NCBI RefSeq assembly: GCF_001542625.1
Contig: NZ_CP016279.1
Location: 8,494,001-8,558,000 of the forward strand
Reading direction: 5' to 3'
From: Streptomyces griseochromogenes
GTDB lineage: Bacteria; Actinomycetota; Actinomycetes; Streptomycetales; Streptomycetaceae
DNA: 64,000 nucleotides
Positions 1-64,000 of the stretch are shown piece after piece (the stretch's first letter is position 1; each line of letters begins with the position of its first letter). The notes below the pieces were generated by a model that saw nothing but the letters and a program-made list of their open reading frames with translations, had not been told where the DNA came from and did not search any database. The position numbers and the translations under genes are program-made.

Positions 1-1255
1 GGGCCGGACGAGTACGACCGGAGGACACTGCACGTGATCGACACCCGCGACATCGACGTCTACCTCGGCCTGGACGTGGGCAAGGGCGAACACCACGCCA
101 CCGCCGTCACCCCGGCCGGCAAGAAAGCCTTCGACAAGCGGCTGCCCAACAGCGAGCCCAAACTCCGTGAGGTCTTCGCGAAACTGCAGGCCAAGCACGG
201 CACCGTCCTCGTGGTCGTCGACCAGCCGGCCACGATCGGGGCCCTGCCGCTGGCCGTCGCCCGCGACATGGGCTGCCAGGTCGCCTATCTGCCCGGCCTC
301 ACGATGCGGCGGATAGCCGACCTCTACCCCGGCGAGGCCAAGACCGACGCCCGCGACGCATTCATCATCGCGGACGCAGCCCGCGCCATGCCGCACACCT
401 TGCGCTCGCTCGACCTGGACGACGCCACCGTCGCCGAGCTGGAGATGATCGTCGGCTTCGACGACGACCTCGCCGCCGAAGCCACCCGACTGTCCAACCG
501 GCTCCGCGGCCTGTTCACCCAGGTCCACCCTCACCTCGAACGCGTCCTGGGCCCGCGCATGCAGCACCCCGCCGTGCTGAAACTGCTCAGCCAGTTCGGC
601 TCCCCAGCCCAGATCCGCAAGGCCGGACGCCGAAGGCTGATCACCCTGATCCGCCCCAAGGCTCCCAGGATGACGGAACGGCTGATCGACGAGGTCTTCA
701 CCGCACTCGACGAACAGACGGTCATCGTCCCGGGCACGGACGCAGCCGCGCTGATCGTCCCCAGCCTGGCCGACTCGCTCCAAGCAGTCCTCGACCAGCG
801 CAAACTCCTCGCTCACCGGATCGAGGAACTCCTGGAGGCCCACCCTCTTTCCCAGGTCCTGATGTCCATGCCCGGCATCGGCATCAGGACCGGAGCCCGC
901 ATCCTCATCGACGTCGGCGACGGCACCAACTTCCCGTCCGCCGCCCACTTGGCCGCCTACGCCGGCCTCGCCCCGGCAACGAGAAGCTCGGGCTCCTCGA
1001 TCCGCGGCGAACAGCCCTCCCGCCGGGGAAACAAGCAGCTCAAGCGGGCTTTCTTCCTCTCCGCCTTCGCTGCCCTGGCCGACCCGACCTCCCGCACCTA
1101 CTACGACAAGAAGATCGCCCAGGGAAAGCACCACACCCAAGCCCTCCTCTGCCTCGCCAGACGTCGGGCCGACGTGCTCTTCGCCATGCTCCGCGACGGC
1201 ACCTTCTACCAACCCCCAACCCCGATCACCCCTTGACCAAAGTCATAGGGGCACC
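1..1255 (+). mobile_element. IS110-family insertion sequence (left end not in window)
   Basis: The element comprises the intact transposase plus short flanks. The right boundary is inferred: just past the transposase stop the sequence runs CTTGACCAAAGTCATAGGGG and then a C-run. From about 1260 onward the minus strand encodes the conserved GH3 stretch LPGEAGG, which then breaks off into nonsense as it enters the element. The left boundary is not visible because the window starts 33 bases before the transposase. No terminal inverted repeat is seen, as expected for IS110. Confidence 0.6.
34..1236 (+). CDS. IS110-family transposase (DEDD type)
   Basis: A 400-residue DEDD transposase, normal length for the IS110/IS1110 group. 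The N-terminal DEDD_Tnp_IS110 domain (about residues 8-165) opens with GLDVGK, whose Asp is the first metal ligand, and has the later acidic KTDARDAFIIADAAR stretch. The C-terminal Transposase_20 domain (about 270-360) contains SMPGIGIRTG and the Ser-rich SGSSIRGE stretch that carries the proposed nucleophilic serine. The GTG start is preceded by GGAGG about 10 bases upstream. IS110 elements have no conventional inverted repeats and insert site-specifically, so the ends cannot be fixed from repeats. The right end probably lies near 1250, where GH3-like coding sequence begins on the opposite strand; the left end is probably outside the window. The gene has no frameshift and may be active. Confidence 0.93.
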   Translation: MIDTRDIDVYLGLDVGKGEHHATAVTPAGKKAFDKRLPNSEPKLREVFAKLQAKHGTVLVVVDQPATIGALPLAVARDMGCQVAYLPGLTMRRIADLYPGEAKTDARDAFIIADAARAMPHTLRSLDLDDATVAELEMIVGFDDDLAAEATRLSNRLRGLFTQVHPHLERVLGPRMQHPAVLKLLSQFGSPAQIRKAGRRRLITLIRPKAPRMTERLIDEVFTALDEQTVIVPGTDAAALIVPSLADSLQAVLDQRKLLAHRIEELLEAHPLSQVLMSMPGIGIRTGARILIDVGDGTNFPSAAHLAAYAGLAPATRSSGSSIRGEQPSRRGNKQLKRAFFLSAFAALADPTSRTYYDKKIAQGKHHTQALLCLARRRADVLFAMLRDGTFYQPPTPITP

Positions 1256-1822
1256 CCCCCGCCTCGCCGGGCAGCCAGGCGATCAGGAGTGCGGGCAGGT
1301 GTGCGGCGGCCCAGCGCGGGGCCAGCGCTCTGCCGGTGACCACCACGGCGGCGGTCGGCGTACCGGTCGCGCGGACCTCTTTCAGGAGCCTCTCCTGGAG
1401 GCCGGTCAGCTCCAGCGTGGCGCTGTCCTTCAGTTCGCCGTCGGTACGGTCGGGAGAGAAGTAGCCGCCCCTGGTCCGTTCGCCGACCACCACGACCGCC
1501 GCGTCCGCCTGCCGCGCCGCCGCACGGGCCGCCGCCAGGCCGGAGGCGTCGTCCCCGGTGATGTCGCAGCCACGGACGTGCACGATCCGTACGTCGTCGC
1601 CCACCAGTTCCTGGAGCGCTTCGCGGATCGAGGGAACCGGATGCAGGGTGGGGAAGGCGTTGTACTCGCCCAGCAGGTTCAGCCCGTCGTCCGCGAGGGG
1701 GCCGATCAGAGCGAGCGTGCGCACCCGGTCGCGGGACAGTGGCAGCAGCTCCTTGTCGTTCTCGAGGAGGACGAGGGACTCCCGGGCGGCCGCGCACCAC
1801 CCGGCTCCGCCCCGCACCGCGG
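1256..1822 (-). pseudogene. GH3 beta-glucosidase/xylosidase remnant, both ends lost
   Basis: The minus strand encodes about 185 residues typical of the C-terminal alpha/beta sandwich of family 3 glycoside hydrolases: AARESLVLLENDKELLPLSRD, then LALIGPLADD, PSIREALQELVG, AVVVVGERT and LLIAWLPGEAGG. In intact proteins this block follows a roughly 350-residue TIM barrel with the catalytic Asp. Here the reading frame upstream of AARES (above about 1822) does not continue into a barrel, so the catalytic domain is missing. At the other end the frame runs into the IS110 element immediately after LPGEAGG, so the fibronectin-like C-terminus is lost as well. The fragment cannot be an active glycosidase. 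It is best read as a gene destroyed by IS insertion together with an adjacent deletion. Confidence 0.85.
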
Positions 1823-1933
1823 CCCGGACGGCCCGGCCGACCGGTCGGATCCCCGTCGGCCAGGGGCCCGCCGCCGTCCGCTCGCCGGAAAACGGATCCG
1901 GGTCTCCCGCCCCGGCGGGCTAAGGTCGGGAAC

Positions 1934-2554
1934 ATGGCTTCCGAGGACGCGGACGAGAACGTGCACGGTGACAGCGGCGGGCCTGGCGGGACGGCTCCCG
2001 CCCAGGACGCCGGGGGTTCCGGAACCGCCGGCGCCCAGCCGCTCGATCCCGAGATCGCCGCCGCGGTGGCCGCCGCCGAGGCCGCCGGAGCGGCCCGGGG
2101 CGAGACCGTACGGATCGACAGCTGGATCTGGGCCGTCCGCCTGATCAAGACCCGTTCTCTGGGCGCGGCCGCCTGCCGTGGCGGGCACGTCCACGTCAAC
2201 GGCGAGCGTGTGAAGCCCGCCTACTCCGTGCACGTCGGCGACGAGGTGCGGCTGCGGCACGAGGGCCGGGAACGGGTCGTGATCGTCAAGCGCCTGATCC
2301 GCAAGCGGGTCGGCGCTCCGGTGGCCGTCCAGTGCTATGTCGACAACTCCCCGCCTCCCCCGCCCCGCGAGGCCATCGCCCCCGCCGGCCTGCGCGACCG
2401 CGGCACCGGCCGCCCCACCAAGCGGGACCGCCGCGAGCTGGAGCGACTGCGCGCACTGCGCGGATCGGGCGGACCGCTGATGGGCGGACCTGGCGGGCCT
2501 GGCGGCGGGCCGCAAGGACCCGGCGGGCCGGGCGGGCGGCCGCGGGGCCGATAG
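1934..2554 (+). CDS. S4 domain RNA-binding protein (Hsp15-like)
   Basis: This 206-residue protein starts at ATG 1934; a longer in-frame upstream reading is low-complexity shadow of the GH3 remnant. Residues about 1-50 are acidic and Gly/Ala-rich. The S4 RNA-binding fold follows (VRIDSWIWAVRLIKTRSLGAA, then RGGHVHVNGERVKPAYSVHVGDEVRL), as in Hsp15/HslR proteins that bind stalled 50S subunits or structured RNA. The C-terminus is basic and Gly/Pro-rich, ending in GGP/GGR repeats and probably disordered. No partner gene is adjacent. A ribosome-associated role is inferred from family membership only. Confidence 0.85.
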   Translation: MASEDADENVHGDSGGPGGTAPAQDAGGSGTAGAQPLDPEIAAAVAAAEAAGAARGETVRIDSWIWAVRLIKTRSLGAAACRGGHVHVNGERVKPAYSVHVGDEVRLRHEGRERVVIVKRLIRKRVGAPVAVQCYVDNSPPPPPREAIAPAGLRDRGTGRPTKRDRRELERLRALRGSGGPLMGGPGGPGGGPQGPGGPGGRPRGR

Positions 2555-2674
2555 GCCACAGCCGCCCCGCGCGCACGTCCTCTCCACGCCCGCGCATCCC
2601 CCTGTCCCGCACACCGGTGACGTCGGCCGGGCCCCCGCGCCCCTGCCGACGTCATCGGCGAAGTCCCTTACGGG

Positions 2675-3121
2675 TCACGCCCGTCGGCCCGCCCCCAGCA
2701 GCCGCAGCAGTTCCGCGTTGCTCCCGCGCCGGGCCCAGGCGATCAGGACGAGCGGCACGATCAGGATCAGCGGGGTCGCCGCGTACTGACCGTCGAAGAC
2801 GGTGAGCTGGACGATGAACGCGCCGACCATGAGCGCGCTCAGCGCCACCGCCGCCACCGACTGCAGCACCGGCACCAACAGGGCGACCGCGCCCGCCAGT
2901 TCGAGCGCGCCGATGGTGTACATGCCCACACCGCCCCAGCCGATCTTGTCGAAGGACTCGACGGCCGACGGGTGCGCGATCAGCTTGGGCAGCGCGCTCG
3001 CGATCCCGTAGAAGAGCGCGAGCAGCACCTGCACCGCACGCAGGGCGATCCGGGCGAACCGACCACGGGCGGTCCCGGAAACGGCGGAGGTGGAAGTGAC
3101 GGGAGCGGTGGTCTCGGACAT
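2675..3121 (-). CDS. DoxX family membrane protein
   Basis: A 148-residue integral membrane protein with four predicted hydrophobic helices (about residues 25-45, 65-85, 88-108 and 112-132), the DoxX/DoxD-like layout. It contains RAVQVLLALFYGIASALPKL and the small-residue helix IGALELAGAVALLVPVLQS. The ATG start has AGGAG about 10 bases upstream. DoxX proteins are linked to redox or thiol-stress membrane complexes in mycobacteria, but many members have no known role. No operon partner is evident; the gene upstream on this strand is a decayed acyltransferase. Confidence 0.85.
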   Translation of the reverse strand: MSETTAPVTSTSAVSGTARGRFARIALRAVQVLLALFYGIASALPKLIAHPSAVESFDKIGWGGVGMYTIGALELAGAVALLVPVLQSVAAVALSALMVGAFIVQLTVFDGQYAATPLILIVPLVLIAWARRGSNAELLRLLGAGRRA

Positions 3122-3224
3122 GGGGGTCTCCTGGGGGAAGCGGTCCCGGTTGCTGTCACCGAGGTAGACCGGCCGCGCCCCGAGAACTCATCGCCTTTCA
3201 CCCCACCGGTTCCGCCCTCTTCCC

Positions 3225-3883
3225 CGTCCCGGTCGGCGTCGGGGTCGTCACCGCCACGGCGGAAACCGTCCGTGAGGAACTCCCGGGCCGCGCCGGGGAA
3301 CGGTCGCGGGCGGACGGCGTGAGCGGACCGTGGAAGCCGGGGGTGTGGAGGTTCAGGCAGGCCGTCCCCGGTGCCGCGTCCAGGCCGGCCGCCGCGAGCA
3401 CCGGCGCGGTGCGCCGCCCGAGTCGCGCCCGCTCGAACCGCATCCGGCCCAGCTAATACAGCTCCCCGCGGAAGTGGTGGGCGAGCCGACGGCGGCTGCA
3501 CCCCGGCCAGACCGTGCCGTCTGCGGTGCACCGCCAGGTGACGGCCCAGGTCGGCCAGGGTGCGCCGGGAGATCTCGGGCGGGATGCCCCGCTCCCGGTG
3601 GTGGGCGAGCCTGTGCGGAAGCGCGGCGAGGAAGACGTACACGGCGAAGGCGTCCCGCAGCGCGGCCGGGGCGGACGCCGACAACTGGCAGCTGGCAGCG
3701 GTCGGACGTGCGGCCCGTCTCGTCCGGGTCCCGGAGCAGTTCCTCGACGCGGTCGTCGAGGAGTCCCGGCGTGCCCGGGTCACCCGTCACCGTGCGCCGC
3801 TGCGCGACCAGTTCGTTGCTGCCCTCGTGCGGGACGGCCAGGTCGAGGAGTGTCTCGGGCAGGTCGTCGGCATCCGGCGGCAC
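3225..3883 (-). pseudogene. Decayed GNAT-type acyltransferase-domain gene (frameshifts and amber stop)
   Basis: The minus strand carries pieces of one Streptomyces acyltransferase-domain protein in three frames. The first piece begins at a GTG with AGAGGGG upstream and reads PPDADDLPETLLDLAVPHEG. A shift near 3690 moves to a frame reading ALRDAFAVYVFLAALPHRLA and RTLADLGRHLAVHRRRHG. A second shift near 3480 leads to HHFRGELY, an in-frame TAG where the pattern wants a sense codon before LGRMRFERARLGRR, and CLNLHTPGFHGPLTP. A third shift near 3310 gives AREFLTDGF. The normal C-terminal region after HFPEE is absent. At least three frameshifts, one nonsense codon and a lost 3' end make this a clear pseudogene. 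The reading of the intact family is from memory of Streptomyces homologues. Confidence 0.75.
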
Positions 3884-3961
3884 GGTGCGTCCCCTCTGTC
3901 ACGAACGTCGTTGGTGCACGCCTTCGACGAAGAGTACGTTGCAGGGAGGAGTGGTGATCCG

Positions 3962-4258
3962 ATGCGTACGGGCAGTGAACCGGCGACCGCGCGCAGTGCG
4001 CTGCGGGCGCGGTTCTGGCTGAGCGTGTGGGGGCTGGTCTGGGCGATCTTCGGCACGGCGGCGTTCGCGCTGGCCGGACGCCCCGGCTGGGCGGCCGCCT
4101 GCGGGGTGCTGTGGCTGGTGGCCACCATCGACATGGCCATGATCCTCCGGCACATCCGGCAGGGTCCGCACTACCAGCCGGGCCCGGACATACCGCCGTA
4201 TCGGCCGCCGGACGGCGGTCCGCCCAGCCCGGGGCCGCCGCGGCACCGCCATCCCTGA
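3962..4258 (+). CDS. Small two-helix membrane protein, DUF6343-like
   Basis: A 98-residue protein from ATG 3962, with GGAGG about 14 bases upstream. Two hydrophobic helices (about residues 20-40 and 44-62: FWLSVWGLVWAIFGTAAFAL and WAAACGVLWLVATIDMAMIL) are joined by a short GRPGW turn. A soluble tail follows, rich in Pro and Gly (HYQPGPDIPPYRPPDGGPPS). This matches small Streptomyces membrane proteins grouped as DUF6343; the function is unknown. It converges with the TPR gene, with 27 bases between stops. The longer frame extending upstream to 3560 overlaps the acyltransferase pseudogene and is not likely translated. Confidence 0.7.
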   Translation: MRTGSEPATARSALRARFWLSVWGLVWAIFGTAAFALAGRPGWAAACGVLWLVATIDMAMILRHIRQGPHYQPGPDIPPYRPPDGGPPSPGPPRHRHP

Positions 4259-4285
4259 CCGGGTCTCGCGTCCCTCGCCCGCAGG

Positions 4286-4666
4286 TCAGTGCTCGAAGCG
4301 GGCCGCCTTCAGGTACTGCGGATTGGGGTCGAGCGCGGCCGCCAGCCGGAAATGGCGTTTGGCCTGGTCGGATCGGCCCTGGCGTTCATAGGTACGGGCG
4401 AGCGCGAAGTGCGCGAACGCGTTGTCCGGCTCGCGCTCCAGCACGATCGTGAACTCCAGTTCGGCGGGCCGTAGTTGAGCGGCGGCGAAGAAGGCGCGCG
4501 CACGCAGCAGTCGGGCCGCGGTGTTCTCGGGATGGGCGGCGATGACTCCGTCGAGCAGCTTCACCGCGCCGCGCGGGTCCCGTGCGTTGAGCAGATGCTC
4601 GGCGGCACGGAAGTCGATGACATGCGTCTCCGGGGTACGTCCGGTCGAACCGCTGGTCTCGTGCAC
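4286..4666 (-). CDS. TPR protein (tetratricopeptide repeats)
   Basis: A 126-residue soluble protein with about two to three TPR units: AAEHLLNARDPRGAVKLLDGVIAAHPENTAARLLRARAF, then PAELEFTIVLEREPDNAFAHFALARTYERQGR and DQAKRHFRLAAALDPNP. These follow the canonical small/large residue spacing (A..LLRARAF, A..HFALARTYE). No enzymatic domain is present, so it is probably a protein-interaction module. The start is a GTG codon. It lies just downstream of coaE on the same strand, about 50 bases from the coaE stop, so coaE is downstream of it in transcription order and the two may form a short operon. Confidence 0.85.
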   Translation of the reverse strand: MHETSGSTGRTPETHVIDFRAAEHLLNARDPRGAVKLLDGVIAAHPENTAARLLRARAFFAAAQLRPAELEFTIVLEREPDNAFAHFALARTYERQGRSDQAKRHFRLAAALDPNPQYLKAARFEH

Positions 4667-4715
4667 GGCACAGTCCTTCCCTCGCTGCGGCCGTTCAACG
4701 CCCGGTCGCGGCCCG

Positions 4716-5360
4716 CTATTCCGCGCCGCCGCCCGGACGGCTGTCCTGCGACGCCGTCCGGGACGCGCGCGACCGTCGCACGAGCTCGTCCCAGACCTCC
4801 GCCACGCGCCCCCTCAGCACGTCCAGGGGTACGTCGTTGTCGATCACGATGTCGGCGATCTCCCGGCGCTGTGCGCGGGTCGCCTGCGCGGCCATACGCG
4901 CGCGTGCGTCCTCCTCGGTCATCCCGCGCAGCCGCACCAGCCGGTCGAGCTGGGTCTCGGGGCTCGCGTCGACGACGACCACGACGTCGTACAGCGGTGC
5001 CAGGCCGTTCTCGGTGAGCAGCGGGACGTCGTGGATCACGACGGCGTCGCCGGCCGCGGCGCTCTCCAACTCCTGGGAGCGGGCGCCCACCAGGGGATGC
5101 ACGATCGAGTTGAGGACGGCCAGCTGGTCGGGGTCGGCGAACACGATGGAGCCGAGCCTGGGCCGGTCCAGGCTGCCGTCCGTGGCGAGAACGTCCTCGC
5201 CGAAGGCCTTCACCACGGCCGCGAGACCGGGTGTTCCGGGCTCGACGACCTCACGCGCGATGCGGTCGGCGTCGATCAGCACGGCCCCGTGCTCCACGAG
5301 CAGCCGTGACACCTCGCTCTTGCCGGCACCGATCCCGCCGGTCAGGCCCACTTTCAGCAT
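4716..5360 (-). CDS. coaE: Dephospho-CoA kinase
   Basis: CoaE phosphorylates dephospho-CoA at the 3'-hydroxyl of ribose, the last step of CoA synthesis, in the cytoplasm. The chosen ATG gives [20 protein letters not shown], placing the Walker A P-loop GGIGAGKS at residues 8-15. Further CoaE signatures are [19 protein letters not shown] (DAD motif), [24 protein letters not shown] and [20 protein letters not shown] (lid region). The 214-residue length suits actinobacterial CoaE. The frame remains open 45 bases further upstream, but that extension ([12 protein letters not shown]) is not conserved. It ends with a short Arg/Ser-rich tail. Confidence 0.97.
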
Positions 5361-5436
5361 GAGCGGAAGCTTAGGCCCTGGCACGGACAGGGCCACCACC
5401 GGCACCTGCCCGCAGCGAACGGCCGTGGCGGGCGCC

Positions 5437-6375
5437 CTAGTTCTCGCCCTCCCGCTCCGCCAGGAACCGCTCGAACTCGCGCCCGATCTCGTCGGCCGAG
5501 GGGATGTCCACCGGTTCGGCGAGCATGTTGCCCCGGGTCTCGGCGCCCGCGGCGGCGTCGTACTGGTGCTCCAGGCCCTGGATGAGCGCGGTCAGCTCCT
5601 CGTCGCCCTCCTGGATCTGCCGGTCGATCTCCGTCTGCGTGCGGTGTGCGTCGGTGCGCAGGGAGTGCGCGACACCGGGCAGCACCAGGCCGGTGGCGGC
5701 CGTGATGGCCTCCAGGACGGTGAGCGCCGCGTCCGGGTAGGCGGAGCGGGCGATGTAGTGCGGAACGTGCGCGGCGACGCCCAGGACGTCGTGCCCGGCC
5801 TCCATGAGGCGGTACTCCAGCAGCGACTCGGCGCTGCCGGGCACCTGCGCCTCGTCGAAGGGGCTGCGGTGGCCCGGGACGAGATCGGTGCGGCTGCCGT
5901 GCGGGGTGAGGCCCACGGGGCGGGTGTGCGGGACGCCCATGGGGATGCCGTGGAAGTTCACGGACAGGCGGACCCCGAGCCGCTCCACGATCTGTCGTAC
6001 GGCCGCGGCGAAGCGCTCCCACTCCACGTCCGGCTCGGGGCCGGACAGCAGCAGGAAGGGCGCCCCCGTGGCGTCCTGGACGAGCCGGACCTCGATGCCG
6101 GGCTCCTCGTACTCGGTCCAGCGGTCCCGCTTGAAGGTCAGCAGCGGACGGCGGGCCCGGTAGTCCACGAGCCGGTCGTGGTCGAAGCGGGCCACGACCT
6201 GGTGGGGCAGTGAGTCGAGGAGCCGGTCGACGATCTGGTCGCCCGTCTCACCCGCGTCGATGTATCCGTCGAAGTGGTAGAGCATGACAAGGCCGGCCGA
6301 CTCCTGGGCGAGCGCCATGTCGACGACTGCCAGGCCCTTCGGCTCCCATGCGTACAAACCCTGCGGATCAAGCAC
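5437..6375 (-). CDS. PAC2 family protein (proteasome assembly chaperone-like)
   Basis: A 312-residue cytosolic protein of the PAC2 family, found throughout actinobacteria. Typical features include [27 protein letters not shown] near residue 30, the central [39 protein letters not shown], and the acidic C-terminal stretch [17 protein letters not shown]. Eukaryotic PAC2 chaperones the proteasome alpha ring; the bacterial role is not established, though actinobacteria do have proteasomes. The start is GTG. It sits 76 bases upstream of coaE on the same strand and may be co-transcribed with it. Confidence 0.9.
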
Positions 6376-6497
6376 TGTGACCGCTCCTCCTCGTGTTCGT
6401 CATCGACAACACGCCCTGGAACAGGGTCATTCCCACAACACGCCGTTGATCAGCAATCTCTCGGAGTGGAGGGAACGAAGGGTACCCGCAACCCCCT

Positions 6498-6541
6498 GGG
6501 GGCGCGGGGAAGTGCGCGACCGGCCACAGACGGACCGGCAG
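6498..6541 (+). repeat. Dispersed Streptomyces-type intergenic repeat, short copy
   Basis: The sequence runs GGGGGCGCGGGGAAGTGCG, then CGACCGGCCACAGACGGACC. A related copy lies on the opposite strand at 29551-29623: it shares GGGGCGCGGGA..TGCG and GCGACC.GCTACGACGGACC but has about 25 extra bases in the middle. I recall very similar segments in many Streptomyces intergenic regions, so I treat it as a dispersed non-coding repeat. It lies between rpsA and the PAC2 gene. Its function is not known to me. Confidence 0.55.
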
Positions 6542-6574
6542 CCGAAGAACGACCTCTGGCACCCGGAAACGCCC

Positions 6575-6606
6575 GAGGGGCCGCACCTCGAAAGGTACGG
6601 CCCCTC
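6575..6606 (-). terminator. Rho-independent-type terminator downstream of rpsA
   Basis: A long GC-rich hairpin: GAGGGGCCG plus ACCT pairs with AGGT plus CGGCCCCTC around a 4-base loop (CGAA), with one unpaired base on each side. It lies about 30 bases beyond the rpsA stop, in the right place for rpsA termination. There is no long U-tract, as is usual in Streptomyces. Confidence 0.8.
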
Positions 6607-6637
6607 AGCGCTATCGGCTAAGCCCGGCGGCTGGCGA

Positions 6638-8131
6638 TCAGCTCTGGCCGCCGGCCAGCTTCTCGCGCAGCGCGGCCAGCGCCTCGTCCGAGGCCAGGGC
6701 ACCAGAGGTGTCCGCACCCTCGGAGGAGTACGAACCGCCACCGGACGCGGCCGGAGCGGCGGCCTCGCCACCCTCGGCGGCAGCGGCAGCGTCGGCCTCG
6801 CGGGACTTGATGACCTGCTGCTGGTGCTGCTCGAAGCGGGTCTGCGCCTCGGCGTACTGGCGCTCCCACTCCTCGCGCTGCTTCTCGTAGCCCTCGAGCC
6901 AGTCGTTGGTCTCGGGGTCGAAGCCCTCGGGGTAGATGTAGTTGCCCTGGTCGTCGTAGGACGCGGCCATGCCGTACAGGGTCGGGTCGAACTCGACCGA
7001 GGCCGGGTCGGCACCGAAGGACTCGTTGGCCTGCTTCAGCGAGAGGCTGATGCGACGACGCTCGAGGTCGATGTCGATGACCTTGACGAAGATCTCGTCG
7101 TTGACCTGGACGACCTGCTCCGGGATCTCCACGTGGCGCTCGGCCAGCTCGGAGATGTGGACCAGACCCTCGATGCCCTCGTCCACGCGGACGAACGCAC
7201 CGAACGGAACCAGCTTCGTGACCTTACCCGGGACGACCTGGCCGATCTGGTGGGTGCGGGCGAACTGCTGCCACGGGTCTTCCTGGGTCGCCTTCAGCGA
7301 CAGGGAGACGCGCTCACGGTCCATGTCGACGTCGAGGACCTCGACGGTGACCTCCTGGCCGACCTCGACAACCTCGGACGGGTGGTCGATGTGCTTCCAG
7401 GAGAGCTCGGAGACGTGGACCAGACCGTCGACGCCACCCAGGTCCACGAAGGCACCGAAGTTGACGATCGAGGAAACCACACCGGAACGGACCTGACCCT
7501 TCTGGAGGGTCGTGAGGAACGTCTGGCGGACCTCGGACTGGGTCTGCTCCAGCCAGGCACGGCGGGACAGGACCACGTTGTTGCGGTTCTTGTCCAGCTC
7601 GATGATCTTGGCCTCGAGCTCCTTGCCCACATAGGGCTGGAGGTCGCGGACGCGGCGCATCTCGACCAGGGAGGCCGGGAGGAAGCCACGGAGGCCGATG
7701 TCGAGGATGAGACCACCCTTGACGACCTCGATGACGGTACCGGTGACGATGCCGTCCTCTTCCTTGATCTTCTCGATGGTGCCCCAGGCACGCTCGTACT
7801 GGGCGCGCTTCTTCGAGAGGATCAGGCGGCCTTCCTTGTCCTCCTTCTGGAGGACCAGGGCCTCGATCTCGTCACCGACGGCGACGACCTCGTTCGGGTC
7901 GACGTCGTGCTTGATCGAGAGCTCGCGGCTCGGGATGACACCTTCGGTCTTGTAACCGATGTCGAGCAGGACCTCGTCCCGGTCGACCTTCACGATGACG
8001 CCGTCGACGATGTCGCCGTCGTTGAAGTACTTGATCGTCTCGTCGATCGCGGCGAGGAAGGCTTCCTCGTTACCGATGTCGTTGACCGCAACCTGCGGGG
8101 TGGTGGCGGTGGTCTCGGTGCTGCTCGTCAT
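6638..8131 (-). CDS. rpsA: 30S ribosomal protein S1
   Basis: A 497-residue ribosomal protein S1 with four S1 OB-fold domains, the short actinobacterial form (E. coli has six). Domain starts are visible at GDIVDGVIVKVDRDEVLLDIG, GIVTGTVIEVVKGGLILDIG, GQVRSGVVSSIVNFGAFVDLGGVDGLVHVSELSW and GQVVPGKVTKLVPFGAFVRVDEGIEGLVHISEL. It binds mRNA on the 30S subunit during initiation. The tail is Glu/Ala/Ser-rich, ending ALREKLAGGQS, and is probably disordered. The ATG (MTSSTETTATTPQVAVNDIG) was chosen because the first S1 domain begins soon after it. The frame stays open another 195 bases upstream through the leader, which looks non-coding. The codon usage is strongly biased towards C-ending codons. Confidence 0.97.
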   Translation of the reverse strand: MTSSTETTATTPQVAVNDIGNEEAFLAAIDETIKYFNDGDIVDGVIVKVDRDEVLLDIGYKTEGVIPSRELSIKHDVDPNEVVAVGDEIEALVLQKEDKEGRLILSKKRAQYERAWGTIEKIKEEDGIVTGTVIEVVKGGLILDIGLRGFLPASLVEMRRVRDLQPYVGKELEAKIIELDKNRNNVVLSRRAWLEQTQSEVRQTFLTTLQKGQVRSGVVSSIVNFGAFVDLGGVDGLVHVSELSWKHIDHPSEVVEVGQEVTVEVLDVDMDRERVSLSLKATQEDPWQQFARTHQIGQVVPGKVTKLVPFGAFVRVDEGIEGLVHISELAERHVEIPEQVVQVNDEIFVKVIDIDLERRRISLSLKQANESFGADPASVEFDPTLYGMAASYDDQGNYIYPEGFDPETNDWLEGYEKQREEWERQYAEAQTRFEQHQQQVIKSREADAAAAAEGGEAAAPAASGGGSYSSEGADTSGALASDEALAALREKLAGGQS

Positions 8132-8449
8132 GTGGGAAAGGGCTCCGGTACGGACATTGAAGTCGTAGGTACTGCTTGCGCCAGGAGCCCGTTTCGCTCT
8201 GCCGAAGCCGGACAGCCAAGGAAGCGCCCCACCAGAGACTGGTGATGGCGCCTCGACAACCGAGGGGACATACAACAGATGCGAGCGCAGCCTGCTACGT
8301 CTGAGGAGCGCAGGCTCGCAGCGCAACTTGTAGCATACGGGGGCAGCCGGACAGGGTCAATGCGCGAAGGCGCCCACCCGGGGCGGATCGCCGCATACCC
8401 GGCACAAGAATCGTCCCAGGAGGCCACGCAGGGCTGCGGGACCCCTTCC
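8132..8449. promoter_or_regulatory. Divergent rpsA / methyltransferase intergenic region with leader hairpin
   Basis: About 320 bases without a convincing gene. It holds the rpsA leader on the minus strand and the start region of the methyltransferase on the plus strand. An inverted repeat around 8281-8319 (GCGAG...CCTGC pairing with GCAGG-CTCGC, with a 5-base bulge) lies about 150-190 bases upstream of the rpsA start. It may be a leader structure. I cannot assign -35/-10 boxes with confidence. The plus-strand frame is open through this segment from 8279, but the composition does not suggest translation before 8450. Confidence 0.4.
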
Positions 8450-9325
8450 GTGACGCGCGCCCGGCGGGTTGCACGGAAGAGTACGACGAGGGAGCCGATC
8501 ATCCAAGAGCCCGAAGCGCTCGACCCTGAGGGGTTCGAGCCGGAAGCCACCCGACGCGACGCGGGAGTCGCGGAGAGCGCCAGCGCCAATCGGGGCTGGT
8601 GGGACCGCAACGCGGACGAGTACCAGGTCGAGCACGGCACGTTCCTCGGGGACGACCGCTTCGTGTGGGGCCCGGAGGGCCTGGACGAGGTGGAGGCCGA
8701 GCTGCTCGGCCCGCCGGAGGAGCTGAAGGGCAAGGACGTCCTGGAGATCGGCGCGGGTGCGGCGCAGTGCTCGCGCTGGCTGGCCGCCCAGGGCGCCCGC
8801 CCGGTGGCGCTGGATGTCTCGCACCGCCAGCTCCAGCACGCCCTGCGCATCGGCGGATCGTTTCCCCTCGTCTGCGCCGACGCCGGCGCGCTGCCCTTCG
8901 CGGACGGCTCCTTCGACCTGGCGTGCTCCGCGTACGGGGCGCTGCCGTTCGTGGCCGACCCGCGGCTGGTCCTGCGCGAGGTGGGCCGGGTGCTGCGGCC
9001 GGGCGGCCGGTTCGTCTTCTCCGTGACGCACCCGATCCGCTGGGCGTTCCCCGACGAGCCCGGCCCCGAGGGCCTCTCGGTGGCCTCGTCCTACTTCGAC
9101 CGCACGCCGTACGTGGAGCAGGACGAGGAGGGCCGCGCGGTCTACGTCGAGCACCACAGGACGCTCGGCGACCGCGTCCGGGACATCGCGGTCTCGGGCT
9201 TCAGGCTGGTGGACCTCGTGGAGCCGGAGTGGCCGGCCTGGAACACCTCGGAGTGGGGCGGCTGGTCCCCGCTGCGCGGGAACCTGATTCCCGGGACGGC
9301 GATCTTCGTGTGCGAGCGGGACTGA
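8450..9325 (+). CDS. Class I SAM-dependent methyltransferase
   Basis: A 291-residue protein with a Rossmann-type methyltransferase fold. Motif I is VLEIGAGAAQCSRWLAAQGA (SAM-binding GxGxG-like), followed by ARPVALDVSHRQL (acidic residue that binds the SAM ribose), SFPLVCADAGALPFADGSFD (motif II/post-I) and VLREVGRVLRPGGRFVFSVTHP. The Methyltransf_11 type suggests a small-molecule or unidentified substrate. GTG 8450 gives VTRARRVARKSTTREPIIQEPEALDPEGF, which fits homologues I recall; an ATG at 8360 in the same frame is an alternative and the Shine-Dalgarno is weak at both. It is transcribed divergently from rpsA. Confidence 0.88.
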   Translation: MTRARRVARKSTTREPIIQEPEALDPEGFEPEATRRDAGVAESASANRGWWDRNADEYQVEHGTFLGDDRFVWGPEGLDEVEAELLGPPEELKGKDVLEIGAGAAQCSRWLAAQGARPVALDVSHRQLQHALRIGGSFPLVCADAGALPFADGSFDLACSAYGALPFVADPRLVLREVGRVLRPGGRFVFSVTHPIRWAFPDEPGPEGLSVASSYFDRTPYVEQDEEGRAVYVEHHRTLGDRVRDIAVSGFRLVDLVEPEWPAWNTSEWGGWSPLRGNLIPGTAIFVCERD

Positions 9326-9409
9326 CCCCCTTCGCGTGCTCCTGGCGTCCCCTTCGCGTCCTCGCACGCACGCGTGGGCCGCGTTTTCCGGCCGTACGAC
9401 ACTAGGGGC

Positions 9410-11998
9410 GTGATCCGTTACGACGCCCTGGACGCGCTGCCCGTGCGCGCCGCCCTGCCCGCCCTCACCGACGCCCTGGACGCGCACGGCACCGCCGTCC
9501 TGGTGGCGCCGCCCGGCACCGGCAAGACGACGCTGGTCCCACTGGTGCTCGCGGGCCTGGTCGGCGGCGGTCCCGCGCGGCGGGTCGTGGTGGCCGAGCC
9601 GCGGCGGATCGCGGCGCGCGCGGCCGCCCGGCGGATGGCGTGGCTGCTGGGCGAGAAGACCGGCGGGAGCGTCGGCTACACGGTGCGCGGCGAACGGGTC
9701 GCGGGGCGGCACACGCGCGTGGAGGTCGTGACCACCGGTGTGCTGCTGCAGCGGCTGCAGCGGGACCAGGAGCTCGCGGGCGTCGACGTCGTGGTGCTCG
9801 ACGAGTGTCACGAGCGGCATCTGGACGCCGACACGGTGGCCGCGTTCCTGTGGGACGTACGGCAGGCGCTGAGGCCGGAGCTGCGGCTGGTGGCCGCGTC
9901 GGCGACCACGGACGCGGGGGGCTGGGCGCGGCTGCTCGGCGATGCTCCGGTGGTCGAGGCCGAGGGGGTCTCGCACCCCGTGGACGTGCTGTGGGCGCCG
10001 CCCGCGCGTCCGGTACGGCCGCCGCACGGCATGTGGGTGGATCCGGCGCTGCTGGCACACGTGGCGTCGGTGGTGCGGCGGGCGCTGGCCGAGCGGGAGG
10101 GCGACGTACTGTGCTTCCTGCCCGGCACGGGCGAGATCGCGCGCGTGGCCGGGCAGCTCGGCGGTCTGGGGGCGGTGGACGTGCTCCAGGTGCACGGGCA
10201 GGCGCCGGCCGCCGTGCAGGACGCGGTGCTGGCGCCCGGGGAGCGGCGCCGGGTGGTGCTGGCCACGTCCGTGGCGGAGTCTTCGCTGACGGTGCCCGGG
10301 GTGCGGGTGGTGGTCGACTCGGGGCTGGCGCGGGAGCCGCGGGTGGATCATGCGCGCGGCCTGAGCGGGCTGACCACGGTACGGGCGTCCCGCGCGGCCG
10401 GGCGGCAGCGGGCGGGGCGGGCCGGGCGTGAGGCGCCGGGCGCGGTGTACCGGTGCTGGACGGAGGCCGAGGACGGCCGTCTGACGGCCTTTCCCGCGCC
10501 GGAGATCAAGGTGGCCGATCTGACCGCGTTCGCCCTTCAGGCGGCCTGCTGGGGCGATCCCGACGCCTCGGGGCTGGCGCTGCTGGATCCGCCACCGGGC
10601 GGGGCGATGGCGGCGGCGCGGGATGTCCTGTCGGCCGTGGGGGCGGTGGACTCCGACGGGCGGGCCACCGAGCGAGGAGTGCGGCTGGCTCGGCTGGGGG
10701 TGCATCCGCGGCTGGGGCGGGCGCTGCTGGACACGTCGGGCGAGGGGGCCGAGGTTGTCGCTCTGCTCTCGGAGGAGGTGCCGCGGGAGTACGGGGACGA
10801 TCTCGCCGGTGCGTTGCGGAGGGCTCGGCGTGGTGGCGACGCCTATGCGGGGCGATGGGTCGCGGAGGTGCGGCGGCTGCGGGCCGTCTCGGGGGAGTTC
10901 GCCCACCCGCTCACCCGTGACCGCCGCCCAGAAGGCACCGCCCAGGCCGGACCGGACACCCCGGCGGGAGCAGGAGACCGTCGGCCGCGAGGGGGCGCCG
11001 GGGCCGGCGGGTGGGGCGGGGCCGGGGAGGACGGGCTCGTCGGGCTCGTCGCCGCTCTTGGTTTTCCCGAGCGGGTCGCCAAGTCGGACGGGGGGTCGTA
11101 TCTCATGGCCTCGGGGACGCGGGCCGAGGTGGCCGAGGGGTCGGCTCTGCGCGGAGCGCCCTGGATCGTCGTCGCCGTCGCCGACCGGCCCGCCGGGAAG
11201 GGGCACGCGCGCGTGCGGCTCGGGGCAGCCGTGTCCGAGGAGGTGGCCCGGGCCGCGGCCGGAGCGCTGCTGACGGAGCGGGACGAGGTGCACTGGGCCG
11301 ACGGGGACGTCGTGGCCCGGCGCGTCGAGCGGCTGGGAGCCGTCGAGCTGGCCGTGCGGCCTCTGAGGGACGCCGGACCGGCCCTCGTACGCGCGGCGCT
11401 CCTCGACGGGCTACGGCAGGACGGGCTCGGGCTGTTGCGCTGGTCACCGGAGGCGCAGACGCTGCGGCAGCGGCTGGCGTTCCTGCGCGCGCACCTCGGG
11501 GAGCCGTGGCCGGACGTGTCGGACGAGGCGCTGCACGCGCGCGTGGACGAATGGCTGGAACCTGAGCTGAGCCGGGCCCGGCGGCGGGCCGATCTCGGGC
11601 GGATCGACGCCGGGCAGGCGCTGGCGCGGCTGCTGCCCTGGGCGAGCGGGGAGGCCGCCCGCCTTGACGAGCTGGCGCCCGAGCGGATCGCCGTACCGAG
11701 CGGGTCCAGGATCCGGATCGACTATCGGGACCCCGAGCGGCCCGTGCTCGCGGTGAAGCTGCAGGAGATGTTCGGGCTGCGGGAGACACCGGCCGTCGCG
11801 GGGGTGCCGCTGCTCGTGCACCTCCTCTCCCCCGCCGGACGGCCCGCCGCCGTCACCGCCGACCTCGCCTCCTTCTGGAAGGACGGCTACAAGGGCGTGC
11901 GCGCGGAGTTGCGGGGGCGCTATCCGAAACATCCGTGGCCGGAGGACCCGGCGACGGCCGAGCCCACCCGGCACACCAACGCGCGGCTCAGGCGCTGA
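9410..11998 (+). CDS. hrpB: ATP-dependent RNA helicase HrpB
   Basis: An 862-residue DEAH/RHA-type helicase. The P-loop PPGTGKTT (Lys about residue 39) and DECHERH (motif II, Asp about 131) are followed by SATTDAGGWARLL (motif III), ATSVAESSLTVPGVRVVVDSGLAREPRVDHARGLSGLTTVRASRAAGRQRAGRAGR (motifs V-VI), a ratchet/HA2 region, and the C-terminal HrpB domain (PSGSRIRIDYRDPERPVLAVKLQEMFGL and LLSPAGRPAAVTADLASFW). This domain order is diagnostic for HrpB. An insertion of Gly/Pro/Arg-rich low complexity (about residues 505-545) interrupts the middle. The RNA substrate is unknown in most bacteria. GTG 9410 is used; the stop overlaps the convergent DUF3068 gene by 11 bases. Confidence 0.95.
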   Translation: MIRYDALDALPVRAALPALTDALDAHGTAVLVAPPGTGKTTLVPLVLAGLVGGGPARRVVVAEPRRIAARAAARRMAWLLGEKTGGSVGYTVRGERVAGRHTRVEVVTTGVLLQRLQRDQELAGVDVVVLDECHERHLDADTVAAFLWDVRQALRPELRLVAASATTDAGGWARLLGDAPVVEAEGVSHPVDVLWAPPARPVRPPHGMWVDPALLAHVASVVRRALAEREGDVLCFLPGTGEIARVAGQLGGLGAVDVLQVHGQAPAAVQDAVLAPGERRRVVLATSVAESSLTVPGVRVVVDSGLAREPRVDHARGLSGLTTVRASRAAGRQRAGRAGREAPGAVYRCWTEAEDGRLTAFPAPEIKVADLTAFALQAACWGDPDASGLALLDPPPGGAMAAARDVLSAVGAVDSDGRATERGVRLARLGVHPRLGRALLDTSGEGAEVVALLSEEVPREYGDDLAGALRRARRGGDAYAGRWVAEVRRLRAVSGEFAHPLTRDRRPEGTAQAGPDTPAGAGDRRPRGGAGAGGWGGAGEDGLVGLVAALGFPERVAKSDGGSYLMASGTRAEVAEGSALRGAPWIVVAVADRPAGKGHARVRLGAAVSEEVARAAAGALLTERDEVHWADGDVVARRVERLGAVELAVRPLRDAGPALVRAALLDGLRQDGLGLLRWSPEAQTLRQRLAFLRAHLGEPWPDVSDEALHARVDEWLEPELSRARRRADLGRIDAGQALARLLPWASGEAARLDELAPERIAVPSGSRIRIDYRDPERPVLAVKLQEMFGLRETPAVAGVPLLVHLLSPAGRPAAVTADLASFWKDGYKGVRAELRGRYPKHPWPEDPATAEPTRHTNARLRR

Positions 11999-12980
11999 CC
12001 GGTTCGGGTTCCGTCGTCTGCGCGGGGGCCGGGTCCTGGGGGCGGCGGCCGCGTGCCTCCAGGTACAGGGCGAGGGAGAGGAGCAGCAGGCCGAAGGCCA
12101 GCGAGCCCCAGGGGACGTAGGAGGTGAGCGTCAGGATCAGGGTGCGGTTGTGCTTGACCAGGGCGACCGTGTGCTCGATGTAGTCCTCGCGCATCTTCAC
12201 GTCCCCCGCGAACGCCGTCACCTTGGCCCGGCCCCCGAGCAGGGTTCCGCCGCGCAGTTCCTCCTTGTGGAGCTCCTCGGCGTACACGGGTGCTCCGGTG
12301 ACCGGTTCGACCCAGAACTTGCGGACCGTGCTGTACCAGCGGGTGGTACCGGTCTTGGCCACCGACTGGGGGGTGATGCCCTGCACGGGCATGGCCTTCG
12401 GGAAGGGCACCTTGGTCCAGGGGACGGTCTGTTCGAAGTAGTAGACCTTCACGCCGCGGAAGGTCTGCGTGCCCTTGTAGTGGATGGGGCTGGTGGTGCG
12501 GGTCTGGGCGTCGAAGTACTCGTAGTCGCGCTTCTGGGTGAGGAAGGGCCACTTGAACTCGATGCCGTCCCGTTTGACCGGGTCGCCGTCGACCGCCTCG
12601 CCGGTGGCGTGGACGGGATCCTGGCTGTGGGCGTCGAAGATGTAGCGCTCGGGGACCTTGGAGACCATCTTGCCGTCGGGGCCCTGGACGTAGGACAGGC
12701 TGTCCCAGACGACGACCGGCCGCCCCGCCGTCCTCTCGATCTTCTTGGCGGCCTCCACATCGCCCCTGAGGGTCTGCACGATGGTCACCTTGGAGACCTT
12801 CTTCGCGCGCATCGTGCCGTAGTCGAGGAGGGTGGCGCCCTTGGCCTCCACGACCATGTCCTGGTACTGGTTCGCCGGGATCCGGGCCAGACGCGGGAAG
12901 GCGTACCAGCGCATCAGCGGGGACAGCGCCGCGAAGAACACGGCGCAGGCGAGCAGGACCAGGCTTGCCTTGCGGCGCAT
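11988..12980 (-). CDS. DUF3068 membrane-anchored protein (PorA-family annotation)
   Basis: A 330-residue protein with an N-terminal membrane helix (LVLLACAVFFAALSPLMRWY, residues about 7-27), a large extracytoplasmic region, and a second helix near the C-terminus (SLAFGLLLLSLALYLEA) before a short cytoplasmic tail. The motif YQDMVVEAKGATLLDYGTMRAKK and later KMREDYIEHTVALVKHN are typical of actinobacterial DUF3068 proteins, sometimes labelled PorA family. The function is unknown; the two-helix topology suggests a cell-envelope role. The ATG start precedes MRRKASL. It is convergent with hrpB (11-base overlap) and lies 27 bases downstream of the small SPW_0924-like gene. Confidence 0.88.
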   Translation of the reverse strand: MRRKASLVLLACAVFFAALSPLMRWYAFPRLARIPANQYQDMVVEAKGATLLDYGTMRAKKVSKVTIVQTLRGDVEAAKKIERTAGRPVVVWDSLSYVQGPDGKMVSKVPERYIFDAHSQDPVHATGEAVDGDPVKRDGIEFKWPFLTQKRDYEYFDAQTRTTSPIHYKGTQTFRGVKVYYFEQTVPWTKVPFPKAMPVQGITPQSVAKTGTTRWYSTVRKFWVEPVTGAPVYAEELHKEELRGGTLLGGRAKVTAFAGDVKMREDYIEHTVALVKHNRTLILTLTSYVPWGSLAFGLLLLSLALYLEARGRRPQDPAPAQTTEPEPVSA

Positions 12981-13007
12981 TCCGGCCTCCCTCCCGGACG
13001 GGCGCTG

Positions 13008-13142
13008 CTACGGGTGCGAGGGCACCGTCGTCAGCAGCGGCTTGGGGGACGTCCGGCCCGTCGGCGCACCCATGGCGGTGATCGCCAGGACCAGGGCGAG
13101 CGCGAGGGCGAGACCGGACGCGGCGGCGATCAGGGCGCGCAT
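13008..13142 (-). CDS. Small membrane/secreted peptide, SPW_0924-like
   Basis: A 44-residue peptide, MRALIAAASGLALALALVLA followed by ITAMGAPTGRTSPKPLL and a short polar tail. The hydrophobic core (residues about 3-24) is either a signal peptide or a single membrane helix. The start is supported by a very good ribosome binding site, GGGAGG, 8 bases before the ATG. It resembles the SPW_0924 family of small Streptomyces proteins of unknown function. The DUF3068 gene follows 27 bases downstream on the same strand, so the two are probably co-transcribed. Some of the open frame upstream of the ATG is non-coding. Confidence 0.7.
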   Translation of the reverse strand: MRALIAAASGLALALALVLAITAMGAPTGRTSPKPLLTTVPSHP

Positions 13143-13304
13143 GCGGGGCCTCCCGGCGGACGGTTCCTGATGAATCGTCAGATGCAGGTGCGGCAGGCAC
13201 CGTAGCAACGGGCGGCCGAGATGAGAACAGGTTGCACACACGGACAAGGGCGCCCTCTCCGTGGCGGAGGGGGCGCCCTGTGGCCCTGTGTGCCGTCCGT
13301 ACCG

Positions 13305-15053
13305 TCAGGAGGTCGCGGACGGGGACGGGCTCGGCGAGGGGCCGGCCGAGGTGTCGGTCGCGGCGACCTTCAGCTCGACGGTGAGCGTCGCGCCGCCGGT
13401 GGTGGTGATGCGGAGCAGGAAGGTGCCGGTGGTGTCGTCCGCGTAGAGCTTCGGCAGGGTGAGCAGGCCCTTGTCGTCCGTCCGGAGGTCGGTGAGGGTG
13501 CGTACGGTCTTGCCGTCGGCGTCCTTGAAGTAGGGGCCCTTGTCGTTCTCGGTGGCGTCGTCGGCCGACTTGATCAGGGTGGCGGTGGCCGCGACCTTGT
13601 CCGCGACGGCGCCCTTGTACGTCGCCTTCACCTGGACCTGGTCGGCGAACTCGCCGCCCGGAGTGCAGGTCAGCGGGGTGTCGCTGGTGCGGGCGAGAGT
13701 GTCGGCGGCGCGGTCGGTGACGGTGGCCGTGTAGTCGACGCCCTTGGTCTTGTGGCCGACGACGGCGGTGGTGATCTTGAAGTTGCCGGTCTTCTCGCCC
13801 GCCTGGAGCGCGGGCGCGACCGCCACGCCCTTGGCGTCGGTGGCGATCGTGGCCACGGTCTCGCCGCCGACGAAGGTGGCGTCGGTGTCGCCGGTGATGG
13901 TGAACCGGATCCGGACCTTGCCGACAGCCTTGCCCGCCTTGGTCTCCGCGCGGGTGCCGATCCGTAGGCCGAACGCGTCACCGGCCATCGCGGTGAGCTT
14001 GCCGGTGTCCGCGTCCTCCAGGTGGTCCACGGTCTCGGAGGGGGTGGGCGGCTTCGGGGCCGGCGGCTTCGGGTCCGGGTTCCCGTTGCCGCCGCCCGGC
14101 TTGCCGGGGTCGGGCTTGCCCGGGTCAGGTTTGCCCGGGTCGGGCTTGCCGGGGTGCGACGGGCCGTGGCCCGGCTTGGACTTCGGCGTACCGGAGGGCT
14201 TCGGGGTGCTGTCGTCGCTGCGGTGCCGGGGCACGCCGCCGGTGCCGTCGGGCACGGAGTGGATGCCCTTGCGGTAGTACTCCAGCCACCTCAGGACCAG
14301 GTTCAGGTAGTCCTGCGAGTTGTTGTAGCCGAGGATCGCGCTGTGCAGGCCGGCCTCGGTGGACATGTCCCGGCCGTCGCGGCACAGGTAGTGGCCGGCG
14401 GCGAGTGCGGCGTCGTAGACGTTGTTGGGGTCCTTCTTGCCGTCGCCGTTGCCGTCGCGGCCGGCCCAGGCCCAGGTGGACGGGATGAACTGCATCGGGC
14501 CGACGGCCTGGTCGTAGGCGCTGTTGCCGTCGTACTCGCCGTGGTCGGTGTCCTTGATGAGCGCGAAGCCGTTGCCGTCGAGCTGCGGGCCGAGGATCCG
14601 GCTCAGCGTCGTGCCGTTCGCGTCGACGAGGCCGCCGCGGGCCTGGCCGGACTCGACCTTGCCGATGGCGGCGAGCAGTTGCCAGGGCAGATTGCACTCC
14701 GGCTTGGAGGAGCGCAGTTCGGCCTCGGCCTTCTTGTAGGCGTCGAGGACCGTGGCGGGGATACCGGCCTCGGCCTCACCCCGGGAGACGGGCGTGCCGA
14801 CGGTGGGCGACGGGCTGGGGTTGGGGCTGTTGAGAGGCGGCAGGTCCGTGTAGTACGGCGAGTTGCCGGTGGCGTTGTCGTCGGAAGCCGCGTCCGGCAC
14901 GGGGGTGCTGGCCCCGGCCGCGGCCTGTCTGCCGCTGCCCTCGCCGGTCACCACTCCCGGAGCCTGGGACGCGGACAGAGCCGCGACCGCTGCCGCGGCC
15001 ACGGCGGTGGTCGCCGCCCCTTTGCGCAGCCGCCTGCCAAAATGCGCCGCCAT
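13305..15053 (-). CDS. Secreted lytic transglycosylase with Pro-rich linker and Ig-like C-terminal region
   Basis: A 582-residue exported cell-wall hydrolase. The N-terminus (MAAHFGRRLRKGAATTAVAA) is a signal peptide with basic n-region and Ala-rich core. The catalytic domain (about residues 95-255) has the MltB-like layout: LPWQLLAAIGKVESGQARGG (catalytic Glu in KVES), then YDQAVGPMQFIPSTWAW and VYDAALAAGHYLC. A linker of four PDPGK-type pentapeptides follows (14098-14157), then Ala/Thr/Asp-rich beta-type repeats (FTITGDTDATFVGGETVATI) that may bind wall polymers, ending in a Ser/Pro tail. The ATG has GGGAGGG upstream. It cleaves peptidoglycan by analogy with the family; the target and timing are not visible. 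Confidence 0.9.
   Translation of the reverse strand: MAAHFGRRLRKGAATTAVAAAAVAALSASQAPGVVTGEGSGRQAAAGASTPVPDAASDDNATGNSPYYTDLPPLNSPNPSPSPTVGTPVSRGEAEAGIPATVLDAYKKAEAELRSSKPECNLPWQLLAAIGKVESGQARGGLVDANGTTLSRILGPQLDGNGFALIKDTDHGEYDGNSAYDQAVGPMQFIPSTWAWAGRDGNGDGKKDPNNVYDAALAAGHYLCRDGRDMSTEAGLHSAILGYNNSQDYLNLVLRWLEYYRKGIHSVPDGTGGVPRHRSDDSTPKPSGTPKSKPGHGPSHPGKPDPGKPDPGKPDPGKPGGGNGNPDPKPPAPKPPTPSETVDHLEDADTGKLTAMAGDAFGLRIGTRAETKAGKAVGKVRIRFTITGDTDATFVGGETVATIATDAKGVAVAPALQAGEKTGNFKITTAVVGHKTKGVDYTATVTDRAADTLARTSDTPLTCTPGGEFADQVQVKATYKGAVADKVAATATLIKSADDATENDKGPYFKDADGKTVRTLTDLRTDDKGLLTLPKLYADDTTGTFLLRITTTGGATLTVELKVAATDTSAGPSPSPSPSATS
14098..14157 (-). repeat. Four in-frame 15-bp tandem repeats in the transglycosylase linker
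   Basis: Four consecutive 15-base units differ by one to three bases each (plus-strand unit GGCTTGCCGGGGTCG). On the coding strand they give the Pro/Asp/Gly/Lys pentapeptide linker between catalytic and C-terminal regions. The perfect periodicity would allow length variation by slippage without frameshift. Confidence 0.9.
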
Positions 15054-15368
15054 AGAGTGAACCCTCCCGTGGACGTGTTGCGTCCGTCTCCGTCTGACTG
15101 CCTCGCCCTGGTGTGACGGTTGACCCGGCGTTCTGGTTTCCCTGTGCCGCCCTTCCATTCGTGCGACGCGTGTTCGACCATGCGGCGGGGCAGACAACCC
15201 AGGTGACCCTACGACAACTTGCTGTACGCAGGGACCCGTTCGCGCCCGGTTTTTACCGTTTGGCCAACTCACGTTGCCCTGGGTGCCCTCGAGTGAGGCT
15301 CACGCATACTGGACGGACGTGATCAACGGTTCCGGCGCCGGGGCCGACAACCGTTCCAGGGGGCCCTG
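15054..15368. promoter_or_regulatory. Divergent region between lytic transglycosylase and DUF4184 genes
   Basis: About 315 bases without a gene; it must hold both promoters. GTGAG-G-CTCAC at 15292-15302 is a perfect 5-bp-arm dyad just upstream of a CATACT that could serve as a -10 for the plus-strand gene. I looked in the long minus-strand leader for the c-di-AMP (ydaO-type) riboswitch that precedes some Streptomyces wall-hydrolase genes and did not recognise its conserved core. No stronger claim is possible. Confidence 0.3.
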
Positions 15369-16226
15369 TTGCCGTTCACGCTCAGCCATGCGGCGGCCGT
15401 GCTGCCCGGTATCCGGCAGGACGGCGGCGGCCGGGGCCGGTTGGTGCCCGCGGTGCTCGTCGCGGGCTCGTTCGCGCCCGACATGACCTACTACGCGGCG
15501 AGTGTCCTGTCGGGCGGGATGGAGTTCGGGACGGTCACGCACTCCTTCGCGGGTGTGGTGGGCGTGGACGTGCTCATCACCTGGGCGTCGGTGGGGCTGT
15601 GGCTGCTCGTCCGGGAGCCGCTGGTGGCGCTGCTGCCCCGGCGCGGCCAAGGGCGCCCGGCGGCACTGCTGCGCTGCGGTGCGCCCCGCACGCGCGTGCG
15701 GGGCTCTTCCGTGCTGTGGTGGTACGTCTCCGCCGTGCTCGGCGCGCTGACGCATGTCGTGTGGGACGCGTTCACGCATCACGACCGGTGGGGGTCACGG
15801 CTGATTCCGGCTCTTGGGCGGAGTGCGGCGGGCATGCCGATGTACTCATGGCTGCAGTACGGCACGTCCGCGGTGGCCGCCGTGGTGATCGCCGTGTTCC
15901 TGGCACGTGCGCTGCGCGGGGCGCCGGGCGGTGAGCCGGTGGGAGTGCCCGTGCTGTCCGTACGGGACCGGTGGCGGGCCTTTGCCGTGATCGGCGGCTG
16001 TGCGCTGGCGGGCGCGGTGCAGCGGGCCTCGCGGTGGTGGAAGTACCAGGGCGCCGCCGCCAGTCCCTGGGACCTGGTGCCCACGTTGTGTTTCGGGGTC
16101 GGCGCCGGGCTGGTCCTCGGGGTGCTGGTGTACGCGGCCGGGGTCAGGGTGTGGCGCCCGGCCCCGGCTCCGGACGGTCCCGGTGCGGCGGTCGGTGCGG
16201 ACCGGGGCCGCCCGGTGGCTCGGTGA
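15369..16226 (+). CDS. DUF4184 family multi-pass membrane protein
   Basis: A 285-residue membrane protein. The first residues MPFTLSHAAAVLP and SFAPDMTYY are the conserved DUF4184 opening; THSFAGVVGVDVLITW, GALTHVVWDAFTHHDRWGS and MYSWLQYGTSAVAAVVIAVFLA also fit. His/Asp residues in SHAA, PDMTYY, THSF, THVVWDAFTHHD resemble the metal-ligand pattern of YdjM-like membrane hydrolases, so an enzymatic role is possible but not shown. About six hydrophobic segments are present. The start is TTG 15369 with GGGGG a few bases upstream. The 3' end overlaps the convergent gene by about 80 bases. Confidence 0.85.
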   Translation: MPFTLSHAAAVLPGIRQDGGGRGRLVPAVLVAGSFAPDMTYYAASVLSGGMEFGTVTHSFAGVVGVDVLITWASVGLWLLVREPLVALLPRRGQGRPAALLRCGAPRTRVRGSSVLWWYVSAVLGALTHVVWDAFTHHDRWGSRLIPALGRSAAGMPMYSWLQYGTSAVAAVVIAVFLARALRGAPGGEPVGVPVLSVRDRWRAFAVIGGCALAGAVQRASRWWKYQGAAASPWDLVPTLCFGVGAGLVLGVLVYAAGVRVWRPAPAPDGPGAAVGADRGRPVAR

Positions 16227-16578
16227 CGCGGGCCACGAGGACCGGCGCCACGAAGACGGTGAGGGTGCGCCGGGGGCGGACCCTCGGGATCAGGGTGAGC
16301 AGAAGCGCGAGGTAGCCGCGGGCCAGGTCCGCCCGGGCCCGCCAGTCGGGGGCGGCACCGTCCGTCCTGGCGACCCGGGCGGCGAGCCGGCGCCGGAGGT
16401 TCGCCGCGGCCCTGCGGACCGTCGCGGGCAGGTCGGCGGGGATGCGGGCGGTGCTCGCGTCGGCCGCGAGGGGCGGGACCGACGAGGCAGGCGTGGCCTG
16501 GGCCGAGGCGGTGTCCGCCCGGGCCGGGGTGCCGTGGCGTGCCTCGGGCGTCCGGCGGTGGAGCATGCGTATACCCAT
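16144..16578 (-). CDS. Hypothetical Streptomyces protein (MGIRMLHRRT family)
   Basis: A 144-residue basic protein starting MGIRMLHRRTPEARHG. The middle contains ASTARIPADLPATVRRAAANLRRRLAAR, probably an amphipathic helix, followed by WRARADLARGYLALLLTLIP (a hydrophobic stretch near residues 98-117) and a Pro/Arg-rich tail. I recall Streptomyces proteins with the same opening residues, all of unknown function. The 3' end overlaps the convergent DUF4184 gene by 83 bases, which is long and makes the exact stop or even the gene less certain. Confidence 0.5.
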   Translation of the reverse strand: MGIRMLHRRTPEARHGTPARADTASAQATPASSVPPLAADASTARIPADLPATVRRAAANLRRRLAARVARTDGAAPDWRARADLARGYLALLLTLIPRVRPRRTLTVFVAPVLVARVTEPPGGPGPHRPPHRDRPEPGPGATP

Positions 16579-17102
16579 GCCCGCAGTGTTGCGGCTGCGG
16601 GGGGCGGGGGGCGTTTTGGCGGGGGCCACGTGAGTGAAGCGCCCTGCGAGGGTTCGGCCGGTTCGGGTGCGGGCGGGGGCCAGGAGAGCCGTGGGTGCTG
16701 TGCGGGCCGAGGGGCCTGTGGGCGGGTCGCGGTGGGGCCGTGCACCGCCGGAACGCGTCGTGGGGGTTGATCACCGTTGCGGCGGAGAAGAAATTGCCAC
16801 CGCCGCGATGCGAGAGAAGCAGGCCTCGGGGTCGCGGCAGGGGGATGACGTCGGCCTTGGCGCTCGCCGGACGTCACGACAGCGGGGCAGCAGGCACGGG
16901 CCTCGCCTGCCGTCACGGTAGGGGAGCAGAAGCCGTCTGCCTCGGTACCTGCCAGTCGCCGCGGCAGGGCGGAGGGAAGAAGTCGTTCCCTTCGTCGCCC
17001 GCCCGCACCGCGGCGGACGGGAAACGTGGGCCCCTGGCAGACGATCGCCGGCGCAGCTGCGGGAGAAGGCCCCGCGCCGGGCATCCGGCCGGACTCGCGG
17101 TG
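16579..17102. other. Intergenic region downstream of polA with repeat copy A
   Basis: About 520 bases with no convincing gene on either strand. It contains a 44-base repeat at 16742-16785 also found upstream of polA, and, around 16830-16925, imperfect short repeats on the minus strand of the pattern TGCTnCCC...TGACG..GGCGAG. Reading frames here are open only because of the base composition. Confidence 0.4.
16742..16785. repeat. Intergenic repeat, copy A (downstream of polA)
   Basis: This 44-base segment aligns without gaps to 20082-20125: both begin GCACCGCCGGA and end CACCGTTGCGGCGG or CGCCGTTGCGGCGG, with 36 of 44 positions identical, and both continue into AAGAAG-like sequence. The two copies flank polA in direct orientation. 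Confidence 0.7.
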
Positions 17103-17142
17103 GCGGAGGCCGTTGCCGCAGGGTGGCGGCAGCGGCCTCCGC
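17103..17142 (-). terminator. Terminator downstream of polA
   Basis: A 17-bp stem (GCGGAGGCCGTTGCCGC against GCGGCAGCGGCCTCCGC, one G-T pair) with a 6-base loop begins 15 bases after the polA stop. It is a strong GC-rich hairpin without a U-tract. Confidence 0.85.
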
Positions 17143-17156
17143 CGGGGCCGTGGAGG

Positions 17157-19883
17157 CTAGTGCGCTGCCGACTCCCAGTCCGGGCCCACGCCCACGGAGA
17201 CGTCGAGGGGCGCCCTCAGGTGGACCGCTTCGGCCATCTCGCGGCGGACGATCTCCTCGGTGGCCTCGCGCTCGCCGGGGGCGATCTCCAGGACGATTTC
17301 GTCGTGGACCTGGAGCAGCATGCGGGACTTGAGGTCCGCCTCGCGCAGGGCCCGGTCGACCTTGAGCATGGCGATCTTGACGATGTCCGCCGCCGTGCCC
17401 TGGATCGGCGCGTTCAGGGCCATGCGCTCGGCCGCCTCGCGGCGCTGGCGGTTGTCGCTGTTGAGGTCGGGGAGGTAGCGGCGGCGACCGAAGAGGGTCG
17501 CCGTGTAGCCCGTCGCCCGGGCCTCGTCGACCGCGCGGCGGAGGTAGTCCCGGACCCCGCCGAACCGCTCGAAGTAGGTGTCCATCAGGGCGCGCGCCTC
17601 GGCCGCGTCGATGTTCAGCTGCTGGGAGAGGCCGAAGGCGGAGAGGCCGTAGGCCAGGCCGTACGACATCGCCTTGATCTTGCGGCGCATCTCCGCGTCC
17701 ACCGCGTCCCGCCCGACCGAGAAGACCTGCGAGGCGACCGTGGTGTGCAGGTCCTCGCCGGAGGTGAACGCCTCGATGAGGCCCTCGTCCTCGGAGAGGT
17801 GGGCCATCACCCGCAGCTCGATCTGGCTGTAGTCGGCGGTCATCAGGGACTCGAAGCCCTCGCCGACCACGAAGCCACGGCGGATCGCCCGGCCCTCGTC
17901 GGTGCGGACCGGGATGTTCTGCAGGTTCGGGTCCGTGGAGGACAGGCGGCCGGTCGCGGCCACCGTCTGGTTGAAGGTGGTGTGGATACGGCGGTCGCCC
18001 GCGATGGTCTTGATCAGGCCCTCGACCGTGACGCGCAGCTTCGCCTGCTCGCGGTGCCGGAGCATGATCACCGGCAGTTCGTTGTCGGTCTGGGTGGCGA
18101 GCCAGGCCAGGGCGTCGGCGTCGGTGGTGTAGCCGGTCTTGGTCTTCTTGGTCTTGGGCAGGGCCAGCTCGCCGAAGAGGACCTCCTGGAGCTGCTTGGG
18201 CGAGCCCAGGTTGAACTCGTGGCCCGCGGCCGCGTGTGCCTCCTTCACGGCCTGCTGGACGGCACCCGCGAACGTCTGCTCCATCGCTTCGAGGTGCGCG
18301 CGGTCGGCCGCGATGCCGTGGCGCTCCATGCGGGCCAGCAGAGCGGAGGTGGGCAGCTCCATGTCCCCCAGGAGGTCGGCGGCGCCGACCTCCTCCAGGC
18401 GCGCCTCGAAGGCCTCGCCCAGGTCGAGGACGGCACGGGCCTGGATCATCAGCGCCTCGGCCTCGGCGCCGTCGTCCGCGCCGAAGGCCAGCTGGCCGTC
18501 GGCCGCGGCGGCGGGGGCCAGCTCGCGGTGCAGGTACTCCAGGGACAGCGCGTCCAGGTCGAAGGAGCGGCGGCCCGGCTTGACCAGGTAGGCGGCGAGC
18601 GCGGTGTCCATGCCGACGCCCTCGACGCTCCAGCCGTGCTCGGCGAAGACGCGCATGGCGCCCTTGGCGCTGTGGAACACCTTGGGCCGGGCGGCGTCGG
18701 CGAGCCAGGCCGCGAACGCGTTCTCGTCGGCCTCGTCCAGCTCGGCGGGGTCGAACCAGGCGGCGGCGCCCTGGGCCGCGGCGAGCGCGACCTCGGCGAC
18801 CGAGCCGGTGCCCAGCGCCCAGGTGTCGACGGTGGCGACGCCGAGGGTCCCCGTGCCGTGCTCGGCGAGCCAGGGGGCCAGCTCGCCGGTGCCGAGGACC
18901 GTGCCGTCCAGTTCCACGCCCTCCGCGGCAACCGGGGTGACCTCGGCCTCCTCGGAGCCCGGGTCGACCGCGAAGAGCCGCTCGCGCAGGGAGGGGTTGC
19001 GGATCTCCAGGGTGTCCAGGACCAGCGCGACGGTCTTGCGGTCGTACGGAGCCCGCTCCAGGTCGGTGACCGTCTTCGGCAGCTCGACCTGCCGCTCCAG
19101 CTCGGTGAGGCGGCGGTTGAGCTTGACCGACTCCAGGTGGTCGCGGAGGTTCTGCCCGGCCTTGCCCTTGACCTCGTCGACACGCTCGACCAGCTCCGCG
19201 AACGAGCCGAACTGGTTGATCCACTTCGCCGCGGTCTTCTCGCCGACGCCGGGGATGCCGGGGAGGTTGTCGGACGGGTCGCCGCGCAGGGCCGCGAAGT
19301 CGGGGTACTGGGCGGGCGTCAACCCGTACTTCTCGACAACCTTCTCCGGGGTGAAGCGGGTCAACTCCGAGACGCCCTTCGTCGGGTACAGCACGGTCGT
19401 GTTCTCGGTGACCAGCTGGAAAGAGTCGCGGTCGCCGGTGACGATCAGCACCTCGAAGCCCTCGGCCTCGGCCTGGGTGGCGAGGGTGGCGATGACGTCG
19501 TCCGCCTCGAAGCCCTCGACGGCGAAGCGCGGTGCGTGCATCGCGTCGAGCAGCTCGCCGATCAGCTCGACCTGGCCCTTGAACTCGTCCGGGGTCTTGG
19601 AGCGGTTCGCCTTGTACTCGGTGAACTGCTCGGAGCGCCAGGTCTTGCGGGAGACGTCGAACGCCACCGCGAAGTGCGTGGGCGCCTCGTCGCGCAGGGT
19701 GTTGGCCAGCATCGACGCGAAGCCGTAGATCGCGTTCGTCGGCTGGCCGGTCGCGGTCGTGAAGTTCTCCGCGGGCAGCGCGAAGAACGCGCGATAGGCC
19801 AGCGAGTGCCCGTCCATGAGCATCAGCCGGGGACGGGTGCCGCCGGGGTTCTTGTCGGTCTTCTTCGATGCTGTCTCTGCCAC
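17157..19883 (-). CDS. polA: DNA polymerase I
   Basis: A 908-residue DNA polymerase I used in Okazaki-fragment processing and repair. The 5'-nuclease domain (about residues 15-310) has LMLMDGHSLAYRAFFALP, FAVAFDVSRKTWRSEQF and VTGDRDSFQLV. The middle domain (about 330-500) corresponds to the 3'-5' exonuclease fold, but the D-x-E metal-ligand motif is not visible (LGVATVDTWA in its place), so proofreading is probably absent, as in other actinobacterial Pol I. The polymerase domain has FNQTVAATGRLSSTDPNLQNIPVR (motif A region), MTADYSQIELRVMAHLS, RRKIKAMSYGLAYGLSAFGLS and LQVHDEIVLE (motif C). The GTG start gives VAETASKKTDKNPGG; the frame stays open for thousands of bases upstream because of composition. 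Confidence 0.97.
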   Translation of the reverse strand: MAETASKKTDKNPGGTRPRLMLMDGHSLAYRAFFALPAENFTTATGQPTNAIYGFASMLANTLRDEAPTHFAVAFDVSRKTWRSEQFTEYKANRSKTPDEFKGQVELIGELLDAMHAPRFAVEGFEADDVIATLATQAEAEGFEVLIVTGDRDSFQLVTENTTVLYPTKGVSELTRFTPEKVVEKYGLTPAQYPDFAALRGDPSDNLPGIPGVGEKTAAKWINQFGSFAELVERVDEVKGKAGQNLRDHLESVKLNRRLTELERQVELPKTVTDLERAPYDRKTVALVLDTLEIRNPSLRERLFAVDPGSEEAEVTPVAAEGVELDGTVLGTGELAPWLAEHGTGTLGVATVDTWALGTGSVAEVALAAAQGAAAWFDPAELDEADENAFAAWLADAARPKVFHSAKGAMRVFAEHGWSVEGVGMDTALAAYLVKPGRRSFDLDALSLEYLHRELAPAAAADGQLAFGADDGAEAEALMIQARAVLDLGEAFEARLEEVGAADLLGDMELPTSALLARMERHGIAADRAHLEAMEQTFAGAVQQAVKEAHAAAGHEFNLGSPKQLQEVLFGELALPKTKKTKTGYTTDADALAWLATQTDNELPVIMLRHREQAKLRVTVEGLIKTIAGDRRIHTTFNQTVAATGRLSSTDPNLQNIPVRTDEGRAIRRGFVVGEGFESLMTADYSQIELRVMAHLSEDEGLIEAFTSGEDLHTTVASQVFSVGRDAVDAEMRRKIKAMSYGLAYGLSAFGLSQQLNIDAAEARALMDTYFERFGGVRDYLRRAVDEARATGYTATLFGRRRYLPDLNSDNRQRREAAERMALNAPIQGTAADIVKIAMLKVDRALREADLKSRMLLQVHDEIVLEIAPGEREATEEIVRREMAEAVHLRAPLDVSVGVGPDWESAAH

Positions 19884-20252
19884 GCCCCCGATCCTGCCAC
19901 GGCCCACTGACACTCCGGTGCGGTCGGCTCCGCCGGGGTGCCGGGGACGTCCGCCGGCGGCCGCTCGTCGCGAGAGGAAACCGTGCGGGGAAACGGCGAG
20001 AGGAAGAGGGACAAGAGGAGGGGCACGCCACGGCGGTGGAGAGCGGGCGGGTGTGACGGTCGTCACCATGAGGGGGGTTCGGCACCGCCGGACAGCGCCG
20101 TCGGGGCGCATCGCCGTTGCGGCGGGAAGAAGATGAGCGGCACCGGGCGCCCGAGGCCTCGCGGTCCGGCAAACCCGGCTCTCTCGATTGTCGGCGGCCC
20201 GTGGGAGGATCGGGACCTTATTACTCACACGCAGTGCGAAGAGGAGCGTGCG
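19884..20252. promoter_or_regulatory. Divergent polA / oxidoreductase intergenic region
   Basis: About 370 bases without a gene. It includes repeat copy B (20082-20125) and a perfect palindrome GTGACG-GT-CGTCAC at 20053-20066 that could be an operator for either gene. AGGAG at 20241-20245 is the ribosome binding site of the oxidoreductase. I could not assign promoter hexamers confidently. Confidence 0.4.
20082..20125. repeat. Intergenic repeat, copy B (upstream of polA)
   Basis: This is the second copy of the 44-base element found at 16742-16785 (36/44 identical, no gaps, same orientation). The pair brackets the polA gene. Confidence 0.7.
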
Positions 20253-22601
<2,349 letters not shown>

Positions 22602-22649
22602 GCGTTTGCTCAGCCAAGAGACAGGCGTACGACGAACGGAGCCGGGCCC

Positions 22650-23141
22650 ATGGGTGAGCAGCAGCAGGTGAAATTCCCGCAGGAGGTCATCGACGAGTAC
22701 GCCGCACTCGGCGTCGACCTTCCCGCGCTGTTCTCGGCGGGCCACCTCGGGGCGCGGATGAGCGTGCAGATCCTGGAGGCCTCGGCGGAGCGGGTCGTCG
22801 GGACGATGCCCGTGGAGGGCAACACCCAGCCCTACGGCCTGCTGCACGGGGGTGCCTCCGCGGTGCTGGCGGAGACCTTGGGCTCGATCGGCTCCATGCT
22901 GCACGGCGGCACCTCGAAGATCGCGGTCGGCGTGGACCTGAACTGCACGCACCACCGCGGCGTCCGCTCGGGTCTGGTGACCGGCGTGGCCACGCCCGTG
23001 CACCTGGGCCGGTCGACGGCGACGTACGAGATCGTGATCAGCGACGAGGAGGGCCGCCGGGTGTGCAGCGCCCGGCTGACCTGTCTGCTGAGGGACGTCC
23101 GCAAGGGCGACGAGGTGCACGTACAGGGCAAGGGCGCCTGA
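22650..23141 (+). CDS. PaaI-family hotdog thioesterase
   Basis: A 163-residue hotdog-fold thioesterase of the PaaI/YbdB type, expected to hydrolyse acyl- or aryl-CoA in the cytoplasm. The diagnostic stretch NTQPYGLLHGGASAVLAETLGSIGS contains the HGG motif on the central helix; KIAVGVDLNCTHHRGVRSGLVTG and GRSTATYEIVISDEEGRRVCSARLTC complete the sheet. It starts 48 bases after the oxidoreductase stop on the same strand and could be co-transcribed with it, although no functional link is obvious. Confidence 0.92.
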   Translation: MGEQQQVKFPQEVIDEYAALGVDLPALFSAGHLGARMSVQILEASAERVVGTMPVEGNTQPYGLLHGGASAVLAETLGSIGSMLHGGTSKIAVGVDLNCTHHRGVRSGLVTGVATPVHLGRSTATYEIVISDEEGRRVCSARLTCLLRDVRKGDEVHVQGKGA

Positions 23142-23150
23142 CAGCGTCCC

Positions 23151-23172
23151 GGCGGGGCCGTCGGGCCCCGCC
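23151..23172 (+). terminator. Terminator after the thioesterase gene
   Basis: A 9-bp GC stem (GGCGGGGCC / GGCCCCGCC) with a 4-base loop, 10 bases after the thioesterase stop. Confidence 0.75.
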
Positions 23173-23844
23173 GAACCGTCACCCCCGCCCGGTCGGCAGG
23201 ACCACCGGGCCGAAGAACCGCCCCTTGGAGTGACCGGCATGGGGCACGCGCCTCGAAGTGGCGTCAAGAGAGCGGCACCGCTGGCCAGTTGACGGCCCGC
23301 CAGGTCCTCAGTGGCCCGCGGAGGCCGGCCCGGCGGCCGACGGCCGGCCGCGCCACCCCAACCGGCAACGCCGCCAGCCGCGTTCCGCACCCCGCGCCCG
23401 GAATCGCGAAGAAGTTCCGAAGCCTCGACTTCCCTTCGCCGACGTAACTCTACGTAATACGCGTGCAATACACATTTGCGCTTTCCCCCCTGGTTCCCCT
23501 TGTACACGGCGCTCCTCCGCAACCCCGGAAGTCGCCTGCAGCAACGGTGACGCGTAATCACCAAAACCACTGAGACACCTGAACAGATCATGGTGAATCC
23601 TGCAGGTTCTCAGAATGCGGACGGGGCGAATCGGCCTGAATTCCAGCTTTCCCCCCGCGCTGCACCGCTCTGCATTACCTCGTGTCATAACAAGAGCGTC
23701 ACAGCCTTGGTCAAGCTCTCCTCCACGTTCCCCACACACGCTTAGAGTCACGGCCAGTCACCGCTCCACCGCGAGTGCGGTACCGGCGCGGCACCCGTCG
23801 TTCCTCGACAGAGGGGGCGAACGTGCCTGCGGAAAGGATCGATT
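23173..23844. promoter_or_regulatory. Long leader/promoter region of the branched-chain amino acid importer
   Basis: About 670 bases without a recognisable gene. From about 23440 the sequence is clearly lower in G+C than its surroundings, as promoters often are here. A hairpin at 23570-23613 (CTGAGA+ACCTG pairing with CAGGT+TCTCAG, one bulged base, 21-base loop) and a TAGAGT at 23743-23748 that could be a -10 hexamer are the only visible signals. The open minus-strand frame at 23308-23751 has no coding character. Confidence 0.45.
23570..23613 (+). promoter_or_regulatory. Hairpin in the leader of the liv operon
   Basis: An 11-bp stem interrupted by one bulged C, with a 21-base loop, about 230 bases before the first gene of the importer. 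It lies in the low-G+C segment, where a chance stem of this length is less likely than in the surrounding GC-rich DNA. It might be an attenuator-like leader or the end of a small RNA. Confidence 0.35.
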
Positions 23845-25071
23845 GTGCGACAGCGTTCTCTGGTGATTCTTACCTCCGTGCTGACCACCGGAGCTCTGAC
23901 CCTCACCGCTTGTGGCTCCCGCGACAAAGACAACAAGGGTGGCGGTGACGGTGGCAACGTGACGGTCACGATCGGCGTCGACGCCCCGCTGACCGGCCAG
24001 AACTCCGCGACGGGACTCGGTATCCAGTACGGCGCCCAGATCGCCGTCGACGACGCCAACAAGAACAAGACCGTCCCGGGCGTCACCTTCAAGATCAAGG
24101 CCCTGGACGACAAGGCGATTCCGGCCACCGGCCAGCAGAACGCCACCCAGCTCGTCTCGGACAAGAACGTGCTCGGCGTCGTCGGCCCGCTCAACTCCGG
24201 TGTGGCCACGCAGATGCAGCAGGTCTTCGCCACGGCCAACCTGGTGCAGATCTCGCCGTCCAACACCGCGCCCGAGCTGACCCAGGGCAAGAACTGGCAG
24301 ACCAGCAAGTCCCGTGCGTTCAAGACCTACTTCCGCACCGCGACCACCGACGCGCTGCAGGGTGCCTACGCGGCGGACTACGCCTACAACGGCATCCACA
24401 AGAAGAAGGCGTTCGTCGTCGACGACAAGCAGACCTACGGCGCGGGCCTCTCCAAGATCTTCAAGGAGCAGTTCACCAAGCAGGGCGGCAAGGTCATCGG
24501 CACCGACCACATCAACGTGGGCGACCGCGACTTCTCCACGCTGGCCACCAAGATCAAGAACTCGGGCGCCGACCTGCTGTACTACGGCGGCCAGTACGAC
24601 GAGTCCCAGGTGCTGACCAAGCAGCTCAAGGACGCCGGCGCCAAGATCCCGCTGTTCGGCGGTGACGGCATGTTCACCCCGACCTACATCAAGACCGCGG
24701 GCAAGGCGGCCGAGGGCGACCTGGTGACCTCGATCGGTGTCCCGGTCGACACCCTGCCCGCCGCCAAGGACTTCGTGGCCACCTACAAGGCCAAGAAGTA
24801 CCCCGGTGACTACGGCACCTACGGCTCCTACGCCTACGACGCCACCACGGCGATCATCAAGGCGGTCGCCTCGGTCGTGAAGGACGGCAAGATTCCGGAC
24901 GACGCCCGCGCCCAGGTCGTCGACGGTGTCCAGAAGAGCTCCTTCGACGGCATCTCCGGCAAGATCGCGTTCGACGAGTACGGCGACACCACGAACAAGC
25001 AGCTGACCGTCTACCAGGTCACCAAGGGCGCGTGGAAGTCCGTCAAGAGCGGCGTCGCCAACCCGAAGTAA
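23845..25071 (+). CDS. livK: Branched-chain amino acid ABC transporter, substrate-binding lipoprotein
   Basis: A 408-residue periplasmic-type binding protein (Peripla_BP_6). The lipoprotein signal MRQRSLVILTSVLTTGALTL ends in the lipobox LTAC with the lipidated Cys at residue 23, so the mature protein is tethered to the outer face of the membrane. VTIGVDAPLTGQNSATGLGIQYGAQIAVDDAN and VLGVVGPLNSGVATQMQQVFA are typical of the Leu/Ile/Val-binding family, as is LLYYGGQYDESQVLTKQLKDAG. The GTG start follows GGAAAGGA. It opens a five-gene importer operon. The ligand is likely a branched-chain or related amino acid; this family also binds amides and aromatics, so specificity is an inference. Confidence 0.93.
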   Translation: MRQRSLVILTSVLTTGALTLTACGSRDKDNKGGGDGGNVTVTIGVDAPLTGQNSATGLGIQYGAQIAVDDANKNKTVPGVTFKIKALDDKAIPATGQQNATQLVSDKNVLGVVGPLNSGVATQMQQVFATANLVQISPSNTAPELTQGKNWQTSKSRAFKTYFRTATTDALQGAYAADYAYNGIHKKKAFVVDDKQTYGAGLSKIFKEQFTKQGGKVIGTDHINVGDRDFSTLATKIKNSGADLLYYGGQYDESQVLTKQLKDAGAKIPLFGGDGMFTPTYIKTAGKAAEGDLVTSIGVPVDTLPAAKDFVATYKAKKYPGDYGTYGSYAYDATTAIIKAVASVVKDGKIPDDARAQVVDGVQKSSFDGISGKIAFDEYGDTTNKQLTVYQVTKGAWKSVKSGVANPK

Positions 25072-25180
25072 CCAAACCGAACTCTCCGCACCACCAGGGC
25101 CGCGCGGCGCAGACCACCGTCACCGCGCGGCCCGCCTTCTACGCCCCCCTTGACTCTCCCCACCACATGGAGGCCATGCG

Positions 25181-26119
25181 GTGAACACCCTGCCGCAGCA
25201 GCTGGCCAACGGGCTGTTCCTCGGCTCGATGTACGGGCTGATCGCCATCGGCTACACGATGGTGTACGGCATCGTCCAGCTCATCAACTTCGCCCACGGC
25301 GAGATCTTCATGACCGGAGGTTTCGGCGCCCTCACGGTCTACCTCGTCCTGCCGGACGGCATATCCATGTGGATAGCCCTGCCGGCGATGCTCATCGGCG
25401 GCGCACTGGTCGCCGTGCTCATCGCCGTCGGCGCGGAGCGCTTCGCCTACCGTCCACTGCGCGGCGCACCACGCCTCGCCCCCCTGATCACCGCGATCGG
25501 CCTGTCGCTCGCTCTGCAGCAGGCGGTCTTCAACTGGTACCACGTCGACGGCGACGCCAAGTCCGCCCGGGTCTTCCCGCAGTTGCCGTTCGGCCCGCTG
25601 CACATCGGCTCCGTGACCGTGCAGAGCGGTGACGTCTTCCTGATCATCGCCGCCCCGCTGTGCATGGCGGTCCTCGCCTTCTTCGTCCGGCTCTCCCGCA
25701 CCGGCCGCGCCATGCAGGCCACCGCCCAGGACCCGGACACCGCCCAGCTGATGGGCATCGACACCAACCGCATCATCGTCATCGCCTTCGCCATCGGCGG
25801 CTTCTTCGCCGCCGTCGCCGGTGTGTCGTACGGGCTCAAGTACGGTTCCGTCTCCTACGACATGGGCTTCATCGCCGGTCTGAAGGCGTTCACCGCGGCC
25901 GTCCTCGGCGGTATCGGCAACATCTACGGTGCCATGCTCGGCGGTCTCGTCCTCGGCGTGGCCGAGGCCATGGCCACCGCGTACATCTCCAACATCCCCG
26001 GCATGCAGCAGCTCGGCGGAGGCGGCTGGGCCGCCGTGTGGGCCTTCGTCCTCCTCATCCTCGTACTCCTCTTCAGGCCACAAGGCCTGCTCGGCGAACG
26101 CGTCGCGGACAGGGCGTGA
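25181..26119 (+). CDS. livH: Branched-chain amino acid ABC transporter permease (LivH type)
   Basis: A 312-residue permease with about eight hydrophobic helices. The opening NTLPQQLANGLFLGSMYGLIAIGYTMVYGIVQLINFAHGEIFM is the LivH signature; KAFTAAVLGGIGNIYGAMLGGLVLGVAEAM is the cytoplasmic loop that contacts the ATPase. It forms the channel as a heterodimer with the LivM-type subunit. The GTG start is preceded by GGAGG. The stop overlaps a possible GTG start of the next gene, which supports translational coupling. Confidence 0.95.
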   Translation: MNTLPQQLANGLFLGSMYGLIAIGYTMVYGIVQLINFAHGEIFMTGGFGALTVYLVLPDGISMWIALPAMLIGGALVAVLIAVGAERFAYRPLRGAPRLAPLITAIGLSLALQQAVFNWYHVDGDAKSARVFPQLPFGPLHIGSVTVQSGDVFLIIAAPLCMAVLAFFVRLSRTGRAMQATAQDPDTAQLMGIDTNRIIVIAFAIGGFFAAVAGVSYGLKYGSVSYDMGFIAGLKAFTAAVLGGIGNIYGAMLGGLVLGVAEAMATAYISNIPGMQQLGGGGWAAVWAFVLLILVLLFRPQGLLGERVADRA

Positions 26120-26124
26120 GCAGC

Positions 26125-27906
26125 ATGACCGACACCACCACCAAGGCTCCGGCCGCGGCCGGGCGCGGGCCCGTCCCGCTGCCCGCGGCAGTCGCCCGGC
26201 TGCTCATCGCCGTCGGCGCCGTGGGCACCATCGCCAGCACCTTCCTCAGCTGGACCTGGACGCCCGACTTCCCGGGCGACCTGACCTTCTACGGCTACCC
26301 GGCCGGCCTGCAGATCCTCGCCCTCGTGGGCGGAGCCCTCACCCTGCTGTTCGGGCTCACCCTGTGGAACGTGAAGGGGCTGCGCTGGCTGAACCCGGCG
26401 AACGCCACCTCCCCCGTCCTGCTGACGGCCCTGTCGGCCTTCGCCGTCTGCTGGTTCACCGGCATCGCCATCGCCGTCGACCTCGGCGGCCTGGTCAACC
26501 TCGACCCCGGTGGCTTCGTGGCGATGGCGGCCTCCGCGCTGCCCGTCGTCGGCGCCCTGGCCCTGCCCCACCCGGCTCCGGGCACCGGCGTCCGCGGCTA
26601 CCTCACCAAGCCCCAGCAGCCCCGCCCCGGCAAGCTGTCCCCGCTCGCCGAGCGCGGCATCATCACCGCCGGCACCGCGATCGCCCTGGTGGCCTTCACC
26701 TACGGCATCGGCATCGACAACGACGCCAGCGAGACCTTCATCGGCTTCCTGCTGCTCCTCGTCTTCGCCGCCTGGGGCCTGATGCACACCGGTCTCGTCG
26801 ACCGCTTCGCGACGATCTCGGCCCAGCACAAGGCGTTCGCCTCGACGCTCGCCTTCGTCGCCGCGGTGGTCTTCCCCTTCACCCAGAGCGACGACCACAA
26901 CGCCAACGTCGGCGTGAACATCCTGATCTTCGCCACCGTCGCCCTCGGTCTGAACATCGTCGTCGGCCTCACCGGTCTGCTCGACCTCGGTTACGTCGCG
27001 TTCCTCGGCGTGGGCGCCTACGCGGCCGCCCTGGTCTCCGGTTCGGAGTACTCCCGGTTCTCCGGTGTGCACTTCCCGTTCTGGGCCGCCGCCCTCACCG
27101 GCATGGCCGCCTCGCTGGTCTTCGGTGTGCTGATCGGTGCGCCGACCCTGCGGCTGCGCGGCGACTACCTGGCCATCGTCACGCTCGGCTTCGGTGAGAT
27201 CTTCCGTATCACCGTCAACAACCTCGACGGTGACTCCGGACCGAACATCACCCGCGGCCCCAACGGCATCACCCAGATCCCGGACCTGAACATCTTCGGG
27301 TTCAACCTGGGCGAGGCACACGACATCGGCGGGTTCACCCTGGGCCGGTTCGCCAACTACCTGTTCCTGATGCTCATCGTCACGGCGATCGTCGTGCTCG
27401 TCTTCACCCGCGCCTCCGACTCCCGCATCGGCCGCTCCTGGATCGCCATCCGCGAGGACGAGACCGCCGCCACCGCCATGGGCATCAACGGCTTCCGCGT
27501 CAAGCTGGTCGCCTTCGCCCTCGGCGCCTCCCTCGCGGGCCTCGCCGGCACGGTGATGGCGCACGTCAACTACAGCGTGAACCCGCAGCCGTACCAGTTC
27601 GCGGGCGCCGCCCCGCCCAACTCGGCCTTCCTGCTGGCCGCCGTCGTCCTCGGCGGCATGGGCACCGTCAGCGGCCCGCTGCTCGGCGCGAGCGTGCTCT
27701 ACCTGGTCCCGGAGAAGCTCCAGTTCCTGCAGAACTACGAGCTGTTCGCCTTCGGTATCGCGCTGATCCTGCTGATGCGCTTCCGGCCGGAGGGCATCAT
27801 CGCCAACCGCCGCCGCCAGCTGGAGTTCCACGAGACCGGCCAGCTCGACGTCCCGGCGCAAGCGACGCTGAGCGACGATCCGGCCGTCACCAAGGCAGGG
27901 GCGTGA
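26125..27906 (+). CDS. livM: Branched-chain amino acid ABC transporter permease (LivM type), long N-terminal extension
   Basis: A 593-residue permease; ordinary LivM proteins are about 300-400 residues. The core begins near residue 270 (VGVNILIFATVALGLNIVVGLTGLLDLGYVAFLGVGAYAAAL) and includes RLRGDYLAIVTLGFGEIFRI, the SRIGRSWIAIREDETAATAMGIN coupling loop and VVLGGMGTVSGPLLGASVLY. The first 260 residues add several further hydrophobic helices (LLIAVGAVGTIASTFLSW, LQILALVGGALTLLFGL, AFAVCWFTGIAIAVDL, FIGFLLLLVFAAWGLM), a form seen in Streptomyces. ATG 26125 has AGGG at a good distance; GTG 26116, overlapping the previous stop, is the alternative. Confidence 0.92.
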   Translation: MTDTTTKAPAAAGRGPVPLPAAVARLLIAVGAVGTIASTFLSWTWTPDFPGDLTFYGYPAGLQILALVGGALTLLFGLTLWNVKGLRWLNPANATSPVLLTALSAFAVCWFTGIAIAVDLGGLVNLDPGGFVAMAASALPVVGALALPHPAPGTGVRGYLTKPQQPRPGKLSPLAERGIITAGTAIALVAFTYGIGIDNDASETFIGFLLLLVFAAWGLMHTGLVDRFATISAQHKAFASTLAFVAAVVFPFTQSDDHNANVGVNILIFATVALGLNIVVGLTGLLDLGYVAFLGVGAYAAALVSGSEYSRFSGVHFPFWAAALTGMAASLVFGVLIGAPTLRLRGDYLAIVTLGFGEIFRITVNNLDGDSGPNITRGPNGITQIPDLNIFGFNLGEAHDIGGFTLGRFANYLFLMLIVTAIVVLVFTRASDSRIGRSWIAIREDETAATAMGINGFRVKLVAFALGASLAGLAGTVMAHVNYSVNPQPYQFAGAAPPNSAFLLAAVVLGGMGTVSGPLLGASVLYLVPEKLQFLQNYELFAFGIALILLMRFRPEGIIANRRRQLEFHETGQLDVPAQATLSDDPAVTKAGA

Positions 27907-27912
27907 AGAACC

Positions 27913-28806
27913 ATGACGACACCTGTACTCGAAGCCCGTGACGTCACGATGCGCTTCGGCGGTCTGACCGCCGTCCGGTCGGTCGACTTCACGGTCAACA
28001 GCGGCGAGATCGTCGGTCTGATCGGCCCGAACGGCGCCGGCAAGACCACCTTCTTCAACTGCCTCACCGGCCTGTACATCCCCACCGAGGGCACGGTCGC
28101 CTACCAGGGCAAGGTGCTGCCGCCCAAGCCGCACCTGGTGACCCAGGCGGGCATCGCCCGTACGTTCCAGAACATCCGGCTCTTCGCCAACATGACCGTC
28201 CTGGAGAACGTCCTCGTGGGCCGCCACACGCGGACCAAGGAGGGCCTGTGGTCCGCGCTGCTGCGCGGCCCCGGTTTCCGCAAGGCCGAGAAGGAGTCCG
28301 AGGCGAAGGCCATGGAACTCCTGGAGTTCGTCGGCCTCGCCGCCAAGCGCGACCACCTCGCGCGCAACCTGCCCTACGGCGAGCAGCGCAAGCTGGAGAT
28401 CGCGCGGGCGCTGGCGAGCGAGCCGGGCCTGCTGCTGCTCGACGAGCCGACGGCCGGCATGAACCCGCAGGAGACCCGGGCCACCGAGGAACTGGTCTTC
28501 GCCATCCGGGACAAGGGCATCGCCGTCCTCGTCATCGAGCACGACATGCGCTTCATCTTCAACCTGTGCGACCGCGTCGCCGTGCTCGTCCAGGGCGAGA
28601 AGCTCGTCGAGGGCACCTCGGACGTCGTCCAGGCCGACGAGCGCGTCGTCGCCGCCTATCTGGGTGAGCCCTTCGAGGGCGACCCCGGGGAGGCGGAGGC
28701 CGCCGAGGTCGAGGCCGCGGAAGCCGCCGCCGAGGCCCAGTCGGCCGACGCGGAGAGCGCGGAGGCGGACAGCACCACCAGCACCACCAAGGGAGAGACC
28801 CAGTGA
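27913..28806 (+). CDS. livG: Branched-chain amino acid ABC transporter ATPase (LivG type)
   Basis: A 297-residue ABC ATPase. Walker A is GPNGAGKTTF (about residues 39-48), the signature region reads NLPYGEQRKLEIARALASEP, Walker B is LLLLDEPTAGMNP, and the H-loop is VIEHDMRF. The LivG type is shown by the RTFQNIRLFANMTVLENVLVGRH stretch. After residue about 253 a Glu/Ala/Ser/Thr-rich tail of some 45 residues (AEAAEVEAAEAAAEAQSAD) extends beyond the usual end and is probably disordered. It begins 6 bases after livM stops and overlaps the next ATPase gene by 4 bases. Confidence 0.95.
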   Translation: MTTPVLEARDVTMRFGGLTAVRSVDFTVNSGEIVGLIGPNGAGKTTFFNCLTGLYIPTEGTVAYQGKVLPPKPHLVTQAGIARTFQNIRLFANMTVLENVLVGRHTRTKEGLWSALLRGPGFRKAEKESEAKAMELLEFVGLAAKRDHLARNLPYGEQRKLEIARALASEPGLLLLDEPTAGMNPQETRATEELVFAIRDKGIAVLVIEHDMRFIFNLCDRVAVLVQGEKLVEGTSDVVQADERVVAAYLGEPFEGDPGEAEAAEVEAAEAAAEAQSADAESAEADSTTSTTKGETQ

Positions 28807-29519
28807 CCGCACTGCTGGAGGTCGAGGACCTCAGGGTCGCCTACGGCAAGATCGAGGCCGTCAAGGGCATCTCGTTCAGCGTCGAGGCCGGCCAGGTCGT
28901 CACCCTCATCGGCACCAACGGCGCCGGCAAGACGACGACCCTGCGCACTCTGTCCGGTCTGCTCAAGCCCATCTCGGGAAAGGTCGTCTTCGACGGCAAG
29001 CCCCTCACGGGCGTCCCCGCGCACAAGATCGTCGCGCTCGGGCTCGCCCACTCCCCCGAGGGCCGGCACATCTTCCCTCGCCTGACCATCGCCGAGAACC
29101 TCCAGCTCGGCGCCTTCCTCCGCAAGGACAAGGAGGGCATCGAGAAGGACATCCAGCGCGCCTACGACCTCTTCCCCATCCTCGGGGAGCGCAGGAAGCA
29201 GGCCGCCGGCACCCTCTCGGGCGGTGAGCAGCAGATGCTGGCGATGGGCAGGGCGCTGATGTCCCGGCCCAAGCTGCTGATGCTGGACGAGCCGTCCATG
29301 GGTCTGTCGCCGATCATGATGCAGAAGATCATGGCGACGATCACCGAGCTGAAGTCCCAGGGCACGACGATCCTGCTGGTCGAGCAGAACGCGCAGGCGG
29401 CGCTCTCGCTCGCCGATCAAGGGCATGTCATGGAGGTCGGCAGCATCGTGCTGTCGGGGACCGGCCAGGATCTGCTGCACGACGAGTCCGTGCGCAAGGC
29501 CTATCTCGGCGAGGACTAG
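28803..29519 (+). CDS. livF: Branched-chain amino acid ABC transporter ATPase (LivF type)
   Basis: A 238-residue ABC ATPase. Walker A GTNGAGKTTTLRTLSGL, signature LSGGEQQMLAMGRALMSRPKLLMLDEPSMGLSP (signature and Walker B together) and H-loop region LLVEQNAQAALSLAD match LivF; GLAHSPEGRHIFPRLTIAENL is the LivF-specific Q-loop area. It heterodimerises with the LivG-type ATPase. The GTGA overlap with the previous stop indicates translational coupling. It closes the importer operon. Confidence 0.95.
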   Translation: MTALLEVEDLRVAYGKIEAVKGISFSVEAGQVVTLIGTNGAGKTTTLRTLSGLLKPISGKVVFDGKPLTGVPAHKIVALGLAHSPEGRHIFPRLTIAENLQLGAFLRKDKEGIEKDIQRAYDLFPILGERRKQAAGTLSGGEQQMLAMGRALMSRPKLLMLDEPSMGLSPIMMQKIMATITELKSQGTTILLVEQNAQAALSLADQGHVMEVGSIVLSGTGQDLLHDESVRKAYLGED

Positions 29520-29550
29520 ACGCTCCGCCGGCAGCGGCGTGCACAGCCAC

Positions 29551-29623
29551 GGGTCCGTCGTAGCTGGTCGCGCCCCGCGGCGAAGCCGCTGATCGACGCA
29601 GTCCCGCGCCCCTTGAGGGGCGC
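29551..29623 (-). repeat. Dispersed Streptomyces-type intergenic repeat, long copy
   Basis: On the minus strand it reads GGGGCGCGGGACTGCGTCGA, then a 25-base insert relative to the copy at 6498, then GCGACCAGCTACGACGGACC. It also folds locally (GCGCCCC-TTGA-GGGGCGC at 29606-29623), so part of it may double as a terminator after livF. Similar long copies are, from memory, widespread in Streptomyces. Confidence 0.55.
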
Positions 29624-29624
29624 G

Positions 29625-29659
29625 GAGGCCCGCGCCCCCTTCTCCGGGGCGCGGGCCTC
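29625..29659. terminator. Bidirectional terminator between livF and the ANTAR regulator
   Basis: A 14-bp perfect stem (GAGGCCCGCGCCCC / GGGGCGCGGGCCTC) with a 7-base loop and TTCGTT on the right. It lies between two convergent genes and can serve both. Confidence 0.85.
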
Positions 29660-29676
29660 TTCGTTCAACTGCGGGG

Positions 29677-30333
29677 TCAGCCCTTCTTGGCCGCCTTCTT
29701 CTCCTCGTTGTCCGCGATGACCGCCTCGGCGACCTGCTGCATCGACATGCGGCGATCCATGGAGGTCTTCTGGATCCAGCGGAAGGCGGCGGGCTCGGTC
29801 AGGCCGTACTCGGTCTGCAGGATGGACTTCGCGCGGTCGACCAGCTTGCGGGTCTCCAGCCGCTGGGTGAGGTCGGCGACCTCCTGCTCCAGCTGCTTCA
29901 GTTCGGTGAACCGGGAGACGGCCATCTCGATGGCCGGTACCACATCGCTCTTGCTGAACGGCTTCACCAAGTAGGCCATGGCGCCCGCGTCCCGGGCCCG
30001 TTCCACCAGGTCACGCTGGGAGAAGGCGGTGAGCATCAGGACCGGGGCGATGGACTCCTCGGCGATCTTCTCGGCGGCGGAGATGCCGTCCAGCTTAGGC
30101 ATCTTCACATCGAGGATCACCAGGTCCGGCTTGTGCTCCCGGGCCAGCTCCACGGCCTGTTCTCCGTCGCCCGCCTCGCCGACGACGGTGTAGCCCTCCT
30201 CCTCCAGCATCTCCTTCAGGTCGAGGCGGATCAGGGCCTCGTCCTCGGCGATGACGACACGGGTCGTCAGCGGAGGCACGTGCGACTTGTCCTCGTCGGG
30301 CGCGTCTACGGGCTGGGGCGACTCGGCGGTCAC
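29677..30333 (-). CDS. ANTAR-domain response regulator (PdtaR-like)
   Basis: A 218-residue two-domain regulator. The receiver (about residues 25-140) has VVIAEDEALIRLDLKEMLEEEGY (acidic pocket), LVILDVKMPKLDG (phosphoacceptor Asp), MLTAFS and YLVKPFSKSD (Lys). A coiled-coil linker (FTELKQLEQEVADLTQRLETRK) leads to an ANTAR RNA-binding domain (LVDRAKSILQTEYGLTEPAAFRWIQKTSMDRRMSMQQVAEAVI) that, in this family, binds paired hairpins in target mRNAs for antitermination. The partner kinase is not in the window. The GTG start has AGGAG upstream. It is divergent from the tRNA gene and adjacent pyruvate kinase, the usual Streptomyces arrangement. Confidence 0.93.
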   Translation of the reverse strand: MTAESPQPVDAPDEDKSHVPPLTTRVVIAEDEALIRLDLKEMLEEEGYTVVGEAGDGEQAVELAREHKPDLVILDVKMPKLDGISAAEKIAEESIAPVLMLTAFSQRDLVERARDAGAMAYLVKPFSKSDVVPAIEMAVSRFTELKQLEQEVADLTQRLETRKLVDRAKSILQTEYGLTEPAAFRWIQKTSMDRRMSMQQVAEAVIADNEEKKAAKKG

Positions 30334-30364
30334 GGGGGCTCCTCGTTCAGGGCACGGGTGCTGC

Positions 30365-30394
30365 TTACAAGAGCCTACCTAGCTACGGTATGGT
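30365..30394 (+). promoter_or_regulatory. Candidate promoter of the tRNA gene
   Basis: TTACAA at 30365-30370 and TATGGT at 30389-30394 are 18 bases apart, close to the vegetative consensus. The predicted start is about 30 bases before the mature tRNA 5' end. Confidence 0.5.
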
Positions 30395-30433
30395 GGACGC
30401 GCGGAGGGTCGGGGGAAACCTTTGATTCTGCGA

Positions 30434-30508
30434 GCCCCGGTAGCCCAATTGGCAGCAGGCAACGGATTCAAAACCCGTACAGTGTCGGTTCGAGTCCGAC
30501 TCGGGGCA
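30434..30508 (+). tRNA. tRNA with anticodon CAA (Leu by codon), short variable loop
   Basis: A complete cloverleaf of 75 bases. The acceptor GCCCCGG pairs with TCGGGGC (one G-T) and the discriminator is A. U8-A9 are present. The D-stem is GCC/GGC with a GG in the loop. The anticodon stem is ACGGA/CCCGT with an A-C mismatch next to the loop; the loop TTCAAAA gives anticodon CAA (codon UUG). The variable region is only 5 bases (ACAGT). The T-stem is GTCGG/CCGAC with TTCGAGT loop. CCA is not encoded. Leucine tRNAs normally have a long variable arm, so the short (class I) form is odd; A73 does fit leucyl identity. The D-arm (AATTGGCAGCA) resembles glutamine tRNAs. Confidence 0.85.
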
Positions 30509-30539
30509 CTTTTCCTTGGATTCCAAGGTCAGCGTTTTG

Positions 30540-30568
30540 AACGGGCCCCTCCTCATGAGGGGCCCGTT
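30540..30568. terminator. Bidirectional terminator between tRNA and pyk
   Basis: A 12-bp perfect stem (AACGGGCCCCTC / GAGGGGCCCGTT) with a 5-base loop, preceded by TTTTG. A smaller hairpin CCTTGG-ATT-CCAAGG lies at 30514-30528, just after the tRNA. The stem sits 17 bases after the pyk stop on the minus strand. Confidence 0.85.
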
Positions 30569-30584
30569 GCCGTTCCTCGGGGCG

Positions 30585-32021
30585 CTACTTGGGGCTGTCG
30601 TCCTCGGCGATGTGGTGCACCCGGACCATGTTGGTCGAGCCGGAGACGCCGGGCGGGGAGCCCGCCGTGATGACCACGACGTCGCCCTTGCGGCAGCGGC
30701 CGTACTTGAGCAGCAGTTCGTCCACCTGGTCGACCATGGCGTCCGTGGAGTCGACGGGCGGGCCGAGGAAGGTCTCCGCACCCCAGGTCAGGCTGAGCTG
30801 GGAGCGGGTGGCCGGCTCCGGGGTGAAGGCCAGCAGCGGGATGGGCGAGCGGTAGCGGGACAGCCGGCGGGCCGTGTCTCCCGACTGGGTGAAGGCCACC
30901 AGGAACTTCGCGCCGAGGAAGTCGCCCATCTCGGCGGCGGCCCGGGCGACCGCGCCGCCCTGGGTGCGCGGCTTGTTCCGCTCGGTCAGCGGCGGAAGGC
31001 CCTTGGCGAGCAGGTCCTCCTCGGCCGCCTCGACGATCTTCGCCATGGTCCGCACGGTCTCGATCGGGTACTTGCCGACGCTGGTCTCGCCGGAGAGCAT
31101 CACCGCGTCCGTGCCGTCGATGACCGCGTTGGCCACGTCCGAGGCCTCGGCCCGGGTCGGGCGGGAGTTGTCGATCATCGAGTCCAGCATCTGGGTGGCC
31201 ACGATGACCGGCTTGGCGTTGCGCCGGGCCAGCTTGACGGCGCGCTTCTGCACGATCGGCACCTGCTCCAGCGGCATCTCCACGCCGAGGTCGCCGCGCG
31301 CGACCATGATGCCGTCGAAGCAGGCCACGATGTCGTCGATCGCGTCGACGGCCTGCGGCTTCTCCACCTTGGCGATCACCGGGAGGCGGCGGCCCTCCTC
31401 GTCCATGATCCGGTGGACGTCCTCGGCGTCCTTGCCGGAGCGGACGAAGGACAGGGCGATCACGTCGAAGCCGGTGCGCAGCGCCCAGCGCAGGTCGTCC
31501 TCGTCCTTCTCGGAGAGGGCGGGCACGGAGACGGCGACGCCGGGGAGGTTCAGGCCCTTGTGGTCGGAGACCATGCCGCCCTCGACCACCCGGGTGTGCA
31601 CCCGGGGCCCGTCGACGGCGGTGACCTCCAGGCAGACCTTGCCGTCGTCCACGAGGACGCGCTCGCCGGGAGTGACATCGGCGGCGAGGCCGGCGTAGGT
31701 GGTGCCGCACCGGTGGCGGTCGCCCTCCACGCCCTCCTCCACGGTGACCGTGAAGGAGTCGCCGCGTTCAAGGAGTACGGGGCCTTCGCTGAAGCGGCCG
31801 AGCCGGATCTTCGGACCTTGAAGGTCGGCGAGGATTCCGACGCTGCGGCCGGTTTCGTCGGCCGCCTTTCGTACGCGCTGGTAACGCTCCTCGTGTTCGG
31901 CGTGAGTGCCGTGGCTGAGGTTGAACCGGGCGACGTCCATTCCGGCCTGGACCAGTGCCTTGATCTGGTCGTACGAGTCGGTGGCGGGCCCCAGAGTACA
32001 TACGATCTTTGCTCGGCGCAT
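30585..32021 (-). CDS. pyk: Pyruvate kinase
   Basis: A 478-residue pyruvate kinase (phosphoenolpyruvate + ADP to pyruvate + ATP), full length. Signatures: MRRAKIVCTLGPATDSYDQI at the start, FNLSHGTHAEHEERY, ILADLQGPKIRLG, the active-site block IIAKVEKPQAVDAIDDIVACFDGIMVARGDLGVEMPLEQVP (written from VIAKVEK), KPVIVATQMLDSMIDNSRPTRAE and DAVMLSGETSVGKYP. The C-terminal domain ends with DVVVITAGSPPGVSGSTNMVRVHHI. The ATG start is unambiguous. It is convergent with the tRNA gene and separated by the shared terminator. Streptomyces often have a second pyruvate kinase elsewhere. Confidence 0.97.
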   Translation of the reverse strand: MRRAKIVCTLGPATDSYDQIKALVQAGMDVARFNLSHGTHAEHEERYQRVRKAADETGRSVGILADLQGPKIRLGRFSEGPVLLERGDSFTVTVEEGVEGDRHRCGTTYAGLAADVTPGERVLVDDGKVCLEVTAVDGPRVHTRVVEGGMVSDHKGLNLPGVAVSVPALSEKDEDDLRWALRTGFDVIALSFVRSGKDAEDVHRIMDEEGRRLPVIAKVEKPQAVDAIDDIVACFDGIMVARGDLGVEMPLEQVPIVQKRAVKLARRNAKPVIVATQMLDSMIDNSRPTRAEASDVANAVIDGTDAVMLSGETSVGKYPIETVRTMAKIVEAAEEDLLAKGLPPLTERNKPRTQGGAVARAAAEMGDFLGAKFLVAFTQSGDTARRLSRYRSPIPLLAFTPEPATRSQLSLTWGAETFLGPPVDSTDAMVDQVDELLLKYGRCRKGDVVVITAGSPPGVSGSTNMVRVHHIAEDDSPK

Positions 32022-32074
32022 GATTCGACCCTAGGCCTTACCCGTCGGTAGAGAATCCGGGCTACATGACCACT

Positions 32075-32098
32075 CAACAACCTTTGCGTAAAGGGTTA
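32075..32098. promoter_or_regulatory. AT-rich inverted repeat upstream of pyk
   Basis: AACCTTT-GCGT-AAAGGGTT (allowing one extra G) is a compact dyad about 60 bases upstream of the pyk start, in a locally low-G+C region. It may be an operator or part of the pyk promoter; no regulator can be named. Confidence 0.3.
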
Positions 32099-32175
32099 TT
32101 GACAAGTGTTGAATTGTGCGGCGACCCGCTCCTATGAGCGATTTTTTTCGGGCGTCACATCTCGGCCCGCGCAAT

Positions 32176-32871
32176 TCACAGCCGTGGCGGCACCAGAGTG
32201 AATTGCGCGCTGATCTGAGCGGTCACGCGCAGACGTGAGGGTTCCAGATCGAGAGGCTCGGCCACTTCGGCCGTATCGGCCATGCTCATGCGGCGGACAC
32301 TCCGCCCGAAGGCCGCGCCGGCGGGCCGTGGGCGCTCGGCGCCGGTGTCGGCCAGTTCGACCAGGGCGGCGATCGAGGTGCCCAGCGCCTCGGCGTACTC
32401 CCGGGCCCGCTGGACCGCGTCGGCGACCGCCCGCCGCCGGGCCTCGGCATGCACCGGCGAGCCGGGACGCAGGGACCACCAGGGGCCGTCGACCCGGGTC
32501 AGCTCCAAGTCGGCGAGTCGGGTGGTCAGTTCACCGAGGACGGTGAAGTCGGCGAACTCGGCACCGAGGTGGACCCGGCCCTGATAGCTGCGCACCCGCT
32601 CGCCCCGGCCGTGCTCGGTCAGTTCGGGGGTGATGGAGAAGGCGCCGGTGGACAGCTCCTCCACCGCGTCCCCGCAGGACTTCACGAGGTCGAGCACGGC
32701 GGCGTTGCGACGGGTGAGGTCGTCGAGGGTGGAACGCCGGTCGCGGCCGCGGGCGCTCACCGTCACGCCGATACGGGCGACCTCGGGTTCGACCTCGAAC
32801 TCGGCCTCGCCGCGGACGACGAGGAGGGGAGCGTCGGGGGTGCCGTACGGGGCGGCGGCCTGAGAGGTCAT
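32176..32871 (-). CDS. SIMPL (DUF541) domain protein
   Basis: A 231-residue protein, nearly all one SIMPL/DUF541 domain (about residues 15-228). VVRGEAEFEVEPEVARIGVTVSARGRD is the conserved first strand pair; GAFSITPELTEHGR, YQGRVHLGAEFADFTVLGELTTRLAD and AEARRRAVADAVQRAREYAEALG follow the family pattern. Unlike most DUF541 proteins there is no obvious signal peptide, so it is probably cytosolic. Roles proposed for relatives (oxidative-stress protection, signalling) are not supported by context here. The start is the ATG at MTSQAAAPYG; the upstream open frame is not conserved. Confidence 0.85.
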   Translation of the reverse strand: MTSQAAAPYGTPDAPLLVVRGEAEFEVEPEVARIGVTVSARGRDRRSTLDDLTRRNAAVLDLVKSCGDAVEELSTGAFSITPELTEHGRGERVRSYQGRVHLGAEFADFTVLGELTTRLADLELTRVDGPWWSLRPGSPVHAEARRRAVADAVQRAREYAEALGTSIAALVELADTGAERPRPAGAAFGRSVRRMSMADTAEVAEPLDLEPSRLRVTAQISAQFTLVPPRL

Positions 32872-32911
32872 ACGCCCCACTCTGTCACGCACCTCCCGCT
32901 TCGGCGGCCGC

Positions 32912-32935
32912 AGTTCACCCGACAGGTCACCTGAT
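32912..32935 (+). promoter_or_regulatory. Possible PHO-box-like direct repeat upstream of the nucleotidase
   Basis: AGTTCACCCGAC followed by AGGTCACCTGAT forms a 12-base-period direct repeat of GTTCACC/GGTCACC, similar to Streptomyces PhoP boxes (which have an 11-base period). It lies about 90 bases before an exported 5'-nucleotidase, a plausible phosphate-starvation gene. The period is one base off, so this is tentative. Confidence 0.3.
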
Positions 32936-33020
32936 CGCAACCTCGTGGACCTGTTGCGGCACGTCATGCTCAGGTCAGAATCTACGCGCGTCGTTGACCG
33001 TTTCCCAAGGAGATCAAGAG

Positions 33021-34826
33021 ATGCCGTTGAACCGCCGGAAGTTCCTGAAGAAGTCCGCCGCGACCGGGGCGGGAGCGGCGATCGCCGGTGCGACGGCGGC
33101 TCCGGCGGCCGAGGCGGCACCGGTCGCGCGGCCCGCCCGGCACATGAAGCGGTACTCCCTCACCGTCATGGGCACCACGGACCTGCACGGCCACGTCTTC
33201 AACTGGGACTACTTCAAGGACGCGGAGTACGCCGACAAGGCGGGCAACGCGATGGGCCTGGCCCGGATCTCCACCCTGGTCGACCGGGTCCGCGAGGAGA
33301 AGGGCCACTGCAACACGCTGCTGCTGGACGCCGGCGACACGATCCAGGGCACCCCGCTGACGTACTACTACGCCAAGGTCGACCCGATCACCGCCAAGGG
33401 CGGCCCGGTGCACCCGATGGCCCGGGCGATGAACGCGATCGGGTACGACGCGGCGGCCCTCGGCAACCACGAGTTCAACTACGGCATCGAGACGCTGCGG
33501 AAGTTCGAGGACCAGCTGGACTTCCCGCTGCTCGGCGCCAACGCGGTCGACGCGAAGACGCTGAGGCCGGCCTTCCCGCCGTACTTCATGAAGAAGTTCC
33601 ATGTGCCGGGCGCCCCTCCGGTCAAGGTCGCCGTCCTCGGCCTCACCAACCCGGGCATCGCGATCTGGGACAAGGCCCATGTGCAGGGCAAACTGGCGTT
33701 CGAGGGCCTGGAGGAGCAGGCCGCGAAGTGGGTTCCGAGGCTCAAGTCACTGGGCGCGGACGTGGTCGTCGTCTCGGCCCACTCGGGTACGTCGGGCACG
33801 TCGTCGTACGGCGACCAGGTGCCCTACGTGGAGAACGCGGCCGCCAATGTGGCCAGGCAGGTGCCCGGCATCGACGCGATCCTGGTCGGCCACGCGCACG
33901 TGGAGATCCCGGAGCTGAAGGTCACCAACGAGCGGACGGGCAGGACGGTCGTCCTGTCGGAGCCGCTGTGCTACGCCGAACGGCTGACCCTCTTCGACAT
34001 CGAGCTGGTCTTCAGCAAGGGGAAGTGGGAGGTCGAGTCGGTCTCCGCCTCGCTGCGCGACTCCAACACGGTCGCCGACGACCCGAAGATCACCAAGTTG
34101 CTGAAGGACGAGCACGCGAAGGTCGTCGCCTATGTCAACCAGGTGGTGGGCCGGGCGACCGAGACCCTGACGACCGTCGAGGCCCGCTACAAGGACGCCC
34201 CGATCATCGACCTGATCACCAAGGTCCAGGAGGACGTGGTCAAGACCGCGCTCTCGGGCACCCCGTACGCCTCGCTGCCGGTGATCGCACAGGCCTCGCC
34301 GTTCTCCCGGACGTCCGAGATCCCGGCCGGCGACGTGACCATCCGGGATCTGTCGAGCCTGTACGTGTACGACAACACGCTCGTCGCCAAGCTGCTGACG
34401 GGCGCGCAGCTGCGGGCGTACCTGGAGTACTCGGCGGAGTACTACGTCCGTACGGCCGCCGACGCCGCCGTCGACGTGGAGAAGCTGACGAACGCGGGCG
34501 GCCGTCCGGACTACAACTACGACTATGTCTCGGGTCTGTCGTACGACATCGACATCGCCCAGCCGGCCGGGTCCCGGATCAAGAACCCGACCTTCAAGGG
34601 TGCCGCGCTGGACGACGCCCAGCAGTTCGTGCTGGCGGTGAACAACTACCGTGCCAACGGCGGCGGGGCCTTCCCTCATGTCGCGTCGGCCAAGGAGCTG
34701 TGGTCGGAGTCGACGGAGATCCGCACCCGGATCGCGGAGTGGGTCACCGCCAAGAGCGTCCTGGACCCGAAGGACTTCGCGTCCGTGGACTGGCAGCTGA
34801 CGCGGAACGGCACTCCGGTCTTCTAG
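33021..34826 (+). CDS. Tat-exported bifunctional metallophosphatase / 5'-nucleotidase
   Basis: A 601-residue calcineurin-like phosphatase with C-terminal 5'-nucleotidase domain, the UshA/CpdB layout. The N-terminus PLNRRKFLKKSAATGAGAAI is a Tat signal. The metal-binding motifs are visible in order: TTDLHGHVFNWDY (DxH), LLLDAGDTIQGTP (GD), AALGNHEFNYG (GNHE), VVSAHSGTSG and VGHAHVEIPEL (GHxH). The substrate-binding C-terminal domain runs from about residue 370 to the end (LSSLYVYDNTLVAKLLTGAQLRAYLE, FVLAVNNYRANGGGAFPHV). It is likely to release phosphate from extracellular nucleotides. ATG 33021 is preceded by AAGGAG at ideal spacing. Confidence 0.95.
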   Translation: MPLNRRKFLKKSAATGAGAAIAGATAAPAAEAAPVARPARHMKRYSLTVMGTTDLHGHVFNWDYFKDAEYADKAGNAMGLARISTLVDRVREEKGHCNTLLLDAGDTIQGTPLTYYYAKVDPITAKGGPVHPMARAMNAIGYDAAALGNHEFNYGIETLRKFEDQLDFPLLGANAVDAKTLRPAFPPYFMKKFHVPGAPPVKVAVLGLTNPGIAIWDKAHVQGKLAFEGLEEQAAKWVPRLKSLGADVVVVSAHSGTSGTSSYGDQVPYVENAAANVARQVPGIDAILVGHAHVEIPELKVTNERTGRTVVLSEPLCYAERLTLFDIELVFSKGKWEVESVSASLRDSNTVADDPKITKLLKDEHAKVVAYVNQVVGRATETLTTVEARYKDAPIIDLITKVQEDVVKTALSGTPYASLPVIAQASPFSRTSEIPAGDVTIRDLSSLYVYDNTLVAKLLTGAQLRAYLEYSAEYYVRTAADAAVDVEKLTNAGGRPDYNYDYVSGLSYDIDIAQPAGSRIKNPTFKGAALDDAQQFVLAVNNYRANGGGAFPHVASAKELWSESTEIRTRIAEWVTAKSVLDPKDFASVDWQLTRNGTPVF

Positions 34827-34859
34827 AGACCCGGCTCCGCCCGCGTATCGCCTGCCCTG

Positions 34860-36275
34860 TCACCTCCCCTCGACGAGCGGAATCAGCTGCTTCGCCTTCC
34901 TGGGGTGCGGAACCCTGCCCAGCGGCTCCTGAAGTCCGAACGTGGTGAAGGCCGTTCGGGTCGGCAGCGGGTACGCCTCCCTGCCCGTGAGGGAGTTGAG
35001 GATGGTGGCGCTGCGCCAGGCGGCGAGGCCGAGGTCGGGGGCGCCGACGCCGTGGGTGTGCAGCTCGGCGTTCTGGACGTACACCGATCCGGTCACCGAG
35101 GGGTCCGTGACCAGCCGGAAGTCCTCCTCGACACGCGGGCGTTCGCCGCTGTCGCGGCGCAGGTAGGGGTCGAGTCCGGCGAGGATGCGGCCGAGGGGGC
35201 GTTCGCGGTATCCGGTGGCGAGGACGACGGCGCCGGTGGTGAGCCGGGAGCGGCTGCCCTGCTGGAGGTGCTCCAGATGGAGTTCGACCTTGGTGGTGGC
35301 GATGCGCCCGGCGGTGCGGACGCGGACGCCCGGGGTGAGGACGGCGTCGGGCCAGCCGCCGTGCAGGGTGCGCCGGTACAGCTCGTCGTGGATGGCGGCG
35401 AGGGTGCCGGCGTCGATGCCCTTGTGCAACTGCCCCTGGGCGGCGACGAGCCGGTCGCGGACGGGTTCGGCGAGGGCGTGGAAGTAGCGGGTGTAGTCGG
35501 GGGTGAAGTGCTCCAGGCCGAGCTTGGAGTACTCCATCGGCGCGAACGCCTCGCTGCGGCCGATCCAGTGCAGTTTCTCCCGGCCGGCCGGGCGGTGGCG
35601 CAGCAGGTCGAGGAAGACCTCGGCGCCGGACTGCCCGGAGCCGACGACGGTGACGTGGTCGGCGGCGAGGACGGCGGCGCGGTGTTCGAGGTAGTCGGCG
35701 GCGTGGACGACCGGGACGCCGGACGCCTCCACGAGGGGCTTGAGGGGGTCGGGCACGTACGGGGCGGTGCCGACGCCGAGGACGATGTTGCGGGTGTAGG
35801 TGCGGCCCAGGGACTCGGCCTCGCCGTCGGCGCCGAGCTGGGCGAAGTCGACCTCGAACACGTCGCGTTCGGGGTTCCAGCGGACGGCGTCGACCTGATG
35901 GCGGAAGCGCAGTCCGGGGAGGTTCTGGGAGACCCAGCGGCAGTAGGCGTCGTACTCGGCGCGATGGATGTGGAGGCGTTCGGCGAAGTAGAAGGGGAAG
36001 AGCCGCTCCCGGGTCCGCAGGTAGTTGAGGAAGCTCCAGGGGCTGGTGGGGTCGGCGAAGGTCACCAGATCGGCGAGGAAGGGCACTTGGACGGTGGCGC
36101 CCTCGATGAGCAGGCCCGGGTGCCAGGCGAAACCGGGGCGCTGTTCGTAGAAGACCGCGTCGAGGTCGGCCAGCGGGTGGGCGAGCGCGGCGAGCGAGAG
36201 GTTGCACGGTCCGATGCCGATGCCGACCAGGTCGCGGGGGGAGTCCGGCTCTTGGCGTGGCGAAGGGATGGTCAT
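34860..36275 (-). CDS. L-lysine/diamine N-hydroxylating monooxygenase (SidA/IucD/PvdA family)
   Basis: A 471-residue flavin N-monooxygenase. The FAD site is DLVGIGIGPCNLSLAALA (residues about 15-32), the NADPH site is HVTVVGSGQSGAEVFLDLL (about 210-228), and the C-terminal ATGY motif is GAVVLATGYRERPLG. The substrate region includes ATVQVPFLADLVTFADPTSPWSFLNYL, typical of lysine/cadaverine/ornithine hydroxylases. Its start overlaps the stop of the PLP decarboxylase (ATGA), so the two are translationally coupled. In the desferrioxamine pathway the same gene order makes cadaverine (DesA) and then N-hydroxycadaverine (DesB). No acyltransferase (DesC) or NIS synthetase (DesD) gene is nearby. Confidence 0.9.
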   Translation of the reverse strand: MTIPSPRQEPDSPRDLVGIGIGPCNLSLAALAHPLADLDAVFYEQRPGFAWHPGLLIEGATVQVPFLADLVTFADPTSPWSFLNYLRTRERLFPFYFAERLHIHRAEYDAYCRWVSQNLPGLRFRHQVDAVRWNPERDVFEVDFAQLGADGEAESLGRTYTRNIVLGVGTAPYVPDPLKPLVEASGVPVVHAADYLEHRAAVLAADHVTVVGSGQSGAEVFLDLLRHRPAGREKLHWIGRSEAFAPMEYSKLGLEHFTPDYTRYFHALAEPVRDRLVAAQGQLHKGIDAGTLAAIHDELYRRTLHGGWPDAVLTPGVRVRTAGRIATTKVELHLEHLQQGSRSRLTTGAVVLATGYRERPLGRILAGLDPYLRRDSGERPRVEEDFRLVTDPSVTGSVYVQNAELHTHGVGAPDLGLAAWRSATILNSLTGREAYPLPTRTAFTTFGLQEPLGRVPHPRKAKQLIPLVEGR

Positions 36276-37660
36276 CAGAGGGTCGTTCCTTCGGAGGTCG
36301 GTCCTTCGGGGGTCGTTCCTTCTACGAGCTTGAGCAGCTGGGCCAGTTCGTCCGGCCGGGTGTGGGGGTTGAGGAGGGTGGCCTTGAGCCAGAGGCGGCC
36401 GTCGGGGCGGGCCCTGCCGAGGACGGCCCGGCCCTCGTGCAGCAGCCTGCGGCGTATCGCGGCCACGGCGGCGTCGTCGGCGTCGACGGGCCTGAAGAGG
36501 ACGGTGCTGATGACGGGCCGGTCGTACAGCTCGAAGCCGGGGTGGTCCTGGACGAGGGCGGCGAACGCGCGGGCGCGGGCGCAGACCTGGTCGACCAGGT
36601 CGCCGAGGCCGCTGCGGCCCAGCGTCTTCAGGGTGACGGCGATCTTGAGGATGTCCGGGCGGCGGGTGGTGCGCAGCGAGCGGTCGAGCAGGTCAGGGAG
36701 CCCGGCCTCGGTGTCGTCGTCGGCGTTGAGGTAGTCGGCGTGCTGGTGGAGTACGGCGAGCTCGCGGGGCCGGGCGACGGCGAGCAGGCCTGCGGCGACC
36801 GGCTGCCAGCCGAGCTTGTGCAGGTCGACGGTGACGGTGTGGGCGGCTTCGAGTCCGGCGAGCTTCTCGCGGTGCCGGTCGCTGAAGACGAGGCCCCCGC
36901 CGTAGGAGGCGTCGATGTGCAGGCGGGCGCCGTGTGCGGTGCACAGGCCGGCGATCTCGGGCAGCGGGTCGATGAGGCCGGCGTCGGTGGTGCCGGCGGT
37001 GGCGGCGACCAGCAGCGGACCGGAGAGCGCGGTGAGGGCCTCGTGCACGGCAGCGGGGTCGAGGACGCCGTTCGGGGTGGGGACGACGATCGGGTCGGGC
37101 AGGCCGAGCAGCCAGGCGGCGCGCGGCAGGGAGTGGTGGGCGCCCGCCCCGCAGACCAGTTGGACGCCGCCGCCGTGGGTCTCGCGGGCGAGCAGCAGGG
37201 CGAGGTGGTTGGATTCGGTGCCGCCGGTGGTGACCAGGGCGTCGGCGAGGCCGATCTCGTGCGCCAGGGCGCGGGTGACCTCGGCCTCCAGCACGGAGGC
37301 GGCCGGGGCCTGGTCCCAGGAGTCCAGGGACGGGTTGAGGGCGCTCGCGGCCAGGTCGGCGGCGGTGGCGACGGCGAGCGGCGGACAGTGCAGATGGGCC
37401 ACGCACAGCGGTTCGGCGGGGTCGGCGGCACCCTCGGCGAGCGCGTGGACGAGGGCGCGCAGGGCGCCGGGGTCGCCGTCGTCCGGCAGTACGTCCCCGA
37501 GGACGTCGGCGACGCGTGCCGCGACGCTCCGGGGCCCTCCGGCGGGCAGCGGTCCGCCGCGCGCCCGGCCCCCGGCCGTGAGCGCGTCGAGGACGGTGTC
37601 CAGAAGCTGACGGAGGGCTTCGGGGCCATCGGGTCCTGAGGCCAGGGGCGGCGTACTCAC
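36275..37660 (-). CDS. PLP-dependent group II decarboxylase (DesA-like)
   Basis: A 461-residue pyridoxal-phosphate decarboxylase of the AADC/DesA type. The cofactor motifs are ALVTTGGTESNHLALLLAR, CGAGAHHSLPRAAWLLG (stacking His), LLVAATAGTTDAGLIDPLPEIAGL, LHIDASYGGGLVFS (Asp to pyridine N) and VTVDLHKLGWQPVAAGLL (Schiff-base Lys, near residue 282). In siderophore operons this enzyme turns lysine into cadaverine; other amino-acid substrates are possible. GTG 37660 was chosen because GGAGGAG lies 7 bases upstream, although the frame is open for another 180 bases. The C-terminus has a 15-bp repeat encoding Thr/Pro/Glu/Gly residues. Confidence 0.9.
   Translation of the reverse strand: MSTPPLASGPDGPEALRQLLDTVLDALTAGGRARGGPLPAGGPRSVAARVADVLGDVLPDDGDPGALRALVHALAEGAADPAEPLCVAHLHCPPLAVATAADLAASALNPSLDSWDQAPAASVLEAEVTRALAHEIGLADALVTTGGTESNHLALLLARETHGGGVQLVCGAGAHHSLPRAAWLLGLPDPIVVPTPNGVLDPAAVHEALTALSGPLLVAATAGTTDAGLIDPLPEIAGLCTAHGARLHIDASYGGGLVFSDRHREKLAGLEAAHTVTVDLHKLGWQPVAAGLLAVARPRELAVLHQHADYLNADDDTEAGLPDLLDRSLRTTRRPDILKIAVTLKTLGRSGLGDLVDQVCARARAFAALVQDHPGFELYDRPVISTVLFRPVDADDAAVAAIRRRLLHEGRAVLGRARPDGRLWLKATLLNPHTRPDELAQLLKLVEGTTPEGPTSEGTTL
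36281..36325 (-). repeat. Three 15-bp repeats at the decarboxylase C-terminus
   Basis: Three plus-strand units (GGTCGTTCCTTCGGA, GGTCGGTCCTTCGGG, GGTCGTTCCTTCTAC) encode the final EGTTPEGPTSEGTT residues of the decarboxylase. They end two bases before the coupled ATGA junction with the monooxygenase. Confidence 0.85.
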
Positions 37661-37712
37661 GGGCTCTCCTCCGGGGCGCGGGGGCAAGGGGACGTCCATG
37701 CGGTTTCCGGCC

Positions 37713-37814
37713 TGTACGACGGCTGTTGCGCGAACGTTCGACTGCGGGGGCGGGAGCTTGCGTACGAGGGGTCGTGTACGGGCGCTTCTGTACGGTGACT
37801 TCCATCTTGTACGG
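37713..37814. promoter_or_regulatory. Cluster of GTACG repeats upstream of the decarboxylase-monooxygenase pair
   Basis: TGTACG or CGTACG occurs at 37713, 37761, 37775, 37789 and 37808. The middle three are spaced exactly 14 bases apart, forming imperfect 14-base direct repeats (CGTACGAGGGGTCG, TGTACGGGCGCTTC, TGTACGGTGACTTC), and the last lies 19 bases further. They lie in the 280-base divergent region between the decarboxylase and the GNAT gene. A cooperative regulator binding site is a reasonable guess. No canonical iron box (TTAGGTTAGGCTCACCTAA type) was found there. Confidence 0.4.
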
Positions 37815-37939
37815 GAAGATGGCCGCGCGTCCGGAAAGCCCAACGATCACAACCCGAAAGTGGGTACTTCACGTACGGGGAAAACGCGTTGGGGCGGTGG
37901 TCGCTCGCCGCTAACGTCGGTCGGGTGGTTGACGCCTGG

Positions 37940-38470
37940 ATGATCGACGTGCCCGGTGAGCGGGTGGTGGTGCGTGAGCCGGGTCCGGCGGACGAGGCCC
38001 CGCTGCTCGCGCTCTTCGAGGAGTGCGAGGACTGGTTCGTGGCGGCGACGGGGCTGCCGTCGGGGCCGGGTGACGTGCAGAGCCTGTTCTACTCGCTGCC
38101 CGAGGGCGCGCACCCCGACGACAAGGTGCTCCTGGTGCTGGAGCGGGACGGCGTGGTCGCGGGTCTGGTGGACGCCGTACGGGACCATCCCGAGCCCGGT
38201 GCGGTGGCGGTGGGCCAGTTCCTGCTGGCGCCCTGGGCGCGGGGCAGGGGCCTCGGCCGCGCGCTGGCCGAGACCCTGCTGGCCCGGGCCGGGGAGGTGT
38301 CCCTGGTCACGGCGTCGGTTCCGGACGGCTGGCACTCCGGTGCGCGCTTCCTGGAACGGCTCGGTTTCACCCTGGACGCCGCCGCGCCGGCACCCACCGA
38401 GGTGGGCAACCGGCGGGCGGGCCCGCGCGAAGGGGGCCTGCGGCGGGCCGAGTTGCGTCCTGGCCGCTAG
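37940..38470 (+). CDS. GNAT family N-acetyltransferase
   Basis: A 176-residue GNAT protein. The acetyl-CoA binding motif is AVGQFLLAPWARGRGLGRALAETLLA (Arg/Gln-x-x-Gly-x-Gly/Ala: RGRGLG) and the C-terminal motif B is SGARFLERLGFTL. The N-terminal part (VVVREPGPADEAPLLALFEECEDWFVAATGLP) is the substrate side. The acceptor is unknown. It is divergent from the siderophore-type pair, but it lacks the longer IucB/DesC-like acyltransferase architecture, so a role in hydroxamate acylation is not supported. GTG 37925 in the same frame is an alternative start; neither has a strong Shine-Dalgarno. Confidence 0.8.
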   Translation: MIDVPGERVVVREPGPADEAPLLALFEECEDWFVAATGLPSGPGDVQSLFYSLPEGAHPDDKVLLVLERDGVVAGLVDAVRDHPEPGAVAVGQFLLAPWARGRGLGRALAETLLARAGEVSLVTASVPDGWHSGARFLERLGFTLDAAAPAPTEVGNRRAGPREGGLRRAELRPGR

Positions 38471-38479
38471 GCCCCGCCG

Positions 38480-39313
38480 TCAGGGCTGCGGGCGGAAGTC
38501 CTCGCTGTGGTCCTCGGCCCACCGGGCGAAGGTACGGGCGGGGGTGCCGGTGATCTTCTCGACCGTGCCGGTGATCTCCGGCGGGACGCCGATGCTCTCC
38601 TCGAAGTTCCCCAGCAGCCGGTCGAGCATGGGCGGCGGAACGTGCGGGAACAGTTCCCGTCCCGCCTCCCGCGGCGGCACCTCGACGAACGTCAGTTCCC
38701 GGCCGACGGCCCGCCCGATCGCCGCGACCTGGTCGGTGTTGGTGGTCGCCTCGGGGCCGGTCAGCCGGTGCGCGGCGCCCTCGTGGCCGTCGTCGAGCAG
38801 AGCTCGCTCGGCGACGGCGGCGATGTCGTCCTCGTGGATGGGCGCGCTGAGCGCGTCCGCGAAGACACCGCGGACGGCGCTCTCCCCGGCGCGGATCTGC
38901 GGCGCCCACTGGAGGGCGTTCGTGGCGAACGCGTTGGGCCGCAGGAACGTCCAGGCGAGCCCGCTCTCGCGGATCCGCCGCTCGACGTCGGCGTGCATGA
39001 CGTGAATGGGGTGGGTCTCGTCGGCGCCCTCCTGGATGATGCCGCTGGAGAGCAGCACCACGTGCCGCACCCCGTGCTCACGGGCCGCCTCGAGCAGGTC
39101 GGCCGCGCCGGCCTGGGCGTACAGGAAGAGCTTCGTCGCTCCGGCGAACAGGGCGGCGGGCTCGGCCGGATCGAACCGCACCACCTCGGCCCGCTCGGGC
39201 AGTAAGACCCGCCGCGGGTCTCGGGCCAGCGCCCGCACGGGCGCTCCGGCGGCGAGGAGACGGGCGGCAAGGGAACGGCCGACGTTGCCGGTCGCACCGG
39301 TCACTACGATCAC
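38480..39313 (-). CDS. NmrA-like NAD(P)-binding protein
   Basis: A 277-residue atypical short-chain dehydrogenase-like protein. The Rossmann start VVTGATGNVGRSLAARLLAAGAPVRALARDP carries the GxxGxxG nucleotide motif. HVVLLSSGIIQEGADETHPIHVMHADVERRIRESGLAWTFLRPNAFATNALQW is the NmrA/QOR2-like centre, in which the classical YxxxK is replaced. The C-terminal half (AHRLTGPEATTNTDQVAAIGRAVGRELTFVEV) is typical. It may be a redox sensor or an oxidoreductase; context gives no clue. It is convergent with the GNAT gene, 9 bases apart. Confidence 0.88.
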   Translation of the reverse strand: MIVVTGATGNVGRSLAARLLAAGAPVRALARDPRRVLLPERAEVVRFDPAEPAALFAGATKLFLYAQAGAADLLEAAREHGVRHVVLLSSGIIQEGADETHPIHVMHADVERRIRESGLAWTFLRPNAFATNALQWAPQIRAGESAVRGVFADALSAPIHEDDIAAVAERALLDDGHEGAAHRLTGPEATTNTDQVAAIGRAVGRELTFVEVPPREAGRELFPHVPPPMLDRLLGNFEESIGVPPEITGTVEKITGTPARTFARWAEDHSEDFRPQP

Positions 39314-39423
39314 GGTTGTGCCTCCAGGGTTCGGGTCGATCGTCCTTGACCCACCGAGCCTAGGAAGGACGATCGGCCCGCCGCATCGTCGGCAAGGACC
39401 AGCCGTGCCCTACGTCGCGGGTC

Positions 39424-41904
39424 CTACTCCCCCCGCACCCGCAACGCCCGTGCCAGGTCGTCCAGTTCGTCCGCCAGTCTCCGGCGCAGGGCGGGAACCG
39501 GGTCGGCCTCCCGCAGGCAGGCCTGTCCGAGCGCCAGGTGCTCGGCGTCCACGGCGTACTGCGGGAAGCCCCAGCGGCCGGCGGCGACGGCGATGGCCGG
39601 GCCGCGGCGGGCGGCGAGCGCGACCACGTCCTCGTAGTAGCGCGGCACGTACTCCCGGACCAGGTCGGCCTGTTCGGGCTGCCAGAAGCCCCGCGCGGTC
39701 GCCGTGAACAGGTAGTTGGACAGGTCCTCGCCGGTGAACATCGCCTCCCAGGCCGCGCGCTTGGCCTCGGGGTCGGGCAGCGCGGCGCGGCAGGTGGCGG
39801 CGCCCTCCTGGCCGCTGGCCGAGGGGTCGCGCTCCAGCTCGGCGGCGATGGCGGCCTCGTCGGTGGCACCGAGCACGGCGAGCCGGCCGAGGATGCGCCA
39901 GCGCAGCTCGGGGTCGAGCTCGGGCCCGCCGGGCACCGTGCCGTCGGCGAGCCAGGCGGCGATGGTGTCGGGGTGGGCCGCCACGTCGATGAGGTGCCGT
40001 ACGGCGATCAGGCGCAGGCCGGGGTTGTCGCCGTCCTCAGTGCGGCGCATCAGGTCGCGGCAGAGCGAGGTGAGGGCGGCGAGGGCGGCCGGGCGGTCCT
40101 CGGGGCGCAGATAGCGGTCGGCGATGTGGGCGCAGGCGAAGGCGAGGACACCCTGGACGAGGGCCAGGTCGGTCTCCAGCGGGAGGTGAGCGCGGGCCGC
40201 CTCCAGGTAGACCGCGGGCGCGAGTTCCCCGTCCCGGACGGCGTCCCTGAGGGCGTTCCACACGACAGCGCGGGTGAGCGGGTCGGGCAGCCCGGACAGG
40301 CCGGTGCGGACCGCCTCGAAGGACTCGTCGTCGAAGCGGATCTTGGCGTAGGTCAGGTCGCCGTCGTTGAGCAGGAGCAGCGCGGGGCGCTTGCCGATGG
40401 GCTGCGGGTCGGTCTGCGGGAGGTCGATGCCGACGCGTTCGCGCAGCATGAGGCGGCCCTTGTCGGTGAGGTCGCGGTCGTACAGGCCGACGCTGACGCG
40501 GTGCGGGCGGCTGCCCGCGCGGTCGACGCTCAGGGTGCAGGCACCGTCGGCGGACTCCACGCCCGGGGTGAGGGTGTCGACGCCGGTGGTGCGCAGCCAG
40601 GCATCGGCCCAGGCGTGCACGTCGCGTTCGGTGGCGGCGGCGAGGGAGTCGATGAAGTCGGCGAGGGCGGCGTTGGCGAACTTGTGCCGCTGGAAGTGGA
40701 TGTTGATGCCGGCGAGGAAGTCCTTCTCGCCGAGCCAGGCCACCAGCTGGCGCAGCGCGGAGGCGCCCTTGGCGTAGGAGATGCCGTCGAAGTTGAGCAG
40801 GGCGGCGGCGGTGTCGTCGACGGCCTCGGGGGCCACCGGGTGGGTGGAGGGGCGCTGGTCGGCGTCGTAGCCCCAGGCCTTGCGGGTGACGCCGAACTCG
40901 ACCCACGGTTCGGTGAAGCGGGTCGCCTCCAGCGTGGTCTGGTAGCCCATGTACTCGGCGAAGGACTCGTTCAGCCAGATGTCGTCCCACCACCTGAGGG
41001 TGACGAGGTCGCCGAACCACATGTGGGCCATCTCGTGGGCGATGACCATGGCGCGGATCTGCCGCTCGGTGTCGGTGACGGCCGAGCGGTAAATGAAGTC
41101 GTCGCGGAAGGTGACCAGGCCCGGGTTCTCCATGGCCCCGGCGTTGAACTCGGGCACGAACGCCTGGTCGTAGGAGTCGAAGGGGTAGGGCTCCTCGAAC
41201 TTCTCGTGGTAGCGGTCGAAGCACGCGCGCGTGATCTCGAAGATCTCCTCGGTGTCGGCGTCGAGGTGCGGGGCGAGGGAGCGGCGGCAGTGGATGCCGA
41301 AGGGCAGGCCGCGGTGCTCGGTGCGCACCGAGTGCCAGGGGCCCGCGGCGACGGCGACGAGGTAGGTGGAGATCAGCGGGGTCGGGGCCGCCTTCCAGCG
41401 GCCCTCGCCGAGGTGCTCGGTGATGCCGTTGGCGAGGACGCTCCAGCCCTGCGGCGCGGTGACCGTGAGGTCGAAGACGGCCTTCAGATCGGGCTGGTCG
41501 AAGGCGGCGAAGACCCGCTGGACGTCGTCCAGGAAGTGCTGTGTGTAGACGTAGGTCTCGCCGTCTGTGGGGTCGGTGAAGCGGTGCATGCCCTCGCCGG
41601 TGCGGGAGTAGCGCATGACCGCCTCGACGCGCAGCTCGTGCTCGCCGGCGGTGAGGTTCCTCAGCGGCAGTCTGTCGTCATGGAAGGACTCCGGGTCCAG
41701 GGGTTGTCCGTCGAGCGTGGCGGAGCGCAGCTCGGCGGGCTTCAGCTCGACGAACGTGTCCCCGTCGGACCGGGCGCCGAACCTGATCACGGTACGGGAG
41801 CCGAAAGTCTCGTCCCCCGTGGTGAGGTCGAGCTCGATCGTGTAGCGGTGGACGTCGAGGAGCTGTGCTCGGAGCTGCGCTTCGTCGCGCGTGATGACGG
41901 ACAT
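39424..41904 (-). CDS. pepN: Aminopeptidase N (M1 family)
   Basis: An 826-residue M1 metallo-aminopeptidase. The exopeptidase motif GAMENPG (FVPEFNAGAMENPGLVTF) and the zinc motif HEMAHMWFGDLVTLRWWDDIWLNESFAEYMGY (HExxH-x18-E) are both present. The N-terminal beta domain starts at TRDEAQLRAQLLDVHRYTIELDLT and the C-terminal ERAP1-like helical domain runs from about residue 510 to the end. No signal peptide is present, so it is cytosolic and removes N-terminal residues from peptides. MSVITRDE at 41904 was chosen; a second ATG 9 bases upstream (MACMSV) is possible and neither has a clear ribosome binding site. Confidence 0.95.
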   Translation of the reverse strand: MSVITRDEAQLRAQLLDVHRYTIELDLTTGDETFGSRTVIRFGARSDGDTFVELKPAELRSATLDGQPLDPESFHDDRLPLRNLTAGEHELRVEAVMRYSRTGEGMHRFTDPTDGETYVYTQHFLDDVQRVFAAFDQPDLKAVFDLTVTAPQGWSVLANGITEHLGEGRWKAAPTPLISTYLVAVAAGPWHSVRTEHRGLPFGIHCRRSLAPHLDADTEEIFEITRACFDRYHEKFEEPYPFDSYDQAFVPEFNAGAMENPGLVTFRDDFIYRSAVTDTERQIRAMVIAHEMAHMWFGDLVTLRWWDDIWLNESFAEYMGYQTTLEATRFTEPWVEFGVTRKAWGYDADQRPSTHPVAPEAVDDTAAALLNFDGISYAKGASALRQLVAWLGEKDFLAGINIHFQRHKFANAALADFIDSLAAATERDVHAWADAWLRTTGVDTLTPGVESADGACTLSVDRAGSRPHRVSVGLYDRDLTDKGRLMLRERVGIDLPQTDPQPIGKRPALLLLNDGDLTYAKIRFDDESFEAVRTGLSGLPDPLTRAVVWNALRDAVRDGELAPAVYLEAARAHLPLETDLALVQGVLAFACAHIADRYLRPEDRPAALAALTSLCRDLMRRTEDGDNPGLRLIAVRHLIDVAAHPDTIAAWLADGTVPGGPELDPELRWRILGRLAVLGATDEAAIAAELERDPSASGQEGAATCRAALPDPEAKRAAWEAMFTGEDLSNYLFTATARGFWQPEQADLVREYVPRYYEDVVALAARRGPAIAVAAGRWGFPQYAVDAEHLALGQACLREADPVPALRRRLADELDDLARALRVRGE

Positions 41905-42008
41905 GCAGGCCATGCTGCCTGATGGCACCGACAGCGCACAGGGGCGGATCGGTACACGGCATATGTCCGTTCCCGTGCCCCTCCTGCCCCGTCTGCCGGT
42001 GCCGTGGC

Positions 42009-42359
42009 TCAGCCGGCCGAGGCGGGCTGCTCGTTCGCGGTGTCCTCGGCGATGGACTCGTGGTGCCGGATCACCTCGGCGATGATGAAGTTCAGGAATT
42101 TCTCGGCGAAGGCCGGATCGAGCTTGGCGCTCTCGGCGAGGCTGCGCAGCCGCTCGATCTGGCGGGCCTCGCGGGCCGGGTCGGCGGGCGGCAGCTGGTG
42201 CACCGCCTTGAGCCGGCCGACCTGCTGGGTGCACTTGAAGCGCTCGGCGAGCATGTGGACGACGGCCGCGTCGATGTTGTCGATGCTCTCGCGCAGCCGC
42301 TCCAGCTCCTGGCGGACCTCGGGGCCGACGTCACCGGTACCGGTGTTCCTGATGGTCAT
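42009..42359 (-). CDS. Chorismate mutase (AroQ type)
   Basis: A 116-residue AroQ-fold chorismate mutase, converting chorismate to prephenate for Phe/Tyr synthesis. The helical domain spans nearly the whole protein: LERLRESIDNIDAAVVHMLAERFKCTQQVGRLKAVHQLPPADPAREARQIERLRSLAESAKLDPAFAEKFLNFIIAEVIRHH, with the Arg and Lys positions (LRESID, RFKCTQQVGRLKA, REARQIERL) expected for substrate binding. There is no signal peptide. ATG 42359 follows AGGG; a TTG 9 bases upstream is the longer option. It lies about 100 bases beyond pepN on the same strand. Confidence 0.9.
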   Translation of the reverse strand: MTIRNTGTGDVGPEVRQELERLRESIDNIDAAVVHMLAERFKCTQQVGRLKAVHQLPPADPAREARQIERLRSLAESAKLDPAFAEKFLNFIIAEVIRHHESIAEDTANEQPASAG

Positions 42360-42415
42360 GGGCGTCAACCCTAAAGGGCCCGGCGCGTCCCGTTCATCGA
42401 ACGATCAGCATACGG

Positions 42416-43294
42416 TCAGCCGTGCAGCATCGGAGGATCGTCCGGATCCGGGATCCGGTCGCTCCAGCCGCCGGGGACGCTGCGCCCCTGCTGGGCGCGG
42501 AAGCGTACGGGGGCGAGGCCCACCCGGCGGGTGAAGAGGCGGGAGAAGTAGGCGGGGTCGTCGTAGCCGACGCGGCGGGCGACGGCGGCGACGGGCAGTT
42601 CGGTGGCGGCGAGGAGTTCCTTGGCGCGGCCGAGGCGGATGCCGAGGAGGTAGTCCTTGGGGCTGCATCCGGCGGCGCGGCGGACGGCGCCGCGCAGCTC
42701 GGCGGCGGTCATCCCGTGCCGGGCGGCGTGTTCGGCGACGCTCATCGGCCTGCAGGCGTCCCGGGCGAGCGCCTGGAGCACCTCGTCGCCGTCGGGGGCG
42801 AGGTCGGCGCGGGCGCGGCGCAGAGCGACCAGGAGCTCGTGGACGGCGGCGGCGGTCTCCACCTCCAGCAGCGGGTTGCCGCGGCGGGCGGCGCGGGCGA
42901 TGCGGGCGACGACCGCGCGGGGTCCGGCCGCGTCCGAGAGCGCGACGACGGGCCGCTCGGGCTCGATGTAGCCGAGCTCGGTGTAGGTCGCGGCGGCGGG
43001 CCCGGCGAAGTCGACGAAACCCTCGTCCCAGCCCGTGTCCGGGTCGGGCCCGTAGTGGTGCGGCACGCCGGGGGTGAGCCACAGCAGCGCGGGCGCGGTG
43101 ACGGTCGTACGGCGGCCGTCGGCGCCCCGGTACCAACCGCCGCCCGTGCTGATCACGACGGCCACATGGTGGTCGAGGGTGCGGGGGCCGACCGTGGGCA
43201 GCGCGCCGTACTGGAGACCGACGCCGAGGCAGACCAGGCCGAGGCGGTGGTGGGCGGGGCCGGGACTGAGGAACCGCATCCAGGTGTGGTACAT
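42416..43294 (-). CDS. AraC-family transcriptional regulator
   Basis: A 292-residue AraC/XylS regulator. The N-terminal cupin-like sensing domain (about residues 15-140: LDHHVAVVISTGGGWYRG, TAPALLWLTPGVPHHYGPDPD) is followed by a C-terminal double helix-turn-helix (about 190-280: SVAEHAARHGMTAAELRGAVRRAAGCSPKDYLLGIRLGRAKELLAATELPVAAVARRVGYDDPAYFSRLFTRRVGLAP). The ATG has GGGAGGAG at ideal spacing. It is divergent from, and 92 bases away from, the GH35 beta-galactosidase, so that gene is its likely target; the sugar ligand is unknown. Confidence 0.93.
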   Translation of the reverse strand: MYHTWMRFLSPGPAHHRLGLVCLGVGLQYGALPTVGPRTLDHHVAVVISTGGGWYRGADGRRTTVTAPALLWLTPGVPHHYGPDPDTGWDEGFVDFAGPAAATYTELGYIEPERPVVALSDAAGPRAVVARIARAARRGNPLLEVETAAAVHELLVALRRARADLAPDGDEVLQALARDACRPMSVAEHAARHGMTAAELRGAVRRAAGCSPKDYLLGIRLGRAKELLAATELPVAAVARRVGYDDPAYFSRLFTRRVGLAPVRFRAQQGRSVPGGWSDRIPDPDDPPMLHG

Positions 43295-43386
43295 CGGCGC
43301 TCCTCCCGGCGTCGGCGGACTTTTGTCCAAGCAGCGCCGATCTTCGTCCATGGTGCCGAGCGCCGCCAGGGCCGAGGCTTTCGCGC

Positions 43387-45240
43387 ATGAGCGAGTTCAC
43401 GGTGGGGGAATCCGACTTCCTGCTCGACGGGCGCCCCGTACGGCTGCTGTCCGGCGCGCTGCACTACTTCCGGGTGCACGAGGGGCACTGGCGGCACCGG
43501 CTGGAGATGCTGCGGGCCATGGGCCTCAACTGCGTGGAGACGTACGTCCCGTGGAACCTGCACCAGCCGGGCCCGGGCCGGTACCGGGACGTGCGGGCGG
43601 TCGGGCGGTTCCTGGACGCGGCCCGTGCGGCCGGCCTGTGGGCCATCGTGCGGCCGGGACCGTACATCTGCGCCGAATGGGAGAACGGCGGGCTGCCGCA
43701 CTGGGTGACGGGCGAGCCGGGTACGCGCGCGCGTACCCGTGACGAGCGCTTCCTGTTCCACGTACGGAACTGGTTCCACCGGCTGCTGCACGAGATCGTG
43801 CCCCGGCAGATCGACCGCGGCGGGCCGGTGATCATGGTGCAGGTCGAGAACGAGTACGGCAGCTACGGCTCGGACGCGGACTATCTGGAGCAACTGGCCG
43901 GCCTGCTGCGGGTCAAGGGGGTCACCGTGCCGCTGTTCACCTCGGACGGCCCCGAGGACCACATGCTGACCGGCGGCTCGCTGCCGGGAGTGCTCGCCAC
44001 GGTGAACTTCGGCTCCCACGCGCGCGCGGCCTTCGAGACCCTGCGCCGGCACCGTCCGGAGGGCCCGCTGATGTGCATGGAGTTCTGGTGCGGCTGGTTC
44101 GACCACTGGGGCGGTGAACACGTCGTACGGGATCCGGACGAGGCGGCCGGGGCCCTGCGGGAGATCCTGGAGTGCGGGGCCTCGGTGAACCTGTACATGG
44201 CGCACGGCGGCACGAGCTTCGGGGGCTGGGCGGGCGCCAACCGGGGCGGCGGCGAGCTGCACGCAGGTCCGCTGGAGCCGGACGTGACCTCCTACGACTA
44301 CGACGCCCCCGTCGACGAGTACGGGCGCCCCACGGAGAAGTTCCGGCGCTTGCGCGAGGTGCTCGCGGCGTACCACCCCGGTCCTCTCCCCGAACCGCCC
44401 TCACCACCGGCCCCGTTGGGCGCTCCGGCGGACGTGGTGCTCACCGCGTGGGCGCCTTTGGGCGACGTACTGGAGGCGCTCGGCGGAGAGGAGACCGTCA
44501 CGCCCGTGCCACCGACGTTCGAGGAGCTGGGCGTCGCCCGGGGCCTCGTGCGCTACGAGGTCGGCGTGCCCGGGCCGCGGCGGCCGTACCCGCTGACGGT
44601 CCGCGGGCTCAGGGATCTCGCGGTGGTGTACGTCGACGGCGAGCGGGCCGGGGTGCTCACCGAGGACGAGCCCCGGTTGAAGGAGCCCGTCGCGGGTCCC
44701 GCGCGCGTGGAGCTGTGGGTGGAGTCCCTGGGGAGGGTCACCTACGGTCCGCGCTCCGGTGAGGCGAAGGGCATCACCGGGGGCGTCCTGCACGAGCGGC
44801 AGTATCTGCACGGGGTACGCGCGCGTGGACTGGATCTGGACGCCTTCGACGACGGTGTGGAGGTGGTGCCCTTCGGTACGCCGCCCGGGGACGGCGCACC
44901 GGGGCTGTACCGGGGCACCGTCACGGTCGGCGGCGCCGGGGACGCACGGCTCGAACTGCCGGGCTGGACGCGGGGCTTCGTCTGGGTGAACGGTTTCGGC
45001 CTGGGCCGCTACTGGTCCGTGGGACCGCAGCGGTCCCTGTACGTCCCCGGTCCGGTGCTGCGGGAGGGCGAGAACGAGGTGTGGGTGCTGGAACTCCAGG
45101 AGGCGGGGCGGGGCCGGGGGCGACCGTCCGCGCCGGGTCTGCTGCCGGTCCGAGCGGTGCGCGGCGGGCGGACGCAGGGAGTGGATGTCACGGCCACGCC
45201 GGGCAACCCGAGCGGCGAAAATCCGGTCACCCCCGAATAG
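43387..45240 (+). CDS. Beta-galactosidase, glycoside hydrolase family 35
   Basis: A 617-residue GH35 enzyme. The barrel begins FLLDGRPVRLLSGALHYFRVHEGHW. The acid/base Glu is residue 156 in VENEYGSYG, and the nucleophile Glu is residue 232 in LMCMEFWCGWFDHWGG. YICAEWENGGLPHW and MAHGGTSFGGWAGANRGG are further GH35 signatures, and the C-terminal jelly-roll region has GFVWVNGFGLGRYWSVGPQRSLYVP. There is no signal peptide, so it probably acts on imported oligosaccharides. The divergent AraC regulator is the likely controller. The start is clear at ATG 43387. Confidence 0.95.
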   Translation: MSEFTVGESDFLLDGRPVRLLSGALHYFRVHEGHWRHRLEMLRAMGLNCVETYVPWNLHQPGPGRYRDVRAVGRFLDAARAAGLWAIVRPGPYICAEWENGGLPHWVTGEPGTRARTRDERFLFHVRNWFHRLLHEIVPRQIDRGGPVIMVQVENEYGSYGSDADYLEQLAGLLRVKGVTVPLFTSDGPEDHMLTGGSLPGVLATVNFGSHARAAFETLRRHRPEGPLMCMEFWCGWFDHWGGEHVVRDPDEAAGALREILECGASVNLYMAHGGTSFGGWAGANRGGGELHAGPLEPDVTSYDYDAPVDEYGRPTEKFRRLREVLAAYHPGPLPEPPSPPAPLGAPADVVLTAWAPLGDVLEALGGEETVTPVPPTFEELGVARGLVRYEVGVPGPRRPYPLTVRGLRDLAVVYVDGERAGVLTEDEPRLKEPVAGPARVELWVESLGRVTYGPRSGEAKGITGGVLHERQYLHGVRARGLDLDAFDDGVEVVPFGTPPGDGAPGLYRGTVTVGGAGDARLELPGWTRGFVWVNGFGLGRYWSVGPQRSLYVPGPVLREGENEVWVLELQEAGRGRGRPSAPGLLPVRAVRGGRTQGVDVTATPGNPSGENPVTPE

Positions 45241-45278
45241 AGTGGAAGGGAGTTCCGAGCGTCTTTTGGGGGTCGGAC

Positions 45279-46166
45279 GTGGCGAACGGTGGACCGGTCG
45301 AGCACGGGTACCCGCATCTGGAGACGGTGCGGGCCGCCATCACCGCGCTGTACAGACGGCTGTCGTACGACACCGTCCAGACCTTCTCGACCAGCGTGGT
45401 CCCCGCCGACGTGACCTTCTGCGACACGGATGATCTCCATCTGGGGGCGCAGCGGGTGGCCCGGGAGATCGTGCGGCACTTCCGGCTGCCGGACGCCCGG
45501 CTGGTCGTCGGCTTCCGGGAGATGACCCATGCGGCGAACGTCGAACTGGCGGCGGGCCCCGAGTACTTCGTCGAGCTGAACGACCGCTTCCGCACCCACC
45601 GCAGGGACATCGGCGCGGCCCTCGCCCACGAGGTGATGCACGTCTATCTCCACCGCCTCGATCTCTCGTTCCCCACCACGGCGGAGAACGAGATCCTCAC
45701 GGACACGGCGACGACCTACCTGGGGGCGGGCTGGCTGCTGCTGGACGCCTTCCGCGAGGACCGGGACTCCTCCCAGAAGCTCGGTTATCTCACTCCGGAG
45801 GAGTTCGGCTACGTCCTCGCCAAACGGGCCCTGCTCTTCGGCGAGGATCCCTCCGTGTGGTTCACCAGCCCGCAGGCGTACACGGCCTACGTCGCGGGCA
45901 TGGCCCAGGCCCGGCGGGACGAGCAGCAGCCGCCGCTGACCGCGGCCGGCTGGGTGGGGCGCCGCCGCTACGCCCACGACCGCCGCCATGCGCCCGGAGT
46001 GCAGCCGTCCGCGGCCTACGCCTTCACCGCCGAGCCCGGCCCCGGCGGCCACCTGCGGGTGTCCTTCCCGTGCCCCACCTGCCACCAGCGGATCAGGGTG
46101 CCGGTGCGGGGGCGGGTCCGCGCCCGGTGCGGACTGTGCCGGACGGTACTGGAGTGCGACACCTAG
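45279..46166 (+). CDS. Zinc metallopeptidase-like protein with C-terminal zinc ribbon
   Basis: A 295-residue protein of no named family that I recognise. GAALAHEVMHVYLHRLDLSF holds an HExxH zinc motif (His117, Glu118, His121), and TTAENEILTDTATTYLGAG downstream offers an acidic third ligand, as in gluzincin or SprT-like enzymes. The C-terminal 35 residues (FPCPTCHQRIRVPVRGRVRARCGLCRTVLE) make a four-Cys zinc ribbon. No signal peptide or membrane helix is visible, so it should be cytosolic. GTG 45279 was chosen because a G-rich Shine-Dalgarno lies just upstream. It follows the GH35 gene by 38 bases but has no evident link to it. Confidence 0.75.
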   Translation: MANGGPVEHGYPHLETVRAAITALYRRLSYDTVQTFSTSVVPADVTFCDTDDLHLGAQRVAREIVRHFRLPDARLVVGFREMTHAANVELAAGPEYFVELNDRFRTHRRDIGAALAHEVMHVYLHRLDLSFPTTAENEILTDTATTYLGAGWLLLDAFREDRDSSQKLGYLTPEEFGYVLAKRALLFGEDPSVWFTSPQAYTAYVAGMAQARRDEQQPPLTAAGWVGRRRYAHDRRHAPGVQPSAAYAFTAEPGPGGHLRVSFPCPTCHQRIRVPVRGRVRARCGLCRTVLECDT

Positions 46167-47107
46167 CTCCCGTGCCCCCCGGCTCCCCCGCTCCCCCGCT
46201 CCTCGGCTCCGTACGCCACCCCCGGCGGCTCCGCCTCCGCCAGCAGTTTCCGTGCAGCCTCCCCCGCCTCGGCCGGGGTCCGGCGCGCCCTCTTGTCGGC
46301 GCCGGGACCCGGGCGCCAGCCCTCCATGACCGTGATGCGTCCGCCCTCCGCCTCGAAGACCCGGCCGGTCACACCGGCGCTCGCGGCGGAGCCGAGCCAG
46401 ACGACCAGCGGGGAGACGTTCTCGGGAGCCATGGCGTCGAAGCCCGCGGCCGGAGCCGCCATGGTCTCGGCGAAGGTGCGTTCCGTCATACGGGTGCGGG
46501 CGGCCGGGGCGACGGCGTTGACCTGGACGCCGTAGCGGGCCAGTTCGGCCGCCGCGACGAGTGTCAGCCCGATGATCCCGGCCTTGGCGGCGCTGTAGTT
46601 CCCCTGCCCGACCGACCCCAGCAGGCCCGCTCCGCTGCTGGTGTTGACGATCCGGGCCGCCCGGGTGCGCCCGGCCTTGGCCTCGGCCCGCCAGTGCGCG
46701 GCGGCGTGCTTGAGGGGCAGGAAGTGGCCCTTGAGGTGGACGCGGAGCACGGCGTCCCAGTCGTCCTCGTCGAGGTTGACCAGCATGCGGTCGCGCAGGA
46801 AGCCGGCGTTGTTCACCAGGGTGTCCAGCCGGCCGTACGTCTCGACGGCCGTCCGGACGAGCGAGGCGGCGCCCTGGGTCGTCGCGATGTCGCCGCCGTG
46901 CGCCACCGCGTCCCCGCCCGCCGCCCTGATCTCCCTGACGACGGCCGCCGCCGGGCTGTCGGCCCCCGGTACCCCGTCCAGCCCGACGCCCAGGTCGTTG
47001 ACCACGACCCGGGCGCCCTCGGCGGCGAAGGCGAGGGCGTGGGCGCGGCCCAGCCCCCGTCCGGCCCCGGTGACGACGACCACTCGTCCTGCGCAGATTC
47101 CGCTCAT
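46163..47107 (-). CDS. Short-chain dehydrogenase, Rv3548c-like, in the HIP (steroid ring C/D) cluster
   Basis: A 314-residue SDR. The cofactor motif is VVVTGAGRGLGRAHALAFAAEGARVVVNDLGV (TGxxxGxG), LDTLVNNAGFL is the NNAG motif, and the catalytic Ser-Tyr-Lys are in VNTSSGAGLLGSVGQGNYSAAKAGI. A C-terminal extension of about 60 residues after the Rossmann domain (RVFEAEGGRITVMEGWRPG) is typical of the hydroxyacyl-CoA dehydrogenase-type SDRs of steroid pathways. The start codon overlaps the end of the upstream SDR gene by 4 bases, so they are coupled. It holds the position of Rv3548c in the KstR2 regulon. The exact step is not assigned. Confidence 0.85.
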   Translation of the reverse strand: MSGICAGRVVVVTGAGRGLGRAHALAFAAEGARVVVNDLGVGLDGVPGADSPAAAVVREIRAAGGDAVAHGGDIATTQGAASLVRTAVETYGRLDTLVNNAGFLRDRMLVNLDEDDWDAVLRVHLKGHFLPLKHAAAHWRAEAKAGRTRAARIVNTSSGAGLLGSVGQGNYSAAKAGIIGLTLVAAAELARYGVQVNAVAPAARTRMTERTFAETMAAPAAGFDAMAPENVSPLVVWLGSAASAGVTGRVFEAEGGRITVMEGWRPGPGADKRARRTPAEAGEAARKLLAEAEPPGVAYGAEERGSGGAGGHGS

Positions 47108-47904
47108 CCCAGGTCTCCTTGCCGGCGGTCTTCTCTGTTGGCGCTCGCGGCGTCCAGGAACGCGGGCCGCTCCCCACCCCCGTGCACGAGCAGGCTGGCG
47201 CCGCTGATGTAGGCGGCCGCGCCGGAGGCGAGGAAGACGGCGGCCGCGCCGACGTCCGCGGGGGTGGCGAGCCGTCCCAGCGGGACGGTGCCGGAGACGG
47301 CGGTGAGGCCGTCGGGGCCGCCGTAGTGCAGGTGGGACCGCTCGGTGCGGACCATGCCGACGACCAGCGTGTTGACACGGACCTCCGGTGCCCACTCCAC
47401 GGCCATGGAGGCGGCCAGGTTCTCCAGGCCCGCCTTGGCCGCTCCGTAGGCGGCCGAGCCGGGCGAGGGCCTCGCGCCGCTCACACTGCCGACCATCACG
47501 ACCGAGCCCCGGGTGCGCCTCAGCTGCTCGTAGGCGGCCAGGGAGGCGGTCAGCGGGGTGACCAGGTTCAGTTCGATGACCCGGGCGTGCCGCTCGGCGT
47601 CCGCGTCGGCCAGCCGCCGGTACGGGGTGCCGCCCGCGTTGTTCACGAGCACGTCGAGCCGGGGCAGTGCGTCGAAGAAGGCGCGGACCGCGGGGGCGTC
47701 GCGCAGGTCGAGGGGGGTGAACGTCACGCCGTCGAGGGGCTGTTCGGGGGGACGGCGGGCGCAGACCACCACCTGGGCGCCGGCTGCGGCGAAGGCTCGC
47801 GCGATGCCCGCCCCGACCCCTCGGGTGCCGCCGGTGACCACGACGGTTCTGCCGCGCGGCGCGTCGTCCACAGGCCCTGCCGACGGGTTCGCGGAGTTTT
47901 CCAC
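47104..47904 (-). CDS. Short-chain dehydrogenase, Rv3549c-like, in the HIP cluster
   Basis: A 266-residue SDR: VVVTGGTRGVGAGIARAFAAAGAQVVVCAR (TGxxxGxG), LDVLVNNAGG, VVMVGSVSGARPSPGSAAYGAAKAGLENLAASMA (catalytic Ser, Tyr, Lys) and the C-terminal SGAAAYISGASLLVHGGG. It corresponds in position and type to Rv3549c, an SDR next to echA20. Its start lies 100 bases from the echA20 start on the other strand, and the shared region carries a KstR2-type operator. A hydroxyacyl-CoA dehydrogenase step is plausible. Confidence 0.85.
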   Translation of the reverse strand: MENSANPSAGPVDDAPRGRTVVVTGGTRGVGAGIARAFAAAGAQVVVCARRPPEQPLDGVTFTPLDLRDAPAVRAFFDALPRLDVLVNNAGGTPYRRLADADAERHARVIELNLVTPLTASLAAYEQLRRTRGSVVMVGSVSGARPSPGSAAYGAAKAGLENLAASMAVEWAPEVRVNTLVVGMVRTERSHLHYGGPDGLTAVSGTVPLGRLATPADVGAAAVFLASGAAAYISGASLLVHGGGERPAFLDAASANREDRRQGDLG

Positions 47905-47954
47905 AGGGCCTCCCGCTCGTCTTCGGTGACTGCTAGCTTCGAAGCCTCACACCT

Positions 47955-47968
47955 AACAAATGTTTGGT
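47955..47968. promoter_or_regulatory. Predicted KstR2 operator 1 (between SDR and echA20 operons)
   Basis: AACAAATGTTTGGT fits the published mycobacterial KstR2 palindrome AnCAAGnnCTTGnT at eight of its ten defined positions. It lies in the divergent region of the two operons, 37 bases before the echA20 start and 51 bases before the SDR start. A second copy lies at 54037-54050; the surrounding 18 bases (CCTAACAA[A/G]TGTTTGGT) are the same in both. Confidence 0.75.
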
Positions 47969-48004
47969 GGAAAGGCGTTGAGTGCGAAGGTAGCTGATGC
48001 GTCC

Positions 48005-48748
48005 ATGGGTGTCTCCACCTCGTCCCCGGAAAAGGGGATTTCGCTCGTCACGGCCGACTTCCCGCCGGTGAACGCGCTGCCGGTGAGCGGCTGGTTCGCG
48101 CTGGCCGACGCGGTCCGGGCGGCCGGCCGGGACCCCGGCGTGCGCTGTGTGGTGCTGGCGGCGGAGGGGCGCGGGTTCAATGCGGGCGTGGACATCAAGG
48201 AGATACAGGCGCACGGCGACCGGGCCCTGCTCGGCGTCAACCGGGGCTGCGCCGAGGCCTTCGCCGCGGTGTACGAGTGCGAGACACCCGTGGTGGCGGC
48301 GGTGCAGGGGTTCTGTCTGGGCGGCGGCATAGGCCTGGTGGGCAACGCGGACGCGATCGTGGCGAGCGAGGACGCCCGCTTCGGGCTGCCCGAGCTGGAC
48401 CGGGGCGCCCTGGGCGCGGCGACCCACCTGGCCCGGCTGGTCCCGCGGCACCTGATGCGCGCCCTGTACTACACCTCGCGCACGGCGACCGCGGCCGAAC
48501 TGCACGCCCACGGCTCGGTGTGGCGGGTGGTGCCGCGCGCGGAGCTGCGCACGGCGGCCCTGGAGCTGGCCCGCGAGATCGCCGCCAAGGACGGCAGGCT
48601 GCTGCGTCTGGCCAAGGCTGCCATCAACGGGATCGACCCGGTGGACGTGCGCCGCAGCTACCGCTTCGAGCAGGGCTTCACCTTCGAGGCCGCGCTCAGC
48701 GGTGTGGCCGACGAGGTCCGGGACAGGTTCGGGAAGGAGGGCGCATAG
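48005..48748 (+). CDS. echA20: Enoyl-CoA hydratase-family ring hydrolase EchA20
   Basis: A 247-residue crotonase-fold protein, the same length as mycobacterial EchA20. Shared features include SLVTADFPPVNALP, EGRGFNAGVDIKEIQ, NRGCAEAFAAVYECETPVVAAVQGFCLGGGIGLVGNADAIVASEDARFGLPELDRGALGAATHLARLVPRHLMR and the C-terminal SYRFEQGFTFE. In M. tuberculosis EchA20 opens ring D of the CoA-activated HIP intermediate (HIEC-CoA). ATG 48005 was chosen because it matches the start of the mycobacterial protein; an upstream TTG at 47978 is possible. It is followed immediately by ipdA (stop TAG then GTG). Confidence 0.9.
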   Translation: MGVSTSSPEKGISLVTADFPPVNALPVSGWFALADAVRAAGRDPGVRCVVLAAEGRGFNAGVDIKEIQAHGDRALLGVNRGCAEAFAAVYECETPVVAAVQGFCLGGGIGLVGNADAIVASEDARFGLPELDRGALGAATHLARLVPRHLMRALYYTSRTATAAELHAHGSVWRVVPRAELRTAALELAREIAAKDGRLLRLAKAAINGIDPVDVRRSYRFEQGFTFEAALSGVADEVRDRFGKEGA

Positions 48749-49597
48749 GTGAGCGACAAGACGATGACCGCCGACGAGGTGGTCTCCCGGCTGCGCAGCG
48801 GCATGACCCTCGGCATCGGCGGCTGGGGTTCAAGGCGCAAGCCGATGGCCCTGGTCAGGGCTCTGCTCCGGTCCGGGATCGGTGACCTCACGGTCGTCTC
48901 GTACGGCGGCCCGGAGGTCGGCATGCTGGCCGCGGCCGGGCGGATCCGCAAGCTGGTCACGGCCTTCGTCACCCTCGACTCCGTCCCGCTGGAGCCGCAC
49001 TACCGGGCGGCGCGCGAAAGCGGGGACTTCGAGCTGGCGGAGGTGGACGAGGGGATGTTCCTGTGGGGGCTGCGGGCGGCGGCGAACCGGCTGCCGTTCC
49101 TGCCGGTGCGGGCGGGACTCGGCTCGGACGTCATGCGGGTCAACCCGGGCCTGAGGACGGTCACTTCGCCGTACGAGGACGGGGAGACGTTCGTGGCCGT
49201 GCCGGCCCTGCGGACGGACGCGGCCCTGGTGCACGTCAACCGGGCCGACCGGCTGGGCAACGGCCAGTATCTGGGCCCCGACCCGTACTTCGACGACCTG
49301 TTCTGCGAGGCGGCGGAGGAGGCCTACGTCTCCTGCGAACGGCTCGTCGACACGGCGGAGCTGACGAAGGAGGCGGCCCCGCAGTCCCTGCTCCTCAAGC
49401 GGCTGTCGGTGAGCGGTGTGGTGGAGGCCCCGAACGGGGCGCACTTCACGTCCTGCGCGCCGGACTACGGCCGGGACGAGGAGTTCCAGCGGGAGTACGT
49501 GTCCACGCCCTGGCCGGAGTTCGCCGAGCGGTTCCTGTCCGGGGACGAGGAGGCGTACCGGTCGTCGGTGCGGGCCTGGCGGAAGGAGCGGCCGTGA
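48749..49597 (+). CDS. ipdA: COCHEA-CoA hydrolase alpha subunit IpdA (CoA-transferase fold)
   Basis: A 282-residue alpha subunit of the CoA-transferase superfamily. GMTLGIGGWGSRRKPMALVRALLRSGIGDLTVVSYGGPEVGML is the conserved start; FVTLDSVPLEPHYRAARESGDFELAEVDEGMFLWGLRAAANRLPFLPVRAGLGSDV covers the active-site region. IpdA and IpdB together hydrolyse ring C of COCHEA-CoA; they act as a hydrolase despite the fold. It begins directly after the echA20 stop and overlaps ipdB by 4 bases (GTGA). Confidence 0.9.
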   Translation: MSDKTMTADEVVSRLRSGMTLGIGGWGSRRKPMALVRALLRSGIGDLTVVSYGGPEVGMLAAAGRIRKLVTAFVTLDSVPLEPHYRAARESGDFELAEVDEGMFLWGLRAAANRLPFLPVRAGLGSDVMRVNPGLRTVTSPYEDGETFVAVPALRTDAALVHVNRADRLGNGQYLGPDPYFDDLFCEAAEEAYVSCERLVDTAELTKEAAPQSLLLKRLSVSGVVEAPNGAHFTSCAPDYGRDEEFQREYVSTPWPEFAERFLSGDEEAYRSSVRAWRKERP

Positions 49598-50337
49598 ACG
49601 CCGTGAGCCGATCCGAGTACTGCGTGATCGCCTGTGCCGACGCCTGGCGCGGTGCCGGGGAGATCCTGGCGAGCCCGATGGGCCTGATCCCTTCGCTGGG
49701 CGCCCGGCTGGCCCGGCTCACCTTCGCCCCGGACCTGCTGCTGACCGACGGCGAGGCGCTGCTGGTCCGCCCGGACGGCACGCCCGAGGGCTGGCTGCCC
49801 TACCGGCAGCATCTGGCCCTGGTGGCGGGAGGCCGGCGGCACGTGATGATGGGGGCGAGCCAGATCGACCGCCACGGCAACCAGAACATCTCCTGCATCG
49901 GCGACTTCGGACGGCCCCGGCGACAGCTGCTCGGAGTGCGCGGAGCGCCGCTCAACACGCTCAACAATCCGACGAGTTACTGGATCCCGAGGCACTCGCG
50001 GCGGGTGTTCGTGGAGCGGGTCGACATGGTGTGCGGGGTGGGGTACGACCGGGCGGCGGAGCTGGGCGGCACGGCACGCTTCCACCGCATCCCCCGGGTC
50101 GTCTCCGACCTCGGTGTCTTCGACTTCGCCACCCCGGACCACTCGATGCGGCTGGCTTCTGTGCATCCGGGGGTCGGTGTGGAGCAGGTGCGCGAGGCGA
50201 CGGGCTTCGAGCTCACGGTGCCGGACGAGGTGCCGTACACCCGGGAGCCCACCGCCGAGGAGCTGCGGCTGATCCGTGAGGAGCTGGATCCGGACGGGGC
50301 ACGGGCGCGTGAGGTGCCCGAGGGGGCGAGGGGGTGA
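49594..50337 (+). CDS. ipdB: COCHEA-CoA hydrolase beta subunit IpdB (CoA-transferase fold)
   Basis: A 247-residue beta subunit. EYCVIACADAWRGAGEILASPMGLIPSLGARLARLTFAPDLLLTDGEALLV and HVMMGASQIDRHGNQNISCIGDFGRPRRQLLGVRGAPLNTLNNPTSYW match IpdB. It pairs with IpdA to form the alpha/beta hydrolase of HIP catabolism. GTG 49594 has GGAAGGAG upstream and overlaps the ipdA stop. The next gene overlaps by 4 bases, giving a tightly coupled ipdA-ipdB-ipdC block. Confidence 0.9.
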   Translation: MNAVSRSEYCVIACADAWRGAGEILASPMGLIPSLGARLARLTFAPDLLLTDGEALLVRPDGTPEGWLPYRQHLALVAGGRRHVMMGASQIDRHGNQNISCIGDFGRPRRQLLGVRGAPLNTLNNPTSYWIPRHSRRVFVERVDMVCGVGYDRAAELGGTARFHRIPRVVSDLGVFDFATPDHSMRLASVHPGVGVEQVREATGFELTVPDEVPYTREPTAEELRLIREELDPDGARAREVPEGARG

Positions 50338-51395
50338 TGGAGACCGCGCTGACCCGGCTGACCGGGGTGCGCCATCCGGTCGTGCAGACCGGGATGGGCT
50401 GGGTGGCCGGCCCGCGGCTGGTCTCGGCGGCGGCGAACGCGGGGGCGCTCGGCATCCTGGCCTCCGCGACGATGTCCCCCGACCGGCTGCGGGGCGCTGT
50501 ACGGGAGGTGCGGGCGCGTACGGACGCACCGTTCGGGGTGAATCTGCGGGCCGACGCGGCCGATGCGCCCGAGCGTGTGCAGATCATGCTGGACGAGGGC
50601 GTCCGGGTGGCCTCCTTCGCCCTCGCACCCTCCGCCGAGCTCATCGCCCGGCTCAAGGAGGCCGGTGTGGTGGTCATCCCGTCCGTCGGGGCGCGGCGGC
50701 ATGCCGAGAAGGTGACCGCGTGGGGTGCGGACGCGGTGATCGTGCAGGGCGGCGAGGGCGGCGGGCACACCGGTGAGGTGGCGACGTCCGTGCTGCTGCC
50801 GCAGGTGGTGGACGCGGTGCGGATACCGGTCGTGGCGGCGGGCGGCTTCTTCGACGGGCGCGGTCTGGTCGCGGCGCTGGCGTACGGGGCGGCCGGGGTG
50901 GCGATGGGCACGCGGTTCCTGCTCACCTCGGACTCGACGGTTCCGGACGCGGTGAAGGCACGGTATCTGGCGGCGTCGGTCCGGGACGTGACCGTCACCC
51001 GGGCGGTGGACGGGCTGCCGCACCGGATGCTGCGCACGGAGCTGGTGGACACGCTGGAGCGGTCCGGGCGGATACCGGCCCTGGTCCACGCGGTGCGGCG
51101 GGCGGCGGGTTTCCGTCGGCTGTCGGGGCTCACCTGGCGGCAGATGGTCCGCGACGGGCTGGCCCTGCGGCACGGCAAGGAGCTGTCCTGGAGCCAGGTG
51201 CTGCTGGCGGCGAACACGCCGATGCTGCTGAGGTCGGCGATGGTGGACGGCCGTACGGATCTGGGGGTGATGGCGTCCGGACAGGTCGCCGGACTGATCG
51301 ACGACCTGCCGTCGTGCGCCGAACTGGTGGAACGGATCGTGAAGGAGGCGGAGGAGGTGCTGGCGGAACTGGAGGCACTCAGAGGCGTTCGATGA
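50334..51395 (+). CDS. ipdC: Flavin-dependent reductase IpdC (nitronate monooxygenase family)
   Basis: A 353-residue NMO/2-nitropropane-dioxygenase-like flavoprotein. LTGVRHPVVQTGMGWVAGPRLVSAAANAGALGILASATMSPD is the FMN-binding start of the barrel; DAVIVQGGEGGGHTGEVATSVLLPQVVDAV and VVAAGGFFDGRGLVAALAYGAAGVAMGTRFLLT are the phosphate-binding loops. Its place after ipdAB is that of Rv3553 (IpdC), which oxidises a hydroxylated HIP-CoA intermediate in mycobacteria. The 3' end overlaps the convergent fadA6 gene by 17 bases. Confidence 0.88.
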   Translation: MMETALTRLTGVRHPVVQTGMGWVAGPRLVSAAANAGALGILASATMSPDRLRGAVREVRARTDAPFGVNLRADAADAPERVQIMLDEGVRVASFALAPSAELIARLKEAGVVVIPSVGARRHAEKVTAWGADAVIVQGGEGGGHTGEVATSVLLPQVVDAVRIPVVAAGGFFDGRGLVAALAYGAAGVAMGTRFLLTSDSTVPDAVKARYLAASVRDVTVTRAVDGLPHRMLRTELVDTLERSGRIPALVHAVRRAAGFRRLSGLTWRQMVRDGLALRHGKELSWSQVLLAANTPMLLRSAMVDGRTDLGVMASGQVAGLIDDLPSCAELVERIVKEAEEVLAELEALRGVR

Positions 51396-52536
51396 TCGTC
51401 ACGTTCGCCTGGCCGCCGCCCTCGCACATGGTCTGGAGGCCGAAGCGGCCGCCGGTGCGCTCCAGTTCGTGCAGCAGGGTCGTCATCAGCCGGACGCCGG
51501 TCGCGCCGAGCGGGTGGCCGAGGGCGATGGCGCCGCCGTTGACGTTCACCTTCTCCGGGTCCGCGCCGGTCTCCTTCAGCCAGGCCAGGACGACCGGGGC
51601 GAAGGCCTCGTTGATCTCCACGAGGTCGATGGCGTCGACGGTCAGCCCGGTCTTCCTCAGGGCGTGCGCGGTGGCCGGGATGGGCGCGGAGAGCATGCGG
51701 ATGGGGTCCTCGCCACGCACGGAGAGGTGGTGGACGCGGGCGCGCGGGCGCAGGCCGTGGTCCCGTACCGCCCGCTCGGAGGCGAGCAGCAGAGCCGCGG
51801 CTCCGTCGGAGACCTGGGAGGAGCAGGCCGCGGTGATGGTGCCGCCGTCGAGGACGGGCTTCAGCGCGGCCATCTTCTCCGGTGAGGTGTCCCGGCGCGG
51901 GCCCTCGTCGACGGTGACCTCGCCGTAGGTGACGGTCTCGCGCTCGAAGCGGCCCGTGTCGATGGCCCACACCGCGCGCCGGTGCGAGCGCAGGGCGAAC
52001 TCCTCCTGGTCCTCGCGGCTGATGCCCCACTGGGCGGCGATCATCTCGGCGCCGGTGAACTGGTTGACGGGCCGGCCGCCGTAGCGGGCGCGCCAGCCGG
52101 TGCTGCCGAGGAAGGGGCCGTCGGTCAGGCCGAGGGGTTCGGCGGCCTGCCGGGAGGCGAAGGCGATGGGGATCTGCGACATGTTCTGCACCCCGCCGGC
52201 GACCACCAGGTCCTGGGTGCCGGAGAGCACGGCCTGCGCGGCGAAGTGCACGGCCTGCTGGGATGAGCCGCACTGGCGGTCGACGGTCACGCCGGGCACC
52301 TCCTCGGGCAGGCCGGCGGCCAGCCAGCAGGTGCGGGCGATGTCCCCGGCCTGCGGCCCGACCGCGTCCAGGCAGCCGAAGACGACGTCCTCCACGGCGG
52401 CCGGATCGATCCCGGACCGCTCGACGAGCGCCCCCAGCACATGCGCGCCCAGGTCGGCCGGATGGACCCGGGCGAGCCCTCCCCCGCGCCGCCCGACGGG
52501 CGTGCGGACCGCTTCGACGACATAGGCCTCGGCCAT
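51379..52536 (-). CDS. fadA6: Acetyl-CoA C-acyltransferase (thiolase) FadA6
   Basis: A 385-residue thiolase. The nucleophilic Cys89 is in TVDRQCGSSQQAVHFAAQ; the other catalytic motifs are IDLVEINEAFAPV, NVNGGAIALGHPLGATG (His) and the C-terminal TMCEGGGQANV (Cys). In M. tuberculosis FadA6 (Rv3556c) carries out the thiolytic step after ring C/D opening. GGGAG precedes the ATG. It is the third gene of the minus-strand operon ipdF-kstR2-fadA6. Confidence 0.92.
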   Translation of the reverse strand: MAEAYVVEAVRTPVGRRGGGLARVHPADLGAHVLGALVERSGIDPAAVEDVVFGCLDAVGPQAGDIARTCWLAAGLPEEVPGVTVDRQCGSSQQAVHFAAQAVLSGTQDLVVAGGVQNMSQIPIAFASRQAAEPLGLTDGPFLGSTGWRARYGGRPVNQFTGAEMIAAQWGISREDQEEFALRSHRRAVWAIDTGRFERETVTYGEVTVDEGPRRDTSPEKMAALKPVLDGGTITAACSSQVSDGAAALLLASERAVRDHGLRPRARVHHLSVRGEDPIRMLSAPIPATAHALRKTGLTVDAIDLVEINEAFAPVVLAWLKETGADPEKVNVNGGAIALGHPLGATGVRLMTTLLHELERTGGRFGLQTMCEGGGQANVTIIERL

Positions 52537-52574
52537 GGCGACTCCCTCACAGGAAAGGGGTGTTGAGCGTGATG

Positions 52575-53210
52575 TCATTCGCGTACGGCGATCCCGTCCA
52601 GCACCATCGACAGGTACTGGCGGGCGATCTCCTCCGGGCTGTGCTGTCCGCCTGGCCGGTACCAGGACGCGGCGACCCACACGGTGTCCCGGACAAACCG
52701 GTAGGTGAGCCGCACGTCCAGGTCGGCGCGGAAGACCTGCTCGGCGACTCCGCGTTCCAGCGTGGACAGCCACGCCTTCTCGAACCGGCGCTGCGAGTCG
52801 GCGAGAAAGGCGAAGCGGTCCTGCGCCACGAGCTGCTTGCTCTCCTTCTGGTAGATCGCGACCGCGGCGCGGTGCCGGTCGATCTCCCGGAAGGACTCGG
52901 TGACCAGGGCCTGAAGGGTCTCGCGGGGCCCGAGTCCGGAGGCCAGGACGGTGTCGTAGCCGTCCCACAGCTCGTCGAGGAAGGTTCGCAGGATCTCTTC
53001 CAGCATCGACTCCTTCGAGTCGAAGTGGTAGTAGAGGCTGCCCGCGAGCATCCCGGCGTGGTCGGCGATGGTCCGGACGGTGGTGGCGTTGTAGCCCTGT
53101 TCGGCGAAGACCTCGGCGGCGGTGTCGAGGAGTTCGCTGCGGCGCGCCTGGGCGGCGGCTGCCGCGGGCTTCTTCGGGGCGGTCACCTGGGGCTTCTTCT
53201 TGGTCGGCAC
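52575..53210 (-). CDS. kstR2: TetR-family repressor KstR2
   Basis: A 211-residue TetR regulator. The helix-turn-helix (about residues 22-68) reads ARRSELLDTAAEVFAEQGYNATTVRTIADHAGMLAGSLYYHFDSKESMLEEI; the ligand domain includes AAVAIYQKESKQLVAQDRFAFL, YRFVRDTVWVAASWYRPGGQHSPEEIARQYLSMVLDGI. These match KstR2 of mycobacteria in the DNA- and HIP-CoA-binding regions. KstR2 represses HIP genes until HIP-CoA binds. Two matching operators lie in the cluster. The start is GTG. It is in an operon between ipdF (24-base gap) and fadA6. Confidence 0.92.
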   Translation of the reverse strand: MPTKKKPQVTAPKKPAAAAAQARRSELLDTAAEVFAEQGYNATTVRTIADHAGMLAGSLYYHFDSKESMLEEILRTFLDELWDGYDTVLASGLGPRETLQALVTESFREIDRHRAAVAIYQKESKQLVAQDRFAFLADSQRRFEKAWLSTLERGVAEQVFRADLDVRLTYRFVRDTVWVAASWYRPGGQHSPEEIARQYLSMVLDGIAVRE

Positions 53211-53234
53211 GAACCCATTGTGGTCTGCCCGCCA

Positions 53235-54020
53235 TCAGGGGTGCTGACTGCTGACGGCGACGACCTCGCCGGTCAGGTACGAGGAGTAGCCGGAGGCCAG
53301 GAACACGATCACGTTGGCCACTTCCCAGGGCTCCGCGTACCGCCCGAAGGCCTCCCGCTCGGTCAGCCGCTCCAGCAGTTCGGCGGAGGTGACCTTCGCC
53401 AGGTGCGGATGCATGGCGAGGCTGGGCGCCACCGCGTTCACCCGCACCCCGTAGGCGGCCGCCTCGATCGCGGCGCACCGGGTCAGCGCCATCACGCCGG
53501 CCTTGGCGGCGGCGTAGTGGGCCTGCCCGGCCTGGGCGCGCCAGCCGGCCACGGAGGCGTTGTTGACGATCACCCCGCCGCCCGTGTCCCGCATGGCGCG
53601 CAGGGCCGCGCGGGTGCAGCGGAAGGTGCCGTTCAGTGTGACGTCGAGGACGCGGGACCACTGCTCGTCGGTCATGTCGACGAGGTCCGAAGTCCCGCCG
53701 AGGCCCGCGTTGTTGACGACGATGTCGAGGCTTCCGTGCTCCCGTACGGCCGCCTCGAACAGCGCCCGGACCTGGGCCTCATCGGTGACGTCACAGGGAA
53801 CCGCGGCGACCGCGCCCCGGAACTCCCGGCCCAGCAGGCCCTCGTGCTCCTTGAGACGGCGCGTGTGCGCGTCGCTGATCAGCACCCGGGCGCCCTCCTC
53901 CAGGAAGCGGCGCGCGGTCGCCCCGCCGATCCCCGCGCCGGCCGCCGCGGTGATGACGGCGGTGCGCCCTTTCAGCAGCCCGTGCCCGGGCTCGTACGCC
54001 GGACTCTCGACGCCTGTCAT
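53235..54020 (-). CDS. ipdF: 5-oxidoreductase IpdF (short-chain dehydrogenase)
   Basis: A 261-residue SDR. AVITAAAGAGIGGATARRFLEEGARVLISD is the cofactor motif, LDIVVNNAGLGG the NNAG motif, and VIVNNASVAGWRAQAGQAHYAAAKAGVMALT carries the YxxxK. The length and the unusual NNAS in place of the common SSxS fit Rv3559c (IpdF), which interconverts the 5-keto and 5-hydroxy forms of HIP-CoA. It begins the minus-strand operon just beside operator 2. The fadE30-like gene starts 52 bases away on the other strand. Confidence 0.88.
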   Translation of the reverse strand: MTGVESPAYEPGHGLLKGRTAVITAAAGAGIGGATARRFLEEGARVLISDAHTRRLKEHEGLLGREFRGAVAAVPCDVTDEAQVRALFEAAVREHGSLDIVVNNAGLGGTSDLVDMTDEQWSRVLDVTLNGTFRCTRAALRAMRDTGGGVIVNNASVAGWRAQAGQAHYAAAKAGVMALTRCAAIEAAAYGVRVNAVAPSLAMHPHLAKVTSAELLERLTEREAFGRYAEPWEVANVIVFLASGYSSYLTGEVVAVSSQHP

Positions 54021-54036
54021 AGGGCCACGCTAACCT

Positions 54037-54050
54037 ACCAAACACTTGTT
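54037..54050. promoter_or_regulatory. Predicted KstR2 operator 2 (between ipdF and fadE30 operons)
   Basis: ACCAAACACTTGTT, read on the minus strand as AACAAGTGTTTGGT, matches the KstR2 box AnCAAGnnCTTGnT at nine of its ten defined positions. It differs from operator 1 by a single base. It lies 16 bases from the ipdF start and 22 bases before the fadE30 start, where repressor binding would block both promoters. Confidence 0.8.
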
Positions 54051-54072
54051 AGGGAAGGACGGTGACGCGACC

Positions 54073-55212
54073 GTGGACCTGACCCACACCCCGGCCGACG
54101 AAAAGTTCCGCGTCGAGGCCCGCGCCTGGCTGCGGGCACATGTGCCCCGCGCCCCGCTGCCCTCCCTGGAGACCGCGGAGGGCTTCGCGGCACACCGCGC
54201 CTGGGAGGCCGAGCTGGCCGCGGACCGCTGGTCGGTGGTGTCCTGGCCCGAGGAGTACGGCGGGCGTGCGGCCTCCCTCATCGGGTGGCTGGTCTTCGAG
54301 GAGGAGTACTGGGCGGCGGGCGCGCCGGGCCGCGTCGGCCAGAACGGCATCAGCCTGCTCGCCCCGACCCTCTTCGACCACGGCACCGAGGAGCAGCGGG
54401 CGCGGGTGCTGCCGCCGATGGGCCGCGGCGAGGTGGTCTGGGCACAGGCCTGGTCCGAACCGGAGGCGGGCTCCGATCTGGCTTCGCTCACCTCCAGGGC
54501 GGTGCGGACGGACGGCGGCTGGCTGCTGAGCGGCCAGAAGACGTGGTCCTCGCGGGCGGCCTTCGCCGACCGGGCCTTCGGCCTGTTCCGCAGCGACCCG
54601 GGCGCGCCCGAGCCGCACCAGGGGCTCACCTATCTCATGTTCGATCTGCGGGCCCCCGGCGTCACCGTCCGCCCGATCGGCCGCCTGGACGGGAAACCGG
54701 CCTTCGCGGAGCTGTTCCTGGACGAGGTGTTCGTGCCGGACGAGGACGTGATCGGCGAGCCCGGCCGGGGCTGGCGGATCGCGATGGCGACGGCGGGCAA
54801 CGAACGCGGCCTCACCCTGCGCTCCCCCGGCCGCTTCCTCGCCCCGGCCGCCCGGTTGCTGGAGCTGTGGCGGGCACGGGGCCGCCCGGAGTCCGCCCGC
54901 GTCCGGGTGGCGGACGCGGTGATCGGCGCCCGCGCCTACCAGCTGTTCACCTACGCGGCCGCCTCCCGCTTCCTGGCCGGCGCCCCGCTCGGCCCGGAGT
55001 CCAGCATGAACAAGGTGTTCTGGTCCGAGTACGACCTGGCGCTGCACGAGACGGCGCTCGATCTGCTGGGCGAGGAGGGCGAGTCGGCGGACTCGGCCTG
55101 GGCGGAGGGGTACGTCTTCTCCCTCGCCGGGCCCATCTACGCGGGCACCAACGAGATCCAGCGCGACATCGTCGCCGAGCGTCTGCTCGGCCTGCCGAAG
55201 GGACGCCGCTGA
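54073..55212 (+). CDS. fadE30: Acyl-CoA dehydrogenase, FadE30-like
   Basis: A 379-residue flavoprotein acyl-CoA dehydrogenase. WPEEYGGRAASLIGWLVFEEEYWAAGAPGRVGQNGISLLAPTLFDHGTEEQRARVLPPM and WAQAWSEPEAGSDLASLTSRAV belong to the FadE30-type sterol enzymes; IYAGTNEIQRDIVAERLLGLP is the FAD-contacting C-terminus. The gene position matches Rv3560c (FadE30), which dehydrogenates the HIP-CoA side chain. GTG 54073 was chosen so that the protein begins DLTHTPADEKFRVEARAW. The stop overlaps the next gene's ATG by one base. Confidence 0.85.
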   Translation: MDLTHTPADEKFRVEARAWLRAHVPRAPLPSLETAEGFAAHRAWEAELAADRWSVVSWPEEYGGRAASLIGWLVFEEEYWAAGAPGRVGQNGISLLAPTLFDHGTEEQRARVLPPMGRGEVVWAQAWSEPEAGSDLASLTSRAVRTDGGWLLSGQKTWSSRAAFADRAFGLFRSDPGAPEPHQGLTYLMFDLRAPGVTVRPIGRLDGKPAFAELFLDEVFVPDEDVIGEPGRGWRIAMATAGNERGLTLRSPGRFLAPAARLLELWRARGRPESARVRVADAVIGARAYQLFTYAAASRFLAGAPLGPESSMNKVFWSEYDLALHETALDLLGEEGESADSAWAEGYVFSLAGPIYAGTNEIQRDIVAERLLGLPKGRR

Positions 55213-56177
55213 TGCGCTTTCTCCTCGACGCCGAGCAGCGCGCCTTCGCCGACTCGCTGCACGCGATGCTGACTGCGGCGAACACCCCGTCGGTGGTCCG
55301 GGACTGGAGCCGTGGCGACCATGCGAGCGGACGCGCGCTGTGGCGCCGTGTCGCCGCGGCGGGGGTGTTCGCCCTCGCGGTGCCGGAGGAGTACGAAGGG
55401 CTGGGGCGGCGCCCGGTGGAACTGGCCGTCGCCTTCGTGGAGCTGGGACGACACGCGGTGCCCGGACCGCTGGTCGAGACGGTCGCGGCGGCCGTGCTGC
55501 TCGGCGAGGACCGGCCGGCCAAGCGGTTCCTGCCCCCTCTCGCGGCGGGTGAGACCGTCGCGACCGTGGCGGCACCGACCGGGTACGCCCTGGACGGCGA
55601 CGCGGCCACGCTGCACCTCGCCCCGACCGGCGCGGGCCTGTATCTGTCCCCGGGCCCCGGTCCGGTCCGCCCCGGTCTCGACCCCGCCCGCCGCCTGACC
55701 CCGCTGGCCCCCGGCGGCGAACTCCTCACCCCCGGCCCGCCGAACGGCCACGCCCTCGTCTGGGCCCGCCTCGCGACCGCCGCGCAGGCCCTCGGTGTCG
55801 GCCTCGCCCTGCTCGACCGGACGGTCGCGTACGTCGGGCGGCGCACCCAGTTCCGCGTCCCCATCGGCTCCTTCCAGGCCGTCAAACACCGCCTGGCCGA
55901 CGCGAAGATAGCCCTGGAGTTCGCCCGGCCCCTGCTCTTCGGGGCGGCCCTGTCCCTGCGCCCGGCGGACGTTGCCGCCGCCAAGCTGAAGGCGTGCGAG
56001 GCGGCGTACACGACCGCCCGCACCGCGCTCCAGCTGCACGGCGCGATCGGGTACACGGCGGAGTACGACCTGTCGCTGTGGCTGACCAAGGCGCGCGCCC
56101 TGCGCACGGCGTGGGGCACGCCCGAGGAGTGCACGGACGCGGTGCTCGAAGACGCCGGTCGAGCCGTCGGGGCATGA
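55212..56177 (+). CDS. Second acyl-CoA dehydrogenase subunit (FadE31/32/33-like)
   Basis: A 321-residue short acyl-CoA dehydrogenase, coupled to the previous gene (TGATG). RFLLDAEQRAFADSLHAML, VPEEYEGLGRRPVELAVAFVELGRHAVPGPLVE and LHGAIGYTAEYDLSLWLTKARALRTAWGTPEEC fit the shorter beta-type subunits of sterol dehydrogenases, which form alpha2beta2 tetramers. The usual catalytic base region is degenerate. In mycobacteria the equivalents are among FadE31-33; which one this replaces cannot be told by eye. It is the last gene of the cluster. Confidence 0.82.
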   Translation: MRFLLDAEQRAFADSLHAMLTAANTPSVVRDWSRGDHASGRALWRRVAAAGVFALAVPEEYEGLGRRPVELAVAFVELGRHAVPGPLVETVAAAVLLGEDRPAKRFLPPLAAGETVATVAAPTGYALDGDAATLHLAPTGAGLYLSPGPGPVRPGLDPARRLTPLAPGGELLTPGPPNGHALVWARLATAAQALGVGLALLDRTVAYVGRRTQFRVPIGSFQAVKHRLADAKIALEFARPLLFGAALSLRPADVAAAKLKACEAAYTTARTALQLHGAIGYTAEYDLSLWLTKARALRTAWGTPEECTDAVLEDAGRAVGA

Positions 56178-56233
56178 GGCGGGTGAGCGAGGCCGGGGCG
56201 CGCCCCGCCGGGCGATGCGCTCCTCGATGCCCC

Positions 56234-56365
56234 GCAACCGCTCCAGTGGACGTGATCCCGGTGCCGGGCACCTCCTCACCCGCCCTCGGCGGAGACTTCG
56301 GCGCCCTGGAACTCGCCCTCACCGAGGATCGGTTCAGGCGGACCGGGGACGGCGTCGGCGTATGA
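56234..56365 (+). pseudogene. Possible aldo/keto reductase C-terminal remnant
   Basis: In frame, the plus strand reads ATAPVDVIPVPGTSSPALGG followed by FGALELALTEDRFRRTGDGV and a stop. This resembles the V-x-x-IPG(T/S)xxxxHLxEN...L-(T/S)-xxE block near the C-terminus of aldo/keto reductases. No barrel-coding sequence precedes it, and the fadE gene ends 57 bases upstream. It is probably the scar of a lost gene, perhaps at the edge of the HIP-cluster insertion. The match is short and could be chance. Confidence 0.4.
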
Positions 56366-56366
56366 C

Positions 56367-57092
56367 TCAGGCCGGCCGTACGACGCCGGCGGCGCGAGCG
56401 GCCGCCAGCCAGTGGGGGAACTCGCCGACGAGACGGTCGTACAGCTCGGCGTCGGAGACCCGCCGGGGATCCTGGCCCGCGTGGAAGAAGCCGGCGTTGT
56501 CCACGATCCGTTTGCCGGGCACCGCCAGCTCGTCCAGTTTCCGCAGGAACTCGAACTGGCGGCTGCCCGGGTCGCCGAAGCCGACGAACTGCCAGAACAG
56601 CGGGAGACCCGCCGCCTTGCACAGGTAACGCTCCGCGGCGAGCTTGTTGACCGGGCCGCCGTCGGTCTGGAAGACGACCAGCGCGGGCTCGGTGGCCCCG
56701 CTGTCCAGGTAGTGGTCGATGACGGCGTCCATCGCCAGGTGGTAGCTGGTCTTGCCCATGTGCCCGAGCCCGGACACGATCCGCTCGATGCGGCCCTCGT
56801 GGCCGTCGAGGGCGATGTCGGTGACCGCGTCGATGTCCGTGGAGAAGAACACCACCGGCACCCGGCCGTCGTCGTCCAGATGCGCCGACAGGCCGAGCAC
56901 CCGGTCGGCGAGCGCCTGCACACTGCCGTCCTTGTAGTACGGCTTCATGGAACCGGAGTAGTCGACCACCAGGTACACGGCGGCCCGCAGCCCGTCGAGG
57001 CCGTGCTTGCGCAGACAGACCCCGGCCGACCGGTACGGCCCGACGAGCGCGGGGGCGGCCTCCTCCACCTTGCGCAGACTGATCGCGGCCAT
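56367..57092 (-). CDS. VWA domain protein (TerF/TerY-like)
   Basis: A 241-residue von Willebrand factor A protein. The MIDAS motif is complete: YLVVDYSGSMKPYYKDGS (DxSxS), MGKTSYHLAMD (Thr) and VVFQTDGGPVN (Asp). FFSTDIDAVTDIALDGHEGRIERIV and PLFWQFVGFGDPGSRQFEFLRKLD match the TerF-type proteins that accompany tellurite-resistance/TerD stress modules. No TerD-like gene is nearby. It is cytosolic and its role is unknown. The start ATG follows a GGGGGGA stretch. Confidence 0.88.
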   Translation of the reverse strand: MAAISLRKVEEAAPALVGPYRSAGVCLRKHGLDGLRAAVYLVVDYSGSMKPYYKDGSVQALADRVLGLSAHLDDDGRVPVVFFSTDIDAVTDIALDGHEGRIERIVSGLGHMGKTSYHLAMDAVIDHYLDSGATEPALVVFQTDGGPVNKLAAERYLCKAAGLPLFWQFVGFGDPGSRQFEFLRKLDELAVPGKRIVDNAGFFHAGQDPRRVSDAELYDRLVGEFPHWLAAARAAGVVRPA

Positions 57093-57212
57093 GGTCCCCC
57101 CTCGGCGTTCCTGGAAGGCGAGCCTATGTGATCACCCGCCCCTGTCGTCGCCCCCGTCACCAGGGTTCGCTGCCGGGTCTCACGGGTGGCGCGGCGGCCC
57201 AGCCGCGGGGGC

Positions 57213-58274
57213 TCAGTGGGCCCACTCGCGGCGCAGCACCTCCTCGGCCGGTTTGCCGTGCGGGGTGTAGGCCAGGCGGGCCGGGGTCTCGCCGCTGCCG
57301 GGCCAGTCGTCCCACATCCACCAGCACACGCCGGCCCACCAGGCGCGGCCCTCGAAGGAGTCGAGGAGCGCACGGTAGGCGGCGGCCTGTTCGGCGTTCG
57401 CGGGGTGGGTGCTGACGGTCCAGGAGTACGGGGCGGTGGTCGTGCCGCGCTGGCTGACGTAGCCGGCCTCGGTGAACAGGATCCGCCGGCTCTGGCGTGC
57501 GGAGTACGCGGCGAGCCGCTTCCCGATGGGCACCCAGGCCCGGCTCAGCCGGGCACTGTCGCTGGTGGGCCTGTCGGACAGCGGCCAGTAGGCGTCGATG
57601 CCGATGAGGTCGAGGTCCTTCCAGAAGTGGATGTGCTGGTACTCGTCGTAGTTGGCGGCGTAGGTCAGCGGCCCGTCGTAGTGGTCGCGGACCGCCTCGA
57701 TCACCTTCCGCCAGGCGCCGGTGTCGCCGGAGACCCCGGCGAGTTCGGTGCCGACCGAGAACTGCTCGGTGCGGGTGTCGGCGGCGAGGCGAGCGTAGTG
57801 GGTGATGAAGCGGCGGTACGCGGCGAACCAGGCGGCCCGGTCGCGCGGGCGGATCCCGGCGCGGTCCGCGTCGCCGGGCAGGTCCACGTGCGGCTTGATC
57901 ATCACCTTGAGGCCGGCCGCGTGCGCGCGCCCGACGATCCGGCGCAGGCTCGCGTCGCTCGCCGTCTCCTCGGTGGTGTGCAGGGCCGTGTCGGTGACGC
58001 GGTTCTGGTACCAGGTCGGGGTGAAGGTGACCCAGCGGGCCCCGGTGGCCCGGATGTCGCGCAGATAGCGGGGGGCTGCGGGGCTGTCGTAGTCGGTGCG
58101 GTACCAGGAGGGCAGCGCGAAGCCGCGCATCGTCGGCGTGCCGGAGCCGGGCCGGGCGGCACGGGAGCCGCCGTGGCCGGACGCGTCCATGTCCGCGGGC
58201 GAGCAGCCGGGGACGGCGAGGAGGACCGCCGCCATGACGGCGACGGCCCTCCTCCTCGTGGCGGGCGCCGTCAC
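57213..58274 (-). CDS. GH113-like glycoside hydrolase lipoprotein
   Basis: A 353-residue TIM-barrel protein anchored as a lipoprotein (AVAVMAAVLLAVPGC, lipidated Cys24). RGFALPSWYRTDYDSPAAPRYLRDIRATGARWVTFTPTWYQN is the first strand region of GH113 and relatives; Glu177 (FSVGTELAG) is the predicted acid/base and Glu269 (ILFTEAGYVS) the nucleophile. LDLIGIDAYWPLSDRP is also characteristic. GH113 members known are beta-mannanases, but the specificity here is unproved. The GTG start overlaps the stop of the DUF2334 gene (GTGA), so the two proteins are made together and both act outside the cell. Confidence 0.82.
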   Translation of the reverse strand: MTAPATRRRAVAVMAAVLLAVPGCSPADMDASGHGGSRAARPGSGTPTMRGFALPSWYRTDYDSPAAPRYLRDIRATGARWVTFTPTWYQNRVTDTALHTTEETASDASLRRIVGRAHAAGLKVMIKPHVDLPGDADRAGIRPRDRAAWFAAYRRFITHYARLAADTRTEQFSVGTELAGVSGDTGAWRKVIEAVRDHYDGPLTYAANYDEYQHIHFWKDLDLIGIDAYWPLSDRPTSDSARLSRAWVPIGKRLAAYSARQSRRILFTEAGYVSQRGTTTAPYSWTVSTHPANAEQAAAYRALLDSFEGRAWWAGVCWWMWDDWPGSGETPARLAYTPHGKPAEEVLRREWAH

Positions 58275-60160
58275 AGCGCCGCCGGGCTGACGAAGGTGTA
58301 GCCGAGTGCCTTGATGCCGTCGACGGTGTCCTTCAGCGGCTGCAGCGGGTAGTAGGGGTGGTAGAAGAAGCTCGCCACTCCGTCCCGTACGGCCAGGTTC
58401 GCCTTCGCCGACGCGATGAGGTCGGCGGGCAGCCGCGCCGGGTGGTTGTTGTAGGCCTCCGGCTCGTAGTTGCCGATGTTCTCGGGCAGCACCTTGGTGC
58501 CGTACACGTCCTTCACCTCGTACGGGAAGAACTGGCCGATGAACCGGTTCGGGTCGGCCGAGGACCCGCTGAGCGTTCCCGCGAAGTAGAGGGAACGCTC
58601 CAGGCGTGCCGAGAAGTCGGCGCCGAAGACCTTGTAGTCGGCCGCGGAGCCCGCGTAGTGCGGGGTGGTCCACAGGGTCGGCTTGGGCAGACCCGCCGCG
58701 GTGAACTGCAGCAGTGCGCTGGTGACCCTGCTCTGCGCCCAGAGTGCGGAGTCCTCGGCGACCGGGCCGTCGTAGACGACGTTGTTCGCGGCGTCGATGT
58801 GCGCCCGGTAGAACTCGAAGTCGTCACCGGTCACCCCGTTGTAGGGATTGGCGATGTTCTTGTACTGGTGCGTGTAGCCGTGGTCCATCAGGACCGCTCC
58901 GCGCGCCAGCATGTACGTCAGGGCGCTGACCACCTGCGGCCGTTGCGCGAGGGTGACCGTCTGCGGTACGCCGTTGTTGTAGGTGCCGTTGGGGTCGGTG
59001 TAGACGGGGATCACGTTGATGCCGTAGGGGATGTGCTCCGCGAAGAGGTAGTCGGCCATCGTGCGCAGCTCGGTGGGATCCGAGTCCGGGCTGATGTCCT
59101 CCAGGCGCACCATCGCCCGGTGCCGCTCGGCGGTGGCCGGGGCGAGGGCGTCGAAGAGCAGGTCCTCGAAGGCGATGACGCGATCGCTCTCGGAGACGTA
59201 GACGAAGGGGATCTCACCGATGTAGGTGAGGTTGGCGGAGCGGACCGCCCAGCCGAAGGTGTGCCCGCTGGAACTGTCCAGGCCCTCCGCGAGCCGGGTG
59301 ACGGCCGGATACCCGGGGCCCGTCAGGATGTCGGGGCGCAGCACTCCGCCGTCCTGGCCGGCGGGGATGGTGCGGGTCAGGGTCTGGCCGCGGTACGTCA
59401 CCTGCGTGACGTCGCCGACCGAGCCGCCGTCCTGGTAGTACGACGTCGTGGGGTCCCAGCCGTACTGCTGGGTGAACCGGGTGACGCCCACCGAGCCGGC
59501 CATGCCCCAGATGTTGGCGCCCATCCAGATCACCGGCTTCGTGCCGGCGAAGGCGTCCTGGTAGAAGGCGGCGGGGATGGCGTCCGGGACGTCGCCGCCG
59601 TAGTAGGTCGAGCCGATGTAGATCACGGCGGAGTACGAGTCGATCATCCCGGCGGTGTACTGCTGGACCGGCTTGGCCGTCACCGTGCCGAAGTGTCCGG
59701 CGAGGTTGGCGGTGGCCATCGCGTACAGCTCGCCCAGTTGCCCGTAGGGGCCGGTGGTGTCGTAGAGCACGAGGGCGCTCGGGTCGGCGGCGGCGTCCGC
59801 CGTGGCGAGCGGGGCGGCAGCCTGCCGGGCCAGGGCACTCTTGGCGCTCGCGGTGCGCGCCGGGGCCGCGGTCGCGTGCGCGGTCCTGGTGGTCTTCCGG
59901 TACCGCCGGGCGTGGCGGGCGGTGTCCGCCTTGAGCTGGGCCTGCGCCCAGCCCTTGAGGTTGACGCGGTTGAGTCCGGACGTGGTGCCGCGCTGCTCGC
60001 CCGGGCGGCGGCTCCCCCCGGCCGCCTGGGCGTCGGCGGCCAGGAATGTGCCGCTGAGCAGGGCCGCGACGAGCAGCAGGACGATGGAAATCCTGGAGGT
60101 TCCCCGCCTCCGGGACGAGATCAGAGGTCTCACGAATCTTCCCCCCACTTTGCCAATCAT
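58271..60160 (-). CDS. Exported DUF2334 polysaccharide deacetylase-like protein
   Basis: An approximately 629-residue exported protein. A signal peptide or anchor (ISIVLLLVAALLSGTFLAADAQA) precedes an Ala/Arg/Thr-rich linker. The large C-terminal part contains a DUF2334 domain with MVRLEDISPDSDPTELRTMADYLFAEHIPYGINVIPVYTDP and VLMDHGYTHQYKN, the Asp and His motifs of the NodB/CE4-like deacetylase fold. The segment before it (ALVLYDTTGPYGQLGELYAMATANL) may be a second domain. ATG 60160 lies inside a perfect palindrome; an in-frame GTG at 60190 is the alternative and the ribosome binding site is unclear. It is coupled to the GH113-like gene. Confidence 0.82.
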   Translation of the reverse strand: MIGKVGGRFVRPLISSRRRGTSRISIVLLLVAALLSGTFLAADAQAAGGSRRPGEQRGTTSGLNRVNLKGWAQAQLKADTARHARRYRKTTRTAHATAAPARTASAKSALARQAAAPLATADAAADPSALVLYDTTGPYGQLGELYAMATANLAGHFGTVTAKPVQQYTAGMIDSYSAVIYIGSTYYGGDVPDAIPAAFYQDAFAGTKPVIWMGANIWGMAGSVGVTRFTQQYGWDPTTSYYQDGGSVGDVTQVTYRGQTLTRTIPAGQDGGVLRPDILTGPGYPAVTRLAEGLDSSSGHTFGWAVRSANLTYIGEIPFVYVSESDRVIAFEDLLFDALAPATAERHRAMVRLEDISPDSDPTELRTMADYLFAEHIPYGINVIPVYTDPNGTYNNGVPQTVTLAQRPQVVSALTYMLARGAVLMDHGYTHQYKNIANPYNGVTGDDFEFYRAHIDAANNVVYDGPVAEDSALWAQSRVTSALLQFTAAGLPKPTLWTTPHYAGSAADYKVFGADFSARLERSLYFAGTLSGSSADPNRFIGQFFPYEVKDVYGTKVLPENIGNYEPEAYNNHPARLPADLIASAKANLAVRDGVASFFYHPYYPLQPLKDTVDGIKALGYTFVSPAAL

Positions 60161-60168
60161 TGGCAAAG
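60148..60168. promoter_or_regulatory. Perfect palindrome on the DUF2334 start codon (operator candidate)
   Basis: Arms CTTTGCCAA and TTGGCAAAG are perfectly complementary around a TCA centre. The minus-strand ATG of the DUF2334 gene falls in the centre and right arm. A 9-bp-arm dyad in a locally AT-rich stretch is very unlikely by chance, and its place suits a repressor, or an RNA hairpin sequestering the start. Confidence 0.6.
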
Positions 60169-60368
60169 GATTTTTCCGGATGGAAGCCACCGATTATTCT
60201 GGCGGCCAAGAAGGGCGTCAATGGGTCACATGGTGAATTCGGGTGGCCCATCAGACATCGTCGGAAGATCCGACATGCCCTTTTTCAGGTTTCCCTTCTG
60301 ATGCGCCCCCGACGTCTGCTACGTTCACCTTCGCGCGTTGGGGACGCGCATCGAAATGTGGGGGGAAA

Positions 60369-60590
60369 ATGTACGGACGACCCGCCCTGGGGGCACTGCT
60401 GCCCCTTGCCGGGGCGATGGCCGCACCGGAAGCAATACCAGGCTTACCTTTGGCCAGAGCGCTACAGGAGATAGCCGGAGCCGGATTTCTGTTCTACTGC
60501 CTGACCGCCTTCCTGATACTGCTGGCCCGGATACGATTGCGCCGCCAAGCGCTGCGGCAGGCGCATGCCGGGGGCAACCGTGATCATTGA
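60369..60590 (+). CDS. Small single-helix membrane protein of the polysaccharide locus
   Basis: A 73-residue protein starting MYGRPALGALLPLAGAMA. A hydrophobic helix (about residues 37-56, GAGFLFYCLTAFLILLARIRL) is followed by a basic tail (RLRRQALRQAHAGGNRDH), giving a cytosolic C-terminus. GGGGGGAAA immediately precedes the ATG. The gene overlaps the following glycosyltransferase by about 26 bases, so the two are coupled. Small membrane partners often accompany processive synthases (compare PgaD), but the sequence does not resemble PgaD. Confidence 0.65.
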   Translation: MYGRPALGALLPLAGAMAAPEAIPGLPLARALQEIAGAGFLFYCLTAFLILLARIRLRRQALRQAHAGGNRDH

Positions 60591-61833
60591 GTTGCTCCTG
60601 TGGTCGAGCATCACACTGATCGTGATGGCCGGCTGTTACAACACCAGCCTTTTCCTTCTCTCACGGCGCAGAATTCGCCGCTCCCGGACCGACCGGAGAC
60701 CGCGCTTCTACGTATTTCTGCTCGCCTGTCTGAACGAGGAGAAAGTACTTTCCGAAAGCCTGGCGCGCATCACTTCTCTGCCCGCCGGGAATTTCATGGC
60801 ACTGGTCATCGACGACGGTTCGGACGACCGCACCGGCGAGATCGCGCTGGCCGCGGATCCGGCCCTGGTCCGGCTGCACCGGCGTACCCCGCCGAACGCC
60901 CGCCGGGGCAAGGGCGCCGCGCTCAACGACGGCGTACGGCACCTCAGGGAGTCCGGCCTGCTGGCCGGGCATGACCCGGCGGACGTCGTCCTGTGCGTGG
61001 TCGACGCCGACGGACGGCTGGACCCGCACGTCGTGCAGTCCGTGGATCCGTGCTTCGACGATCCCGCCACGGGCGCGGTCCAGATCTGCGTCCGTATGTA
61101 CAACCGGGGGCAGGGGCTGCTGGCCCGCATGCAGGACATGGAGTTCGTCGTGTACGGCGACGTGTTCCAGAGCGCGCGCCGCTTCATCGGCAGCGTGGGC
61201 ATGGGCGGCAACGGGCAGTTCATGCGGCTGTCCGCGCTCAACACGCTGAACGCCGTGGATGGTGCCGGCCCGTGGAGCGACAGCCTCACCGAGGACCTCG
61301 ACCTCGGCGTGCGGCTGATCGCCAAAGGCTGGACCAACATGCACTGCACCACGGCCGCGGTCTCCCAGCAGGCCGTGCTCAGCCTGCGGCGCCTGATCCG
61401 GCAGCGATCCCGCTGGTTCCAGGGCCATCTGCAGTCCGCCGGTCTCGTCCCGCTCATCCTGCGGGAGGTACCGACCCGGCCCGCGCTGGACATGCTCTAC
61501 CACCTGTCCAGTCCGGTCCTGATCCTGCTCACCTCGCTGCTGCCGGTCTCGTTCCTGGTCGCCCTGGGCGCCACCGTCACGGCCTCGGTCCAGGTGGGAC
61601 ATCCGCTCGTCTCGCCCATGTGGCTGCTCGGCCCGTATCTGCTCTCGTTCACGACCGCCTACGCGTACGGGTTCATCTACGCCAAGCGGGAGCGCGAACT
61701 CGGGCTGGTGCGCAGCGTCCTGCTCGCCCACGTCTTCGTCTTCTACGGCTACATCTGGTTCGCCGCCGGCTGGTGGGGGTTCTGGCGGATGCTCACCGGC
61801 AAGCAGACCTGGCTGAAGACCGCGCGCACCTGA
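60565..61833 (+). CDS. Processive family 2 glycosyltransferase (polysaccharide synthase)
   Basis: A 422-residue membrane GT2. The catalytic motifs are complete: LVIDDGSDDRTGE (UDP-sugar), VVDADGRLDP (metal), GNGQFMR, SLTEDLDLGVRL (base, TED) and RQRSRWFQGH (QxxRW, the mark of processive synthases such as cellulose, hyaluronan or poly-GlcNAc synthase). One helix precedes the catalytic domain (IELLLWSSITLIVMAGCY) and about three follow (VLILLTSLLPVSFLVALGA, LGPYLLSFTTAYAYGFIY, LLAHVFVFYGYIWFAAGWWG). The start is ATG 60565 or GTG 60580; the latter has GGGGG at good distance. Product identity is not known. Confidence 0.92.
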   Translation: MPGATVIIELLLWSSITLIVMAGCYNTSLFLLSRRRIRRSRTDRRPRFYVFLLACLNEEKVLSESLARITSLPAGNFMALVIDDGSDDRTGEIALAADPALVRLHRRTPPNARRGKGAALNDGVRHLRESGLLAGHDPADVVLCVVDADGRLDPHVVQSVDPCFDDPATGAVQICVRMYNRGQGLLARMQDMEFVVYGDVFQSARRFIGSVGMGGNGQFMRLSALNTLNAVDGAGPWSDSLTEDLDLGVRLIAKGWTNMHCTTAAVSQQAVLSLRRLIRQRSRWFQGHLQSAGLVPLILREVPTRPALDMLYHLSSPVLILLTSLLPVSFLVALGATVTASVQVGHPLVSPMWLLGPYLLSFTTAYAYGFIYAKRERELGLVRSVLLAHVFVFYGYIWFAAGWWGFWRMLTGKQTWLKTART

Positions 61834-61957
61834 GGACGCCCGTACCTCGCCCGCGGCCTTCCCGCCGCGCGTCTCTCATCTCTCATCTCTCATCTCCGCA
61901 CCGCTCACACCCTGACGCGGTCCTGTGACGACCGCGCATGCCCTAGGGGGGCCTGTC

Positions 61958-63121
61958 ATGTCCACACATCCGTCAGTCGTGCCCGTACGCGCCATGCTCG
62001 TGCTCGGGACCCGGCCGGAGGCGATCAAACTGGCGCCGGTGGCGCGGGCGATGGCCGACGACACACAGTTCGAACCGATCGTCGTCACCACCGGCCAGCA
62101 CCGCGAGATGCTCCAGCAGATGCTCGGCCTGCTGTGCGTCGACGTACGGATCGCCCTCGATGTGATGCGCAGCCGCCAGGAGCTGTCCGAGCTGACCGCC
62201 CGGCTGGTCGGCGAGCTCGGCGAGGTCATGCGCGACCAACGGCCGGACCTGGTCGTGGTGCAGGGGGACACCACGACCGCGCTGGCCGGCGCCCTGGCCG
62301 CCTTCTACGAGAAGATCCCGGTCGCCCATGTCGAGGCGGGACTGCGCACCGGAGTCATCGACAACCCCTTCCCGGAGGAGCTCAACCGCAGCCTGATCGG
62401 CCGCATCGCCCGCTGGCACTTCGCCCCGACCCCGCGCGCGGCCCGGCACCTGACCGACGAGGGCGTCTCCGCCGAGCAGGTCTTCACCACCGGCAACACG
62501 GTGATCGACAACCTGCTGTGGGTGCTGGCCGAGGGGACCGGGACCTCCGCGTTCCGCACCGGCGCCAAGCGGATCCTGGTCACCCTGCACCGGCGGGAGA
62601 ACCAGGGCGAGCGGATGCGCGGCATGGGCCGGGCGCTGGCCCGGCTCGCCGGGCGCGGTGACGTGGAGATCGTGCTGCCGCTGCACAAGAGCCCCGCGGT
62701 ACGGGACGCGCTGCTGCCCGAACTCGACGGCCACACCGGCATCTCGCTCGTCGAGCCGCTCGGCTACCTGGACTTCGCGGCGACGCTGGCCGAGTGCGAC
62801 CTGGTCCTCACCGACTCCGGCGGTATCCAGGAGGAGGCCCCCAGTCTGAGCAAGCCCGCGCTGGTGCTGCGCACCACCACCGAGCGTCCGGAGGCGGTCG
62901 AGGCGGGTGCGGCCCTGCTGATCGGCACGGACCCGGACGCCATCGTGAGCTGGGCCGAGCGGCTCCTCGACGATCCGGCGCAGTACCGCAGGATGGCGGC
63001 CGCGGGCAATCCGTTCGGCGACGGGCTGGCCGCCACCCGCGTACTCGCCCAGCTCGCCGAGGACTTCGCCGCCGAAGTGCCGGTCGGCCTCACCGCGTCC
63101 GGGCCATACTCGGCGGCATGA
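61958..63121 (+). CDS. wecB: UDP-N-acetylglucosamine 2-epimerase (non-hydrolysing)
   Basis: A 387-residue epimerase that interconverts UDP-GlcNAc and UDP-ManNAc. Motifs: LVLGTRPEAIKLAPVARAM, VVTTGQHREMLQQML, LVVVQGDTTTALAGALAAFYEKIPVAHVEAGLRTG, NPFPEELNRSLIGRIA, LHRRENQGERM, VLTDSGGIQEEAPSLSKPALVLRTTTERPEAVEAG. These cover both Rossmann domains and the allosteric/active-site Glu and His residues. It follows the glycosyltransferase by about 120 bases and could supply ManNAc donor for the polymer or for another wall polysaccharide. ATG 61958 follows TAGGGGGG. The stop overlaps the next gene by ATGA. Confidence 0.95.
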   Translation: MSTHPSVVPVRAMLVLGTRPEAIKLAPVARAMADDTQFEPIVVTTGQHREMLQQMLGLLCVDVRIALDVMRSRQELSELTARLVGELGEVMRDQRPDLVVVQGDTTTALAGALAAFYEKIPVAHVEAGLRTGVIDNPFPEELNRSLIGRIARWHFAPTPRAARHLTDEGVSAEQVFTTGNTVIDNLLWVLAEGTGTSAFRTGAKRILVTLHRRENQGERMRGMGRALARLAGRGDVEIVLPLHKSPAVRDALLPELDGHTGISLVEPLGYLDFAATLAECDLVLTDSGGIQEEAPSLSKPALVLRTTTERPEAVEAGAALLIGTDPDAIVSWAERLLDDPAQYRRMAAAGNPFGDGLAATRVLAQLAEDFAAEVPVGLTASGPYSAA

Positions 63122-63822
63122 CATCGTCACCCCTGCGTCCCCGCCGCCGGATCCCGCCGATTCCGCAGGGGCGCAGGGGCCGTCTTCTCACGACCCTGGC
63201 ACTCGCGCTCGCCCTGACCGCACTGCTGTCGGTCACCCTGAGCCAGTGCCGGGGCAACGGCTCACCGCCGCCCGAGCCGTGGATCGACGGCACGACGCAC
63301 GGCCGCTGGCTCTCGGTGTTCAACGGCCACGGCACCAACCTGGGCGACGACGACTCCCTGTCGCTGTCCCCCAGGGCCGCCGAGGACCCCGGCACCACGC
63401 ACGCGAGCCTCGTGGTGAGCACCGCCTCGTACAGGGACGTGCGGTACGAGGCGCGGATGCGGACCGTGCGACAGCTGCGCGATCCCGACCCGAACCCGTG
63501 GGAGGTCCCCTGGCTGGTGTGGGCGTACACCGACCCGGAGCACTTCTACTACATCACCCTCAAGCCCAACGGCTGGGAGCTGGGCAAGCGGGATCCCGCG
63601 TATCCGGGGGGCCAGCGCTTCCTGGCCACCGGGAAGACCCGGTACCCCGTGGGCGACTGGTACGAGGTGCGGGTCGGGCAGCGCGGCGCGGTGCTCGCGG
63701 TGTCCGTCGGCGGGAAGCCGCTGGTGACGTTCACGGACACCGAGCGCCCGTACCAACACGGCAGAGTGGGGGCGTACACCGAGGACGCGACGGTGAGGTT
63801 CCAGGGCCTGGTGGCGCGTTGA
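63118..63822 (+). CDS. Membrane-anchored protein with LamG/DUF1080-like fold
   Basis: A 234-residue protein translationally coupled to the epimerase (ATGA). A basic n-region and hydrophobic helix (LLTTLALALALTALLSVTLSQC, residues about 23-44) anchor it or direct its export; the Cys in SQC does not make a clean lipobox. The rest reads as a beta-sandwich: SLVVSTASYRDVRYEARMRTVRQLRDPDPNPWEVPWLVWAYTDPEHFYYITLKPNGWELGKRD and DWYEVRVGQRGAVLAVSVGGKPLVTFTDTERPYQHGRVGAYTEDATVRFQ, typical of concanavalin-like sugar-binding or DUF1080 domains. A polysaccharide-binding role fits the context. No catalytic motif is evident. Confidence 0.78.
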   Translation: MTSSPLRPRRRIPPIPQGRRGRLLTTLALALALTALLSVTLSQCRGNGSPPPEPWIDGTTHGRWLSVFNGHGTNLGDDDSLSLSPRAAEDPGTTHASLVVSTASYRDVRYEARMRTVRQLRDPDPNPWEVPWLVWAYTDPEHFYYITLKPNGWELGKRDPAYPGGQRFLATGKTRYPVGDWYEVRVGQRGAVLAVSVGGKPLVTFTDTERPYQHGRVGAYTEDATVRFQGLVAR

Positions 63823-63834
63823 CGCCGAAAAGGC

Positions 63835-63880
63835 GACGGCACCTGCCCAGTCCGGTCGGGGACTGCGGGCAGGCGCCGTC
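63835..63880. terminator. Strong terminator after the polysaccharide operon
   Basis: A long stem built of three blocks: GACGGC, CTGCCC and GTCC pair with GGGAC, GGGCAG and GCCGTC with small internal loops. It lies 12 bases after the last gene of the operon and 41 bases before the stop of a convergent gene, so it may serve both. Confidence 0.85.
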
Positions 63881-63921
63881 AGTGTTCCGTACGCCTTTGT
63901 ACGGGACGTTCTGATGAACCG

Positions 63922-64000
63922 TCAGACCATCAGGGCACGGTCCGTCGGGCGGATCGGCGCCGGCAGGTCGCTGGCTCCGGTCAGGTGGCGGTCGACGCCG
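63922..64000 (-). CDS. 3' end of an unidentified minus-strand gene (partial)
   Basis: The last 25 residues are visible: GVDRHLTGASDLPAPIRPTD followed by RALMV and a TGA stop. The frame is open to the window edge. The Pro-rich end and the placement behind a terminator indicate a real gene, but I do not recognise the product. Confidence 0.6.
   Translation of the reverse strand, partial: GVDRHLTGASDLPAPIRPTDRALMV

Follow-up and report, generated by a model that had tools for sequence, protein, structure and literature searches.

The closest described systems are the KstR2 regulon of Mycobacterium and Rhodococcus (Rv3548c-Rv3564) and the cluster of Steroidobacter denitrificans. In the available portions of the respective reports, the former is placed under the TetR repressor KstR2, with operators in divergent promoters (PMC3068626), and the latter lacks fadD3, a homologue of which is encoded elsewhere (PMC5380842). 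The available portion of a third report counts 55 of 57 Streptomyces genomes as lacking the steroid pathway (PMC4810484), and a title in the reference list of PMC5380842 attributes HIP metabolites to Streptomyces rubescens. We describe here a cluster of Streptomyces griseochromogenes that resembles the Mycobacterium/Rhodococcus regulon in gene order, orientation, its KstR2 repressor and the placement of operators in the matching divergent promoters.

The window, a stretch of 64,000 nt from the S. griseochromogenes chromosome, holds eleven close-packed genes at 46163-56177. All are intact, with zero internal stops, and their order and orientation are collinear with the KstR2 (HIP) cluster of Rhodococcus and Nocardia, for example Nocardia locus L080. 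Two SDR genes occupy the left end on the minus strand. The first, of the Rv3548c/RHA1_RS22710 type (46163..47107), encodes a protein with 64-69% identity in loci L075, L077, L080 and L132; its start was set by hand at the ATG at 47107, with a 4-bp overlap with the next gene. The R. jostii counterpart of this SDR type is listed in a table of PMC8399759 as a HIP side-chain hydroxyacyl-CoA dehydrogenase. The second, of the Rv3549c type (47104..47904, minus strand), passes the NF005893 equivalog cut-off (360 vs 255 bits) and shows 59% identity in L080 and 53% in L132.

Four genes follow on the plus strand. EchA20 (48005..48748), the HIEC-CoA (ring D) hydrolase, passes the NCBIfam equivalog cut-off of NF005925 (403 vs 260 bits) and has 67-71% identity in the six relatives with echA20 in the fetched locus (L075, L077, L080, L118, L122 and L132). 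The alpha and beta subunits of the COCHEA-CoA (ring C) hydrolase are encoded by ipdA (48749..49597) and ipdB (49594..50337). IpdA matches structures 6co6, 6coj and 6con at 319-336 bits (6co6_A, 336), with the next CoA-transferase at 84, and keeps the Glu replaced by Ala in 6coj; IpdB matches the same structures at 271-300 bits (6co6_B, 300), with the next CoA-transferase at 64. The 5-OH HIC-CoA reductase gene ipdC (50334..51395) was assigned by homology and position, its product being 61-67% identical to IpdC of six relatives with collinear clusters; the protein is FabK-like at 252 bits, under the FabK cut-off of 453, and passes no curated model. On the minus strand lie fadA6 (51379..52536), encoding a beta-ketothiolase (NF005865, 693 vs 591 bits; 66-72% identity in relatives), and ipdF (53235..54020), encoding a 5-oxo/5-OH oxidoreductase (NF005880, 442 vs 336 bits). 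By family cut-off, structure matches and collinearity, the ring-opening hydrolases EchA20 and IpdAB are thus present in the cluster, together with IpdC, IpdF and FadA6. The first-pass annotation, made from the letters of the window, had proposed a KstR2-type HIP cluster with IpdA, IpdB and EchA20 inside the HIP family, and these assignments were upheld.

Two acyl-CoA dehydrogenase genes at the right end of the cluster, both on the plus strand, had initially been labelled 'fadE30-like' and 'short fadE'. The large protein (54073..55212) is 63.7% identical to R. jostii FadE31 vs 37.7% to R. jostii FadE30 and falls within the FadE31 clade in the trees (95/99 and 100/100). The small protein (55212..56177) is 47.5% identical to FadE32 vs 34.8% to FadE33, falls within the FadE32 clade (98/97 and 100/100) and scores 150 bits against the IpdE2 model, whose cut-off is 450. 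These identities and trees rule out FadE30 and FadE33, and we renamed the genes fadE31 and fadE32, the large and small subunits of one late (MOODA-CoA step) acyl-CoA dehydrogenase. The GTG at 54073 was chosen by hand as the fadE31 start because the TTG at 54046 falls within an operator. The tree programme issued a long-branch warning for both dehydrogenase trees and for the cluster tree, and the later dehydrogenase tree was built without one short fragment (Strep_L038_ACAD2) and without the L061 rows that carried locus labels.

The two dehydrogenases thus belong to the late pathway, and the cluster is without the genes for the first steps on HIP, namely fadD3, fadE30 and fadE33. It is therefore incomplete, and the original description of it as 'complete' had to be withdrawn. 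No FadD3 was recognised in the cluster among 20 fetched Streptomyces loci. Of the neighbouring proteins, those of about 500 aa inspected as possible hidden ligases look, by eye from the sequence, like DEAD-box helicases or QcrB-like cytochrome-b proteins.

The regulator gene kstR2 (52575..53210, minus strand) lies between fadA6 and ipdF and encodes a TetR-type repressor that is HIP-CoA-responsive in other genera. Its product scores 203-234 bits against 2ibd and against 4w1u and 4w97, structures named as KstR2 (2ibd, 234; 4w1u, 203), with the next TetR protein at 76; it is 97% identical to an S. cellostaticus protein and close to other Streptomyces proteins also, among them a KstR2 of S. avermitilis at 88% identity. 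Two predicted KstR2 operators, both in divergent promoters of the cluster, are the only sites within 3 mismatches in the host genome. One, CCTAACAAATGTTTGGTGG (47952..47970, plus strand), lies in the SDR/echA20 promoter, matching the place of the Rv3549c-Rv3550 site bound by KstR2 (PMC3068626). The other, CCTAACAAGTGTTTGGTAG (54035..54053, minus strand), lies in the ipdF/fadE31 promoter and is two bases off the Rhodococcus site CCTAGCAAGTGCTTGGTAG, which is located at the fadE30/fadD3 junction. At least two operators within 2 mismatches were found in all 50 IpdB-positive Streptomyces genomes tested vs none of nine IpdB-negative ones. Outside the cluster, G019, G066, G100 and G108 have further operator-like sites (within 2 mismatches).

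The ligase had been suggested to be encoded elsewhere, and a whole-genome search located it. A second locus, about 1.6 Mb from the cluster, holds FadD3 (798 bits vs a curated cut-off of 657), a FadE30-type protein and a FadE33-like subunit, the counterparts of the three missing genes. The best matches of this FadD3 (510 vs 313 bits) and FadE30 (434 vs 256 bits) are the R. koreensis KstR2-locus genes. Second loci also hold a ChsH2-type protein and a hydratase-like protein (each in 15 of 15 loci) and an Ltp2-like thiolase (14 of 15 as called). Second-locus FadE30 is sister to cluster-type FadE30 in the tree (split 89/73), both types occur in all six full-pathway genomes, and it looks like an old paralogue. 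Because of this, and because the FadE33-like partner is weakly placed in the tree, the pair may prefer another substrate. KstR2 control of the host second locus was considered and rejected: it holds zero operators within 3 mismatches, so no such site puts activation under common control with ring cleavage.

IpdB was found in 278 of 392 sampled Streptomyces genomes. Its distribution closely follows that of FadD3 (268 genomes with both, 10 with IpdB alone, five with FadD3 alone, 109 with neither; phi 0.91), and FadE30 occurs in 49 of 50 IpdB-positive vs 0 of 9 IpdB-negative genomes. In G004, G015 and G025, three IpdB-positive genomes lacking high-scoring matches to KshA or HsaC, the sole FadE30 found is of the cluster type and adjoins an operator, as if either FadE30 copy suffices. 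A whole-genome search for KshA and HsaC, which the first-pass annotation had called for, gave zero HsaC matches in the host at E 1e-10, with all 22 candidates scored, and the best KshA_C match was a distant Rieske protein whose 76 bits pass the low Pfam cut-off of 23.3. KshA_C scores across 59 genomes leave a gap between 97 and 283, with six carriers at 283-304 bits, and KshA occurs together with an HsaC-like protein in 6 of the 50 IpdB-positive Streptomyces genomes tested. Outside the genus, 50 of 80 IpdB-positive genomes score above the cut-off of the HsaC model, the 80 being the 107 class-wide genomes after 27 from Streptomyces were left out. In the cluster tree, full-pathway genomes are interspersed among HIP-only genomes; this tree left out G023, whose HIP cluster extends beyond the fetched stretch, and for genomes outside the 59 tested for KshA and HsaC the HIP-only label denotes a locus with no A/B-ring genes. 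The stand-alone HIP module first noticed in the window is present in this Streptomyces, though it is not peculiar to one genome: a HIP module, with A/B-ring genes mostly not found, is a pattern of the genus.

Our best reading, which we consider probable, is a HIP-scavenging pathway split over two loci and detached from the degradation of steroid rings A and B, with the KstR2-repressed lower half in the window and the upper half at the unlinked second locus. We infer that the substrate is HIP, supplied from outside; as A/B-ring genes were not found, the host would be a scavenger of HIP from other steroid degraders. HIP, or a close hydrindane-propionate, would be taken up and activated by second-locus FadD3, and the product would be dehydrogenated by the FadE30/FadE33-type pair of that locus. 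Side-chain shortening to 5-OH HIC-CoA would employ the window SDR as hydroxyacyl-CoA dehydrogenase, along with some hydratase and thiolase, and IpdF and IpdC would convert 5-OH HIC-CoA to HIEC-CoA. EchA20 would then open ring D and IpdAB ring C, after which FadA6 would release acetyl-CoA to give MOODA-CoA, whose last beta-oxidation FadE31-FadE32 would begin. KstR2 is predicted to sit on the two operators, hence on two divergent promoters, and to be released once HIP-CoA appears; pathway chemistry and ligand are carried over by analogy with other genera. Several observations count against this reading: no HIP transporter was identified, second-locus FadE30 looks like an old paralogue whose FadE33-like partner is weakly placed, the second locus is without a KstR2 operator within 3 mismatches, and the host Rieske protein does pass the Pfam cut-off for KshA_C.

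An alternative that we regard as possible, though rather unlikely, is that the everyday substrate is a different hydrindane or a related isoprenoid carboxylate, either from the environment or made by the cell itself, from which the second locus makes HIP-CoA or HIC-CoA, the steroid lower pathway having been recruited. Extended to the genus, with the same low expectation, most Streptomyces would carry a C/D-ring pathway uncoupled from steroids and fused, via the FadD3/FadE30-type locus, to some other common soil hydrindane or isoprenoid, possibly of their own making. The old-paralogue appearance of second-locus FadE30 fits this, as do the two FadE30 matches in each of the six full-pathway genomes, the Ltp2-like, ChsH2-type and hydratase-like proteins beside FadD3, not obviously required for HIP, and a module far commoner than A/B-ring genes. 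However, FadD3 scores above its curated family cut-off and matches a HIP-cluster fadD3 best, cluster-type FadE30 replaces the second-locus type in G004, G015 and G025, the lower enzymes stay in their families, the KstR2 operator is retained, and we know of no candidate compound. If this alternative were true, it would provide a new substrate class for KstR2 and IpdAB.

It is less probable still that the host breaks down whole steroids by A/B-ring enzymes missed by the models used, either as non-homologous or as too divergent. The six genomes with KshA and an HsaC-like protein, in two of which (G074 and G103) the genes lie near or inside the HIP cluster, and the distant KshA_C-type Rieske protein of the host could be read in this way, but no HsaC candidate of the 22 reached 1e-10 with a model that passes in most IpdB-positive genomes outside the genus, and the count of Streptomyces genomes without a steroid pathway in the available portion of PMC4810484 points in the same direction. 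That the cluster is a non-functional relic, as the missing fadD3, fadE30 and fadE33, the relatives with more of the pathway and the earlier word 'remnant' might suggest, is very improbable, because the genes are intact, the proteins are 87-98% identical to those of L037, the nearest relative fetched, and 57-98% identical across 20 loci, ten of the eleven genes occur in 20 of 20 fetched relatives and all eleven in 17, the operators are kept in every IpdB-positive genome tested and the cluster co-occurs with FadD3.

Streptomyces has so far been counted, in the available portion of PMC4810484, as mostly without steroid catabolism, yet most genomes sampled here carry IpdB. Should HIP be the substrate of the module, an abundant genus of soil bacteria would be consuming an intermediate that other steroid degraders make, and labour could be divided in the turnover of steroids in soil; otherwise, a pathway widespread in Streptomyces would serve some other substrate.

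Compared with the Mycobacterium/Rhodococcus regulon, the S. griseochromogenes cluster is without fadD3, fadE30 and fadE33 and has two operators rather than the three reported in the available portion of PMC3068626. The host also differs in being without HsaC or a close KshA, and in having its upper half unlinked and without a KstR2 operator. Within the genus, the full-pathway minority represented by G074, G103 and G012 has an orthologous cluster of the same clade with the same operator type, but still carries fadE30, with a homologue of echA13, at the junction. In G074 and G103 the cluster either includes kshA and hsaC or has them no more than about 20 kb away; in G012 kshA is close and hsaC is 5.4 Mb off. 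S. denitrificans, likewise with fadD3 outside its cluster, differs as a proteobacterium that degrades whole steroids, and its fadE30 and fadE33 counterparts are listed, and not marked as unclustered, in the available portion of PMC5380842. The enzymes of the S. griseochromogenes pathway are of known kind; its genus-wide uncoupling from A/B-ring degradation and its split over two loci appear, to us, to be new.

The interval 46163-56177 of the window is occupied by eleven intact genes: two minus-strand SDR genes, the plus-strand run echA20-ipdA-ipdB-ipdC, then fadA6-kstR2-ipdF on the minus strand and a plus-strand pair of acyl-CoA dehydrogenase (ACAD) genes. In profile comparisons, EchA20, FadA6, IpdF and the Rv3549c-type SDR each scored above the curated NCBIfam cut-off. 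Against the solved IpdAB structures, IpdA scored 319-336 bits and IpdB 271-300 bits (next CoA-transferases, 84 and 64 bits); KstR2 matched 2ibd and named KstR2 structures at 203-234 bits (next TetR protein, 76 bits). IpdA keeps the Glu, a catalytic residue, that is replaced by Ala in 6coj. In the 11 loci examined out of 80 fetched, from Nocardia and relatives, the genes follow the same order and orientation, and matching genes share about 46 to 76% identity. The nearest KstR2 proteins, from S. cellostaticus and others, are 97% identical, placing the host in Streptomyces. All eleven genes were present in 17 of 20 fetched Streptomyces clusters; one SDR was uncalled in each of L048, L049 and L055. 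Intactness, family cut-offs, structure matches and collinearity thus bear out the eleven-gene HIP (steroid ring C/D intermediate) cluster proposed in the first-pass annotation. Elsewhere in the window, an IS110-family transposase lies at the left edge (34-1236), and branched-chain amino acid type ABC transporter genes (23959-29519; binding protein confirmed with Pfam, others named by eye) are probably unrelated to the cluster, because no KstR2 operator occurs there.

The cluster had also been called complete, and its ACAD genes fadE30-like and short fadE. In the R. jostii locus L058, with gene names assigned by position against the table and text of PMC5380842 (excerpt), fadE30 adjoins ipdF, and fadD3, an echA13-type gene, fadE31, fadE32 and fadE33 lie on the opposite side of the divergent promoter. 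The larger window ACAD is 63.7% identical to R. jostii FadE31 versus 37.7% to FadE30 and falls in the FadE31 clade (support 95/99 in one tree, 100/100 in a second), ruling out a FadE30-like identity. The smaller is 47.5% identical to FadE32 and 34.8% to FadE33, and falls in the FadE32 clade (98/97 and 100/100). The pair is accordingly renamed FadE31 and FadE32. Nor does the word complete hold, as fadD3, fadE30 and fadE33, whose products are described as the first to act on HIP (PMC5380842, PMC8399759; excerpts), are absent from the window cluster. Because its ACADs are FadE31 and FadE32, the cluster retains the predicted late steps and lacks these three genes.

The ligase was suspected to be encoded elsewhere, and it is: the host FadD3 (C1:10158081-10159649), approximately 1.6 Mb from the window, scored 798 bits against NF005801 (cut-off 657; R. 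jostii FadD3, 731 bits). Within approximately 25 kb of it are a FadE30-type ACAD with 56% identity to the R. jostii protein, a second ACAD that resembles FadE33 (43% identity; 211 bits with the IpdE2 model, whose cut-off is 450 and with which R. jostii FadE33 itself scores 319), an Ltp2-family protein and an LLM oxidoreductase, both above family cut-offs, two ChsH2-type proteins and a Pfam-confirmed hydratase. FadD3 and five neighbouring families were common to 15/15 fetched loci, the host's included and all from FadD3-positive genomes, and an Ltp2-type gene was called in 14 of the 15. Against R. koreensis, the second-locus FadE30 best matched the kstR2-adjoining gene (434 bits; next 256) and FadD3 the fadD3 of that locus (510 bits; next 313). 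Within a FadE30 group supported at 99/99, this protein branches as the sister lineage to the cluster-type FadE30 from Streptomyces, Rhodococcus and Nocardia, a split supported at only 89/73; placement of the FadE33-like protein was not firm. Since the full-pathway genomes (6/6) all have two FadE30 matches, in identity classes of 65-69% and 61-64%, we take the second-locus FadE30 to be an old paralogue rather than a moved copy. In G004, G015 and G025, which have no high-scoring KshA or HsaC (the A/B-ring markers), the search recovered a single FadE30, which shares 68-69% identity with that of R. jostii and adjoins a KstR2 operator; a few genomes without A/B-ring genes therefore retain a cluster-borne fadE30 and appear to manage with no second copy, an intermediate state.

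Near the host FadD3 locus, another ACAD pair of two subunits, similar to FadE30/FadE33 (G000:C1:10187748-10192611; L158/L159), is accompanied by a FadD-like ligase and a further protein of hydrolase type. The second locus may be controlled by a TetR regulator that bears a TetR_C_38 domain and lies close to FadD3 (L143:16748-17383; G000:C1:10165747-10166382), 85-97% identical in three other genomes.

The predicted 19-bp KstR2 operator, CCTAACAARYGTTTGGTRG, occurs in both divergent cluster promoters (47952-47970 and 54035-54053) and was recognisable in 21/21 loci compared (20 fetched and the window), although in L045 the second site departs from the 16-base core at 3 positions. The matching Rhodococcus promoter carries CCTAGCAAGTGCTTGGTAG, and KstR2 binds the corresponding mycobacterial sites, with motif AnCAAGnnCTTGnT (PMC3068626, excerpt). 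A scan of the whole host genome at up to 3 mismatches returned only the two cluster sites and none at the second locus; the reversed control pattern occurred once. Among 59 genomes scanned, at least two sites within 2 mismatches were present in 50/50 IpdB-positive genomes, and 0/9 IpdB-negative genomes had any, with a pattern defined partly from 12 of the 50 and control patterns giving 0 to 3 matches per genome at up to 3 mismatches. The IpdB-negative G031 has two sites at 3 mismatches and, separately, seven KshA_C-type Rieske matches, each under 100 bits. One further site within 2 mismatches lies away from the cluster pair in G019, G066, G100 and G108, and a few kb from it in G023. The two sites are far apart or on separate contigs in G055, G069, G091 and G096, where the cluster seems to be divided, with one operator for each part.

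Across 392 sampled Streptomyces genomes, IpdB was found in 278 (E 1e-30) and FadD3 in 272 above cut-off or 273 at E 1e-150; the two co-occurred in 268, while 10 had only IpdB, 5 only FadD3 and 109 neither (phi 0.91, which ignores shared ancestry). In a sample hand-picked for few contigs (50/278 IpdB-positive and 9/114 IpdB-negative genomes), which also served for HsaC, KshA and the operators, FadE30 (E 1e-100) was present in 49/50 positives, G108 being the miss, and 0/9 negatives. Cold-shock and DEAD-box helicase genes (four of the six helicases identified by eye from sequence, two by size) lie between fadA6 and ipdC in 6/20 Streptomyces loci (L047, L048, L049, L050, L051, L055), and the insertion also occurs in G074 and G012. 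In 6/20 loci (L038, L040, L043, L044, L052, L054), a gene of 507-560 aa beside the cluster, near fadE32, was named by eye from sequence as cytochrome-b (QcrB-like). Plasmids carry IpdB relatives too (E 1e-30 or better), with 32 records that include 2 from Streptomyces, 13 from Sphingobium and 8 from Novosphingobium.

Searches of the whole host genome for two A/B-ring markers gave no HsaC match at 1e-10 and a best KshA_C score of 76 bits. The curated HsaC cut-off of 450 bits was passed by none of the 59 genomes. HsaC scores of 343-385 bits occurred in six of the 50 IpdB-positive genomes, and exactly these six gave KshA_C scores of 283-304 bits; best HsaC-model matches of 159-287 bits in eleven further IpdB-positive genomes are taken as other extradiol dioxygenases. 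The low Pfam cut-off for KshA_C was exceeded in 22/59 genomes, the host included, with no scores between 97 and 283 bits. In G074 and G103, kshA and hsaC lie either inside an orthologous HIP cluster or no more than about 20 kb from it, and this cluster also retains fadE30 and an echA13 homologue; G012 has kshA next to a cluster of this type, with hsaC 5.4 Mb away, and in G023 the HIP cluster is outside the stretch fetched. Among 80 IpdB-positive genomes searched in the class outside Streptomyces, 50 passed the HsaC cut-off (family f4, 36/36; family f22, 13/13), five more scored 311-367 bits, and the other 25 gave nothing as high as 300 bits (two at 203-237). Because families f16 (0/10) and f14 (0/5) had no 300-bit match, f15 being mixed (4/13 at 311-326 bits), uncoupling of the HIP module from A/B-ring genes does not seem to be confined to Streptomyces.

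We infer the function of the cluster and second locus from this gene content, and the host chemistry would be the HIP pathway from HIP-CoA to MOODA-CoA. As described in PMC5380842 (excerpt), HIP-CoA is converted by side-chain shortening to 5-OH HIC-CoA and by IpdF and IpdC to HIEC-CoA; EchA20 opens ring D and IpdAB ring C, FadA6 thiolysis yields MOODA-CoA, and an ACAD with FadE32 acts thereafter. With no HsaC and no close KshA found in the host, a HIP-type substrate would enter ready-made from outside. Bile-acid degraders transiently release steroid intermediates (PMC6668416, excerpt); no report of HIP release in soil was found in the literature consulted. A 1977 title in the reference list of PMC5380842 names HIP metabolites formed by Streptomyces rubescens.

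In PMC4810484 (excerpt), 55/57 Streptomyces genomes were counted without a steroid pathway. Searches of an open-licence library, which excludes most subscription papers, turned up no description of a HIP module across the genus, its two-locus split or its uncoupling from A/B-ring genes. The enzymes, regulator and operators belong to known types, and databases already label individual Streptomyces proteins as KstR2.
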